Shown here one piece after another: positions 1 to 41,691 of a DNA stretch of 41,691 nt. The DNA is taken from assembly GCA_005799495.1 (NCBI GenBank), contig SYGP01000042.1:1-41691 (forward strand), in the 5' to 3' direction. A program made the position numbers and the translations under genes. The stretch is from Planctomycetia bacterium. Its GTDB lineage: Bacteria > Planctomycetota > Phycisphaerae > Phycisphaerales > SM1A02. Every line of letters starts with the position of its first letter. Within the stretch, counting starts at the first letter, position 1. The notes under the pieces are model-generated. The model worked only from the letters and a program-made list of their open reading frames with translations, made no database searches and was not told where the DNA came from.

Positions 1-86
1 AGGAAGGCAAGAAGCGCATGAAGCAGATCGGCTCGGTGTCGATCCCGCAGGAGGCGTTCCTGGCCGTGCTCGAGCAGGGCGAGTGA
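1..86 (+). CDS. lepA: Elongation factor 4 (LepA), C-terminal end only
   Basis: Only the last 27 codons are in the window, read in the frame that ends at TGA 84-86. The peptide contains GKKRMKQIGSVSIPQEAFLA, which closely matches the conserved C-terminal tail of the ribosomal back-translocase EF4/LepA (RMKQ-G-V--PQEAFLA). LepA is a GTPase that acts on stalled or mistranslocated 70S ribosomes. This tail belongs to the unique LepA C-terminal domain that contacts tRNA. The GTPase domains lie upstream, outside the window. The identification rests on the short tail alone, but the motif is distinctive. Confidence 0.82.
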   Translation, partial: EGKKRMKQIGSVSIPQEAFLAVLEQGE

Positions 87-150
87 ACGCCTCGCCGCTG
101 CGTGCGCGGCCAAGTACCGCCGCGCCGCGGTTTGCATAGCCTTGAGGGTC

Positions 151-876
151 ATGCGAACAACAGTTGCCATCGTCGCCGCGTCGGTGCTCTCGAGTGCCCT
201 GACGGCGTTCCTTCTCAAGGTGGATCAGCCCGCGGGGGCGATTTCGGCGTCGGCCATGGGCGACCTCGGTCCTGCCGATGCACTTGTGCTGAGCGGAAAG
301 GACGGCACGCTCACCGTGAGCAATCGCAGCGGGCGTGTGAGCTGGGCAGAGGACGCGACCGCGCGGAGCCATTCGGTTGGCACGCTGCATGTCGGTCGGA
401 TCATGTCGGCGCTGTTGCAATCCGATGCATTCACGAGGGAGCGCGAGCAGATCGCCGAGGCGAACGAGGCAAGGGGCAAGGAGTTCGAGGCGCGTTACCG
501 ATCGCTCGTCGAGAAGGCGCGATCCATGGACAAGGATTCGCCCGACATGCCAGCCGCGCGCGAGGAGTTCGAGGCGTTCCAAGCGGAGTTCTCCGCCTGG
601 AACGAAGCCACGCAGGCGGAGGCGGAGGCACTGCAGTCGCGCCAGTACCAGGATGCGTATTCGCGGCTGCGCGATGCGGTGGATGTCGTCGCTGATCGAC
701 GCAAGATCGATCTCGTGCTCCGCTTCATTCCACCCGCGGACAAGATCCGCCCTGGCGACCAGGACGCGATCGTGCAGCAAATGATGAGCCGGACATTCGT
801 GCGCGTTCCAGAGTCGATCGACATCACGGATGACATCCTGCGCGAGATGAACCTGACCGCGCCCAAGGAGGAGTGA
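151..876 (+). CDS. OmpH/Skp-like membrane-anchored protein, copy 1
   Basis: About 241 residues. A hydrophobic N-terminal segment (residues 3-19) acts as signal peptide or anchor. A short module containing LGPADALVLSGKD (about 38-50) follows, then a Skp-type core beginning near VGTLHVGRIM with a long charged helical stretch (about 95-185) expected to form a coiled coil, and a conserved tail around RRKIDLVLRFIP. Skp/OmpH proteins are periplasmic holdase chaperones for outer-membrane proteins. The helix pattern supports that family, while the anchor and the N-terminal module are additions. ATG 151 is preferred over TTG 142, which would add only three residues. The gene is followed without a gap by a paralogue, indicating tandem duplication and co-translation. 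Confidence 0.62.
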   Translation: MRTTVAIVAASVLSSALTAFLLKVDQPAGAISASAMGDLGPADALVLSGKDGTLTVSNRSGRVSWAEDATARSHSVGTLHVGRIMSALLQSDAFTREREQIAEANEARGKEFEARYRSLVEKARSMDKDSPDMPAAREEFEAFQAEFSAWNEATQAEAEALQSRQYQDAYSRLRDAVDVVADRRKIDLVLRFIPPADKIRPGDQDAIVQQMMSRTFVRVPESIDITDDILREMNLTAPKEE

Positions 877-1601
877 TGCGTCCAGTGATTGCACGTTCTT
901 TCGGTGCGTTGCTCGCGGGCGCGGCGGGTGCGCTCGTGGCCTGGATCATCGGCGGCACGAGCGTCGATGCCACGCGTCTGCTGCCAGCAGATCTCGGACC
1001 GGCGGACGCGCTCGTGTTGAGCGGCAAGGATGCGCCGCTGGTCGTTCGCAACAGTGAGGGTCGCATCGGATGGTCGGAGGATCCCACGGCGCGCGCATGG
1101 AGCGTCGGGTGCGTTCAACTCGATCCAGTCATCAAGGCGATTCTGGCGACGGACCGCTACACGGAAGAGCGAAAGACATTCGAGCAGGAGGCGCAGTCGC
1201 AAGGGGAGACATTCGAACAGCGCGACAAGGCGCTGCGGGCGAAGTACCCGGATATCAAGACGGACGACCCGAATTTCAATCAGGCGCGCGATGAGTTCGT
1301 GGCGCTGCAGCAGGAGTTCGAGAAATGGCGGCTCGCGCTGCAGCAGATTCAGTCGAAGCACATGGCGGAGCAGATCGAGAAGGCGTACCGCGAGATGCTT
1401 TCGGCGCTCGAGGTGGTTGCCGATCGACGACGCATCGATCTCGTCTTTCGGTTCATCCCCGCCGATCGTCCTTTCGAGGCGGGCGATGTCGGCGCGGTCA
1501 TGGTCGCCGTGCAAGCGCGTCCGTTCCTGCGACATCCGCAGGGGATGGACCTGACGGACGACATCTTCAAGGAACTCGGCTTGCAGCGCCCCGACCGCTG
1601 A
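876..1601 (+). CDS. OmpH/Skp-like membrane-anchored protein, copy 2
   Basis: About 241 residues and clearly paralogous to the gene before it. It shares the hydrophobic N-terminus (GALLAGAAGALVAWIIGG), the module LGPADALVLSGKD, the phrase W(A/S)ED-TAR--SVG, a long Q/E/K-rich helix, and the C-terminal block VVADRR-IDLV-RFIP. The ATG overlaps the upstream stop as TGATG, and an AAGGAGG ribosome site lies at 866-872, so translation is probably coupled. A role as an envelope chaperone is inferred from Skp similarity. Two similar subunits side by side would fit a hetero-oligomer, since Skp itself is a trimer, but this is speculation. The next gene converges 6 bp downstream. Confidence 0.62.
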   Translation: MRPVIARSFGALLAGAAGALVAWIIGGTSVDATRLLPADLGPADALVLSGKDAPLVVRNSEGRIGWSEDPTARAWSVGCVQLDPVIKAILATDRYTEERKTFEQEAQSQGETFEQRDKALRAKYPDIKTDDPNFNQARDEFVALQQEFEKWRLALQQIQSKHMAEQIEKAYREMLSALEVVADRRRIDLVFRFIPADRPFEAGDVGAVMVAVQARPFLRHPQGMDLTDDIFKELGLQRPDR

Positions 1602-1607
1602 CGCAGC

Positions 1608-2360
1608 TCACTTCACGGCAGGTTTGCCGTTCATCGGCAGTCGGCGCAGCTCGCCGATCGGAGTGGTCAGCGCCACGGTCTCGGTCGACTTGCTTCCATC
1701 AGCGTTTGGCGCGCTCGGGCGCTGCACGGGAAGGCATCGCAGCGGCGCGTCGCGCTCTTCGCCGCGGAAGAGTTGGATCACCTTGCCGTCGAATGTCCAT
1801 CGACCGCTCACCACCGAGGGCTGGGCCGAGGAGTTCGGCGGGGGCGCAGCCGTGAGCGAATAGGAACCATCCGCGCGAAGATCGAGCGTGCCGCCGGGGC
1901 CGTTCCAACGACCGACATGCGCATCCTCGGGTGCGAGCGGCGGCGTCGTGGACTGCGCGAGACCCGCTGCATCGCCCACATCGAGAAGCAGAACGCCCTC
2001 CGTGCGCCGCAGGGCGCAGCGGGTGCGGGGGGGCGCGTTCCCCGGCGTCTTGGGGTCGAAGTACGGTTCGATCCAGAATGTGCGGTAGTTCTGGCGGTGC
2101 CAACGGCCGCGCTTCGTGGGCTCGCGGTAGCGGTTGGGTTGATCCCACATCAGGAACGAGCCGTCGCCCCGAACCGAAAGCAGCACCGAGCCATTCGACC
2201 ACCATCCCGACACATCGATCTGCTCGGTGGGATCGATGTCCAGTTTCGCACCTTTGGGGATGATCGGCGGCGCAGACTGCTGTGCGAATGCCGAGCCAAC
2301 GAAGGGCGCGAAGAGCACCGACACAAGCAAGGAAGCAACGGCAGGAAGTGATCGTCTCAT
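1608..2360 (-). CDS. Secreted beta-rich protein of unknown function
   Basis: About 250 residues, starting at ATG 2360, which overlaps the rimO stop as ATGA. The N-terminus is a typical signal peptide (MRRSLPAVASLLVSVLF, with a likely cleavage after AFAQ), so the protein is exported. The mature part shows two related beta modules: one around DVSGWWSNGSVLLSVRGDGS with a later GRWH, and one around VGRWNGPGGTLDLRADGSY with a later SGRWTFDGK. This G-W...DGS...GRW rhythm resembles small lipocalin-like or META-like barrels but no family is recognised. It is the last gene of the leftward nadD-rimO operon. Upstream in-frame starts (to 2450) would bury the signal peptide and are rejected. Confidence 0.6.
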   Translation of the reverse strand: MRRSLPAVASLLVSVLFAPFVGSAFAQQSAPPIIPKGAKLDIDPTEQIDVSGWWSNGSVLLSVRGDGSFLMWDQPNRYREPTKRGRWHRQNYRTFWIEPYFDPKTPGNAPPRTRCALRRTEGVLLLDVGDAAGLAQSTTPPLAPEDAHVGRWNGPGGTLDLRADGSYSLTAAPPPNSSAQPSVVSGRWTFDGKVIQLFRGEERDAPLRCLPVQRPSAPNADGSKSTETVALTTPIGELRRLPMNGKPAVK

Positions 2361-3925
2361 GATCGAAGCACGGGAAGCGGAATCGACGGGTCGAGATCGC
2401 TCGTGGGTTGCGCAATCAGATCGTAACCGTCGGCATCCACAACCGTGCACCGAACCAGTTCGCCAGGCGTCAAAGGTGAACGGCTCGCCACATGCGTCAC
2501 GCTGTCGATCTGCGGCGCTTGGTGGTAAGCGCGCCCGACATGCAGATGCAGTTTGCCGCGCGTGACGCCCGTGGTCGCGCGACCCTGTGCGCGCGCGGTC
2601 GAAGCCGAATCAATCAGCACATCGAACTCCGACCGCTGATCCGCCACGAAGCGCGCGTTCTCGAACGCGATCGACTGCTGCAGCTGCATGATCTCCGCCT
2701 CGCGGCGCGTCGCAACTTCTGCATCCACGCGGAGCGACGGGTCTGCGTGCATCGTGCCCGAAGGCGTTCCATCCTCGGGCGAGTAGCGGAACACACCGAG
2801 CGCATCGAACTGCGCTCGCTCGATGAACGCGCAGAGGCGTTCATGATCCTCCTCGGTTTCGCCGGGATGGCCCGTGATGAAAGTCGTGCGGATCGCCATG
2901 CCGGGAATCCGCTCGCGCAGTTCTTCGACGACGCGTTCCTGCTGAGCCGCAGTCACATGGCGACGCATCCTCTCCAGCATGCGGTCCGTCGCGTGCTGCA
3001 GCGGCATGTCGATGTACTTCACCACGCCAGAGAGCCGCGCAATCGCACGCATCATTTCGCTCGTGAAGTTCGACGGATACGCGTACATCAGGCGCAGCCA
3101 TCCGCTGCCGTGCTCCTGCACCACGCCATCGAGTCGCTCGAGCAGCCCGACCAGCCCCGACGCATCGCCGATGTCCATCCCCCAACTTGTCGTGTCCTGC
3201 CCGATCAGGTTCAACTCGAACGCGCCATCGCGCATCAGCCCGCGCGCCTCTGCCGCCACGGCGTCGGCGGACTTCGAGCGCATCTTGCCGCGGATCGACG
3301 GGATGGTGCAGAACGAGCAGCGCTGATTGCATCCCTCGCTCACGCGCAGGTACGCCCAGTGGCGCGGCGTCAGGCGGAAGCGACCTTCGTCACCCTCGAA
3401 GTAGCCGATGCCCAGTCCATCCTTGCCATGCACCGTCAGTCCGACCGTTTCGCGCCCGCGCTCCGCAGCGGCGAGCAGCGCATTCGAAGAGATCCAGTAC
3501 CCAGGTCGTTCCGTTGCATCACCCAGCCCCTCGCGCTCGGCACGCTCGCCGCGCACGGCATCCACCACATGATCGCGGTCGAAGACGCCAATGAGCGCAT
3601 CGATGCCGGGCGCCCACTCCAACATCTTCGCACGGTGGCGCTGCACCAGACAGCCCGCCACGACCACACGCTTCAGTTCGCCGCGCTTCTTGCGCTCGAT
3701 CGCTTCGCGGATCACCCCGAGCGATTCATCCTTGCTCGCCTCAAGAAAACCGCATGTGTTCACCACCAGCGCATCGGGCTTCTGATCCTCGTTCACGAGT
3801 CGAAGCCCATCCGCGGCGAGCAGCCCGAGCATCTTCTCGCTGTCGACCAGATTCTTGGGGCAGCCGAGGCTCACGAACGCCACGCGTTCAACGGCATCAC
3901 TCGTGTGTTTCTTGGCGGCGGGCAT
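2357..3925 (-). CDS. rimO: Ribosomal protein S12 methylthiotransferase RimO
   Basis: RimO adds a methylthio group to a conserved aspartate of ribosomal protein S12, using two iron-sulfur clusters and SAM. About 522 residues. The UPF0004 domain is seen at VAFVSLGCPKNLVDSEKML with further cysteines in NTCGFLEAS and VVAGCLVQRH. The radical-SAM motif CNQRCSFC gives Cys199, Cys203 and Cys206. A C-terminal TRAM-like segment follows. The protein is longer than usual (430-470 residues) because of an insert of roughly 50 residues between the UPF0004 and radical-SAM domains (around ERPGYWISSNALLAAAERG). SLGCPKNLVDSE favours RimO over MiaB. The start at ATG 3925 overlaps the upstream NadD fusion by 29 bp and the stop overlaps the next gene by 4 bp, indicating a tight operon. 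Confidence 0.93.
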   Translation of the reverse strand: MPAAKKHTSDAVERVAFVSLGCPKNLVDSEKMLGLLAADGLRLVNEDQKPDALVVNTCGFLEASKDESLGVIREAIERKKRGELKRVVVAGCLVQRHRAKMLEWAPGIDALIGVFDRDHVVDAVRGERAEREGLGDATERPGYWISSNALLAAAERGRETVGLTVHGKDGLGIGYFEGDEGRFRLTPRHWAYLRVSEGCNQRCSFCTIPSIRGKMRSKSADAVAAEARGLMRDGAFELNLIGQDTTSWGMDIGDASGLVGLLERLDGVVQEHGSGWLRLMYAYPSNFTSEMMRAIARLSGVVKYIDMPLQHATDRMLERMRRHVTAAQQERVVEELRERIPGMAIRTTFITGHPGETEEDHERLCAFIERAQFDALGVFRYSPEDGTPSGTMHADPSLRVDAEVATRREAEIMQLQQSIAFENARFVADQRSEFDVLIDSASTARAQGRATTGVTRGKLHLHVGRAYHQAPQIDSVTHVASRSPLTPGELVRCTVVDADGYDLIAQPTSDLDPSIPLPVLRS

Positions 3926-5318
3926 GCGGAGACATCGTAGGCGCGGGCGGCGATTCCGCCCCTTGGTACAGCCGCCGCTCGCGAATGAAACGCGCCACCG
4001 CAGGGTCGAGCAGATCACTCGTCGCAGCCAGCGCCCGAGTGGCATCGCCGCGCCACTGCGCGCGAACCTCGGTCGCCGCCAGCGGGATCGCAGGCATCGG
4101 CAGCACGGCGCGCGCCCAGGCATCGCCATCGCAACCAAGGGCGGCGAACTTCTCCCGCAGCGCATTCGCCAGTGAACGCGCATCCCACGGCGGACGCGGT
4201 ACCACTGCCACGCGCGCAAGCTCATCCGAGATGCGCCGCCACGAATGCCAGCGGTCGAACTGCATCGCCTGATCGGCACCGATCAGCAGCACAAGATCGG
4301 CGCGCGTCAGCCGATCCCGTGCAGCCACGAAGGCGAGCGTTTCCACCGTGAAGGACTCGCCTTCACGCTGCGTCTCGAACGCGTCCACCTCGGCGCCCGG
4401 GACCTGCGAAAATGCAAGCCGCACCATCGCCAGTCGCTGCTCGCGCGTCGCGCCGCCATCGTCGCCTGCTGCGCGCAGCGGCGCGCGTCCCGCAGGCACC
4501 ACGACAATCCGCGCACATCCGAGCACCCGAGCCGCATCCACTGCCATCCGCACATGCATGCGGTGCGGCGGATCGAAGGTGCCGCCGAAGAGCAGCGTCC
4601 GTCGCGTGGTGGCCGCAACCGCAAGATGCGCCGCCGCGCCTCCGACGCGCGCAAGCACCCGACTGCACAGCGCGCCCGCGCGCGCGAGCATCACGGCACG
4701 CAGCGGTGATGCCAGAAGCGCGCGCATCAATGCGCTGCCCACAAGCGATCCATCCACGCCGACCAATGCCGTCATCCAGGCAGGCAACTCATCCGCCACG
4801 CCATCACTCACACCGCGCACGATGCCGAACCGCCATCCCAAGGCACTCGCCATTTCGCAGAACCCACCCGACTCCACATCCACGAGATCACATCCCGTGC
4901 GCGCGTGGAGCGCTTCCTTCTGCGCACGACTTCCCACCACACGCTCGACCGATGCCACGCATGCGGATGCGGCGCTCGGCACACCTGCCGCGCCGACCGT
5001 GGGATGGAACACGCGGCCATCGCTCGACACAACCTTCGAAGCGCACCACACCGATCCGCGCACAAACGGCGGACGCAGTCCACCCGCCAAACCAGCGAGC
5101 AAGACGATCGCGCCGCGTGCAGGCAAGACGCCACCACGCGCACGCTCCTGCGCTGCCCATCGGGTCACTGCGTGCGCACCCACGCCAATGCACCGCACCT
5201 CTGCAGCGCAGCCGGCCTCACCGAGCGCCGCGCGCACGCGTGCAGCTTCGAACGCCGTGGGGCAGAGCACCGTCACCACATCCGCCCGAGCCATTGCCTG
5301 ATCCATCATGCCCATCAT
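3897..5318 (-). CDS. nadD: Nucleoside phosphorylase-like / NadD fusion protein
   Basis: About 473 residues in two domains. Residues ~10-235 look like the PNP/UDP phosphorylase (MTA/SAH nucleosidase, HpnG-like) fold: LLAGLAGGL for the phosphate/glycine loop, then DLVDVESGGFCEMA and VRGVSDG, matching the family's (D/V)-M/V-E-S and R-SD motifs. Residues ~238-455 are nicotinate-nucleotide adenylyltransferase: LLFGGTFDPPHRMH (the GGTFDPxH nucleotide-binding motif), then ESFTVETLAFV, LIGADQAMQFDRWHSWRRI, and a terminal LDPAVARFIRERRLY. NadD makes nicotinic acid adenine dinucleotide for NAD synthesis. The phosphorylase half may act on a nucleoside linked to NAD or SAM turnover, but its substrate is unknown. 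ATG 5318 follows a GAAGG-like site; ATG 5294 is an alternative. An earlier start at 5366 would run into the tRNA gene. Confidence 0.85.
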   Translation of the reverse strand: MMGMMDQAMARADVVTVLCPTAFEAARVRAALGEAGCAAEVRCIGVGAHAVTRWAAQERARGGVLPARGAIVLLAGLAGGLRPPFVRGSVWCASKVVSSDGRVFHPTVGAAGVPSAASACVASVERVVGSRAQKEALHARTGCDLVDVESGGFCEMASALGWRFGIVRGVSDGVADELPAWMTALVGVDGSLVGSALMRALLASPLRAVMLARAGALCSRVLARVGGAAAHLAVAATTRRTLLFGGTFDPPHRMHVRMAVDAARVLGCARIVVVPAGRAPLRAAGDDGGATREQRLAMVRLAFSQVPGAEVDAFETQREGESFTVETLAFVAARDRLTRADLVLLIGADQAMQFDRWHSWRRISDELARVAVVPRPPWDARSLANALREKFAALGCDGDAWARAVLPMPAIPLAATEVRAQWRGDATRALAATSDLLDPAVARFIRERRLYQGAESPPAPTMSPHARRQETHE

Positions 5319-5319
5319 C

Positions 5320-5347
5320 TTGCCTTCAATGTTCGCAACGCTATACT
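5320..5347 (+). promoter_or_regulatory. Sigma70-type promoter for the tRNA-Glu genes
   Basis: TTGCCT at 5320-5325 and TATACT at 5342-5347 are separated by 16 bp, and the first tRNA begins 11 bp after the -10 box. This is a good match to a housekeeping promoter in an otherwise GC-rich region. It abuts the start of the divergent NadD fusion gene at 5318, so the two transcription units share this short region. Confidence 0.55.
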
Positions 5348-5358
5348 CTTTGCCCGTT

Positions 5359-5432
5359 GGCCTCATCGTCTAGCCCGGCTAGGACACATCCCTCTCACGG
5401 ATGGAACAGGGGTTCAAATCCCCTTGGGGTCA
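5359..5432 (+). tRNA. tRNA-Glu (anticodon CTC)
   Basis: A 74-nt cloverleaf can be folded. The acceptor GGCCTCA pairs with TGGGGTC with two G-U pairs, and the discriminator is A5432. The D stem is GTC/GAC, the anticodon stem CATCC/GGATG encloses the loop CTCTCAC, and the T arm contains GGTTCAAATC. The anticodon CTC at 5394-5396 reads the glutamate codon GAG. The 3' CCA is not encoded. The gene is followed 96 bp later by a second tRNA-Glu. Confidence 0.95.
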
Positions 5433-5528
5433 TTCGATTCGGCAGCTCGCAACTGTCACAGGAACGCCTCGCACCGAACACCAACGGATTCAACTGAAGA
5501 GTGCGCAAGGTGCGGCGCATTCAGTCTC

Positions 5529-5603
5529 GGCCCCATCGTCTAGCCTGGTCCAGGACACCTCCCTTTCAAGGAGGACACATGGGTTCAAATCCCATTGGGG
5601 TCA
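5529..5603 (+). tRNA. tRNA-Glu (anticodon TTC)
   Basis: A 75-nt cloverleaf. The acceptor GGCCCCA pairs with TGGGGTC, and the anticodon stem CCTCC/GGAGG encloses the loop CTTTCAA. The anticodon TTC at 5565-5567 reads GAA and GAG. The T arm ATGGG/CCCAT encloses TTCAAAT. The discriminator is A5603 and CCA is not encoded. It differs from its neighbour mainly in the anticodon arm, D loop and T stem. It is the last core gene before the accessory methyltransferase insert, consistent with tRNA genes bordering insertions, although no tRNA 3'-end duplication is seen on the far side. Confidence 0.95.
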
Positions 5604-5657
5604 TTCGCGCGCGGGTTCACCGCGCACCCGCAGCGCGCGTTGACCGCGCGCGCCCTC

Positions 5658-5752
5658 GGCATGCACCCTGCTGGGGCTCAGACAGTTTCGCCCGCTCCAC
5701 GGACCTGCGGTCCGCGTTCGCGGGCTCGAGAACTCGCCCAGCAGGGGATGCC
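5658..5752 (+). repeat. Palindromic repeat element, left copy
   Basis: A ~95-bp element bounded by inverted arms (GGCATGCACCCTGCTGGG at the left, CCCAGCAGGGGATGCC at the right) that can fold into a long hairpin. Its interior (5670-5692, then 5694-5701 after one mismatch) recurs almost unchanged on the opposite strand at 8145-8175, so the two copies are inverted with respect to each other. The stretch 5604-5853 has no gene. It holds this element, the 29-bp direct repeat next to it, and a GC-alternating run at 5608-5655. Confidence 0.8.
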
Positions 5753-5757
5753 TCGGG

Positions 5758-5786
5758 CGCGCGCGGGCGAGCGCACAACACCGAGC
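5758..5786 (+). repeat. 29-bp direct repeat, left copy
   Basis: The 29-bp sequence running from CGCGCGCGGGCGAGCG to ACACCGAGC is identical to 8036-8064 in the same orientation. Together the two copies bracket the methyltransferase gene and its convergent partner. They lie just inside the two inverted palindromic elements, so the bracket is symmetrical in position. Confidence 0.85.
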
Positions 5787-5853
5787 TGAATCGGCCAGTT
5801 GGAGGCTGGGCAAGAAGTGTTGTTTCGATGAATTAGTCCGTTACCCTTGGGAC

Positions 5854-7260
5854 ATGAAAACGACCGCGGCATCGTTTCGGTTTGTGGACCTGTTTGCCGG
5901 AATCGGAGGTTTTCATCACGCGTTGGCGCGTCTTGGTGGTCGATGCGTGATGGCCTGTGAGATTGACCGCGAGTGTCGGGCGGTTTACTCCCACTCGTTT
6001 CGTGGCAACGGGCACTACGATTTCGTGGAGAACATTCGAAGTCTGACCCGAAAGGCAATCGATGACGAGTCCTCAGAACTTTCGATTGATGAGATCAGGA
6101 ACAAGGTGCCGGACCATGATGTGCTCTGTGGCGGTTTTCCATGCCAGCCGTTCTCCAAGTCTGGTGCTCAACGTGGTACTCACGACCGAACTCGTGGCAC
6201 GCTGTTTCACGACATTTTGCACATTTTGCGCGCGAAGACACCACGGTTTGTCATCTTGGAGAATGTCCGGAACCTAGCCGGTCCGCGCCACCGCGACACA
6301 TGGCAGACAATCATCGACTCGCTTCGCGAGATTGGATATAGGGTTGCTTCGGAGCCCGTGATCATGAGTCCGCACTTGATACCTCCAGAACAGGGCGGAA
6401 CACCGCAAGTGCGCGATCGGGTGTTCATTCTTGGGGAGTTTGTTGGATTGGGAATGGTTCGTGGATTGCTCTCACCACCGCTCCTTCATCGCACATGCTT
6501 TCCCGATTGGGATCCTGACCAATGGCGGATCAGCACACTGTTGGATCAGGAGCGATCCATCCCAGGCATCAGCCAGTACCGAGTAAGGCCTGAGGAGAGA
6601 GTTTGGCTAGACGCTTGGGACGAGTTTGTCCGCGAGATCCCGTGCGATGCTCTGCCAGGATTCCCGATTTGGGTGTCCGCATTCTGTACCACTCCCAACC
6701 TGCGCGAAGGCATGCCCGACTGGGAGCGAGACTTCGTAGTAAAGAACTCGCACTTCTATTCTTCCAATCAAGCATTTATCGATCAATGGCTCCGCCGTAC
6801 CAGGGGCAGCAAGGGAGAAACGGTGAGGGACTTTCCACCGTCTCGCCAGATGTTCGAGTGGCAGGCGCGCAAGGTTCACCCAACTCGACACGGTCGGACG
6901 ATTCAGGATTTAGTCATTCAGATGCGACCAAGCGGAATTCGCGTAAAGCCACCTACCTATCTTCCCGCCTTGGTCGCAATCAGTCAGACGTCCATCGTGG
7001 GACCGAAAGTTGCAGATCTTGCCGAATACCGCAGGCTTACGCCACTTGAGGCAGCCCGGCTGCAGGGGATCTCTGGTGATGTGTTTCTGGCGGCTGGAGT
7101 TTCTGACCGCGCTGCCTACAAACAACTTGGCAATGCGGTGAATGTGGGGGTGGTAGCACTTGCTGCAAAGACACTCATGAACTCGGCCCGCTCACATGAC
7201 ATTGAGGACCATCCGGATCTGTCTGTCACCTTGTTTGGTGCGCTCTCGTCCGCGTCTTAA
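5854..7260 (+). CDS. DNA (cytosine-5-)-methyltransferase
   Basis: A 468-residue C5 cytosine DNA methyltransferase, which transfers methyl from SAM to C5 of cytosine in a short recognition site. Conserved motifs appear in order: I, FVDLFAGIGGF (10-20), for SAM binding; IV, GGFPCQPFS (93-101), with nucleophile Cys97; VI, ENV (136-138); VIII, QVRDRVFIL (185-193); a variable target-recognition region (about 200-390); then LTPLEAARLQG and the motif X region AYKQLGNAVNVGVVALAAKTL near the C-terminus. All catalytic residues are present. Base composition is visibly less GC-rich than the flanks and codon use is less biased, pointing to transfer. It ends tail to tail with the next gene, overlapping by four bases. 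Probably the modification half of a type II system; a solitary methylase is the alternative. Confidence 0.95.
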   Translation: MKTTAASFRFVDLFAGIGGFHHALARLGGRCVMACEIDRECRAVYSHSFRGNGHYDFVENIRSLTRKAIDDESSELSIDEIRNKVPDHDVLCGGFPCQPFSKSGAQRGTHDRTRGTLFHDILHILRAKTPRFVILENVRNLAGPRHRDTWQTIIDSLREIGYRVASEPVIMSPHLIPPEQGGTPQVRDRVFILGEFVGLGMVRGLLSPPLLHRTCFPDWDPDQWRISTLLDQERSIPGISQYRVRPEERVWLDAWDEFVREIPCDALPGFPIWVSAFCTTPNLREGMPDWERDFVVKNSHFYSSNQAFIDQWLRRTRGSKGETVRDFPPSRQMFEWQARKVHPTRHGRTIQDLVIQMRPSGIRVKPPTYLPALVAISQTSIVGPKVADLAEYRRLTPLEAARLQGISGDVFLAAGVSDRAAYKQLGNAVNVGVVALAAKTLMNSARSHDIEDHPDLSVTLFGALSSAS

Positions 7261-7928
7261 CTTTGAACGGGTCTGATGGCATCTGGTCCAGCGTGCCAAA
7301 TGCTGACACAGCGTGATCGGCCCCTCTCGGGGTCGAAGGAAAAAGGGAGGTGGAGGCCGGCGTTGCGTGATTCGCGCAGGCAACGGCGAACATCCTCGGC
7401 TGCAAAGATGCTGTCGGACTTGTTGTTCGACTTTAGAGTTACGCCGATTAGGGCTGTTACTGGTATGACATAAACGCCTTGACCGATGCCGTCCCATGAC
7501 CGTGAGCGAGGACTAGGTTGGCGGGTGACAACCACAACAATGGAGGACTCGAACCGCGTTCGCTGGCGGCCTCCTTTGGGGTTCTTTGACCAAGCGAGGG
7601 CCAAATCTCCATTTCCCCGCCACCCAATTGTTTTGTGGGACAGGGGATAGGACTCCCAGTAGTAGTCGTAGTCATCAGTAGATGTGGTTCCCGGTGGTGG
7701 GGCTCGATGAAAAGCAGACGAACCCGCCTGAAGCATGTCGATCCAGATCTTTTCCTGTTCGATTCCTCCCGTGAGTCCCGCCCCTTTCGTGCCACTGTTT
7801 TGGCTCTGAAGTACTGCAACGAGATAAAGAAAGTGGCTTAAGTAATCCGTGCCGTCGATCCTTCGACAGTCGAGCACCCTCGCAATCTCGTCAAGCGCTC
7901 CGCGACAAGCATCGTCATGTCCTCCCAT
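7257..7928 (-). CDS. Unknown protein convergent with the methyltransferase; candidate restriction partner
   Basis: A 223-residue protein with no signal peptide or membrane segment. The N-terminal ~70 residues include CRGALDEIARVLDCRRIDGTD and read as helical. The middle has an aromatic/acidic run STDDYDYYWESYP, then NGDLALAW, a strand-like ESSIVVVVTR, then GVYVIPVTALIGVTLKSNN and a helical tail. No clear PD-(D/E)xK, HNH or GIY-YIG motif is visible. NGDLALAW...ESSIVVVV is the nearest to a nuclease core but lacks the expected lysine after the glutamate. Its link to restriction rests on position (4-bp stop overlap with the methylase, shared low-GC insert, shared repeat bracket). A TAG lies a few codons upstream in frame, so ATG 7928 is the first possible ATG. 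Confidence 0.5.
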   Translation of the reverse strand: MGGHDDACRGALDEIARVLDCRRIDGTDYLSHFLYLVAVLQSQNSGTKGAGLTGGIEQEKIWIDMLQAGSSAFHRAPPPGTTSTDDYDYYWESYPLSHKTIGWRGNGDLALAWSKNPKGGRQRTRFESSIVVVVTRQPSPRSRSWDGIGQGVYVIPVTALIGVTLKSNNKSDSIFAAEDVRRCLRESRNAGLHLPFSFDPERGRSRCVSIWHAGPDAIRPVQS

Positions 7929-8035
7929 TGCCCCGTGAGGCTACTCAACGCCAGACAAATGGATTGAAGTCGAGCCTTTCCTCACGGAACTGGTGATGAA
8001 TTCCTCATGCGACGGTGGAAGAATTGATCCCCGAC

Positions 8036-8064
8036 CGCGCGCGGGCGAGCGCACAACACCGAGC
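8036..8064 (+). repeat. 29-bp direct repeat, right copy
   Basis: Identical to 5758-5786 and in the same orientation; it marks the right inner boundary of the methyltransferase insert. The surrounding stretch 7929-8290 contains no convincing gene. It holds this repeat, the right palindromic element, and about 90 bp of unremarkable sequence before the next start codon. Confidence 0.85.
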
Positions 8065-8083
8065 CGAAGCGCGCCCCGCGGGT

Positions 8084-8193
8084 GGGCTGCGGCATGCCTG
8101 TGCTGGGCGAGTTGTTGAGCCTGCGAACGCGCGGCGCCAGCCGCGTGGAGCAGGCGAAACTGTCTGAGCCCCAGCACGGCCATGCCGCAGCCC
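8084..8193 (-). repeat. Palindromic repeat element, right copy (inverted)
   Basis: Arms GGGCTGCGGCATGCC (8084-8098) and the matching GGCCATGCCGCAGCCC (8178-8193) can form a hairpin stem of over 20 bp with few mismatches. Read on the minus strand, the interior matches the left element at 5658-5752: a 23-nt identical block (8153-8175), then one mismatch, and further identity near the far end ending CTCGCCCAGCA. Short reading frames across both elements are by-products of the repeat and not genes. Confidence 0.8.
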
Positions 8194-8290
8194 AATCGGC
8201 GTGGGAATGGATGCGTTCTGGCCCTTTATCACTCAAAATGCCTCGCCTCGTGCTTGCAGATCAATGAGGCTGGGGTAGGTTGCGTGACCT

Positions 8291-9757
8291 ATGCGAAGTG
8301 CAGTTTCTTGTGTTGCGGCCGCTTTGGTTGCAGTCTTGGCGGGTCGCGCGGAAGCAGCGGTGCGCTATGTCAATGTCGCTCTTGCTGGCGGATCGGACAA
8401 TGGCACCAGTTGGGCCGACGCCTACCGCACCGTTGACGGCGTGTCGCGCGCGCTCGCCGCATCCGTGTCGGGCGACCAAGTGTGGGTCGCCGCGGGGACA
8501 TACAAGCCGACCGCCGGCACTTCGCGAACGGTGTTCATCACGCTCAAGACAGGTGTTGCCGTGTACGGCGGATTCGCTGGAACGGAAACCGAGGTGTCGC
8601 AGCGAAGCGTGAGCGGGAATGTCACGGTGCTGAGCGGCGATCTGTCGGGGAACGACAACGGCACGACGACCAACTTGGCGGACAACTCGTATCACGTGGT
8701 GGTCGGCAGCAGCGTGGCGACTTCTGCGGTGCTGGATGGGTTCACGATCCGCGGCGGATATGCCAATGGGGCGACTGGGTCGAACTACGACAAGGGTGGC
8801 GGCATCCTGGTGCTGACGAATGGCAACCCCACCGTGCGGAACTGCCGTTTCATCGGGAACCGCTGCACATTCGGTGGAGGCGCGGGGTACATCTTCGGCG
8901 CGAACGGCAGCTTCGTGGACTGCGAGTTCACCGACAACATCGGTGGCACCTACGGCGGCGCGTTCGATACGAATGGAACGACGGTGCGCTGGGAGCGCTG
9001 CTTGTTCCGCAACAATCAAGCGTCGCGCGCCGGGGCGATCGAGTCGTACGGCAGTTCGCAGACCACGATCATCAACTGCGTGTTCGTGCTCAACCGCGCG
9101 ACGACTTCCAACTCGGGCGGCGCGGTCTGGGCAGGCACGAGTTCGGCGGTGACGGTGCGCAACAGCACATTCGTCGGCAATTCGGCGGCTGCGACCTCGG
9201 GCGGTGGTTTCTACAACACGAGCGGCACGAGCACGATTGCCAACTGCATCTTCTGGGCGAACACCGGAAACGGCGGAGCGACCGCGAACAATCAGGTGAC
9301 GGCGGCTGGCGGAACGAACACGGTCTCTTACTCACTGGTGCAGGGTGGCATCACGGGGACAGGCAACATCTCGACCACGCCGACCTTCGTGGATCAAGCC
9401 GCGTACAACCTGCGTTTGCAGCCGACATCTGCTGGTATCGATGCGGGGAGCAATGCACTGATTCCCACGGGCGTCACCGTTGACTTCGACAGCAATCCGC
9501 GTCGCGTCGACATCGCTGCCGTCACGGACACGGGCATTGGCGGCGCACCCGTGGTGGACATGGGCGCCTTCGAAGTGCAGCCACCTCCGCCGCCCGCGTG
9601 CCCAGCGGATCTGGACAACGATGGCATGGTCGGTGGGACCGATCTCGCGTCGATCCTCTCGGGGTGGAGTACGGCGGACGGCGATGTGAACGGCGACGGT
9701 ACGACCGATGGTGCCGATCTGACCGAAGCACTGAGCGCCTGGGGACCGTGCTCCTGA
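8291..9757 (+). CDS. Secreted right-handed beta-helix protein with dockerin-like C-terminus
   Basis: 488 residues. The signal peptide is MRSAVSCVAAALVAVLAGRAEA. The start of the mature protein (AVRYVNVALAGGSDNGTSWADAY) is typical of Pel/Pmp-like beta-helix proteins. The core carries repeating coils with N-C-x-F and GGA/GGG turns (VRNCRFIGNRC, FVDCEFTDN, WERCLFRNN, IINCVFVLN, IANCIFWAN), each about 20-30 residues. After a poly-proline linker (QPPPPPAC) comes a duplicated calcium-binding-type segment, ADLDNDGMVGGTDLASILSGW and GDVNGDGTTDGADLTEALSAW, similar to dockerin loops and common at the C-termini of secreted Phycisphaerales proteins. The beta-helix may bind or cleave polysaccharide; no catalytic site is evident. 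The tail probably serves sorting or attachment. Confidence 0.85.
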   Translation: MRSAVSCVAAALVAVLAGRAEAAVRYVNVALAGGSDNGTSWADAYRTVDGVSRALAASVSGDQVWVAAGTYKPTAGTSRTVFITLKTGVAVYGGFAGTETEVSQRSVSGNVTVLSGDLSGNDNGTTTNLADNSYHVVVGSSVATSAVLDGFTIRGGYANGATGSNYDKGGGILVLTNGNPTVRNCRFIGNRCTFGGGAGYIFGANGSFVDCEFTDNIGGTYGGAFDTNGTTVRWERCLFRNNQASRAGAIESYGSSQTTIINCVFVLNRATTSNSGGAVWAGTSSAVTVRNSTFVGNSAAATSGGGFYNTSGTSTIANCIFWANTGNGGATANNQVTAAGGTNTVSYSLVQGGITGTGNISTTPTFVDQAAYNLRLQPTSAGIDAGSNALIPTGVTVDFDSNPRRVDIAAVTDTGIGGAPVVDMGAFEVQPPPPPACPADLDNDGMVGGTDLASILSGWSTADGDVNGDGTTDGADLTEALSAWGPCS

Positions 9758-9773
9758 ATCCAGTCTGTCGCCA

Positions 9774-9793
9774 CGAGGGACTTCGGTCCTTCG
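9774..9793 (+). terminator. UUCG-capped hairpin after the beta-helix gene
   Basis: CGAGGGAC and GTCCTTCG pair as an 8-bp stem (one G-U) closed by a TTCG tetraloop, 16 bp after the stop at 9757. No T-run follows, so it is not a full intrinsic terminator. It may protect the 3' end of the mRNA or assist Rho-dependent ending. Confidence 0.35.
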
Positions 9794-9825
9794 CGCATCA
9801 CTAGCATCGAGGGGCGGCTGCGCCC

Positions 9826-10497
9826 ATGATGCGATACACACTTCACGAGCAGGGGAATGCGCCCCGTGATTGGCCGAGTGAGCGATTCGAGGCGCTCTGG
9901 TGCGATGTTGCTGCGGCATCCGGCTCGGGTGCGTTCACGGCGGAAGCGGCTGGCCGGCTGCCCGTGGTGGCGATGCCCGATTGGTCGAATCCGCCGCTCG
10001 ATTCGTGGGTCTGCGTGGAGGGCAGGTTGGAACAGCGCGTGCCGATGGGCGAAGTGCACCGTGGTGGCGAGGAGTGGTTCGTGCGCGGCGTTTCGGGTGT
10101 GCCTGTCGCGGCCTATGTGATGGACGCGCCGCCAACGGATGTGGGTGAACGCGTGCGCGTCGTGGGGCGAGTGATCGGTCCGCTGCGGCTTGCGGACCGG
10201 CGCGGTGAGATGCGCGAGTATCCCGCGGTGATCGGCAAGGCAGTGGTGAATGCCGACGGTCGCGCGGCGATGCTTGCGCAGGAGAACAGGGGGATGGGCG
10301 GTGGCACGTCGTGGCCGCTGGTGTCAGGCGGCGCGGTGTTGGTACTGCTCGTGGCGTGGTTCGTGCTTCGGCGTTTCCTTCGCCCGAGCGGTGGTGTGCG
10401 TGCGATTCATGCAGCGGCTGCTGCGGCGCGGGTGGGCAGTGGGCAGTCGGCGAGTCCTTCATGTGCGCCGAGTGGTTCGAGTGGAGGCCGCGCGTGA
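9826..10497 (+). CDS. Predicted membrane protein of unknown function, upstream of aroB
   Basis: About 223 residues. One clear transmembrane segment lies near the C-terminus (SGGAVLVLLVAWFVLRRFL, about 166-184), followed by a low-complexity Ala/Ser/Gly tail. The region before it has a beta-strand pattern (SWVCVEGRLEQRVPMGE..., ERVRVVGRVIGPLRLADRRGE, PAVIGKAVV) that suggests an OB-like barrel, reminiscent of the soluble domain of GIDE-type membrane proteins; this is inferred from pattern only. There is no signal peptide, so a C-tail-anchored topology with the globular part in the cytoplasm is plausible. Two adjacent ATGs (9826, 9829) are possible starts. The stop overlaps the aroB ATG (TGATG), implying co-translation. 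Confidence 0.55.
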   Translation: MMRYTLHEQGNAPRDWPSERFEALWCDVAAASGSGAFTAEAAGRLPVVAMPDWSNPPLDSWVCVEGRLEQRVPMGEVHRGGEEWFVRGVSGVPVAAYVMDAPPTDVGERVRVVGRVIGPLRLADRRGEMREYPAVIGKAVVNADGRAAMLAQENRGMGGGTSWPLVSGGAVLVLLVAWFVLRRFLRPSGGVRAIHAAAAAARVGSGQSASPSCAPSGSSGGRA

Positions 10498-11624
10498 TGC
10501 GTGAGTTGACGCAAGTCTGTGGCGGGAACGCCGCACCCGTCGTCGTCGGCAGTCGACTGGCTGAGGCCGCCGCGGCGCGCTGCCTGTCGCTGCGGGGCGG
10601 CGCTGCGCCGACGAGCGTGCTGCTCATCTTCGACGCTGCCGTGGCTCGTTCAGCGGTGGAGCCTTTCGTGAAGGCGCTCCTGTCGGCGCAGCCGAAGTTG
10701 GTCGTTCACCGCATGGCGGTCGAGGCATCGGAGCGTACGAAGGTCGGCGAGGAGTGGTTGCGGTTGCAGCGCGATGCGGTCGCCGTTGGCGCGGACCGTG
10801 GTGCGCTGCTGATCGCCGTCGGCGGCGGCGTGGTGACGGATATCGGCGGTTTTGTTGCGGCGAGCCTGCTGCGCGGCATCGACTGGGCTGCGATGCCGAC
10901 GACGCTCCTGGGCATGGTCGACGCTGCGCTTGGCGGCAAGACCGGCGTCAATGTGCGTCTGGGCGATGGACGGTTGGTGAAGAACATGTGCGGTGCGTTC
11001 TGGCCACCACGGCTTGTCGTGAGCGATGTGTCCCTGCTGTCCACGCTGCCTGTTCGTGAACTGCGCTCTGGCCTCGCCGAGTGTGTGAAGCACGCACTGT
11101 TGGCGGATGCAACGCTCGCCGAGTGCTTGCCCGCTGCCGTGGCAGACGCGCGGGACGCGGGGCAAGCTGCGCAGTCGCGATTGGTCGACCTTGTGGCGCG
11201 TTCTGCGCAGGTGAAGTTGGGCATCGTCGAGTCGGATCCGCGTGAGGACGGCCGGCGGATGCTCTTGAACCTCGGTCATACCTTTGGGCACGCCATCGAG
11301 GGGCTCGTGCCCGACGAGATGCTGCACGGCGAAGCGGTTGCGGTGGGGCTCGTGGCGGCTGCGGCGGCATCGGTGGAAGCAGGTCTGATGGCGCGCGGGG
11401 AGGCTGACGCCGTTCGCGCGATGGTGGAGGGGCTTGGGTTGCCGACGCAGTTGCCCTCGCCGCTCGAGGTGGATGTGCTGCTGCGCGTGGCGGGTTCGGA
11501 CAAGAAGCGCCGCGGCGGCGCATGGACACTGATCCTGCCGCGCGGCGGTGGCGGGGCGGAAATCCTTCGCAACGCGGAGGAGCGATTGCTTCGGGTCGGG
11601 TTCGCGGCGGTCGGCGCGACGTGA
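10497..11624 (+). CDS. aroB: 3-dehydroquinate synthase
   Basis: AroB converts DAHP to 3-dehydroquinate, the second step of the shikimate pathway, using NAD+ and a divalent metal. About 375 residues, the normal length. Family motifs are GGGVVTDIGGFVAAS (NAD-binding glycine segment), PTTLLGMVDAALGGKTGVN, a central LRSGLAECVKHALL, and the metal site NLGHTFGHAIE with His261 and His265, followed by HGEAVAVGLVAA. The ATG at 10497 overlaps the preceding stop and places the first residues at MRELTQVCGG. The longer frame from 10311 reads through the upstream gene and is rejected. A short 55-bp gap separates it from the ParA gene. Confidence 0.95.
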   Translation: MRELTQVCGGNAAPVVVGSRLAEAAAARCLSLRGGAAPTSVLLIFDAAVARSAVEPFVKALLSAQPKLVVHRMAVEASERTKVGEEWLRLQRDAVAVGADRGALLIAVGGGVVTDIGGFVAASLLRGIDWAAMPTTLLGMVDAALGGKTGVNVRLGDGRLVKNMCGAFWPPRLVVSDVSLLSTLPVRELRSGLAECVKHALLADATLAECLPAAVADARDAGQAAQSRLVDLVARSAQVKLGIVESDPREDGRRMLLNLGHTFGHAIEGLVPDEMLHGEAVAVGLVAAAAASVEAGLMARGEADAVRAMVEGLGLPTQLPSPLEVDVLLRVAGSDKKRRGGAWTLILPRGGGGAEILRNAEERLLRVGFAAVGAT

Positions 11625-11679
11625 GTTTCTCCGCTGCTTCAAGGATTCGGGCTGAGTCGGTCGATTCCTTTGGAACAGC

Positions 11680-12696
11680 ATGCGTGTGATTGCCGTGGTC
11701 AACCAGAAGGGTGGAAGCGGTAAGACCACCTCCGCCGTCAACCTGTCCGCCGTACTCGCTGCGCGCGGACAGCGGACGCTGCTGATCGATCTCGATCCGC
11801 AAGGGCACTGTGGCGTGGCGCTTGGCGTTCCCGTCTCGCGGATCGAGACGGGGATCGAATCGGCGCTTCTGCAGGGAGCCGGGTCTTCGCTGCTTGACGA
11901 TGGGTTGCTGTGGGAGCCGACACCAGGGCTGGCGCTCGCCCCATGCACGGTGCAGTTGGCGGCGCTCGAGGCGCCGGACGGTCCTCTGCAGGAGGCGCCT
12001 GACCGGGATCGCCGCTTGGCTTCGCTGCTCGACCGGCTGGCACCGCGCTTCGAGTGGTGCGTGATTGATTGTCCGCCGCACATCGGGCTGTTGGTCTTCA
12101 ACGCGCTGCGTGCCTGTGATGAGGCGATCATCCCCATCGAGACGGGTTACTTCGCCTTGCGCGCTGCGGAGCGGCAGGTGGCGACGATTCGCACGGTGGC
12201 GGAACGGCTTGGGCGTTCCATCGCGATTCGCGTCCTCCCGACGCTCGTGCGCGGCTCATCGCGGATTTCGCAGGACATTCTTGCGTCGATCCGCCGCAAC
12301 TTCGGCGACGATGTGTTGCCGACGATGATCCACGAACACGATGTGCTGCGCGAGGCGGCGGGATTCGGGCAGCCCGTGACGGAGTACGCACCGACATCCG
12401 ATGCGCGGCGCGACTTTGATCGTTTGGCGGATTGGCTGGTGGCGAACACCGCGCTGGTGCAGCGAGCAGGTGGAGTTCCTGCGGGTACCGCGGATGCATC
12501 GCCCGATGCCGCATTGATGGCGCAGTTGGCTGCGCCCCGTGCGTCGACGCGCGCGGTGGAGCCGCCGTTGGTGGAGATGCCGGATATGCCCGTCGTGCCA
12601 CAGGCGAAGGAGGGCAGGCTGGGTGAGGTCGCCGCGCGCTTGCGTGGCACTGCGTCTGGTGCGGAGAACATCGCGCCCATGGACCGAAGCGCATGA
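11680..12696 (+). CDS. ParA/Soj-family ATPase
   Basis: 338 residues. A deviant Walker A motif KGGSGKTT occupies residues 10-17, followed by LLIDLDPQGH and CVIDCPPHIG, so this is a ParA/MinD-type ATPase that dimerises with ATP and binds DNA or membrane as a positioning switch. The domain ends near residue 260. The last ~75 residues are low-complexity and Pro/Ala-rich with no known fold. No parB-like gene or parS-like repeats lie next to it. Instead it overlaps (ATGA) with an unknown protein. It may be an orphan ParA that positions some other cargo rather than the chromosome; Soj cannot be excluded. Confidence 0.85.
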   Translation: MRVIAVVNQKGGSGKTTSAVNLSAVLAARGQRTLLIDLDPQGHCGVALGVPVSRIETGIESALLQGAGSSLLDDGLLWEPTPGLALAPCTVQLAALEAPDGPLQEAPDRDRRLASLLDRLAPRFEWCVIDCPPHIGLLVFNALRACDEAIIPIETGYFALRAAERQVATIRTVAERLGRSIAIRVLPTLVRGSSRISQDILASIRRNFGDDVLPTMIHEHDVLREAAGFGQPVTEYAPTSDARRDFDRLADWLVANTALVQRAGGVPAGTADASPDAALMAQLAAPRASTRAVEPPLVEMPDMPVVPQAKEGRLGEVAARLRGTASGAENIAPMDRSA

Positions 12697-13970
12697 GCAG
12701 CCGCGCGAGTGATTTCGATGGCCTCGCGGATCTCTTCATGAGCGGCGGTGGCGCGCGCCGCGGCGATGCGTCTTCGAACGCGGGAGGCGGGAGTTTTGGG
12801 GCAGGCGCCGCGGAGGCTGCGGGCGCTGCACCTCGCGTGCTGCTCGTGGGAAATGTGCCAACGCTCGCGGGGATCTGGATTGCGCAGTATGCAGACCAGT
12901 GCGCGCGTGCGGATGGTCCGATCGCACTCATCCGGCTCGATGGGGCGGCGACTCGCGGTGAGGTCTACCGCAGCGAGGGGCGTGCGCTGCCGAGCGATGG
13001 CAGCGCATGGCTCGAGCGCGCGAGTGCGTTTGCGCGCCGATGGATTGTCTGTCTTGATTCGCTCACCGACGCGGCAGTCGTGATGGATGCGGGCGGTGAG
13101 ATCGTGCTGCTCAGTGGGACCGATGAGACTGCGATGGCTGCTGCGCGCCGAACGATTGAATCGCTCGGGACCGCAGCCGCTGCTCGCGGCAGCGTTCTTG
13201 CACTGGGTCTCGCGCTCGTGGGCTGTTCGCATGATGCAGCGGATTCGGCGGTGCAGTCGCTGGTCGAGTGGTCGCGAGGCAAGTCGATCGGCGTTCGGTT
13301 GACGCTCGCGGCGCACGCGCAGCGTGTGGACCGCGTGGAGTCGTCGGGCCCTGTGCCGCTGAGTGTGCTCGGCGCGCTCGACCCGGCAAGCGCGATCGAG
13401 ATGGTGACCATGGCGATGCGGGGGAACCCATCGCGCCGCAGTGAGCGTGATGTGCCGCGGCTGCGCATCGATAACCCGCGCGCTGGCGATGTTCACGGCG
13501 CCGAAGCGCCACCGCCACCGCCAGCGCCCGCGCCAGTCGCCGCGCCCGCGCCAGTCGCCGCGCCAACGTCAGTCGCCGCGCCAGCGGTAGTCAACGATGC
13601 GATCGATCTTTCGGCGCTCTTTCCAGAACTGCAGGCGCTTGCGTTCCACTGCCCAGATGCGCCGCGGGTCTTGCTGGCGGTGGATGCGCGCGGACTTCAT
13701 CTGCTCGCGGGCGAAAGCACCGCCGCGGATCTTCGGGTCGCCGCCGCATGGGCGCGTGCAAACTGGGCGCTTCTCTGCGCAGCCGTGCCGGCGCTTGCCG
13801 CGTGCAATGCAATCACCGAGCATCTGCTGCTGAGCGATGCTGCACATGCCGTGGGTTTGCATCGCAGCGGCGTTCTGCTGCACGCGGCGATCGACTTCGA
13901 TGTCGGCGGTCGCGTGATACGGCGGCGAGTCGATCTCAACAACGAGCAGAGCGCGGCTGGGCCGCGCTGA
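12693..13970 (+). CDS. Unknown protein translationally coupled to ParA
   Basis: About 425 residues, not recognised. The N-terminus (ASDFDGLADLFMSGGG) is a short conserved-looking motif that could dock to a partner. Residues ~45-245 form an alpha/beta domain starting RVLLVGNVPTLAGIWIAQYADQ, which resembles the first strand of a ParA or P-loop fold but has no Walker lysine. A Pro/Ala linker (about 272-300) built from an 18-bp DNA repeat leads to a second small alpha/beta domain (about 303-425; LFPELQALAFHCPDAPRVLLAVDARGLHLL). No signal peptide or membrane segment is seen. The ATGA overlap with the ParA gene suggests a dedicated partner or cargo adaptor. The 3' end overlaps the convergent dipeptidase gene by 35 bp. 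Confidence 0.6.
   Translation: MSSRASDFDGLADLFMSGGGARRGDASSNAGGGSFGAGAAEAAGAAPRVLLVGNVPTLAGIWIAQYADQCARADGPIALIRLDGAATRGEVYRSEGRALPSDGSAWLERASAFARRWIVCLDSLTDAAVVMDAGGEIVLLSGTDETAMAAARRTIESLGTAAAARGSVLALGLALVGCSHDAADSAVQSLVEWSRGKSIGVRLTLAAHAQRVDRVESSGPVPLSVLGALDPASAIEMVTMAMRGNPSRRSERDVPRLRIDNPRAGDVHGAEAPPPPPAPAPVAAPAPVAAPTSVAAPAVVNDAIDLSALFPELQALAFHCPDAPRVLLAVDARGLHLLAGESTAADLRVAAAWARANWALLCAAVPALAACNAITEHLLLSDAAHAVGLHRSGVLLHAAIDFDVGGRVIRRRVDLNNEQSAAGPR
13533..13586 (+). repeat. Three tandem 18-bp units encoding a PVAAPA linker
   Basis: Units of 18 bp at 13533-13550, 13551-13568 and 13569-13586 differ at a few positions and encode PVAAPA, PVAAPT and SVAAPA. They form the flexible linker of the ParA-coupled protein and are prone to copy-number change by slippage. 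Confidence 0.75.
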
Positions 13971-15000
13971 AGTCTGGAGCTGCCGTTGGTGCAGCGCGGT
14001 CACTCGTGCGAGGTTCGCCGACACGGAGGGATTCCTCAAGCACTCGGAGCCAGTTCCGGCCGATGAAGCCGAGGCATTCCCGATCACTCCAGTTGCGCGC
14101 GCGTAGCCGCGGCAGCAGCGCGTGAACCTGCTGGGGCGATCGGAGTCCCTCGGGCACGTCCATCGGCGCGAAGCCGCCATCGAAATCCGAGCCGAGGGCG
14201 CAGACCGCGCGCGTGCCTGCGGTGGTCGCGACATGATCGATGTGCGCCAGTGCGTCATCGATCGTCGCCGCGCGTCCCGATGCGAGGAACGTGCCGTACA
14301 GGTTCAGTCCGATGACGCCGCCGCGACGCGCAATCTCGCGGATCTGCGCATCGGTGATGTGCCGCTGCCCACCGCCGAGCAGGGCGCGGGCGTTCGAGTG
14401 AGATGCAACCACCTTGCGTGTTGTGAGCGTCAGCAGATCATCGAACGCGACATCCGACAGATGGCTCGCATCGTGGAGAATCCCGAGCGCATCGAATGCC
14501 GTCACGAGTTCGCGGCCACTCGCCGTGAGACCTGCGCCCTTCGCGTTCCCGCCCGCGTGGCGCGTGCCCTTGGCCCATGTGAGCCCACACATGCGAATGC
14601 CGCGCGAATGCCAGCGCGCCGCGTCTGCCGCATCGGCGATCGCATCCGCTCCCTCCATCAGCAGCACGATGCCGAGTGGTCCGCCCGCGTGCAGATCCGC
14701 CGCCGAGCGGATGATGCGCAGCAATCCTTCACGCTCAAGCGACTCATAGATCGCCAACTGCGCGAACGCTGCGCGCTGTGCGCCCGCAAGATCGTCTGGT
14801 CCCCCGTATCCCCACGGTTGCGCCGCCGCATCAACGCCCGGCTCGATGAAGATCGTTGCGGCCACGATGCCGAAACTTCCTTCCTGCAGCGATGGGAGAC
14901 TGATGCATCGGTTCTCGGTCGTCGCGGGGGGAAGGCGGATGTCGCCGAGTCCCTGATGGATGTAGGCCAAATCAAGATGCCCGTCGATCCACTGCTCCAT
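13936..15000 (-). CDS. Membrane-dipeptidase-like peptidase, family M19
   Basis: About 354 residues. Renal-dipeptidase (M19) features are present in order: DGHLDLAY near the N-terminus (HxD metal ligands), a central LLMEGADAI (bridging glutamate), HDASHLSD, VVASHSNARALLG, and GSDFDGGF near the C-terminus. M19 enzymes are zinc hydrolases of dipeptides, including those with a D-residue at the C-terminal side, so peptidoglycan or peptide recycling is a reasonable role. No signal peptide is seen with the start at ATG 15000, so it is probably cytoplasmic. The frame is open upstream to 15561, but that portion lies opposite the DUF2752 gene and is rejected. The C-terminal ~25 residues are low-complexity and overlap the convergent gene. 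Confidence 0.9.
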   Translation of the reverse strand: MEQWIDGHLDLAYIHQGLGDIRLPPATTENRCISLPSLQEGSFGIVAATIFIEPGVDAAAQPWGYGGPDDLAGAQRAAFAQLAIYESLEREGLLRIIRSAADLHAGGPLGIVLLMEGADAIADAADAARWHSRGIRMCGLTWAKGTRHAGGNAKGAGLTASGRELVTAFDALGILHDASHLSDVAFDDLLTLTTRKVVASHSNARALLGGGQRHITDAQIREIARRGGVIGLNLYGTFLASGRAATIDDALAHIDHVATTAGTRAVCALGSDFDGGFAPMDVPEGLRSPQQVHALLPRLRARNWSDRECLGFIGRNWLRVLEESLRVGEPRTSDRAAPTAAPDFSAAQPRSARC

Positions 15001-15100
15001 TTCCGCGCAGGCTACAAGGGGTGCGCCGCCGTTCGGCTCCGTGGAAGCACGGCCCACGCATCGCGGGGGGCCTGACTCCGCGGGTGTCGGTCGATATACG

Positions 15101-15589
15101 ATGGCGCTTCGCATGAAAGGTGCTGCTTCCACGCTTGCCGCCGTGCCCGTTGCAACGCCGGATCGACTTCTGCGCGTGGAACGCGCCGCGCAGGCGTTCG
15201 TGGCCCTCGCCTGTGCGTCGCTGCTGGGTGTTGCCGCGTGGCTGCAACCCGCGGCGTCGGGCATCGGAACACACCGCCAACTCGGGCTGCCATCCTGCTC
15301 GTGGCCATCGACGATGGGCATTCCTTGCCCGAGCTGCGGGATGACGACCGCGTTCGCGTGCGCCGCCGATGGACGATTTCTCGACGCCTTCCATGCGCAG
15401 CCGCTCGGACTGCTGCTGGCCATCGGCACCACCGCGCTTGCCATCGCCAGCGCGCACTCCGCCGTCACGGGCGCGCGCACGGTCAGCATTCTGTGGAGCA
15501 TGGTCGGCGCGAAGGGATGGTGGGCCCTCGGTGCGTTCGCGGTCGGCGCGTGGGGGTACAAGATCCTCGTGATGCGGGGGATGCCGTGA
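15101..15589 (+). CDS. DUF2752 membrane protein
   Basis: About 162 residues. The signature is SCSWPSTMGIPCPSCGMTTA followed by a helix and HAQPLGLLLA, which matches the DUF2752 family (small membrane proteins with a CP-CGMT motif; function unknown). Hydrophobic segments are predicted at about 30-48, 100-118 and 140-158. ATG 15101 is used; ATG 15113 is also possible. It opens a rightward operon of four genes joined by TGATG/ATGA overlaps: this protein, two small envelope proteins and a GT-B-like protein. The cysteine pair could hold a metal or be redox-active, but nothing in the sequence decides this. Confidence 0.8.
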   Translation: MALRMKGAASTLAAVPVATPDRLLRVERAAQAFVALACASLLGVAAWLQPAASGIGTHRQLGLPSCSWPSTMGIPCPSCGMTTAFACAADGRFLDAFHAQPLGLLLAIGTTALAIASAHSAVTGARTVSILWSMVGAKGWWALGAFAVGAWGYKILVMRGMP

Positions 15590-16284
15590 TGGAACGCCGC
15601 GCCACGCTTGGAAGCATGCGCTGTCTCGCCGCGGCTGTGCTCGCTGGAACGGTGCTCCTGGCGGGGGATGGCTGCATCGCGGCAGGTATTGCCAGCGCCG
15701 TTGGAGCGAACATCGAGAAGAACAAGGAGATCGAGGTGCTCGCGAAGTACCGCGGACTCGAGAACAAGTCAGTCGCGGTGCTTGCGCACACGGATCAACG
15801 CACTGCGTATGAGTTTCCGACGGCGATTCCGAATGTGGTGGGCAATGTCGCCAGCGAACTGACGCAGAATGTCGCAGGAGTCCGCGTGATGGATCCGAGG
15901 TACTCGATCACCTGGATGCATCAGACGCCAGGCTGGCCGACCGCACCGCTTGCGGATCTGGCCAATGAACTCGATGTGGACCGTGTGGTGGTCATTGACA
16001 TCTACGAGTACAGACTGAATCCGCTTGGCAACAGTTTCCTGTGGGATGGCGTGGCCGGCGCGAACATCGGCATCGTGGAGCGCGATGGCATCGACCCCGA
16101 CTCCTATGCGGAGGAGTTTCAGGTGATCGCGAAGTTCCCCGACATGGAAGGCATCGGCAAGGCGCAGGCAGGGGCGCGCGAGATTGAAATCGGCTTGCAA
16201 AAGACATTTGTTGACATGGTCTCGTACCTCTTCTACGACCACATCGAAGCGAAGTACCCAGACCGAGGGATCAAACGCAAATGA
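15589..16284 (+). CDS. Envelope protein of unknown function, LpoB/CsgG-like pattern
   Basis: About 231 residues. The N-terminus (CLAAAVLAGTVLLAGDGC) is a signal peptide with a cysteine that could be a lipobox, though GDGC is a poor match to the consensus. The body starts with SVAVLAHTDQRTAYEFPTAI, then NVVGNVASELTQNVAGVRVMD, and VDRVVVIDIYEYRLNP, ending with a helical QKTFVDMVSYLFYDHI. This order (strand, helix ending in V-VMD, strand of the V-I-Y-E kind) resembles the CsgG/LpoB/GNA1162 superfamily of lipoproteins; the assignment is tentative. The next gene has a parallel layout and may be a divergent duplicate. Its ATG overlaps the stop of the DUF2752 gene (TGATG); ATG 15616 is an alternative. 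Confidence 0.5.
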   Translation: MERRATLGSMRCLAAAVLAGTVLLAGDGCIAAGIASAVGANIEKNKEIEVLAKYRGLENKSVAVLAHTDQRTAYEFPTAIPNVVGNVASELTQNVAGVRVMDPRYSITWMHQTPGWPTAPLADLANELDVDRVVVIDIYEYRLNPLGNSFLWDGVAGANIGIVERDGIDPDSYAEEFQVIAKFPDMEGIGKAQAGAREIEIGLQKTFVDMVSYLFYDHIEAKYPDRGIKRK

Positions 16285-16943
16285 AGCTCCGCCGTGCGTT
16301 GATCGGTCGTGCGTCTGCGCTGCTGTGTGCGGCAGTTGCCGTGGCGGGCTGCAACTACATCATTCCCGCGAACTACATCCTGCAGGGTCCGCCGAAGGAG
16401 CCTGCGGCGTACCCGCTGCAGTCTCGCAAGACGATCGTGATCGTGGATGACAAGCAGAACCGCATGTCGCGTGTTGCGCTGCGCGTGGAGATCGGCGATG
16501 CGACGGGCACGGAGCTGCTCGAGAACGATGTCGTGCCTGAAGTGATCTCGACGCGCGATTCGGTGGCGCTTGCTCGGCGGCTCGACACCGCGGCGAAGCC
16601 CGTGTCCATTCAGCGCATCGGCGAGTCGCTCGGTGCGGAGCAGGTCATCTATGTCGAGGTGGATGAGTTCGTGCTCGCGGGCGGTCGCAAGGAGGGCGGC
16701 CCCGAAGCGGTCGTGCTGGTGAAGGTCATCGATGCGGCGAATGGAACGCGACTCTGGCCATCGGTGGGCGTTCAGGCGGTCCAGAGCGATCTGCTGGACA
16801 TCAATCCGTCGTTGCTCGAGACAAGCGCGGGTCGCCGCGAGATCGAGGACAAGCTTGCCGCGCAGATCGGCGAGGATGTCGCGAAGCTGTTTTATGAGCA
16901 TCCGCGCCGTGAACTGGGGGGACGGCTGGGCGTGAAGAAGTGA
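16281..16943 (+). CDS. Lipoprotein of unknown function, paralogue-like to the preceding gene
   Basis: About 220 residues. MKLRRALIGRASALLCAAVA followed by VAGC gives a proper lipobox with Cys24, so this is a lipoprotein. The layout repeats that of the gene before it: KTIVIVDDKQNR as a first strand, a helix leading to DVVPEVIST, AEQVIYVEVDEFVLAGG as the central strand, and a final helix IGEDVAKLFYEH, which parallels VDMVSYLFYDH. A CsgG/LpoB/GNA1162-type fold is possible but not proven. It overlaps both neighbours in the operon (ATGA before, TGATG after). The pair may form a hetero-complex at the envelope. Confidence 0.55.
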   Translation: MKLRRALIGRASALLCAAVAVAGCNYIIPANYILQGPPKEPAAYPLQSRKTIVIVDDKQNRMSRVALRVEIGDATGTELLENDVVPEVISTRDSVALARRLDTAAKPVSIQRIGESLGAEQVIYVEVDEFVLAGGRKEGGPEAVVLVKVIDAANGTRLWPSVGVQAVQSDLLDINPSLLETSAGRREIEDKLAAQIGEDVAKLFYEHPRRELGGRLGVKK

Positions 16944-17857
16944 TGGGTGCGGCCGCGCTGTCGCACTTCCCGCGCAGCGGCGTGCTGCATGTCGTGCAAG
17001 CCTCGTCGCCTGTGGGGTGGAGCGCCGCTGCGGCACTGCCCGCAGATGCTGATGCATGCGTGCTCATCGGTGGTGAGGGGCGCGGCGCCGTGGCGTCGCT
17101 TGTGCGCGGGTGTGTCCCGCGCGTGATCGTTCCACCGCTGGGGATGACGGCGCTTGGCGCGCGTCGGTTGCGCGACTGGGTGCGCGCGCGCGGCATCCTG
17201 CCGCGTGAAGTGCACTGCCATGGCCCTGCGATGCCGCCGCTCGTGCGTCATGCGCTCGGTGAGGTTGCGTGTGCGGTCTCCACGGAGCCCCCTGCGGATT
17301 TCGCGCTTCGTTGCAGCGAGGCGGCTGCGGCGCTGTTCGCTGAGCCTGCGGACTTGGAGTCTGCACACAGCAGGGATGTCCGAGGATCCGTGCGTGCGGA
17401 TCTCGGGGTTGCGGAGTCCACTGGACTGATTCTCGCCATCGGTGATCGACCCGGTGCGATCGATGCTGCCGAGGCGTTCGCGGCAGTCGGTCGTGCGGTG
17501 CTTGCCGGCGCGGATGTGGCGCTGTGGATACCAGCATCGGCGCGTTGGGTGACCGAGACGCAACGACACGCACGCCGCTCTCGCATGGAACATCGGTTGA
17601 TCGTGTCCGAGACGTGTGGAACGCCCAGCGCAATCTGGCGCGCCGCCGACATCGCACTGTTGCAGCGACCTCCGTCGGGTGCGCCACTGGCGTGGTGGGG
17701 ACACTGCGGTTGGTGGGCGCTCGCTTCGGGCGCCGACCTCGTGCATGCCTCGTGCTTTCGCGGGGCCGGCGCCGCAGGCTGTTACGCGCCGGGCGACCGA
17801 CTGGCGCTCGTGCGGTGGTTGCTGGCGTGGAGCGATTCGCGCTGCGCCGTGGGTTGA
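16943..17857 (+). CDS. GT-B-like protein, possibly glycosyltransferase-related
   Basis: About 304 residues, start ATG 16943 overlapping the preceding stop; GTG 16940 would add one residue. No signal peptide. The N-terminal half has VLHVVQASSPVGWSAAAAL and later HCHGPAMPPLVRHALG. The C-terminal half has GLILAIGDRPGAIDAAEAFAAV, an ETCGTPSAIWRAADIALLQRP stretch, and PLAWWGHCGWWALASGADLVHAS. This reads like a GT-B C-terminal Rossmann domain of family-4 glycosyltransferases (ADxxLxPS-like, then pro-E/G segment), but the conserved E-x7-E is not evident. The function is uncertain. The last 76 bp overlap the convergent amidohydrolase gene. Confidence 0.5.
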   Translation: MGAAALSHFPRSGVLHVVQASSPVGWSAAAALPADADACVLIGGEGRGAVASLVRGCVPRVIVPPLGMTALGARRLRDWVRARGILPREVHCHGPAMPPLVRHALGEVACAVSTEPPADFALRCSEAAAALFAEPADLESAHSRDVRGSVRADLGVAESTGLILAIGDRPGAIDAAEAFAAVGRAVLAGADVALWIPASARWVTETQRHARRSRMEHRLIVSETCGTPSAIWRAADIALLQRPPSGAPLAWWGHCGWWALASGADLVHASCFRGAGAAGCYAPGDRLALVRWLLAWSDSRCAVG

Positions 17858-18942
17858 CTCGCGCTGCGCTGCACGGCTTCGTGCAGGATTCGCTGCGCGT
17901 TCTCCCGCAGAAACGGCAGGAGCAGGTCGCGCGGCAGTCGGATGCCTCGCAGCATCGGCGAATCCTTCGGCGATCGGCTTGAATCGACGAGCGCGAGATC
18001 GCCATCGGCAATGGGGCTGCGTCCGACCCAATCCGTCTCCCAGAGCGTTCGCAGCGCCCAGTACCGGCTCGCATAGAGGTCAAACGCACTCTCGCGGCTC
18101 TGTGCCTTCGAATCCATCTCGGTGCCGCCGGGGGTCTCCGTGAGATGCGCGTTGCTCGTCACGATGTCCGAACCGAACAGCAGCCGGTCGCGCCAGCGCG
18201 TGAAGAACTGGAGCAGTCTCTCGCGCGGATGACGGGAGATTTCCCGCACGATCCACTTCGTCGCACTCGCGTCGAGCACGAGGTTCGGATGCCGCTCGAG
18301 CAGTCCGTCGAGAAAATCCAGGTCCTCTGGCCAACCTCCCATGTGCGCTGCGATCCACTGCACGGGGAAGCGTTCCATCAACGACTCGAGTGGTTCGTAC
18401 TGCTGTCGTTTGCTGCCGTACTTCGCGGCGTCGGCGTACTTGGTGGCGAACCAGGTGTCGGGGTCCGCGACATGCACCATGAGCGTCATGCGCAACTCGA
18501 CAGCCGTCTCGATCGCAGCGACGCGGACTGGATTGTCCAGTCGCATGAGCGCAGGATCGCCCGCTTGCGTTCCCATGTCGATGCCGCGAGGCGCCGCCCA
18601 GAACTTGGCGATGCGCGCACCGAGCGCGTGATACCTGCGGATCTGCTGCGCGTAACCGTGCCCATGGCTCTCGCGAAGGTCGGGCGCTCTCCAGTTGGGG
18701 ATCGCGATGAACGCGATGCGTTCACCGAGAATGCCGCGAAGTCCCTCCACTTCATCGATGTTCGAGGTCATGCTCCAGATCTGCTCGATTCCGTAGAGAT
18801 CCATCGCCTCGCGGAGGATGGGTGCAGCATCGAGCCCGGCAACATGCGCGTGGGCGTCGATGATGGGAACGATGGGCGTGCCGAGCGCTGCGGCGCGCGC
18901 GCGGTAATCCCACGAAAACAGGTTGGAATCGTGCGCAGTCAT
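17782..18942 (-). CDS. Amidohydrolase 2 family metal-dependent hydrolase
   Basis: 386 residues forming an amidohydrolase TIM barrel. Motifs include PIIDAHAHV (metal HxH: His31, His33), LMVHVAD (histidine ligand), WIAAHMGGWPEDLDFL, LVLDASATKW, and LLFGSDIV (catalytic aspartate). Members hydrolyse or decarboxylate varied small molecules; the substrate is not readable here. No signal peptide. The last ~25 residues (Ser/Arg-rich) overlap the convergent gene. It follows the flavin-reductase-like gene on the same strand after 58 bp, so they may be co-transcribed. Confidence 0.82.
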   Translation of the reverse strand: MTAHDSNLFSWDYRARAAALGTPIVPIIDAHAHVAGLDAAPILREAMDLYGIEQIWSMTSNIDEVEGLRGILGERIAFIAIPNWRAPDLRESHGHGYAQQIRRYHALGARIAKFWAAPRGIDMGTQAGDPALMRLDNPVRVAAIETAVELRMTLMVHVADPDTWFATKYADAAKYGSKRQQYEPLESLMERFPVQWIAAHMGGWPEDLDFLDGLLERHPNLVLDASATKWIVREISRHPRERLLQFFTRWRDRLLFGSDIVTSNAHLTETPGGTEMDSKAQSRESAFDLYASRYWALRTLWETDWVGRSPIADGDLALVDSSRSPKDSPMLRGIRLPRDLLLPFLRENAQRILHEAVQRSASQPTAQRESLHASNHRTSASRSPGA

Positions 18943-19000
18943 CGAAGCAGTGGGTGCGCGGTTCGTGCGGATTCAGATGCGGCAGTCGTGCCGCCCGCGT

Positions 19001-19567
19001 TCAACCACCGCGGCGCCGAGATGCTACGCGCGTCACGCGCGCCGTTCCCTTCGAACGCTTCGCGGCCGAACGATGCGCGCCTGATCCGCCGGGGCGCGGC
19101 CCCTTGCTGCGGCTCGACTCCAGCAGTGCCGCGTGATGCACCATGCCGATGTAGACCTCGTAATCCGCTTCGATATCGAGATGGCGCACCACTTCGCAGG
19201 CGATGTAGCCGAGCGCCCGCGTTGGGACGGGTGCGCCGCCAGGCACGGTGAGGTGTGGCACGGTGAGGAACGCGTCGACACCCTGATCTGGTGACTGCGC
19301 AAAGAGTCGAGGCAGGACACGCTCCTGACGATCGAGAATGCAGAGCGCGAAGTTGCGTGCGTCGCGGATGATGGGAGAAGTCGTGTGTCCCTTCTCCATC
19401 GCGACCAGCACCATCGGTGGTTGCGTGGCCACTTGTTGCACGAAACGCACCATGACCGCGCTTCGAAGTTCGCCGAATGCGGCTGTCAGCAGGAAGGAAG
19501 ACGCCGGCACAAGGTCAAGCACATGTGCAACGCTCGAACGAATGGCTGCTGGCTTGTCAGTCTGCAT
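19001..19567 (-). CDS. Flavin reductase-like, FMN-binding split-barrel protein
   Basis: About 188 residues. The sequence LDLVPASSFLLTAAFGELRSAVMVRFVQQVATQPPMVLVAM is typical of the flavin-reductase-like split barrel (start of domain, S-x-M/V--R-V, PP-v-VA). SPIIRDARNFALCIL and a histidine-containing VYIGMVHHAALLE complete it. Such proteins bind FMN/FAD and reduce flavins or act in ring-cleavage chemistry. The last ~35 residues are Lys/Arg/Ser-rich. ATG 19567 has a GGAG 13 bp upstream; GTG 19633 would add 22 residues and is less likely. It diverges from mraZ, with 233 bp of regulatory sequence between them. Confidence 0.75.
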   Translation of the reverse strand: MQTDKPAAIRSSVAHVLDLVPASSFLLTAAFGELRSAVMVRFVQQVATQPPMVLVAMEKGHTTSPIIRDARNFALCILDRQERVLPRLFAQSPDQGVDAFLTVPHLTVPGGAPVPTRALGYIACEVVRHLDIEADYEVYIGMVHHAALLESSRSKGPRPGGSGAHRSAAKRSKGTARVTRVASRRRGG

Positions 19568-19660
19568 GCGGGGTGCGTCTCCAAAAATCTTTACGCCCGA
19601 ATCGAGTGTAGGACGATAAAAAACTTTGTCCACAAATATGTGTATTTCAACGACTTATGG

Positions 19661-19702
19661 TTTGGCGACCGAGAGTTTTTCATTTCTCGGACCTTCGCCA
19701 AA
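19661..19702 (+). promoter_or_regulatory. Long inverted repeat upstream of mraZ
   Basis: TTTGGCGA (19661-19668) plus CCGAGA (19669-19674) pair with TCTCGG (19685-19690) and TCGCCAAA (19695-19702), giving 14 bp with a 4-nt bulge and a 10-nt AT-rich loop. A further TGGCGAAA follows near 19715. It lies about 50 bp upstream of the mraZ -35 box, in an AT-rich segment unlike the surroundings. It could be an operator or an RNA hairpin. The divergent gene starts at 19567, so it could serve both sides. Confidence 0.5.
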
Positions 19703-19743
19703 TGCTTCATTGTGTGGCGAAAACTTCAATTTTTGTTGAGAAG

Positions 19744-19768
19744 TGTTGCAAGGTGGGGCATAGTGGGT
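19744..19768 (+). promoter_or_regulatory. Probable MraZ binding repeats
   Basis: TGGGG (19754-19758) and TGGGT (19764-19768) are spaced 10 bp start to start, with a weaker TGTTG at 19744-19748. MraZ is known to bind TGGGN direct repeats separated by 5 nt upstream of its own gene. The repeats lie inside the promoter spacer, fitting autorepression. Confidence 0.6.
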
Positions 19769-19773
19769 ATAGT
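19746..19773 (+). promoter_or_regulatory. mraZ promoter
   Basis: TTGCAA (19746-19751) and TATAGT (19768-19773) with a 16-bp spacer make a good sigma70-type promoter, 27 bp upstream of the mraZ ATG. A start site near 19780 leaves a very short leader. A GGAG at 19778-19781 is too far upstream (19 nt) to be a normal ribosome site, so translation may be close to leaderless. Confidence 0.6.
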
Positions 19774-19800
19774 GAATGGAGTCTCCCATGGACCGCACCG

Positions 19801-20271
19801 ATGCTCTTCCTCGGCGAATACGAACACAGTCTCGATGCGAAGCAGCGTCTCGCCATTCCGAGCGAACTGCGCGAAGTGCTCAATCCAGCGGTGAACGGCG
19901 ACCACTTTGTCGCAGTGCCTGGAGCGGACGATGTGTTGACGCTGTGGCCGAGCAAGACATTCGAGCGTCTGGCAATGAGTCAAGAGGGATCGCTGATCGG
20001 CGACGATGTGCTGCGCCGCTTCGAGCGATCGTTCTACAGTCAGGCTGCTCGCTGCCCGCTCGACACGGCTGGTCGAGTGCGCATTCCAGATCGGCTGTTG
20101 ACGCGCTTTGGCTTGGCAGGATCCATCGTGATTCTCGGCGTGCGCGATCATCTCGAACTTATCGCATCAGCGGCATGGAAGGCCGGTGCGAAGGACAGGT
20201 CTGCATCCACGGCATCGCTGTGGCAGCAGGCCAATCAGTTGATGAATGCACGACAGGGGGGAGCGCGGTGA
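19801..20271 (+). CDS. mraZ: Transcriptional regulator MraZ
   Basis: 156 residues. MraZ is a ring-forming DNA-binding protein with two SpoVT/AbrB-like domains that usually controls the division and cell-wall cluster. Both domain signatures with the DxxxR motif are visible: LDAKQRLAIPSELR (about 11-24) and LDTAGRVRIPDRLL (about 88-101). The N-terminus MLFLGEYEHSLD is canonical. No rsmH, ftsL or ftsI follows; instead there is a 30-codon ORF, a terminator and csrA. It therefore appears to be monocistronic or nearly so, with its own promoter and TGGGN repeats. Confidence 0.95.
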   Translation: MLFLGEYEHSLDAKQRLAIPSELREVLNPAVNGDHFVAVPGADDVLTLWPSKTFERLAMSQEGSLIGDDVLRRFERSFYSQAARCPLDTAGRVRIPDRLLTRFGLAGSIVILGVRDHLELIASAAWKAGAKDRSASTASLWQQANQLMNARQGGAR

Positions 20272-20360
20272 AGGATCGCCTCGCTCGGAGCCCCTCGCGC
20301 GCACGCAGGATGCGTGCGCAGATCGACAACGCTTGGGCGCTGCAGGGACGCGCCGCCTAA
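20268..20360 (+). CDS. Small ORF coupled to mraZ
   Basis: 30 residues from GTG 20268 to TAA 20358-20360, overlapping the mraZ stop (GTGA). A strong GGGGGAG ribosome-binding sequence lies at 20257-20263, inside the mraZ 3' end. The peptide is very basic (KDRLARSPSRARRMRAQ) and ends DNAWALQGRAA. There is no known family. The position, coupling signal and the terminator just downstream support a real product, but the length makes this uncertain. Confidence 0.35.
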   Translation: MKDRLARSPSRARRMRAQIDNAWALQGRAA

Positions 20361-20453
20361 GCAAGAACATCGGGCCACGGATGGCCCTCGGGCGTGCCGC
20401 AGCTAGGACGGCGAAAGGCACGGGCAGTCGGCACGGAGCCGCTGTTATTGCGC
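20361..20453 (+). ncRNA. Possible structured RNA or 3' region before the terminator
   Basis: This is part of a 333-bp stretch without a gene (20361-20693). Two pairings can be drawn: GGGCCA/TGGCCC around a CGGA loop (20373-20388), and GTGCC/GGCAC (about 20393-20421). They are followed directly by a strong terminator. It could be an independent small RNA or simply the structured 3' end of the mraZ mRNA. It matches no riboswitch or housekeeping RNA that I recognise. Confidence 0.2.
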
Positions 20454-20488
20454 CCCCCGCGTCGCTGGCCCGACGCGGGGGCTTTTTT
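20454..20488 (+). terminator. Strong intrinsic terminator after mraZ
   Basis: CCCCCGCGTCG (20454-20464) pairs perfectly with CGACGCGGGGG (20471-20481) around a 6-nt loop, followed by C and TTTTTT (20483-20488). This is the only textbook intrinsic terminator noticed in the window and it separates mraZ from csrA. Confidence 0.92.
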
Positions 20489-20598
20489 ATGCTCCGATAA
20501 CGGCCAAATTAGGCTTGTTTTGCTGCAGTTTCGAGGCCCTTGGGTCCATCTTGGTTACCCTTCAAGTAGGTCGGGTGCTTGGTCGATGACAGTCGTCC

Positions 20599-20684
20599 AA
20601 GGAGTTCGCAAGGAAGGCGCATGGTGCGCTGGAGGCGAGCCGACCAAGTTGGCGGGTGAAGTCCCGCTGCATCAGGGCAGGAGG
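20599..20684 (+). promoter_or_regulatory. csrA leader with GGA motifs and Shine-Dalgarno
   Basis: AAGGA at 20599-20603 and 20610-20614, GGAGG at 20631-20635, and AGGAGG at 20679-20684 (the ribosome site, 9 nt before the ATG). CsrA binds ANGGA motifs, one usually overlapping the ribosome site, and represses its own translation in some bacteria. The spacing here suits that, but it is an inference. Confidence 0.4.
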
Positions 20685-20693
20685 TCCGACGGC

Positions 20694-20927
20694 ATGCTGG
20701 TCATCACTCGACGAGAAGGCGAAGAGGTCGTTATCGGGAACCCTGCGTCACCGATTGGCATTGTGCGCATCGCCTCCATCAAGGGTGATCGTGTTCGGAT
20801 TGCGTTTGAGTTTCCGCGGGAGGTTGCAGTCCACCGCAAGGAAGTGGCGGAGCAGATCCTCGCCGGCGCAGTCGATCCCACCAAGAACGTCATCGGTCAG
20901 ATTCGGCCCGCAGAAGGTGGTGCCTGA
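20694..20927 (+). CDS. csrA: Carbon storage regulator CsrA
   Basis: 77 residues. CsrA is a dimeric RNA-binding protein that represses or stabilises mRNAs by binding GGA motifs. The sequence MLVITRREGEEVVIG aligns with the family start (MLVLTRK-GE-I-IG). Then come IVRIASIKGDRVRIAFEFPREVAVHRKEV, with the RNA-binding R in PREVAVHR, and a short tail. ATG 20694 has a perfect AGGAGG upstream. The frame is open for ~100 codons upstream, but a longer start is rejected because the family begins at MLV and the ribosome site fits. It ends 31 bp before the convergent NifU gene; no fliW is nearby. Confidence 0.95.
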   Translation: MLVITRREGEEVVIGNPASPIGIVRIASIKGDRVRIAFEFPREVAVHRKEVAEQILAGAVDPTKNVIGQIRPAEGGA

Positions 20928-20944
20928 AGGCGGTGCCTGAAGGC
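20919..20944 (+). repeat. Tandem 13-bp duplication across the csrA stop codon
   Basis: GGTGCCTGAAGGC occurs twice in immediate succession (20919-20931 and 20932-20944). The first copy contains the csrA stop TGA. The duplication lies in the junction with the convergent NifU-like gene. Confidence 0.8.
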
Positions 20945-20958
20945 CCCCGCGAACGACA

Positions 20959-21240
20959 TTATTGGATCGCTGCAACGCCTGAAACCTCGGGCACCCGCTC
21001 GCGCAGCAGCCGTGCAAGTCCGTCTTGCAATGTCATGCGGCTCGAGGGGCACCCCACGCACGCTCCGTGCAGCCGAACCTGAACGACTCCAGCCTCGACA
21101 GCGACCACTTCGACATCGCCGCCGTCCGCCTGGATATCGGGGCGCATCAGGTCCACCACGGCGCGAACGCGCGGCAGCAATGCATCGCCGTCTCCAGTTT
21201 CAACTGGAACTTCGCGGCGGTTGGCTCGTGACGATCCCAT
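20959..21240 (-). CDS. NifU C-terminal-domain iron-sulfur scaffold protein
   Basis: 93 residues, almost entirely a NifU-type C-terminal domain. RVRAVVDLMRPDIQADGGDVEVV and the CxxC motif GACVGCPSSRMTLQDGL are diagnostic. The two cysteines hold an Fe-S cluster, made or carried for delivery to apoproteins (as in Nfu). Stand-alone forms of this size are common. ATG 21240 is 43 bp from the divergent lipoprotein gene. Confidence 0.9.
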   Translation of the reverse strand: MGSSRANRREVPVETGDGDALLPRVRAVVDLMRPDIQADGGDVEVVAVEAGVVQVRLHGACVGCPSSRMTLQDGLARLLRERVPEVSGVAAIQ

Positions 21241-21283
21241 GCGTGCGGCACGAAGTGTAGATCGAAGTCCTTACACTCCGTGC

Positions 21284-22744
21284 ATGAACGCCACGGAAGG
21301 CACGGTCCCGCGGCAGTTGCGCCGTGTTGGGCAACTCCTTGTGACAATCTCGTGCCTGTGGATGGCATCCTGCGCGGCGACGCCAGCGGGCGACCCGCTC
21401 GAGTCGCTTGGACGAACGGACCTTGTGCCTGCGCGGCAACTCGCGGCAATGCAGTTGCTCGATGCGGACCCCACGGATCCTGCGTATTTGAAGGCGCTCC
21501 GCCGCATCGTGGTGCAACCGGACTATGTGCGTGAACTGCGCGACGAAGCATGGGAGCGACTGATTCGCCACGACCCAGAAGGGCTGAAGTCTGTGCTTGA
21601 AATCAACCTGCCGCGCATGCTGCAGTATGAGTGGCGAACCGAAGTGTGCCGCCGCATCGCGGCGCTCGGTTGGAAGGACATGACGCAGACGCTCGTGCGA
21701 GCGTGGGCCGTTCCGCTGCCGATCCTTGCGGTGAAGCTCTACGATCGCCCTGAATACCACGCGCTGTGCAAGCTCTGGGGGACGGAGCGTGTGCCTCAGG
21801 TGCTGCTCGATCTGCTGCTGCGCAGCGATCCCATCAAGGAAGCGAACCTGCGCGCACGCTGCTGGGAGTTGCTGCTGGCCACGGGAGAACGACAGCGCAT
21901 CCTCGACCTGCTCGCCGATCAGTCGCTCGCGACGACGGACTCGTTCGTGCTCGATATGCGGCGGTGTGCGACCGATCTTGGCGTGATCCCCGCGAACCGC
22001 GAGGAGATCCTGTGGATGCGTGCGCTGCTGAAGCCTGACAAGCGCGCGTTCTGGGATGAGGCGCGCGCAGCTGCGGCGAAGCTTTCGCCCGATGTGCGCG
22101 CGTCGCTGGAGCCTCGGGATCTCGCGGTGCTTGTCGCCGTGGCGCGAACGCAGCCCACGCTGCTGACACGCTCGCGTGACGAACTGTTTTCGGATGTCTC
22201 CGCTGCACTCGCCGCGCAGAATGAACGGCGGTACAGCGCATCGTTCGAGGGTTACGGCACGGAACTCGCGGAGACTCCGCGCGCGCATGCATCGAACCTC
22301 GATTGGGGCGATTGCGCTGCCGTGCTGGTCGCGCGCGATGCACTGCGACAGCCACCGCTGCAGGCACACTTGTTCGAGATCGCCGACCGCGATCAAGCGG
22401 ATCGCCGGACCGAGTATGGCGGGCTCCTGCGGCTCGATGCACAGGGGCGTTACGAACTGGTGGAGTTCCTCCCCGTCCAGGTGGGCAGCGATGTGCGCTT
22501 CGAGGCATCGAACGACATGTTTGAAGCGGGCTACGACGGGATCTTCCACTTCCACAACCACGCGCAGTCCTACGACAATCGCCGCTATGCCGGACCGCAC
22601 TGGGGCGATTTCGCCTACGCGGATGCCACGGGCGTGAATGGCCTGGTGTTCACCTTCATCGACCGCGATCGGATCAACGCGGACTTCTATCGGCGCGGCA
22701 AGGTGGTCATTGACCTCGGCGAAGTGCCACGACCAGACGCATGA
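21284..22744 (+). CDS. Predicted lipoprotein with helical repeats and a C-terminal HxHxH-type motif
   Basis: About 486 residues. VGQLLVTISCLWMASC gives a lipoprotein-type signal ending at Cys30 (MAS-C is a loose lipobox). Residues ~50-310 are helical with a HEAT-like rhythm (DEAWERLIRHDPEGL, CRRIAALGWKDM, CWELLLATGERQRILDLL). The C-terminal ~120 residues are different: YGGLLRLDAQGRYELVEFLPV, then a histidine cluster HFHNH (422-426) followed by PHWGDFAYAD. The latter recalls the JAMM metalloprotease signature (HxH...P-S-x-x-D) with a longer gap and H in place of S; this is speculative. It is the first gene of a seven-gene operon, with its stop overlapping dapF (ATGA). Confidence 0.6.
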   Translation: MNATEGTVPRQLRRVGQLLVTISCLWMASCAATPAGDPLESLGRTDLVPARQLAAMQLLDADPTDPAYLKALRRIVVQPDYVRELRDEAWERLIRHDPEGLKSVLEINLPRMLQYEWRTEVCRRIAALGWKDMTQTLVRAWAVPLPILAVKLYDRPEYHALCKLWGTERVPQVLLDLLLRSDPIKEANLRARCWELLLATGERQRILDLLADQSLATTDSFVLDMRRCATDLGVIPANREEILWMRALLKPDKRAFWDEARAAAAKLSPDVRASLEPRDLAVLVAVARTQPTLLTRSRDELFSDVSAALAAQNERRYSASFEGYGTELAETPRAHASNLDWGDCAAVLVARDALRQPPLQAHLFEIADRDQADRRTEYGGLLRLDAQGRYELVEFLPVQVGSDVRFEASNDMFEAGYDGIFHFHNHAQSYDNRRYAGPHWGDFAYADATGVNGLVFTFIDRDRINADFYRRGKVVIDLGEVPRPDA

Positions 22745-23712
22745 ACGCCATTCGCTTCAGCAAGATGCACGGCATCGGCAATGATTATGTGTACATCGAT
22801 GCCGACGCACAGCATGTCGAGGATCCCGCCGCACTGGCGCGCGCGGTGAGCGATCGTCATACCGCGATCGGTGGGGATGGCGTGATTCTGGTGGCGCGTC
22901 CGAGTGCGGATTGCGCCGCCGATGCGCGCATGCGCATCTTCAACGCAGACGGCAGCGAAGCGCAGATGTGCGGCAATGGACTGCGGTGCGTCGCGAAGTT
23001 CGTGGTGGACCGCGGGATGTCCGCGGCGAATCCGCTGCGCGTGGAAACGGGGCGCGGCGTGCTGTCGGTGCGTTGGTGGCGCGGAGTCGATGGGCTCGTG
23101 TCGGAGGCGGAGGTCGACATGGGGGCACCGATGCTGTCTGCCTCGCAGATCGGCGTGCGTTGGAGCGGCGTGGCATCGGAGGATCGGCTCGTGGGCGTTC
23201 GTTTCGATCGGGCGATGTGGCGTGAGGCGATCGCAGCGCAGGATGCTCCGGGTGGCGGCCGGGCGGAGAGTGATCTTGCGTGGTGGGACGCTGCCGGCAT
23301 GGAGCCGACCGCAACGCTCGTGTCGATGGGCAATCCGCACATCGTGTTCTGGTGCGCAGAACCCGACCGCGTTCCGCTCGAGCGTGTAGGTGCGACCATC
23401 GAGCATCACGCGTTCTTTCCGCAGCGCATCAATGTCCACTTCGCCGCGGTGTGTGCGCGCGATCATCTGCGCATGCGGACGTGGGAACGCGGTTCAGGCA
23501 TCACGCTCGCGTGCGGCACGGGTGCGAGCGCCGTCCTCGTGGCGGGCGTTCTGGAAGATCGATGCGCGCGCTCGGCGGACATCGACCTGCCCGGCGGGAG
23601 GCTGCGGATTGCCTGGGACGCGCACGATGGCTCCGTTCGCATGCGCGGGCCCGCCACGCATGCTTTCGATGGCGTGTGGGGCGGCGCGGGGGAGGTGTGC
23701 CATGGGAGGTGA
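22741..23712 (+). CDS. dapF: Diaminopimelate epimerase (DapF)
   Basis: 323 residues. DapF interconverts LL- and meso-diaminopimelate for peptidoglycan and lysine. The start KMHGIGNDYVYID is canonical, and both catalytic cysteines are seen in MCGNGLRC (Cys77) and ACGTGASAV (Cys258). SMGNPHIVFW and ERGSGITLACGTG also fit. The protein is longer than the usual ~275 residues because of an insert of about 45 residues between the two halves (around VRFDRAMWREAIAAQ). A proline-racemase reading is excluded by the MCGNG and GIGND motifs. It sits between a lipoprotein gene and an M20 peptidase, overlapping both, which is unusual company. Confidence 0.93.
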   Translation: MNAIRFSKMHGIGNDYVYIDADAQHVEDPAALARAVSDRHTAIGGDGVILVARPSADCAADARMRIFNADGSEAQMCGNGLRCVAKFVVDRGMSAANPLRVETGRGVLSVRWWRGVDGLVSEAEVDMGAPMLSASQIGVRWSGVASEDRLVGVRFDRAMWREAIAAQDAPGGGRAESDLAWWDAAGMEPTATLVSMGNPHIVFWCAEPDRVPLERVGATIEHHAFFPQRINVHFAAVCARDHLRMRTWERGSGITLACGTGASAVLVAGVLEDRCARSADIDLPGGRLRIAWDAHDGSVRMRGPATHAFDGVWGGAGEVCHGR

Positions 23713-24928
23713 TGCGGCGATCACGCCGGCCGAGCGGCAGGTGATCGATGCCGTGCATCGGCGGCATGGATCGATGGAAGCGGATCTCGCATCGCTCGTC
23801 GCGATCCCCACGGGATGCGGACATCGGCAAGGGCTTGATGCGGCGCGAGTATGGATGCGGGCGCGGTTCGAAGCGCTCGGTGCGCGCGTGGAGAGGGTGC
23901 AAGGTGGCGATCGTCCGTCGTGGCTGCGCGAAGGTGCATCGGGCGACGATGCGGGCGATGTGCTCATCGCGCGGAGCAGCGGCAGTCCGAATGGGCCGCG
24001 CCTGCTGCTCAGCGGTCACCTCGATACGGTGCATGATCCGCACGGATCGTTCTGCTCGCTCGCAGCAGAGCGGGGTGGCATGCGGGAGGGGCCTGGTGCA
24101 GCGGACATGAAGGGCGGACTGATCGTTGCATTGGCCGCGCTGGAGTCGCTCGCCGAAGTCGGCGTGCACCCGCACTGGACATTCCTGCTGAACGCCGATG
24201 AGGAGACGGGGAGTTTTCGCAGTGCGGCAATCCTCGAGCGCGTGGCGCACGAGTGTGATGTCGGACTTGTGCTGGAACCCGCCGTCGGCAGTGACTTCGT
24301 GATGGAACGCCCTGGTTCCGCGCAGTTCCGCATCGATGCGAAGGGGCGCGCCGCGCATGCAGGGCGCGATGCAGCGCAGGGTGTCTCGGCGGTTCATGCC
24401 CTCGCGAAGGCGATCTGCACGGTGCTCGCCGCGAATGATCCAGCGAATGGATGCATCGTGAACATCGGCCCTCTCGAAGGCGGTCGCGCGACCAATGTGG
24501 TGCCTGCCGATGCGGCAGCATGGGGCAACGCGCGGTACTTCTCCGCTGAGGCGCGCGAACAGGTGGAACGCGCATTGGCTTCGGTGGCGAAGGGTGAGTC
24601 CGCGCTGCCGCGCGTCTCGGTGGAAGTGCTGCACAATCGACCTGCGAAGCCGGCGACCGAAGCAGTGCAAGCGCTTGCCAGGTGTGCGGTCGAATGCGCG
24701 GCGAAAGTCGGAACTGCGTGCCGAGCGGTTTCGACCGGCGGTGTGAGTGATGCGAATGTGCTGCAGCACGCAGGACTTCCCTGCCTGGATGGGCTGGGTG
24801 TCCGCGGCGGCAACTTGCACCGAACCGATGAGTATGTGGTGCTCAGCAGCCTCTGTGAACGCGCCGCGATTCTCGCCCTGCTGATGCGGCGGATCATGGA
24901 AAGTCCCCCCGTACCATGCCGACCATGA
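23702..24928 (+). CDS. M20-family metallopeptidase (DapE/ArgE/CPG2-like)
   Basis: About 408 residues. M20 motifs are in order: LLLSGHLDTVHDPHGSF (His106, Asp108), GPGAADMKGGLI (bridging aspartate), LNADEETGS (Glu167 base, Glu168 ligand), DVGLVLEPAV, RAAHAGRDAAQGVSA (dimerisation-domain histidine), and a C-terminal G-NLHRTDEYV (last histidine ligand). The family hydrolyses N-acyl amino acids (succinyl-DAP, acetylornithine) or C-terminal peptides. Start ATG 23702 has GGGGGAGG upstream and overlaps dapF by 11 bp. The neighbours suggest two readings: succinyl-DAP desuccinylase (next to dapF), or N-succinylglutamate desuccinylase in place of AstE (before an aminotransferase, astA and astD). The sequence alone does not decide. 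Confidence 0.88.
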   Translation: MGGDAAITPAERQVIDAVHRRHGSMEADLASLVAIPTGCGHRQGLDAARVWMRARFEALGARVERVQGGDRPSWLREGASGDDAGDVLIARSSGSPNGPRLLLSGHLDTVHDPHGSFCSLAAERGGMREGPGAADMKGGLIVALAALESLAEVGVHPHWTFLLNADEETGSFRSAAILERVAHECDVGLVLEPAVGSDFVMERPGSAQFRIDAKGRAAHAGRDAAQGVSAVHALAKAICTVLAANDPANGCIVNIGPLEGGRATNVVPADAAAWGNARYFSAEAREQVERALASVAKGESALPRVSVEVLHNRPAKPATEAVQALARCAVECAAKVGTACRAVSTGGVSDANVLQHAGLPCLDGLGVRGGNLHRTDEYVVLSSLCERAAILALLMRRIMESPPVPCRP

Positions 24929-26388
24929 CCGCGGCGCCCTCCCAATCCGTTGCGACCACCGCGAGTGCCGCCGTACTCGATGGGCTGCCGCCGCTCATGC
25001 AGGTGCCGGCGGTTCGCGCTGCGGTCGATGCGATCCTGGCTGAACTGAGGCGTTTGCAAGCGGGAATCACGGGCGTTCGCGCGGCGGATCCTGCCCGCGC
25101 ATCGGCCGCCGCCGCGTGGCTGCAACGGCACAACGCACTCCGCGGGCGACCCACGATGTACCCCTACATCGGTGCGGGCATCGGTCATGGAGCGCTGGTG
25201 CAGCTGGCCGATGGCAGCGTGAAGTGGGACATGATCAGCGGCATCGGCGTTCACATGTTCGGACATTCCGACCCGCGCATGGTGGAGGCTGCCGTGATCG
25301 GGGCGCTCTCGGACATCTGCATGGGCGGTCACCTGCAGCCCAATGCCGATGTGTTGGCTGTCGCCGACATCCTGCAGACGGAAGCGGCCCGCACGAGTGC
25401 GCTGCGACACTGCTTCATCACCAATTCCGGTTGCATGGCAAACGAGAATGCGCTGAAGGTGTGTCAGCAGAAGACGGGCAGCGCGCCGCGCATCATCGCT
25501 TTCGCGGACTGCTTCATGGGTCGATCGACCACCATGAGTCAGATCGGCGATACGGCGGGCTATCGGCAGGGTCTCGTGCAGAACATCCTCGTGGACTACA
25601 TGCCGTTTTACGACGAGGCGCTCGGGGCGCGTTCCACGGAGATCGCCGTTTGGCACCTGAAGCAACTGGTCGCGCGTTATCCGAAGCAGCACGCGTGCTT
25701 CGTCATGGAACTCGTGCAGGGTGAGGGCGGCTTCCGCGTCGCGCCGCGCTCCTATCTCGAGGCCCTCATGCGAATCTGTCGTGACAGCGGCATTCCAGTG
25801 TGGGCGGATGAGGTGCAATCGTTCGGGCGCACCGAGTGCATGTTCGCTTTTGAGACGCTCGGTCTGGGCGAGTACATCGATGTGGCGACCGTTGGGAAGT
25901 TGAGCCAGGTGTGCGCGTGTCTCTTCCGCGAGGAGTTCAATCCGCAGCCTGGGCTCCTCGCGGGCACATTCAGTTCGAGCACGAGTGCGTTCCATGTCGG
26001 TCGGCGCGCGCTCGAAACGCTGCGCGACGGTGGCTACTACGGCCCGAACGGTCGCATCGCCGCGCTGCACCGTGCGTTCCGCGAACGAGCGGAGGATCTC
26101 GTCCGGCGCCGGCCGGAGTTCTTTCCGCCTGTGCTCGACAGTTTCGGTCGGCCGCAGCCCTCGCATGTCGGCGGCACGGGCGGCATGATGCGGCTGTCGC
26201 CGCTCGGCGGCAACAAGGAGCGCCTGAACACGCTGCTCAAGGCGATGTTCGATGAAGGGGTGATCGCGCTCACATGCGGTCACGATCCCTATCACCTGCG
26301 ACTGCTGCCTCCCATCGGCGTGATGGAGCCTGCGCAGTTCGGCCCCGTCTTTGAGATCATCGAGCGCGCGCTCAGCAAGGTGGCATGA
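24916..26388 (+). CDS. Class III aminotransferase (PLP), acetyl/succinylornithine aminotransferase-like
   Basis: 490 residues, longer than AstC/ArgD (~400) because of ~80 extra N-terminal residues. Motifs: FITNSGCMANENALKV (cofactor phosphate region), VMELVQGEGG, PVWADEVQSFGRT (PLP-binding aspartate in DEVQ), VATVGKLSQ (Schiff-base Lys328), GTFSSSTSAF. Reaction: transfer of a terminal amino group to 2-oxoglutarate. Placement before astA and astD favours N-succinylornithine as substrate (the AstC step), but lysine or 4-aminobutyrate-type substrates are possible. ATG 24916 is taken; ATG 24925 would give the ATGA overlap common in this region. No good ribosome site precedes either. Confidence 0.85.
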   Translation: MPTMTAAPSQSVATTASAAVLDGLPPLMQVPAVRAAVDAILAELRRLQAGITGVRAADPARASAAAAWLQRHNALRGRPTMYPYIGAGIGHGALVQLADGSVKWDMISGIGVHMFGHSDPRMVEAAVIGALSDICMGGHLQPNADVLAVADILQTEAARTSALRHCFITNSGCMANENALKVCQQKTGSAPRIIAFADCFMGRSTTMSQIGDTAGYRQGLVQNILVDYMPFYDEALGARSTEIAVWHLKQLVARYPKQHACFVMELVQGEGGFRVAPRSYLEALMRICRDSGIPVWADEVQSFGRTECMFAFETLGLGEYIDVATVGKLSQVCACLFREEFNPQPGLLAGTFSSSTSAFHVGRRALETLRDGGYYGPNGRIAALHRAFRERAEDLVRRRPEFFPPVLDSFGRPQPSHVGGTGGMMRLSPLGGNKERLNTLLKAMFDEGVIALTCGHDPYHLRLLPPIGVMEPAQFGPVFEIIERALSKVA

Positions 26389-26389
26389 C

Positions 26390-27478
26390 ATGTTTGTCAT
26401 CCGTGAAGCGACCATCGAGGACATGCCGCAGCTGCTGAAGCTTGCTCGGCTCGTTCATTCCTTCAATCTGCCGCACGACCGCGATGCGCTCGCGGCGAAA
26501 CTGGATCGCAGTCATCGCGCGTTCGCGGGCTCGGTGCGTGACGCGCGCGGTCGCGAGTTCGTGTTCGTGCTGGAGGACACGGACTCGGGGTCGGTGATCG
26601 GCACCAGCACCGTGTACTCGCGGATCTCATGGACTGGTCATCCGCACCTGTTCTTCCGTGTTCGGCGTCGCGAGCACTACAGCAAGGATCTCGGAACGGG
26701 GCAGGTGCATGTGACGATCCAACTCGATACCGATGAGAGCGGGCCGAGCGAGATTGGCGGACTCATCCTTGCCCCTGGCTACCGTGGTCATCCGCAGAAG
26801 CTGGGCGCGTTCCTCTCCCACACGCGGTTTCAGTTCATCGCCGCGCGTCCGCAGCAGTTCCAGAGGCGCATCATCGCAGAGATGATGGGCGCGCTGACGC
26901 CGGACAGCCGATCGACGCTGTGGGATTACCTCGGCCGTCGCTTCATCAATCTTTCGTACACCGAGGCGGACACCTTCAACCAGCGCAGCAAGGAGTTCAT
27001 CCTCAAGCTCTTCCCATCGGTCGAGATCTACACATCGCTGCTGCCACCCGAGGCGCGACAGTTGGTCGGCAAGGTGGGCGATGAAACCCTTCCTGCACTG
27101 CACATGCTGACGAAGCTCGGGTTCAGCCCGCAGGAGCATGTGGACCCATTCGATGGCGGTCCGTACCTCGAGGCTGTGACGGAACACATCCCGATCGTGA
27201 GCGCATCGGCAGTGCTGCCGCTCGCTGGCGCGGGCGCGAGCGTCACTCACCGAGGGATCGTCTCGTGCGCGGGCGCGCAGGGATTCCGCGCAGTTCGCAG
27301 TGGCTTCTCGCTGCGCGGCGGAAGGCTGCTGCTGCCCGAGCGAGTCATGGAAGCACTCGGTGCGTCCAAGGGAACGAAGATCGCCATCACGGCGTTCGAT
27401 GGGCAGGGACGCGCGGTACCGCTGGTTGGCGCGCGGCGCCGCAGTGGTGCAGCGCCTCGTCGTCGGAGCCGCGCATGA
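26390..27478 (+). CDS. astA: Arginine/ornithine N-succinyltransferase
   Basis: About 362 residues. AstA transfers succinyl from succinyl-CoA to the alpha-amino group of arginine (or ornithine in the AruF/G type), the first step of the succinyltransferase route. The family is easily recognised: REATIEDMPQLLKLARL at the N-terminus, then LHFRVGRR-like HLFFRVRRREHY, EIGGLILAPGYRGHPQKLG, RRFINLSYTEADTFNQRSKEF, and DPFDGGPYLEA. A single gene is present, as in enterobacteria, in contrast with the paired Pseudomonas subunits. ATG 26390 starts 2 bp after the aminotransferase stop; the end overlaps astD by 4 bp. Confidence 0.93.
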   Translation: MFVIREATIEDMPQLLKLARLVHSFNLPHDRDALAAKLDRSHRAFAGSVRDARGREFVFVLEDTDSGSVIGTSTVYSRISWTGHPHLFFRVRRREHYSKDLGTGQVHVTIQLDTDESGPSEIGGLILAPGYRGHPQKLGAFLSHTRFQFIAARPQQFQRRIIAEMMGALTPDSRSTLWDYLGRRFINLSYTEADTFNQRSKEFILKLFPSVEIYTSLLPPEARQLVGKVGDETLPALHMLTKLGFSPQEHVDPFDGGPYLEAVTEHIPIVSASAVLPLAGAGASVTHRGIVSCAGAQGFRAVRSGFSLRGGRLLLPERVMEALGASKGTKIAITAFDGQGRAVPLVGARRRSGAAPRRRSRA

Positions 27479-28980
27479 GCGAGGCGGTTCGGCGCGGGCT
27501 GCTGCGCCATGCTCCTGCGGACTTCATCGACGGTTCGTGGCACACGCTCCCCGCGGCGGGGGAGGCCATGCTCCACAGCACCGATCCTTCGCAGCCGACG
27601 ACCACCGTTTGGAACGCAGCACCCGTGCGTGCGCACATCGATCGCGCGGTCGCCGCGGCGCGATCGGCGGGGCCGGGGTGGGCGGCCGCGCCGGCGCAGG
27701 AGAGGCATGCCGCACTGCTGAGGTGGCGTGATGTCGTGGTGGCGAACGAGACACGCATCGCGGATCTGCTGGTGTTGGAAGCGGGGAAGACCCGAGGTGA
27801 AGCGCTGCTCGAAGCGAAGGCCCTGGCGGAAAAGGTGACGATCACGCTGGAGGAACGCACGCTCGATCGGGTGCGCGGGTTTGGCATCGACTTGACGCCG
27901 ACGAGGCGTGGCATGTGTGCGTTTCGCCCCCACGGGGTGATGGCGGTCTTTGGGCCGTTCAACTTTCCCGCCCACTTGCCCAACGGTCACTTCGTCCCTG
28001 CGCTGCTGCTCGGCAACACGGTGGTGTTCAAGCCGAGTGAGCGCACCCCAGCCGTCGGGCAGTTGCTCGCGGAACTTGCGGATTCGGCGGGCTTTCCTCC
28101 GGGTGTCTTCCATGTGGTGCAGGCGGGCACTCGAGGCGCAGCGGCGCTCGCCGCGCACGAGCATGTGGACGGCATTCTGTTCACGGGATCATGGCCCGTT
28201 GGTCGGCAGATCCTGCAGGCGAATCTCGATCGGCCCGGACGAATCGTGGCGCTCGAGATGGGAGGCAGCAATCCCGCCATCGTGCTCGACGATTGCCACC
28301 TCAAGCAGGCTGTGGTGGAGTGCGTGCGATCCGCGTTCGCAACGGCGGGCCAGCGCTGCACCTGCACGCGCCGCGTGATTGTGCAGCGCGGCATCGCGGA
28401 TGCGTTCGTGTCCGGTCTGGTGGAAGTCGCATCGCGCCTTCGGGTGGGCGGCGGCGACGAGGCGGGTGTGTTCATGGGTCCGCTGATCAGTGAAGCCGCG
28501 CGCGAAGCGGTGATTGCGTTCCAGTCGCGACGAGTGCGGGAGGGATGCGTGTCGCTGCTCGCGGCGCGCGCGCCAGCACGCGAAGGGTGGTTCCTCACGC
28601 CTGGGGTGCTTCGTGTCGAACGCTTCAGCCGGGAGGCGGATGAAGAGGTCTTCGGTCCGCTGCTGCAAGTGGCGGTGGTGGAGAGTGATGACGAAGCGGT
28701 GGAGCAAGCGAACGCCACACGCTTCGGCCTTGCTGCGGCGGTCTTCACTGCGGACGCTGCGCGCTGGCAAGCGATCGCGCCGCGCCTTCGCGCAGGATGC
28801 GTCAACTGGAATGTCGGCACGGCAGGTGCGAGCAGTCGGCTGCCCTTCGGTGGGCTGGGACTTTCGGGGAATCATCGACCCGCGGCGGCGTTCAGCGTGG
28901 ACTCCTGTGCGTTTCCCGTTGCCCATCTGGAAGAACGCTCCGACGCTGCTGCACTCCCGCCGGGGATGGATCCCTTCTGA
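27475..28980 (+). CDS. astD: N-succinylglutamate 5-semialdehyde dehydrogenase
   Basis: About 501 residues, an aldehyde dehydrogenase. It oxidises N-succinylglutamate semialdehyde to N-succinylglutamate with NAD+. Features: GVMAVFGPFNFPAHLPNGH and GNTVVFKPSE (cofactor-binding), GILFTGSWPVG, LEMGGSNPAIVLDD (catalytic glutamate), and GQRCTCTRR with nucleophile Cys295. The GPFNFPAHLPNGHI and GQRCTC motifs are characteristic of AstD within the superfamily. Overlaps astA (ATGA), with GGAG before the ATG; the ureohydrolase follows after 25 bp. Confidence 0.93.
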   Translation: MSEAVRRGLLRHAPADFIDGSWHTLPAAGEAMLHSTDPSQPTTTVWNAAPVRAHIDRAVAAARSAGPGWAAAPAQERHAALLRWRDVVVANETRIADLLVLEAGKTRGEALLEAKALAEKVTITLEERTLDRVRGFGIDLTPTRRGMCAFRPHGVMAVFGPFNFPAHLPNGHFVPALLLGNTVVFKPSERTPAVGQLLAELADSAGFPPGVFHVVQAGTRGAAALAAHEHVDGILFTGSWPVGRQILQANLDRPGRIVALEMGGSNPAIVLDDCHLKQAVVECVRSAFATAGQRCTCTRRVIVQRGIADAFVSGLVEVASRLRVGGGDEAGVFMGPLISEAAREAVIAFQSRRVREGCVSLLAARAPAREGWFLTPGVLRVERFSREADEEVFGPLLQVAVVESDDEAVEQANATRFGLAAAVFTADAARWQAIAPRLRAGCVNWNVGTAGASSRLPFGGLGLSGNHRPAAAFSVDSCAFPVAHLEERSDAAALPPGMDPF

Positions 28981-29005
28981 TCCGCGCCCGCTTATCCTTC
29001 CTCCT

Positions 29006-29968
29006 ATGCCGACAGAACTGCCGAGCGGAAGGGTTCAGCCGCGGTTCGCGGGGCTCGCCACATTCATGCGTTTTCCGCGCTTGGAAGGTGCGGAAGGATC
29101 GCAGGACTGGGTCGTGTACGGCATTCCCTTCGATGGCGGCACGACATACCACACTGGAGCGCGCTTCGGTCCGCGTGCGGTGCGCGACGCGAGCCAGTAT
29201 GTGAAGCCAGCGAGCATCGAGTTGCAGGTGGACATCGCCCGGGTGTTTTCCCTCGCGGACGCGGGGGATGCGCCCGTTGCACCATTCTCCTGTGCGGACA
29301 ACCTCGATCTGGTCACGGACTTCGCCAAGACGCTCGGTGGCGCGGGCGCGCACCTGTTGGCCATCGGGGGCGACCATTCCGTGTCGCTTGCCAACATTCG
29401 CGCCGCGTGGGAACGCTGTGGGCGACCGACAAGCGGACTTGCCGCCGTTGTGCTTGACGCGCATGTCGATACGGTGGACCGCGTCTGGAACGAGCCGTTC
29501 AGTCACGCATCATTCCTGCGGCGTGCCGTGGAAGATGGATGCATCGATCCGACGCGCACACTGCTGATCGGTCAGCGCGGCGGGCTGAACACGCTCGACG
29601 ATCTTGCCTTTGCGCGGGAGAAGGGGATGACGACGATCCCCGCGACTGCGTTCCACTCGGATGCCGCGGATGCCGCCGCGCAGGTGCAGGCCTTTCGGCA
29701 ACGCATCGGTGATGCGCCGCTCTATCTCTCGTGCGATGTGGACTGTGCGGATCCCGCCTTCGCGCCCGGCACGGGAACTCCCGTGTCTGGCGGACTTTCG
29801 TCGGGCGCTCTGCTGGCACAAGTGCGCGCGTTCGCGGGGGCACAGCTTGTCGGGGCGGATGTGGTGGAGGTCTGCCCTGCCCGCGACGTGGCAGGCGTGA
29901 CCGCGCTGCTGGCAGCGCATGTGGCTTTCGAGTGCATCGCGATCGATGCGGTGGGGCGCGTGGGTTGA
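29006..29968 (+). CDS. Arginase/agmatinase-family ureohydrolase
   Basis: 320 residues. All Mn-binding motifs of ureohydrolases are present: GGDHSVSL, DAHVDT, and DVDCADPAFAPGTGTPVSGG. The N-terminus AGLATFMRFPRLEGAE and YGIPFDGGTTYHTGARFGPRAVRDAS resemble agmatinase and guanidinobutyrase (SpeB/GbuA) more than classical arginase. It releases urea from a guanidino compound: arginine, agmatine or 4-guanidinobutyrate. As the last gene of an operon with astA, aminotransferase and astD but no astB, it may supply ornithine for succinylation, which would need arginase activity. This point is unsettled from sequence. Confidence 0.85.
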   Translation: MPTELPSGRVQPRFAGLATFMRFPRLEGAEGSQDWVVYGIPFDGGTTYHTGARFGPRAVRDASQYVKPASIELQVDIARVFSLADAGDAPVAPFSCADNLDLVTDFAKTLGGAGAHLLAIGGDHSVSLANIRAAWERCGRPTSGLAAVVLDAHVDTVDRVWNEPFSHASFLRRAVEDGCIDPTRTLLIGQRGGLNTLDDLAFAREKGMTTIPATAFHSDAADAAAQVQAFRQRIGDAPLYLSCDVDCADPAFAPGTGTPVSGGLSSGALLAQVRAFAGAQLVGADVVEVCPARDVAGVTALLAAHVAFECIAIDAVGRVG

Positions 29969-29971
29969 TCC

Positions 29972-29993
29972 CCAGTCGGACTCCAGTCGGACT
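29972..29993 (+). repeat. Tandem 11-bp duplication between convergent genes
   Basis: CCAGTCGGACT occurs twice back to back (29972-29982, 29983-29993) in the 24-bp gap between the ureohydrolase and folE stop codons. It is similar in placement to the duplication after csrA. Confidence 0.8.
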
Positions 29994-30601
29994 CAGAAGC
30001 CCGTGGCTGGCTCTTGACCGATGGAGATGAGTCGCAAAAACTCGGTGCGCGTCGCGGGGTCTTCCAAGAACACACCCGTCAACTTGCTGGTGGTCGTCCA
30101 AGCATGAGGCTGGCGCACGCCGCGGTAGCACATGCAGAAGTGCCGCGCCTGAATGACGACGGCGACGCCGAGTGGTTGCAAGTGCTCTTGGATGCTGTTG
30201 GCGATCTGGGCGGTCAGTTTCTCTTGCACCTGAAGTCGCTTGGCAAAGATCTCCACGACTTTGGCCAGCTTCGACAGTCCCACCACGCGCCCACTTGGGA
30301 TGTACGCCACGTGCGCCTTCCCGACGAACGGAACCATGTGATGTTCGCAGTGGCTGTGCACATCGATTCCCGTCAGCAGCACCATCTGGTCGTAGCCCTC
30401 GATCTCTGAAAATGTGCGCGCCAGTTCCTTCGCCGGGTCCATCGTGTATCCCACGAAGTGCTCGCGCAGCGCGAGCGCCACTCGGCGCGGAGTGTCCACA
30501 AGTCCTTCGCGCGCTGGATCTTCTCCGATGTACTTCAGGAGCGCGCGGACATGCTCCAGCGCTTCCGTCGCTGCTGCGTCCAGGGGTACGTCTCGGTCCA
30601 T
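29993..30601 (-). CDS. folE: GTP cyclohydrolase I
   Basis: About 202 residues. FolE opens GTP to 7,8-dihydroneopterin triphosphate, the entry to folate (and tetrahydropterin or queuosine) synthesis. Motifs: EDPAREGLVDTPRRVA, TGIDVHSHCEHHMVPF (zinc ligands Cys and His), AHVAYIPSGRVVGLSKLAK, QEKLTAQIA and ARHFCMCYRGV (second zinc cysteine), all typical. ATG 30601 is used; the frame is open 20 codons further but the family begins near here. The upstream gene diverges 27 bp away. folD at 36125 is also in this folate/C1 context but in a separate unit. Confidence 0.95.
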   Translation of the reverse strand: MDRDVPLDAAATEALEHVRALLKYIGEDPAREGLVDTPRRVALALREHFVGYTMDPAKELARTFSEIEGYDQMVLLTGIDVHSHCEHHMVPFVGKAHVAYIPSGRVVGLSKLAKVVEIFAKRLQVQEKLTAQIANSIQEHLQPLGVAVVIQARHFCMCYRGVRQPHAWTTTSKLTGVFLEDPATRTEFLRLISIGQEPATGF

Positions 30602-30628
30602 AGTCCAAGAATGATAGGCTTCGATCCC

Positions 30629-31483
30629 ATGAACGACTCCACGAACATCCCCCATTCGCACGGCGGTGCTCGAGCGTCCAAGTCATCGATGGTGAAGAAG
30701 ATCGTGATTGGGATCGCGGTCGTCGTGATGGCAACGGTCGTCATGGCAGTGCTCTTCATCGATGCGGTGGCTGCGCGAGTCGTGTCGACCGCGGGGACTC
30801 AAGTCCTTGGTGTCGACACAACGGTCCGATCCGTGCATCTTGGGTTGTTGTCGGGTTCATCCAACCTGGACGGGCTCGTGGTGGCGCAGCCGACGGGGTA
30901 CTCCGGGGATCCGATGCTGTCGGTGGACCGCGTGGAAGTGCGTGCTGGACTGGGCGAACTGATTGGCAACGACATCGTGATCGATCAGGTGGCGATCAGC
31001 GGCGTCGCCGTCGATCTGGCGGAACGGAATGGCCGCATCAATCTGCAGGTGGTGGCGGACAACATCTCTTCCGCGCAGTCCACCGCGCCTGCCACAACGA
31101 CAGCAACGACGCCCTCCAAGTCCTCGGTGACCGTTCGCGAACTCCGTATCACGGGCATTCGAGTCAAAGCGAGGCTTGAGAACACGCTTGCATCCGGCAA
31201 GGTGCTGGAGGCAACCATTCCCGACATCGTGGTGAACGACATCGGCACCAAGACCACGGCGGATGAGGTCGCCGCAAGGATCTCCGCCCAGTTGATGGAC
31301 CAACTGATCGTGGCGATCGCCAAGGCGCAGATCGAGGGGTTGCCGGCTTCGTTCTCGAGCGGGCTGCAATCTGCCGCATCGCAACTTGGGAGTGCCCTCG
31401 AGCAGAGCGGTGGCGCGATCGGTGAAGGGCTCCAGAAAGTCGGGGATGCGTTCAAGTCCATCTTCGACGGAAGCGGCAAGTAG
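30629..31483 (+). CDS. AsmA-like membrane-anchored envelope protein
   Basis: About 284 residues. A single membrane segment (VKKIVIGIAVVVMATVVMAVLF, about 22-43) precedes a periplasmic part that reads like AsmA/DUF748-type repeats: TQVLGVDTTVRSVHLGLLSGSSNLDGLVV, GDPMLSVDRVEVRAGL, VIDQVAISGVAVDL, then a Thr/Ala/Pro linker (APATTTATTPSKSS), SSVTVRELRITGIRV, and a C-terminal amphipathic helix. AsmA-like proteins carry lipids across the envelope or affect outer-membrane assembly. ATG 30629 is used; ATG 30611 is also in frame. It diverges from folE. Confidence 0.6.
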   Translation: MNDSTNIPHSHGGARASKSSMVKKIVIGIAVVVMATVVMAVLFIDAVAARVVSTAGTQVLGVDTTVRSVHLGLLSGSSNLDGLVVAQPTGYSGDPMLSVDRVEVRAGLGELIGNDIVIDQVAISGVAVDLAERNGRINLQVVADNISSAQSTAPATTTATTPSKSSVTVRELRITGIRVKARLENTLASGKVLEATIPDIVVNDIGTKTTADEVAARISAQLMDQLIVAIAKAQIEGLPASFSSGLQSAASQLGSALEQSGGAIGEGLQKVGDAFKSIFDGSGK

Positions 31484-31534
31484 CAACGAAGGACGATTGC
31501 ACGGTGTTCGTGCGGCAACCGTAGGATCGCGGGC

Positions 31535-32488
31535 ATGGCGTGGCAGTGGCGAGGTCGAGATGATGGACCGCAACCTGAGGCACAGCGATGGCATCAGGCG
31601 ATGGAGGCGTGGGATGCCGAACCCGCGCAGCGACATCGGCGGCGTCCGCTCGTGGTGATTGGGTATCCGTCCGACGCAGGCGTGCGAGCGAATCACGGGA
31701 GGCCCGGAGCGGCGGAGGGGCCAAGTGCGCTGCGGACGGCGTGCGCGAACTTGCCCGCGCCCGCTTCGTTTGCGCTGTTCGATGCGGGGGATGTCTCGGC
31801 TCCGAAGGATGATGTCATCGCTTGGCAGAGCGCGCTTGCGGCGGCGGTCGCAGCGGTGCGGGCGGGTGGTGGACTGCCGCTTGTTCTCGGCGGCGGTCAT
31901 GATCAGGCGTTCGGCCACTGGCTCGGCGTCGTGCAGGCTGCATCTCGGGGTGCGGTGGTCGGGTGCATCAACCTGGATGCGCATGTCGACATGCGGCCGC
32001 TTGCTCATGGCCATCCACATTCGGGATCACCGTTCCTGCAGGTGCACGGGCACAGCACGCTGGTCGGTTCACCGTTTCGTTACCTGCTCCTGGGCATGCA
32101 ACCCGCGCACAACACACCGGCGCTGCTGCAGTCGGCCGCCGCGCATGGCGCGCAGATCGTCGACGCAGATGCGTTCTCGCCATCGCAGGAGTCCGCATTG
32201 GCTGCCATTCTCGATCGCTTCATCGCATCGGTCGACCTCATCTGCCTCAGCATCGATCTCGATGTGTTCCTCGCCTCGAGCGCGCCCGGTGTCAGTGCGC
32301 CGTCACCGATGGGCATTCTTCCCGACGCATCACTGCGCAGTGTGCTTCGGAGGATCGCAGGCAGCGGAAAGGTCGCGGGCATCGAACTTGCCGAGTGTTC
32401 GCCGCCGCTGGACATCGGTGGGCGAACCGCACGACTCGGTGCCGCAGTGGTGGACTGCGTGATCCGCGCACTTCCCGTTCCGACTTGA
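31535..32488 (+). CDS. hutG: Formimidoylglutamase-like ureohydrolase
   Basis: 317 residues. Ureohydrolase metal motifs: LGGGHDQAFGHW, INLDAHVDMRPL, and LSIDLDVFLASSAPGVSAPSPMG. The GGGHD and DLDVF...APGVSAP forms are those of HutG (formimidoylglutamase, last step of histidine degradation: N-formimidoylglutamate to glutamate and formamide), differing from the GGDHS type in the earlier ureohydrolase gene. No hutH, hutU or hutI is in the window, so the pathway would have to be completed elsewhere. ATG 31535 is used. Confidence 0.82.
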   Translation: MAWQWRGRDDGPQPEAQRWHQAMEAWDAEPAQRHRRRPLVVIGYPSDAGVRANHGRPGAAEGPSALRTACANLPAPASFALFDAGDVSAPKDDVIAWQSALAAAVAAVRAGGGLPLVLGGGHDQAFGHWLGVVQAASRGAVVGCINLDAHVDMRPLAHGHPHSGSPFLQVHGHSTLVGSPFRYLLLGMQPAHNTPALLQSAAAHGAQIVDADAFSPSQESALAAILDRFIASVDLICLSIDLDVFLASSAPGVSAPSPMGILPDASLRSVLRRIAGSGKVAGIELAECSPPLDIGGRTARLGAAVVDCVIRALPVPT

Positions 32489-32525
32489 TCCCCCGCGGAT
32501 CGGATGCGAATCGTCGCGGCCTCTC

Positions 32526-33803
32526 CTAGGCAGCGAGGGAGGGGCGGAGTCGCCGCGGGCGAATGACACCGAGCAGCTCGGGATCGATCTCCTGCCGTCC
32601 GCCACAAATGTCCGCGCAGAGAATGCGACCGGTGACGGGCCCGAGCATCAATCCCATCATGGCGTGCCCCGTTCCGATGAAAAGTCCCGGGATGGTCGGC
32701 ACCGGTCCAACGACCGGCATGCCGTCGGCGGTGCAGGGTCGGTAGCCCGCCCACTCAGCGGTGACATGTGCGCGGTCGATGCCATGCAGATATCGCTGCG
32801 CGCCCGCGGTCAACATCTGCAGCCGCTTCCGCATCCAAGGGCGTCCCGTCGCTCCGATCTCGAGCGTTCCCGCAAGTCGCAGTTGCGATCCCATCGGGTT
32901 GTATGCCACGAATGTCTCGTGCATGACGCCTCCGTGCTGCGGCAGTGCGCCGATCCCCTCGAGTTGCAGGTGATAGCCGCGTGCTGCTTGCATGGGTACG
33001 GCAATGCCGAGTTGTGCTGCCAATGGATCGGACCAGATGCCCGCGGCGAGCACCACGCTGCCAGCTTCCACCACCTCGCCGCTTCCGAGGCGGGCGCCGA
33101 TGCATCGACCATCGCTCGCGCGCGCAAATCCGGCGACTTCACAGCCAAGGCGCACCGTACCGCCGTGCGCGCGAACTGCGTGCAGAAGCCCGCGCAGGAG
33201 CAGCCCAGGATGCAGGATCGCGCTGTCGAGGTAGTGGATCGCGCCCGCAACCTCATCGCGGTACGCGGGATCGCGCCGTCGCAGTTCCGCACCGCTGATG
33301 CGATCGGTGCGGTAGCCGTAGCGCGCGAGCGCTCGCCCTTCGCGTTGCGCCGCATCGAGGTTGCGTTCGTCGAGGATGAGATCGAGCCAGCCGCAGCGCC
33401 TGTAGAAGCAGTCGATTCCTTCTTGATCGAGCAGGTGCTCGAGTGCCTGCGCGGTTCGCCAACCAAGGGCGCAGAGCGTGCGTGTGGCGCGTTCAAGATG
33501 ATCGGTCGTGCAGTGGCGATGGAAAGTCCACAGCCAACGCAGAAGTGCAGGGGAGAGACTCGGACGAATCCAGAGTGGTGACTGGCTGTCGAGCATCCAA
33601 CGCAGTCCGCGCCACGATGCCCCTGGCTTGGTGAGGGGCGCGTGCCCGATCGAGAAGAGCCCCGCATTCCCCGCCGATGCACCGTCGAGCGTGGACTCGC
33701 GTTCGAGCACGATGACATCTCGCCCATGCTGAAGAAGTTCGTACGCGGTGCAGAGCCCAACGATCCCTGCGCCGATGATCACCGTCCTGGTGCCGCTCTT
33801 CAC
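32526..33803 (-). CDS. DadA-family FAD-dependent D-amino acid dehydrogenase
   Basis: 425 residues, GTG start at 33803 with GAGGA just upstream. FAD-binding VIIGAGIVGLCTAYELL (about 8-25) is followed by VLERES; the family block SAGNAGLFSIGHAPLTKPGAS is characteristic of DadA. AGIWSDPLAAQLGIAVPMQAARGYHL and the C-terminal GYRPCTADGMPVVGPVP...GTGHAMMGLMLGPVTGRI complete the FAD fold. It deaminates D-amino acids (or D-hydroxyproline) with electrons to the quinone pool. Substrate not readable. It diverges from the Gfo/Idh/MocA gene with only 16 bp between start codons. Confidence 0.88.
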   Translation of the reverse strand: MKSGTRTVIIGAGIVGLCTAYELLQHGRDVIVLERESTLDGASAGNAGLFSIGHAPLTKPGASWRGLRWMLDSQSPLWIRPSLSPALLRWLWTFHRHCTTDHLERATRTLCALGWRTAQALEHLLDQEGIDCFYRRCGWLDLILDERNLDAAQREGRALARYGYRTDRISGAELRRRDPAYRDEVAGAIHYLDSAILHPGLLLRGLLHAVRAHGGTVRLGCEVAGFARASDGRCIGARLGSGEVVEAGSVVLAAGIWSDPLAAQLGIAVPMQAARGYHLQLEGIGALPQHGGVMHETFVAYNPMGSQLRLAGTLEIGATGRPWMRKRLQMLTAGAQRYLHGIDRAHVTAEWAGYRPCTADGMPVVGPVPTIPGLFIGTGHAMMGLMLGPVTGRILCADICGGRQEIDPELLGVIRPRRLRPSLAA

Positions 33804-33819
33804 TCCTCTATCCTAGGGA

Positions 33820-34896
33820 ATGACCGAGATCGGGCTAGGGATTGTCGGCTGCGGTGGGATTGCGAGTGTCCACGCGGATGCGGCGCAGCGCAGTGGCTTT
33901 CGGGTGGTGTCATGTTGGGATTCCCATGCCGACCGTGCGCATGCGCTCGCCGCAAAGGTCGGTGCGACGGCTTCGACGAGCCTCGAGTCGCTGCTGGCGC
34001 ATCCGAGCGTGAACGCCGTCGTCGTCGCTGTACCGACGGATGTTCATGCGCACTGTGCCAAGGCGGCGCTGGCGGCGGACAAGCACCTCTTGCTCGAGAA
34101 GCCGATGGCGCTCACCGTTGCGGAGTGCGATTCGATCTGCGCGGCCGCGGAGAGATCGAAGGGTCGGCTGCAGATGGGGCTTGTGTGCCGATCCGCTTCG
34201 GCTTCGCAGCATGCGTTGCACTTGGTGCGCTCTGGACAGGTCGGGCAGCTCGATTTCATTCAGGCGCGGGGTGTCCGGCGCCGCGGCATTCCGGGATTGG
34301 GCGGCTGGTTCACGACGCGCAGTCGATCAGGCGGAGGATGCATGATCGACGTGGGAGTTCACTTGATGGACTTGGCGTTGCATCTGGCGGGTTGGCCGCG
34401 TGTGCTGCGCGTGAGTGCGTGTGCGGCTTCGCGTTTCGGATCGCCCATTGCCGCCTACCGATCCGCGGAGATGTGGGGCGGTCCTCCGAGGATCGATGGG
34501 ACCTTCGATGTCGAGGACGCGGCGATCGCGCTCCTGCGCTGCGAAGGTGGACTGTCGATCGAGATTGATGTGGCGTGGGCTGCCAACATCCCGGAGGGAG
34601 TTGCGCGCGATGGTCTGCTGTTGCGTGGGGCGAAGGCAGGGGTTCACTTCGAGATATTTGGTTCCGAAGTGCGGAGCGTGGTGGAGCGGGATGGCGACTT
34701 GCACGATGAAGTCACTGCGGTGCAGCCTCCCCACGGTTGGGACGCGGCGTGGGACGCGCAGTACCGACGCTTCGGGCAGATGATCGGTGGACTGGGTGAG
34801 CCCGCCGCCACCGCGCAGGAAGGCCGCGATCTGCAGCGAATCACTGCCGCGTTCTATGAGAGTGCAGCGCTTGGGCGCGAGATCGAGGTGCGGTGA
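33820..34896 (+). CDS. Gfo/Idh/MocA family oxidoreductase
   Basis: 358 residues. A Rossmann dinucleotide motif GIVGCGGIASVHADA lies at the N-terminus, then VVAVPTDVHAHCAKAAL and LLLEKPMALTVAECD (family EKP motif with catalytic lysine), then an alpha/beta C-terminal domain with GGCMIDVGVHLMDLALHLAG (DxxxH). It reduces or oxidises a sugar or inositol derivative with NAD(P). Substrate unknown. It is probably expressed from a promoter inside the divergent dadA-like gene because only 16 bp lie between the starts. Confidence 0.9.
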   Translation: MTEIGLGIVGCGGIASVHADAAQRSGFRVVSCWDSHADRAHALAAKVGATASTSLESLLAHPSVNAVVVAVPTDVHAHCAKAALAADKHLLLEKPMALTVAECDSICAAAERSKGRLQMGLVCRSASASQHALHLVRSGQVGQLDFIQARGVRRRGIPGLGGWFTTRSRSGGGCMIDVGVHLMDLALHLAGWPRVLRVSACAASRFGSPIAAYRSAEMWGGPPRIDGTFDVEDAAIALLRCEGGLSIEIDVAWAANIPEGVARDGLLLRGAKAGVHFEIFGSEVRSVVERDGDLHDEVTAVQPPHGWDAAWDAQYRRFGQMIGGLGEPAATAQEGRDLQRITAAFYESAALGREIEVR

Positions 34897-34918
34897 AGGC
34901 GGCTGCCGCCTCCACACA

Positions 34919-36046
34919 TCACTTCGACTTTGGACTTCCGCCGTTCTCGTACTTCTTCAGCGTTGCCTTCATCTCGTTGAGCATCTCGCCCGGAGGTGTG
35001 TTTTCGATGGCGAGTTTCTGCGTCGCGACCGCCTCCGAAACCTTGCCCGAATCGAACTGCGCACGGGCGAGCGTGTCCAGAATCGCACCGTCCTTGCCAG
35101 CGCTCGCGTTGACTGCCGCCTCCGCCGTGGAGATGGCGAACGCGAGGTCACGCTGCTTGACGGGCGCCGCATCGAGCACATACCACGCGAGTTGGTTGAG
35201 CCCCATGGCCTCCTTGCGCTGCGTGAAATCAGCGGCAAGCGCGCGTCCGATCTCGTAGCCCATTTCGGGCTGGTTCACGGGTCCAAGCAGGAGTTGGAAC
35301 TTCTGCAGGCGCAGTCCGAGTGCCGAATCCGCGTCCGACTTCGCGATGGCATCGTCGAGCATCGTCATGAACTCTGCGTAGTCGCCACTCTTGTTGGCAT
35401 CGCGAAGTGCGGCAGAAAGCCGTCGCTGCATCTTCTTTGCCTGCGCGGCACCGAGGAACGACGCCTTTGCATCGTTGACATTCCATGAACCAGCCACCAC
35501 GCTCTCGAGCGGCTGGTCCATCTGCATGGGATGTCCGATCCACTGGACGGTCCCATCCTTCACGATGAATGCACACGGGATGCCAGATTGCATGGCAGGC
35601 TTCATGTACTGGTCGTGCACCGATCGATCGGGATCCGCGCAGAGCGTGTAACGCGTCTTTGCTGCCCAGGTTGGATCCTCGAGGAACTTCGTCACGGTGT
35701 CGATCTTCTCGTCACTGATGCTGATGATGCGCACTCCCTTGTCTGCATACTTCTCCTGCACCTCACTGAGATGCGGCATGCTCGACTTGCAAGGACCGCA
35801 CCAGGTCGCCCAGAACTCGATCACATAGGTGTTGCCAGCGCCGAACGATGAGACCGCTTCTCCCTTGACGAACTTCTCGATCTGCGGGAAGGGAGCGGGC
35901 GAACCAGGAACGAGCGTCGGCTCCGTGGGTTGAGGAGCCTGTGCACCGCCCTTTGCGGCATCCTTCGGCGGCGTGATGGGAGTGGCAGGAACCGTTTGGG
36001 CGAGCATCAAGGCAGCGAGAGGAAGGGCAAGAGTGGCTGTGATCAT
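34919..36046 (-). CDS. Secreted TlpA-like thioredoxin-domain protein with a helical C-terminal region
   Basis: About 375 residues. Signal peptide MITATLALPLAALMLAQTVPA, then a Pro/Ala-rich linker. The thioredoxin fold starts near PGSPAPFPQIEKFVKGE; its active site WCGPC is at 82-86 in VIEFWATWCGPCKSSMPHL, and a cis-proline loop is at QSGIPCAFIVK. The last ~150 residues are alpha-helical with a TPR-like rhythm (AEFMTMLDDAIAKSDADS, LAFAISTAEAAVNAS, AILDTLARAQFDSGK). The role would be thiol-disulfide exchange in the periplasm with a helical partner-binding region. ATG 36046 is the only start that leaves a clean signal peptide. folD diverges 78 bp away. Confidence 0.85.
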   Translation of the reverse strand: MITATLALPLAALMLAQTVPATPITPPKDAAKGGAQAPQPTEPTLVPGSPAPFPQIEKFVKGEAVSSFGAGNTYVIEFWATWCGPCKSSMPHLSEVQEKYADKGVRIISISDEKIDTVTKFLEDPTWAAKTRYTLCADPDRSVHDQYMKPAMQSGIPCAFIVKDGTVQWIGHPMQMDQPLESVVAGSWNVNDAKASFLGAAQAKKMQRRLSAALRDANKSGDYAEFMTMLDDAIAKSDADSALGLRLQKFQLLLGPVNQPEMGYEIGRALAADFTQRKEAMGLNQLAWYVLDAAPVKQRDLAFAISTAEAAVNASAGKDGAILDTLARAQFDSGKVSEAVATQKLAIENTPPGEMLNEMKATLKKYENGGSPKSK

Positions 36047-36124
36047 TGTTGTTTCCAGGCGTGAGCGTGTCCGAGCGTGCGAGAACCACGGGAGAGGATA
36101 GGGGCAATCGCTACCCTGCCCCCC

Positions 36125-36967
36125 ATGGGATCGCGAATCATCGATGGCAAGCAACTTGGTGCTGCGGTGCGTGCCTCGCTGCGGGAACGCATCCAGCGGA
36201 GCGGCCGTTCCGTGCGACTCGACGCAGTGCTCGTGGGCGACGACAGTGCAGCCTCGATCTATGCACAGAATCAAGCGAGGACCTGCGAGGAAGCCGGCAT
36301 CCAATACCAGTTGCACCGGCTCGCCGCGGGCAGTGGGTATGAGGAAATCGCGGGTCGGGTCCTCCTGATGAACACCGACGAGTCCGTCACCGCGATGATG
36401 CTGCACCTGCCACTGCCGAAGGGTGTCGATACCGAACGAGTGCAGTCCCTGATAGCTCCAGAGAAGGATGTGGAGGGGGTGAATCCAGCCAACATTGGGA
36501 ATGTCGTCTACGGGCGGCGCAGCCTCGTGCCGTGCACGGCGCTCGCCGTGTTGGAGATGATCGAACAGACGGGCACCACGCTTCGCGGCGCGCGCTGCGT
36601 GATCGTCGGCGCAAGCAACATTGTTGGAAAGCCCATCGCCGTGCTGCTGATGCGCGCCGAAGCCACGGTCGTCAGTGCGAATCGCTTCACCGCGGAGTTG
36701 CCGAAGATGGCCCGCGAGGCAGACATCGTCGTGGCAGCTGCCGGCGTTCCAGCTTTGGTGACCCCCGAGTGGATCAAGCCGGGCGCTGTCGTGATCGATG
36801 TCGGCATCAACCGCGTCGTCGGGAAGGATGGAAAGCAGGTGACCGTCGGCGATGTGCACCCGGATGTGGCTGCCGTGGCAGGCTGGATGAGCCCCGTTCC
36901 CGGTGGTGTGGGACCGATGACGGTGGCGATGCTGCTTCGCAATGTGGTGGAGGCAGCGCTTCGCTGA
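36125..36967 (+). CDS. folD: Bifunctional methylenetetrahydrofolate dehydrogenase/cyclohydrolase
   Basis: 280 residues. FolD interconverts 5,10-methylene- and 10-formyl-tetrahydrofolate. Motifs: RLDAVLVGDDSAASIYAQNQART (catalytic tyrosine and lysine region has been kept in the Y-x3-Q-x-R form), MMLHLPLPKGVD, PEKDVEGVNPANIG, PCTALAVLEMIE, VIVGASNIVGKPIAVLL and AGWMSPVPGGVGPMTVAMLL. The segment usually written S-x-x-Y-x-x-x-K reads S-I-Y-A-Q-N-Q here, so the usual lysine is replaced by glutamine; this should be checked. It provides C1 units also needed by PurC-dependent purine synthesis next door. Confidence 0.92.
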   Translation: MGSRIIDGKQLGAAVRASLRERIQRSGRSVRLDAVLVGDDSAASIYAQNQARTCEEAGIQYQLHRLAAGSGYEEIAGRVLLMNTDESVTAMMLHLPLPKGVDTERVQSLIAPEKDVEGVNPANIGNVVYGRRSLVPCTALAVLEMIEQTGTTLRGARCVIVGASNIVGKPIAVLLMRAEATVVSANRFTAELPKMAREADIVVAAAGVPALVTPEWIKPGAVVIDVGINRVVGKDGKQVTVGDVHPDVAAVAGWMSPVPGGVGPMTVAMLLRNVVEAALR

Positions 36968-36991
36968 ACGCGCGGCTGCGCCCGCGCAGCA

Positions 36992-37963
36992 TCAGCCACG
37001 CAGCAGATCGGTCGGTGCACGCCCACCAAAGAGTCGCGTCAGTGCTTCGCGGTAGCGCGCCGCCGTGCCGTCCACGATCTCTGCGGGGATCTCTGGTCCA
37101 GGAGGCGTCTTGTCCCAGCGACCCGCTGCGACGAGTTCGAGCAGCCAGTTGCGAAGAAACTGCTTGTCGAAGCTCTGTTGGTCGCGCCCGACTTCGTATC
37201 CGTCCAGCGGCCAGTAGCGGCTCGAGTCAGGCGTGAGTACTTCATCGACGAGCAGCAGCCGGTCCGTCGGCTGGCCATCCGCGCCGAGCTCGAAACCGAA
37301 CTCGAACTTCGTGTCCGCCAGGATCATCCCGCATGCGAGCGCATGTTCGGACGCCAGCGAATAGATGCGCAGCGTCAAATCCCGAAGGCGTTCCATCAGG
37401 GATGACCCCACGGCCGCAGCGGCGCGTTCAAAGGAGATGTTCTCGTCGTGCCCCTCGGCCGCCTTCGTGGCCGGAGTGAAGATCGGCTCTGGCAGCCGCT
37501 CGCACTGTCGCAGTCCGCGTGGGAGAGGCACGCCGCACACTTGTTGCGCAGCGCGGTACTCGCTCCATCCGCTGCCAGCGAGGTAGCCCCGCGCCACGCA
37601 CTCGATCGGCACCACCTGCGCGGCTCGGCAGACCATCGCGCGTCCTGCGAGTGCGTCGCGCTGCATTGGATCGATGCCGTCACACGCCGGCACATCCAGA
37701 CTGAGCACATGGTCCCCGACGAGCTTGGCGCGTCGGATCAGGCCGAACCATCCCGCCGAAATCGTGGTAAGCACTCTGCCCTTTCCTGGAATCGGTGTGG
37801 GCATCACGACATCGAAGGCAGAGATGCGGTCTGTGGCCACCAGCAGCATGCGCGGCGCGCCTTGATCGGCTGGAAGCGAATACAGATCGCGCACCTTGCC
37901 CGCGCGGCGCCCTGGCAGGGCAAGCTGCGTCTGGAAGAGCGAATCGCACGCGTCTGTCCGCAT
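36992..37963 (-). CDS. purC: Phosphoribosylaminoimidazole-succinocarboxamide synthase
   Basis: 323 residues. PurC (SAICAR synthetase) joins aspartate to CAIR with ATP in purine synthesis. Characteristic segments: AGKVRDLYSL, LLVATDRISAFDVVMPTPIPGKG, VVPIECVARGYLAGSGW, EPIFTPATKAAEGHDENISFE, ILADTKFEFG and LLVDEVLTPDSSRYWP. This is the longer eukaryote/planctomycete-like form of ~300 residues instead of the ~240 of E. coli. ATG 37963 is used. It ends 25 bp from folD, convergent. Confidence 0.95.
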   Translation of the reverse strand: MRTDACDSLFQTQLALPGRRAGKVRDLYSLPADQGAPRMLLVATDRISAFDVVMPTPIPGKGRVLTTISAGWFGLIRRAKLVGDHVLSLDVPACDGIDPMQRDALAGRAMVCRAAQVVPIECVARGYLAGSGWSEYRAAQQVCGVPLPRGLRQCERLPEPIFTPATKAAEGHDENISFERAAAAVGSSLMERLRDLTLRIYSLASEHALACGMILADTKFEFGFELGADGQPTDRLLLVDEVLTPDSSRYWPLDGYEVGRDQQSFDKQFLRNWLLELVAAGRWDKTPPGPEIPAEIVDGTAARYREALTRLFGGRAPTDLLRG

Positions 37964-38056
37964 GGGTCGGGAGCAGTGTAGGAGTGGGAATCAGGCGCGC
38001 GCAGAAGCGTCCGACGAGGGGGAGAGGCGTGCAGACCGCTACACTCGCTCGCGCCG

Positions 38057-39580
38057 ATGCTTCGCTTTGCGTTCGAGAGGATGGACGAGCCGCCCGTGCG
38101 GGTCGATGCGAGCCACGGCTATGTGCTTGGGGCGAACGATCTTTCCGTGGCGGGGGCGCTGGCGCTTCGGCCGGGGAAGCTCGACTGCGAGAGCGAACTC
38201 GACAGCGCACTCGCGGTCAATGTCGAGTGCGAGATGCGATCCATGGGGAGGTTGGCGCTGTCCACCTGTCTGCTGCAGCAGCGTCAGGAGCGCTACGCAC
38301 TGTTGCAGGAGTTGGCCCGCCACCGAATCAAGGTTTTCATCGCCAAGTGCGAAGAGTGGCAGGTGTGGGATCATCCGGGGTGTGCGGCAGCCATTGCGCA
38401 GTGGAATGACGCGCGCAGCGATTTCACGGCAGCGATGACCACCGCCGACAGCGTCGAGGCGGATCGAAAGGCCGCGCAGGCGCTGGTCAAGGGGTTGGAA
38501 GCGGGCGAACGCCTCGCGATGGCACACGCGCGAATCGCGCTGCATCGTCGCTACGAAACGCGGCCCGCAGGGCGAGTCACGCTGGGCGTCCGCGCGACCG
38601 GGCGCGTGGGAGAGCGGGCGATCGCCGCGGCCGCAGGTGGTTTTGATCTCGTGCAGATCCCGCTCGACTGGAGCGTGATCGAGCGGCAGGAAGGGCGATT
38701 CGACTTTTCCTCGGTGGAGCCCTGGCTCGATTGGGCGGCATCGCAAGGCAAGGTGGTCGTGGTCGGCCCGCTCCTTGATCTGCGCGAGCATGCACTGCCC
38801 GAGTGGCTGCGCAAGCGCTGCGGCGATTTCGAAGCGCTGCGGAGCGCGGTGTGGCGCTTTGCGGAAGCTGTCGGCGAGTTGGTGGGGCCACGCACCGGCA
38901 TGTGGAACATCGCGTCCGGCATCAACGACAGCGCCTGGTGGCCGCTGAAGTTGGAGCAGATGGTGGAGGTCACCAGGCGGATCGCGGTTGGACTTCGCAA
39001 GACGCGCCGTGATGTGCCGATCATGCTCGAAGTTCCCCGCCCGTTTGCGGAGGGGGTCGGATCGCTGTCGCGTGCGGTCACGCCATCCGTGCTCGTCGAC
39101 ACGCTCGGCACCGAAGGGGTCGGCATCGACTGCGTGCTCGTGAAGTTCTGCATGGGGCAACTGGGTGCTGATCATCTCACGCGCGATCTGCTCGAGGTGA
39201 GCGCTTCGCTCGATTCGCTTCGGTCGCTCCGCAAGACGCTGTTCGTGTCGATCGATGTGCCGAGTGGCCCGACCGAGCCAAATGCCGGGTATTGGCGCGC
39301 GCCGTGGTCTGCGAAGTCGCAGTCCATCTGGGCGATGCAGATGTTCCAGGTGGCGCTCAGCAAGGGGCATGTCGCAACGATTCTTTGGAACACGCTCGCC
39401 GATGATGCGACGCGTGGTGTCGTGCGAGGATTGACAACCGGCGACGGGATGCCCAAGCCCGCGCTCGAAGCGTTGGTGAAGGCGCGGCGAAGACTCGCCA
39501 AGCCGCTCGGCCCGTGGGTTGCCCCGCCGCCACAACACGCAAGGTCGCAGGCGGCGGTCAGTGACGGGGGGAGCGAGTGA
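38057..39580 (+). CDS. GH10-like TIM-barrel protein, catalytic glutamates apparently missing
   Basis: 507 residues, no signal peptide. An N-terminal region (1-175) includes helical YALLQELARHRIKVFIAKCEEWQVWD. From ~178 the fold resembles GH10 xylanases: IERQEGRFDFSSVEPWLDWAASQGKVV, HALPEWLRKR (as in the QxPxWL segment), and GMWNIASGINDSAWW where GH10 has W(N/D)xxNE. The catalytic acid Glu falls at Gly288 of WNIASGIND (283-291), and the nucleophile site T-E-x-D reads V-S-I-D-V (397-401). Both glutamates therefore seem lost, so it may be a binding or structural protein. Alternatively it belongs to another barrel family that only looks similar. It overlaps nothing upstream and is followed by a comEA-like gene. 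Confidence 0.62.
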   Translation: MLRFAFERMDEPPVRVDASHGYVLGANDLSVAGALALRPGKLDCESELDSALAVNVECEMRSMGRLALSTCLLQQRQERYALLQELARHRIKVFIAKCEEWQVWDHPGCAAAIAQWNDARSDFTAAMTTADSVEADRKAAQALVKGLEAGERLAMAHARIALHRRYETRPAGRVTLGVRATGRVGERAIAAAAGGFDLVQIPLDWSVIERQEGRFDFSSVEPWLDWAASQGKVVVVGPLLDLREHALPEWLRKRCGDFEALRSAVWRFAEAVGELVGPRTGMWNIASGINDSAWWPLKLEQMVEVTRRIAVGLRKTRRDVPIMLEVPRPFAEGVGSLSRAVTPSVLVDTLGTEGVGIDCVLVKFCMGQLGADHLTRDLLEVSASLDSLRSLRKTLFVSIDVPSGPTEPNAGYWRAPWSAKSQSIWAMQMFQVALSKGHVATILWNTLADDATRGVVRGLTTGDGMPKPALEALVKARRRLAKPLGPWVAPPPQHARSQAAVSDGGSE

Positions 39581-39606
39581 CTGTGCGCGTTCCTGGAGTT
39601 CTGCGG

Positions 39607-39939
39607 ATGAGTCGCATGCGGTCGAGCCTGCGCGCGCGTCATTGGCTTTGCGTTGGTGCCGCATCGGTTGTCGCCGTTCTCGCGGTGGATCTGTTGATGG
39701 CGCGCCCGCGGGTCGGGCGTGCGGTGCAGGAAGCGCGCATTGATCTCAACGCGGCGGATGCGGCGCAGCTCTGCCTGCTGCCGGACGTGGGTCCAGCCGT
39801 GGCTCAGCGCATCATCGATTCGCGCGAGCAGCAAGGACCGTTCGCGCGGGTCGCAGACTTGCGGCGAGTCAAGGGCATTGGTCCAGCCACGCTCGTCGCC
39901 GTCGAGCCGCATGCCGTGTGCAGCGTGTCCGCGCCGTGA
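39607..39939 (+). CDS. ComEA-like helix-hairpin-helix protein
   Basis: About 110 residues. A membrane segment (WLCVGAASVVAVLAVDLLM, about 13-31) precedes a helix-hairpin-helix pair: IDLNAADAAQLCLLPDVGPAVAQRII and GPFARVADLRRVKGIGPATL. This is the ComEA DNA-binding domain, which takes up DNA in competent bacteria, but small HhH anchors also occur outside competence. ATG 39607 has a GGAG 8 bp upstream; GTG 39577 (GTGA overlap with the preceding stop) is in frame but its ribosome site is too close. It overlaps mfd (GTGA). Confidence 0.75.
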   Translation: MSRMRSSLRARHWLCVGAASVVAVLAVDLLMARPRVGRAVQEARIDLNAADAAQLCLLPDVGPAVAQRIIDSREQQGPFARVADLRRVKGIGPATLVAVEPHAVCSVSAP

Positions 39940-41691
39940 ACCCCGAGCGCCCTTCGTGGTTCCGGCGCATGGCGTCATCCACGACCGTCGCGCGGATTGC
40001 GCAGCGGATCGCGCTGCCGGGCGGCGGTGGGCCGATTGCGCTGCAAGGCGCGGCGGGTTCCAGTTCGGCGGTTCTTGCGGGCGCCATCAGCCTTGCCAGC
40101 GGTCGAACGCTGCTGCTCGTGACGGCGCACCGCGATGAGGCGGATGAGGCAGCTGCGGAACTGGAGTCGCTGGGCGTTCCTGTGCTGCTGTTTCCGGCGC
40201 TCGAAGGCGCACCCGACGGGCAGGAAGCCGCCGAACTCCAGGTGCAGCGCATGCGCGTGCTGCGTGCGGCCGACGCGGCGGAAGCGCCCCAGGCTTCCGG
40301 CGATCCAGATGCTGTGGCGATGCCGTGCGTGATCGTCGCACCCGTTCCCGCATTGATGCAGGGGGTTCCCGCAGAGTCATCGATGGATGCCATGGCGCGC
40401 ACGGTTCGCATGGGAACCCCGCAGCCGCGCGAGGCGCTCATCGAGTGGCTCGCGCGTGCGGGATACGACCGCTTGCCAAGCGCGGAGCAGCCGGCGTCGT
40501 TCGCGGTGCGCGGCGGGGTGATCGATGTGTTTCCCGCGGGAGCACTCGCACCCGTGCGCATGGACTTTTTTGGCGACGAGCTCGAGGGGTTGTTCGAGGT
40601 TGATCCCGCCACGCAAGCCACGGACCGCAGGCTCGATGCTGTCGACCTGCTGTGCGTGCACACGCTGTTTGATCCGAAGAAGCTGTCTGCCGTTGCGCCG
40701 CGGATGCCCGAAGGCAGCGTGCTGATGCTGGCAGAGACCGCGGAAATCGCTGAACAGTCTCGCGCCTATCTCGACCGCATCTCGGACGGAGCGGGGGTGT
40801 TTCCGTGGTCGGATTCACTGCGTGCGCTCGTGAAGCACTGCCATGCCACGATCGAAGTGGGTGTGTCCGTGCAATCGGTGGATGACGCGGCAGCGGTGGA
40901 TGTGCCAGCCGCTCCACTGCCTGTTTTCGCCGAGGCGCTTCCCGAGGCGATCGCACAGGTGCAGTCCGCGGCGGAACAGTCGGATGTCGTCGTGTTGTGC
41001 GACACCGCGGGTGATCTGCAGCGCGCGCGCGAACTTCTCACGGAGCAAGGCGATGCGCTTCGACTGGAGCAGCAGCATCTGCATCGGGGTTTCATCTGGA
41101 AGGATGCTCCGCGTGGCCTTGCAGTGATCCCATGGCATGAACTGCTCCACCGCTTCGGCACGCGCAGCCGAAAGCCTCCCTCGGCTGCGCTTGGCGGGCG
41201 GTCGCGCGAGGCGTTCCTCAGTTTCGATCCCGGAGATGCGGTCGTGCACCGCGACCATGGCATCGCGCTCTATCACGGACTCGTCCATGTGCCGTCGGCA
41301 TCTGGTGATGCTGTGGATGAGGAGCATCTGAAGTTGGAGTTCGACGGCAACACGATCCTGCATGTGCCGGCAAGCAAGGTGGCGCTTGTGCAGCGATATG
41401 TCGGCGCGGGGGTCGCTCGTCCGAAGCTCAGTGGACTCGGGAGCAAGCGTTGGAAGCGGCAAAAGGAGGAGGTCGCCGAGGCGGTGCGTGATTTGGCGGG
41501 GGAACTGCTGCGCGTGCAGGCGGTGCGGAACTCGACCATCGGCATCGCCTGTGCGCAGGACTCGCAGTGGCAAGCGGAGTTCGAGGAAGCGTTTCCCTTC
41601 ACGGAGACCGATGACCAAGTGACGGCGATCGCTGCGGTGAAGCGCGACATGGAGGACACGCGCCCGATGGATCGGCTGATCTGCGGCGATG
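39936..41691 (+). CDS. mfd: Transcription-repair coupling factor Mfd, N-terminal part (truncated by window end)
   Basis: The first 585 codons lie in the window from GTG 39936, which overlaps the preceding stop; ATG 39969 is an alternative. Mfd removes RNA polymerase stalled at lesions and recruits UvrA. Seen: a UvrB-like region with VRGGVIDVFPAGALAPVRMDFF and the following FGDELE, then the RNA-polymerase-interacting domain at ~430-520 (DPGDAVVHRDHGIALYHGL, LEFDGNTILHVPASKVALV, GSKRWKRQKEEV), and the start of the translocase (FPFTETDDQ, MDRLICGD). The window ends at the Walker A motif, so the helicase half is not visible. A nonconserved ~30-residue insert (AADAAEAPQASGDPDAVA) is seen near residue 110-125. 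Confidence 0.93.
   Translation, partial: MNPERPSWFRRMASSTTVARIAQRIALPGGGGPIALQGAAGSSSAVLAGAISLASGRTLLLVTAHRDEADEAAAELESLGVPVLLFPALEGAPDGQEAAELQVQRMRVLRAADAAEAPQASGDPDAVAMPCVIVAPVPALMQGVPAESSMDAMARTVRMGTPQPREALIEWLARAGYDRLPSAEQPASFAVRGGVIDVFPAGALAPVRMDFFGDELEGLFEVDPATQATDRRLDAVDLLCVHTLFDPKKLSAVAPRMPEGSVLMLAETAEIAEQSRAYLDRISDGAGVFPWSDSLRALVKHCHATIEVGVSVQSVDDAAAVDVPAAPLPVFAEALPEAIAQVQSAAEQSDVVVLCDTAGDLQRARELLTEQGDALRLEQQHLHRGFIWKDAPRGLAVIPWHELLHRFGTRSRKPPSAALGGRSREAFLSFDPGDAVVHRDHGIALYHGLVHVPSASGDAVDEEHLKLEFDGNTILHVPASKVALVQRYVGAGVARPKLSGLGSKRWKRQKEEVAEAVRDLAGELLRVQAVRNSTIGIACAQDSQWQAEFEEAFPFTETDDQVTAIAAVKRDMEDTRPMDRLICGD

What the first reader, a model, noticed from the sequence alone, without database searches (positions are those of the whole stretch)
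5658..8193. Methyltransferase island bracketed by a 29-bp direct repeat and inverted palindromic elements
The C5 methyltransferase and its convergent partner sit between identical 29-bp direct repeats (5758-5786, 8036-8064). Just outside these, ~100-bp palindromic elements occur in inverted orientation (5658-5752, 8084-8193) sharing a 23-nt identical block. The island lies directly after tRNA-Glu and is less GC-rich than its flanks. The symmetric bracket suggests insertion of a mobile restriction-modification unit, or a non-autonomous element pair that moves it. Alternatively the elements are a genome-wide intergenic repeat family and the bracket is chance.
Basis: partly seen in the sequence, partly recalled or inferred. 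Interest (0 to 1): 0.7.

Follow-up and report, generated by a model that had tools for sequence, protein, structure and literature searches.

The report
Swappable restriction-gene slot between hairpins
In a planctomycete genome, a DNA-methylation (restriction-type) gene unit sits in a small slot between two repeated hairpins, and a related species carries a completely different restriction system in that same slot, so the hairpins mark a place where such defence genes are exchanged.

Summary
An exact 29-bp direct repeat (5758-5786, 8036-8064; the only exact one of 25 bp or more in the window) and two inverted ~115-bp hairpins (palA, palB) bracket a GC-poor C5-methyltransferase unit. The hairpins are not the ends of that unit. 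They belong to a dispersed structured repeat family (8 copies in this genome, one of them partial; 4, 5 and at least 15 in three close relatives; weaker matches in seven more genus members) with covarying stems and nearly invariant loop strands, and no Rfam family. A palA-spacer-palB composite with a single repeat copy and no cargo exists at another locus of a relative (G009). In G009 the orthologous tRNA-Glu locus is collinear with the window on both sides (83% and 80.5% identity), but the bracketed segment is replaced by an unrelated type II R-M system (EcoRI-type adenine methylase plus GmrSD/HNH nuclease), joined at almost the same bases. In 10 of 13 assessable distant genus members the two flanks are directly adjacent; 3 carry other inserts. 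Best reading: R-M units are inserted and exchanged at a pre-existing hairpin composite. The 29-bp repeat is a duplicated palA 3' flank, either a long target duplication or the relic of a second palA. The 223-aa partner is an orphan, so its restriction role is inferred.

The parts
5358..5603 (+). tandem tRNA-Glu genes (ctc 5358-5433, ttc 5529-5603); conserved left flank of the slot
   Evidence: same synteny in relatives
5644..5766 (-). hairpin palA; conserved core 5667-5745 on the - strand
5758..5786 (+). left copy of the 29-bp direct repeat = right arm base of palA plus its 3' flank
   Evidence: a third copy with 2 mismatches in a 26-bp pattern lies beside a palB-type copy at G000:C50:24838
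5854..7260 (+). C5-cytosine DNA methyltransferase, 468 aa
   Evidence: PF00145 2e-58; PADLOC DruM2 4e-143; TIGR00675 dcm 5.5e-54
7257..7928 (-). convergent orphan ORF, 223 aa; candidate restriction partner (inferred from position only)
   Evidence: no hit in Pfam, NCBIfam, PADLOC, PDB; no clear relative
5783..8059 (.). segment replaced by an unrelated R-M system in G009:C27
   Evidence: blastn collinearity stops at 5782 and resumes at 8060
8036..8064 (+). right copy of the 29-bp direct repeat, directly before palB
8083..8194 (+). hairpin palB; conserved core 8099-8178 on the + strand
8291..9757 (+). dockerin-like protein gene (name from its C-terminal sequence, by eye; Pfam gives only a sub-cut-off DUF5123 match); conserved right flank of the slot
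   Evidence: 92% aa identical neighbour in G009 and homologues beside tRNA-Glu in other genus members

Best explanation
The island is a type II-like R-M (methyltransferase) unit that was inserted into the spacer of a pre-existing compound hairpin element (palA-spacer-palB) lying between tRNA-Glu and a dockerin-like gene. The hairpins belong to a genus-wide family of intergenic structured repeats and act as the landing pad, not as the ends of the unit. The insertion left palA's 3' flank on both sides as a 29-bp direct repeat. The slot has been filled more than once or its content exchanged, since a sister species holds an unrelated R-M system there. Shown: the family, a cargo-free composite (at another locus), the collinear flanks, the replaced cargo, the near-identical insertion point. 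Inferred: that insertion used homology or end joining rather than a recombinase, that the 29-bp repeat arose at insertion, and that the 223-aa partner restricts DNA.
For: Window 1-5782 and 8060-13944 align collinearly with G009:C27 at 82.9% and 80.5%; no match falls inside 5783-8059. The G009 segment encodes an EcoRI-type methylase (PF13651, 2.6e-125) and a GmrSD_N/HNH enzyme (PADLOC REase_II, 4.7e-82). Both inserts start within about 4 bp of the same point, after GCACAACACC in the spacer. Cargo-free palA-spacer-palB with one repeat copy at G009:C22. In 10 of 13 assessable distant genus members tRNA-Glu(ttc) and the first aligned residue of the dockerin-like gene are 67-204 bp apart; the other 3 carry other sequence there. 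Left and right repeats share two letters absent from the three other copies aligned, so they are each other's closest relatives. Hairpin family: 8 copies in G000, one partial.
Against: No empty composite is known at this exact locus; the empty composite is at another locus of another species. The G009 insert lacks a long duplication (at most CACC), so the two insertions need not share a mechanism. The right-hand repeat reads GACCGCGCGCGGGCG, as if a second palA had collapsed, a state also seen at C50b, so the repeat may predate the cargo. The partner ORF has no relatives, so the unit may be a solitary methylase. The genomes are in many contigs (50 for G000, about 110 for G009) and many hairpin copies lie at contig ends. 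The tRNA-Glu locus takes other inserts too, so the hairpins may not be the reason for the hotspot.
Confidence: 0.72

Rival explanations
1. The 29-bp repeat is the relic of a second, collapsed palA: the cargo lay between two direct palA copies (array palA-cargo-palA-palB, for instance after a single crossover of a palA-bearing circle), and the right-hand hairpin was later lost between its CGCGCGCG arms.
For: The right repeat is preceded by GAC, matching the left base of palA, giving a fused GACCGCGCGCGGGCG. At C50b in G000 the same FGE gene end runs straight into CCGCGCGCGCGGACGAACGC-palB, where G009 has a palA hairpin after the same gene end.
Against: The extra match is only 3 bases. The two repeats are identical, so they were duplicated or converted recently.
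Confidence: 0.35
2. Cargo exchange by homologous recombination in the flanks between related strains (allelic replacement of one filled slot by another), the hairpins only adding short homology.
For: Flanks are collinear and 80-83% identical. The palA cores at this locus carry palB-type segments in both genomes (G000 CTC with AAC, G009 GTT with AAC and the palB-type tip), which indicates exchange between the two hairpins.
Against: Does not explain how each R-M unit first entered the spacer at the same point, nor the 29-bp repeat.
Confidence: 0.3
3. The hairpins are attachment sites of an unknown cassette system (attC-like or single-strand recombined), and R-M, FGE and dockerin genes are its cassettes.
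For: Structured sites with nearly invariant loop strands and covarying stems. Different genes between hairpins: R-M units here, a choice-anchor gene segment at the E2 locus of G009 but not at that locus of G000, FGE and dockerin genes between hairpins in G006:C95.
Against: Orientation is mixed, no recombinase was recognised in the cargo, and attC boxes are not at the hairpin bases. No integron integrase search was run.
Confidence: 0.12
4. A tRNA-Glu integrative island with degraded integrase.
For: The tandem tRNA-Glu locus receives inserts in other genus members, one with a tyrosine-integrase gene (PF00589, L114).
Against: No 12-nt or longer piece of the tRNA 3' end occurs at window 7901-8300, and palA separates tRNA and cargo.
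Confidence: 0.05

Closest known systems
R-M units inserted with long target duplication (Nobusato et al. 2000; Furuta et al. 2010), known here through passages of PMC3874152 and PMC3031569; Furuta 2010 was asked for and is not held, Nobusato 2000 not looked up
   Same: R-M unit without its own transposase, flanked by a direct repeat longer than usual target duplications, absent from relatives.
   Different: Repeat is 29 bp rather than of the order of 100 bp; the target is a structured hairpin composite; the second R-M at the slot has no long duplication.
Small R-M integration hotspots and variable defence loci (PMC4176335, passages; Streptococcus suis locus PMC5398294, abstract)
   Same: Different defence systems at one chromosomal position in related genomes.
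   Different: Here the slot has a defined boundary, a repeated hairpin composite, and the exchange point is resolved to a few bases.
REP/BIME repeats with RAYT transposases (PMC3733652, passages)
   Same: Dispersed intergenic palindromes, sometimes paired in inverted orientation; such pairs resemble BIMEs.
   Different: About 115 bp with nearly invariant internal-loop strands, no GTAG/CGTC tag, few copies, no Y1 transposase found.

Membership tests
R-M insertion with long target duplication | direct repeat flanking the R-M unit that is single-copy in the empty site | tested here: inconclusive
   29-bp repeat; single in cargo-free composite G009:C22, but that is another locus
R-M insertion with long target duplication | complete R-M pair | tested here: inconclusive
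   MTase clear; partner ORF orphan
R-M insertion with long target duplication | no known transposase or integrase in the unit | tested here: met
   the two main ORFs are the MTase and the 223-aa ORF without a Pfam domain; shorter overlapping ORFs were not searched
REP/BIME | 20-40 bp palindrome with GTAG or CGTC tag | tested here: not met
   hairpins are 112-123 bp; neither tag nor its complement occurs in either
REP/BIME | Y1 (RAYT) transposase in the genome | tested here: not met
   PF01797 absent in 4 of 4 genomes
Integron attC cassettes | RYYYAAC / GTTRRRY boxes at the hairpin base (consensus recalled) | tested here: not met
   none in palA plus 15 bp either side; in palB one GTTRRRY inside the loop region, not at the base
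Integron attC cassettes | integron integrase in the genome | not tested
tRNA-integrating island | tRNA 3'-end copy at the far border | tested here: not met
Known structured RNA (Rfam 15) | match to a family at its gathering score | tested here: not met
   only tRNA passes; two sub-threshold matches (RpsF_leader 21.6 of 37 bits, isrG 16.4 of 100) overlap divergent copies

The most novel reading that the evidence does not exclude
The hairpins are recombination sites of an undescribed cassette system of this planctomycete genus: a trans-acting enzyme recognises the conserved loop strands (GGGCGAGTT / CTGTCTGAGCC) in the folded strand and swaps gene cassettes, among them R-M systems, between such sites.
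Probability: 0.12. Interest if true: 0.85.

Novelty: new variant of a known kind. Interest (0 to 1): 0.6.

Why it matters
How R-M systems without their own mobility genes enter chromosomes is an open question; small integration hotspots have been proposed (PMC4176335, passage). Here one such hotspot is resolved to a few bases, with two unrelated R-M systems in the same slot of related species, and it coincides with a structured repeat family for which I found no description. That makes testable whether folded repeats act as landing pads for defence genes.

Tried and rejected
Diversity-generating retroelement (suggested by FGE-domain genes beside hairpins): no RVT_1 in G000. REP with RAYT: no Y1_Tnp in 4 of 4 genomes. 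Known RNA family: none at gathering score. Phage or plasmid origin: the strict core pattern and a looser pattern found 0 viral contigs, and palB found no plasmid; the phage collection was not searched with the hairpin. Restriction identity of the 223-aa ORF: no relatives in GTDB contigs, plasmids, phages or viral contigs; in 392 phylum genomes only itself and six weak partial matches of 17-21 bits, each with stops inside; AlphaFold2 from one sequence gave mean pLDDT 31.2, unusable, so no fold search was run. MTase relatives at E 1e-40 or better occur in 4 of 391 other sampled phylum genomes (59-63% identity, and one 71% partial); p223 has no match near them better than E 0.82. A literature search for letters of the core motif found 18 papers, 15 listed, all on other subjects by title and abstract start (listing only); searches (listings) showed no paper on R-M insertion into such repeats.

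Consistent-orientation cis-regulatory RNA: considered and put aside, because the copies in G000 point both with and against their neighbours. Intrinsic terminators: no T-run follows palA or palB on either strand in 20 nt; the scan tool was not run.

Mends made on checking: G009's hairpin count is a lower bound; gaps in the empty sites are to the first aligned residue; genes in some inserts are unassigned.

Full report
What is in the window. The 29-bp repeat at 5758-5786 and 8036-8064 is exact and is the only exact direct repeat of 25 bp or more in the window. The hairpins at 5644-5766 (palA) and 8083-8194 (palB) fold far better than shuffles, z -5.65 to -7.31 on either strand with DNA parameters, and lie inverted to each other. 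Between them are a C5-methyltransferase (5854-7260; PF00145 2e-58; best PADLOC model DruM2 4e-143) and a convergent 223-aa ORF (7257-7928) without any recognised domain. Cargo GC is 0.554 against 0.649 for the window. The 29-bp repeat is not separate from palA: it begins in palA's right arm.

The hairpins are a dispersed family. In the window's genome (2.36 Mb, 50 contigs) palB finds 8 element copies at E of 1.4e-19 or better, palA and palB included and one of them partial; the other 16 of 24 listed matches are arm self-matches or short chance hits. The covariance model finds 8 as well. The 26-bp pattern from the repeat, up to 3 mismatches, occurs 3 times, the third with 2 mismatches beside a palB-type copy. 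In 40 relatives, 3 same-genus genomes (G003, G006, G009) have strong copies and one (G031) a marginal 62-bp hit; that search scored at most 7 candidates a genome, so its negatives are weak. A strict pattern over the GTDB species genomes (84,980 by the tool's description, contigs under 3 kb not held) gave 23 stretches: planctomycete MAGs WB4_1_1472, K_DeepCast_35m_m2_037 and M_DeepCast_65m_mx_236, plus MAGs labelled Betaproteobacteria and Verrucomicrobia that I take to be misbinned; the window's own genome may be left out of that scan. A covariance model built from 15 cores found matches in 12 of 301 genomes of the order: G000 8, G003 4, G006 5, G009 15 (equal to the 15 candidates scored, so at least 15), weaker matches (34.8-49.1 bits) in seven more same-genus genomes (up to 13 each) and one of 34.5 bits in another genus of the family.

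Structure. Of 24 complete cores (16 distinct types) I aligned 15 distinct ones and left out one type, the G009:C22 palB, whose tip stem is shortened. In these 15, 99.7% of 345 cells pair, 7 of 23 pairs change on both sides (4 of 500 shuffles reach this), 27 cells change on both sides and the covariation score is 0.253 (0 of 500 for each); against this, the number of further pair types (8) is not above shuffles (498 of 500 at least as high). Sliding the partner destroys the signal, but the structure was derived from these sequences. In 19 divergent matches (17 distinct) from 12 chosen stretches, aligned to the model and so fitted to it, 98.5% pair, 6 of 19 pairs change on both sides and further pair types are 11 (0 of 500 for each). 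The loop strands GGGCGAGTT and CTGTCTGAGCC stay nearly constant (GAGCGAGTT in C42-type copies) while stems and tip change. GA/GA steps flank several stems, my reading of the letters. Gene conversion between hairpin arms could also produce such covariation, so selection on RNA is not proven. No Rfam family reaches its gathering score over an element; two sub-threshold matches overlap divergent copies.

The slot. nadD, tRNA-Glu(ctc), tRNA-Glu(ttc) and the dockerin-like gene are neighbours across the genus (nadD: my name for the 3897-5366 gene; its homologue L068:607-2052 matches CTP_transf_like). Of 18 same-genus relatives, 10 (G001, G002, G005, G008, G011, G012, G014, G016, G017, G018) have tRNA-Glu(ttc) and the first aligned residue of the dockerin-like gene 67-204 bp apart (G008 has 2.6 kb on the nadD side instead); G004, G013 and G015 carry other sequence after the tRNA; G009 carries an R-M system; in G003 palA follows the tRNA, then other sequence, and the contig ends; G006, G007 and G010 could not be assessed. 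Window 1-5782 aligns to G009:C27 at 82.9% and 8060-13944 at 80.5%, with no match inside 5783-8059. The G009 segment (2,488 bp, GC 0.587) encodes an EcoRI-type adenine methylase and a GmrSD_N/HNH nuclease. Because the flanks are neighbours in the ten relatives, a chance misjoin in both assemblies is unlikely.

Insertion point. G009:C22 has palA, a spacer of some 40 bp with one repeat copy, and palB with no cargo after the E2 gene. Against it, the window's cargo starts after CACAACACCGAGC and the G009:C27 cargo after CACAACACC. The window has the 29-bp repeat on both sides; G009:C27 has at most CACC. The two window repeats share two letters not found in the three other copies aligned, so one was made from the other. 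Two routes fit: a long target duplication as described for R-M units (PMC3874152, PMC3031569, passages), or a second palA that collapsed between its CGCGCGCG arms, a state seen at C50b of this genome where G009 has a palA hairpin after the same gene end. I put the first ahead only slightly.

Other variable sites. At the E2 locus G009 has about 3.3 kb with palB and a choice-anchor gene where G000 has only a partial inverted palB; whether G000 has that gene elsewhere was not tested. In G006:C95 hairpins alternate with FGE and dockerin genes. In G003:C80 palA precedes an Mrr-type restriction gene, with a GmrSD-type gene further off. The 6 other copies in the window's genome have no recognised R-M gene beside them, so the hairpins are not specific to R-M. 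The palA cores at the tRNA-Glu slot carry palB-type segments in both G000 and G009, a sign of exchange between the two hairpins.

What stays open. No recombinase was recognised in the cargo; a search for trans-acting recombinases was not run. The 223-aa partner is an orphan, and the MTase relatives have no homologue of it beside them, so the window's unit could be a solitary methylase. The finding is a concrete case of the small R-M integration hotspots suggested in PMC4176335 (passage), tied to an apparently undescribed structured repeat; that it is undescribed rests on the Rfam searches and on paper searches only.

Noticed in passing
window 5358-5603 and L113, L114, L120, L124: The tandem tRNA-Glu locus takes other inserts in the genus: a tyrosine-integrase gene (PF00589, G013), an AAA_14/DUF4143 gene matching PADLOC PDC-S01 (G015), about 2 kb between the tRNAs and 1.1 kb after them with genes no call assigned (G004), and 2.6 kb on the nadD side, unassigned (G008).
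   Followed up: partly
L028:11635-14230, L030:10447-11544, L031:1-100, L064: FGE-sulfatase/dockerin paralogues lie beside several hairpins and near contig ends, with varying 3' ends by eye (L031:1-100 named by likeness to L030); no reverse transcriptase of family RVT_1 in G000.
   Followed up: partly
L177-L183 (G002, G011, G016): Divergent, longer versions of the hairpin occur in pairs about 200-530 bp apart, some next to GTGGCTGTATC-like short repeats.
   Followed up: no
L127, L136, L137, L139, L140: The element occurs in MAGs labelled Betaproteobacteria and Verrucomicrobia, which suggests misbinned planctomycete contigs; L139 holds what reads as a palA/palB chimera.
   Followed up: no
L028:10575-10653: A partial, inverted palB after the E2 gene, where G009 has the full palA-spacer-palB composite: hairpins seem to flip and shrink.
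   Followed up: partly
window 13524-13564: The only other exact direct repeat of 20 bp or more: 23 bp with an 18-bp offset, so a short tandem repeat.
   Followed up: no
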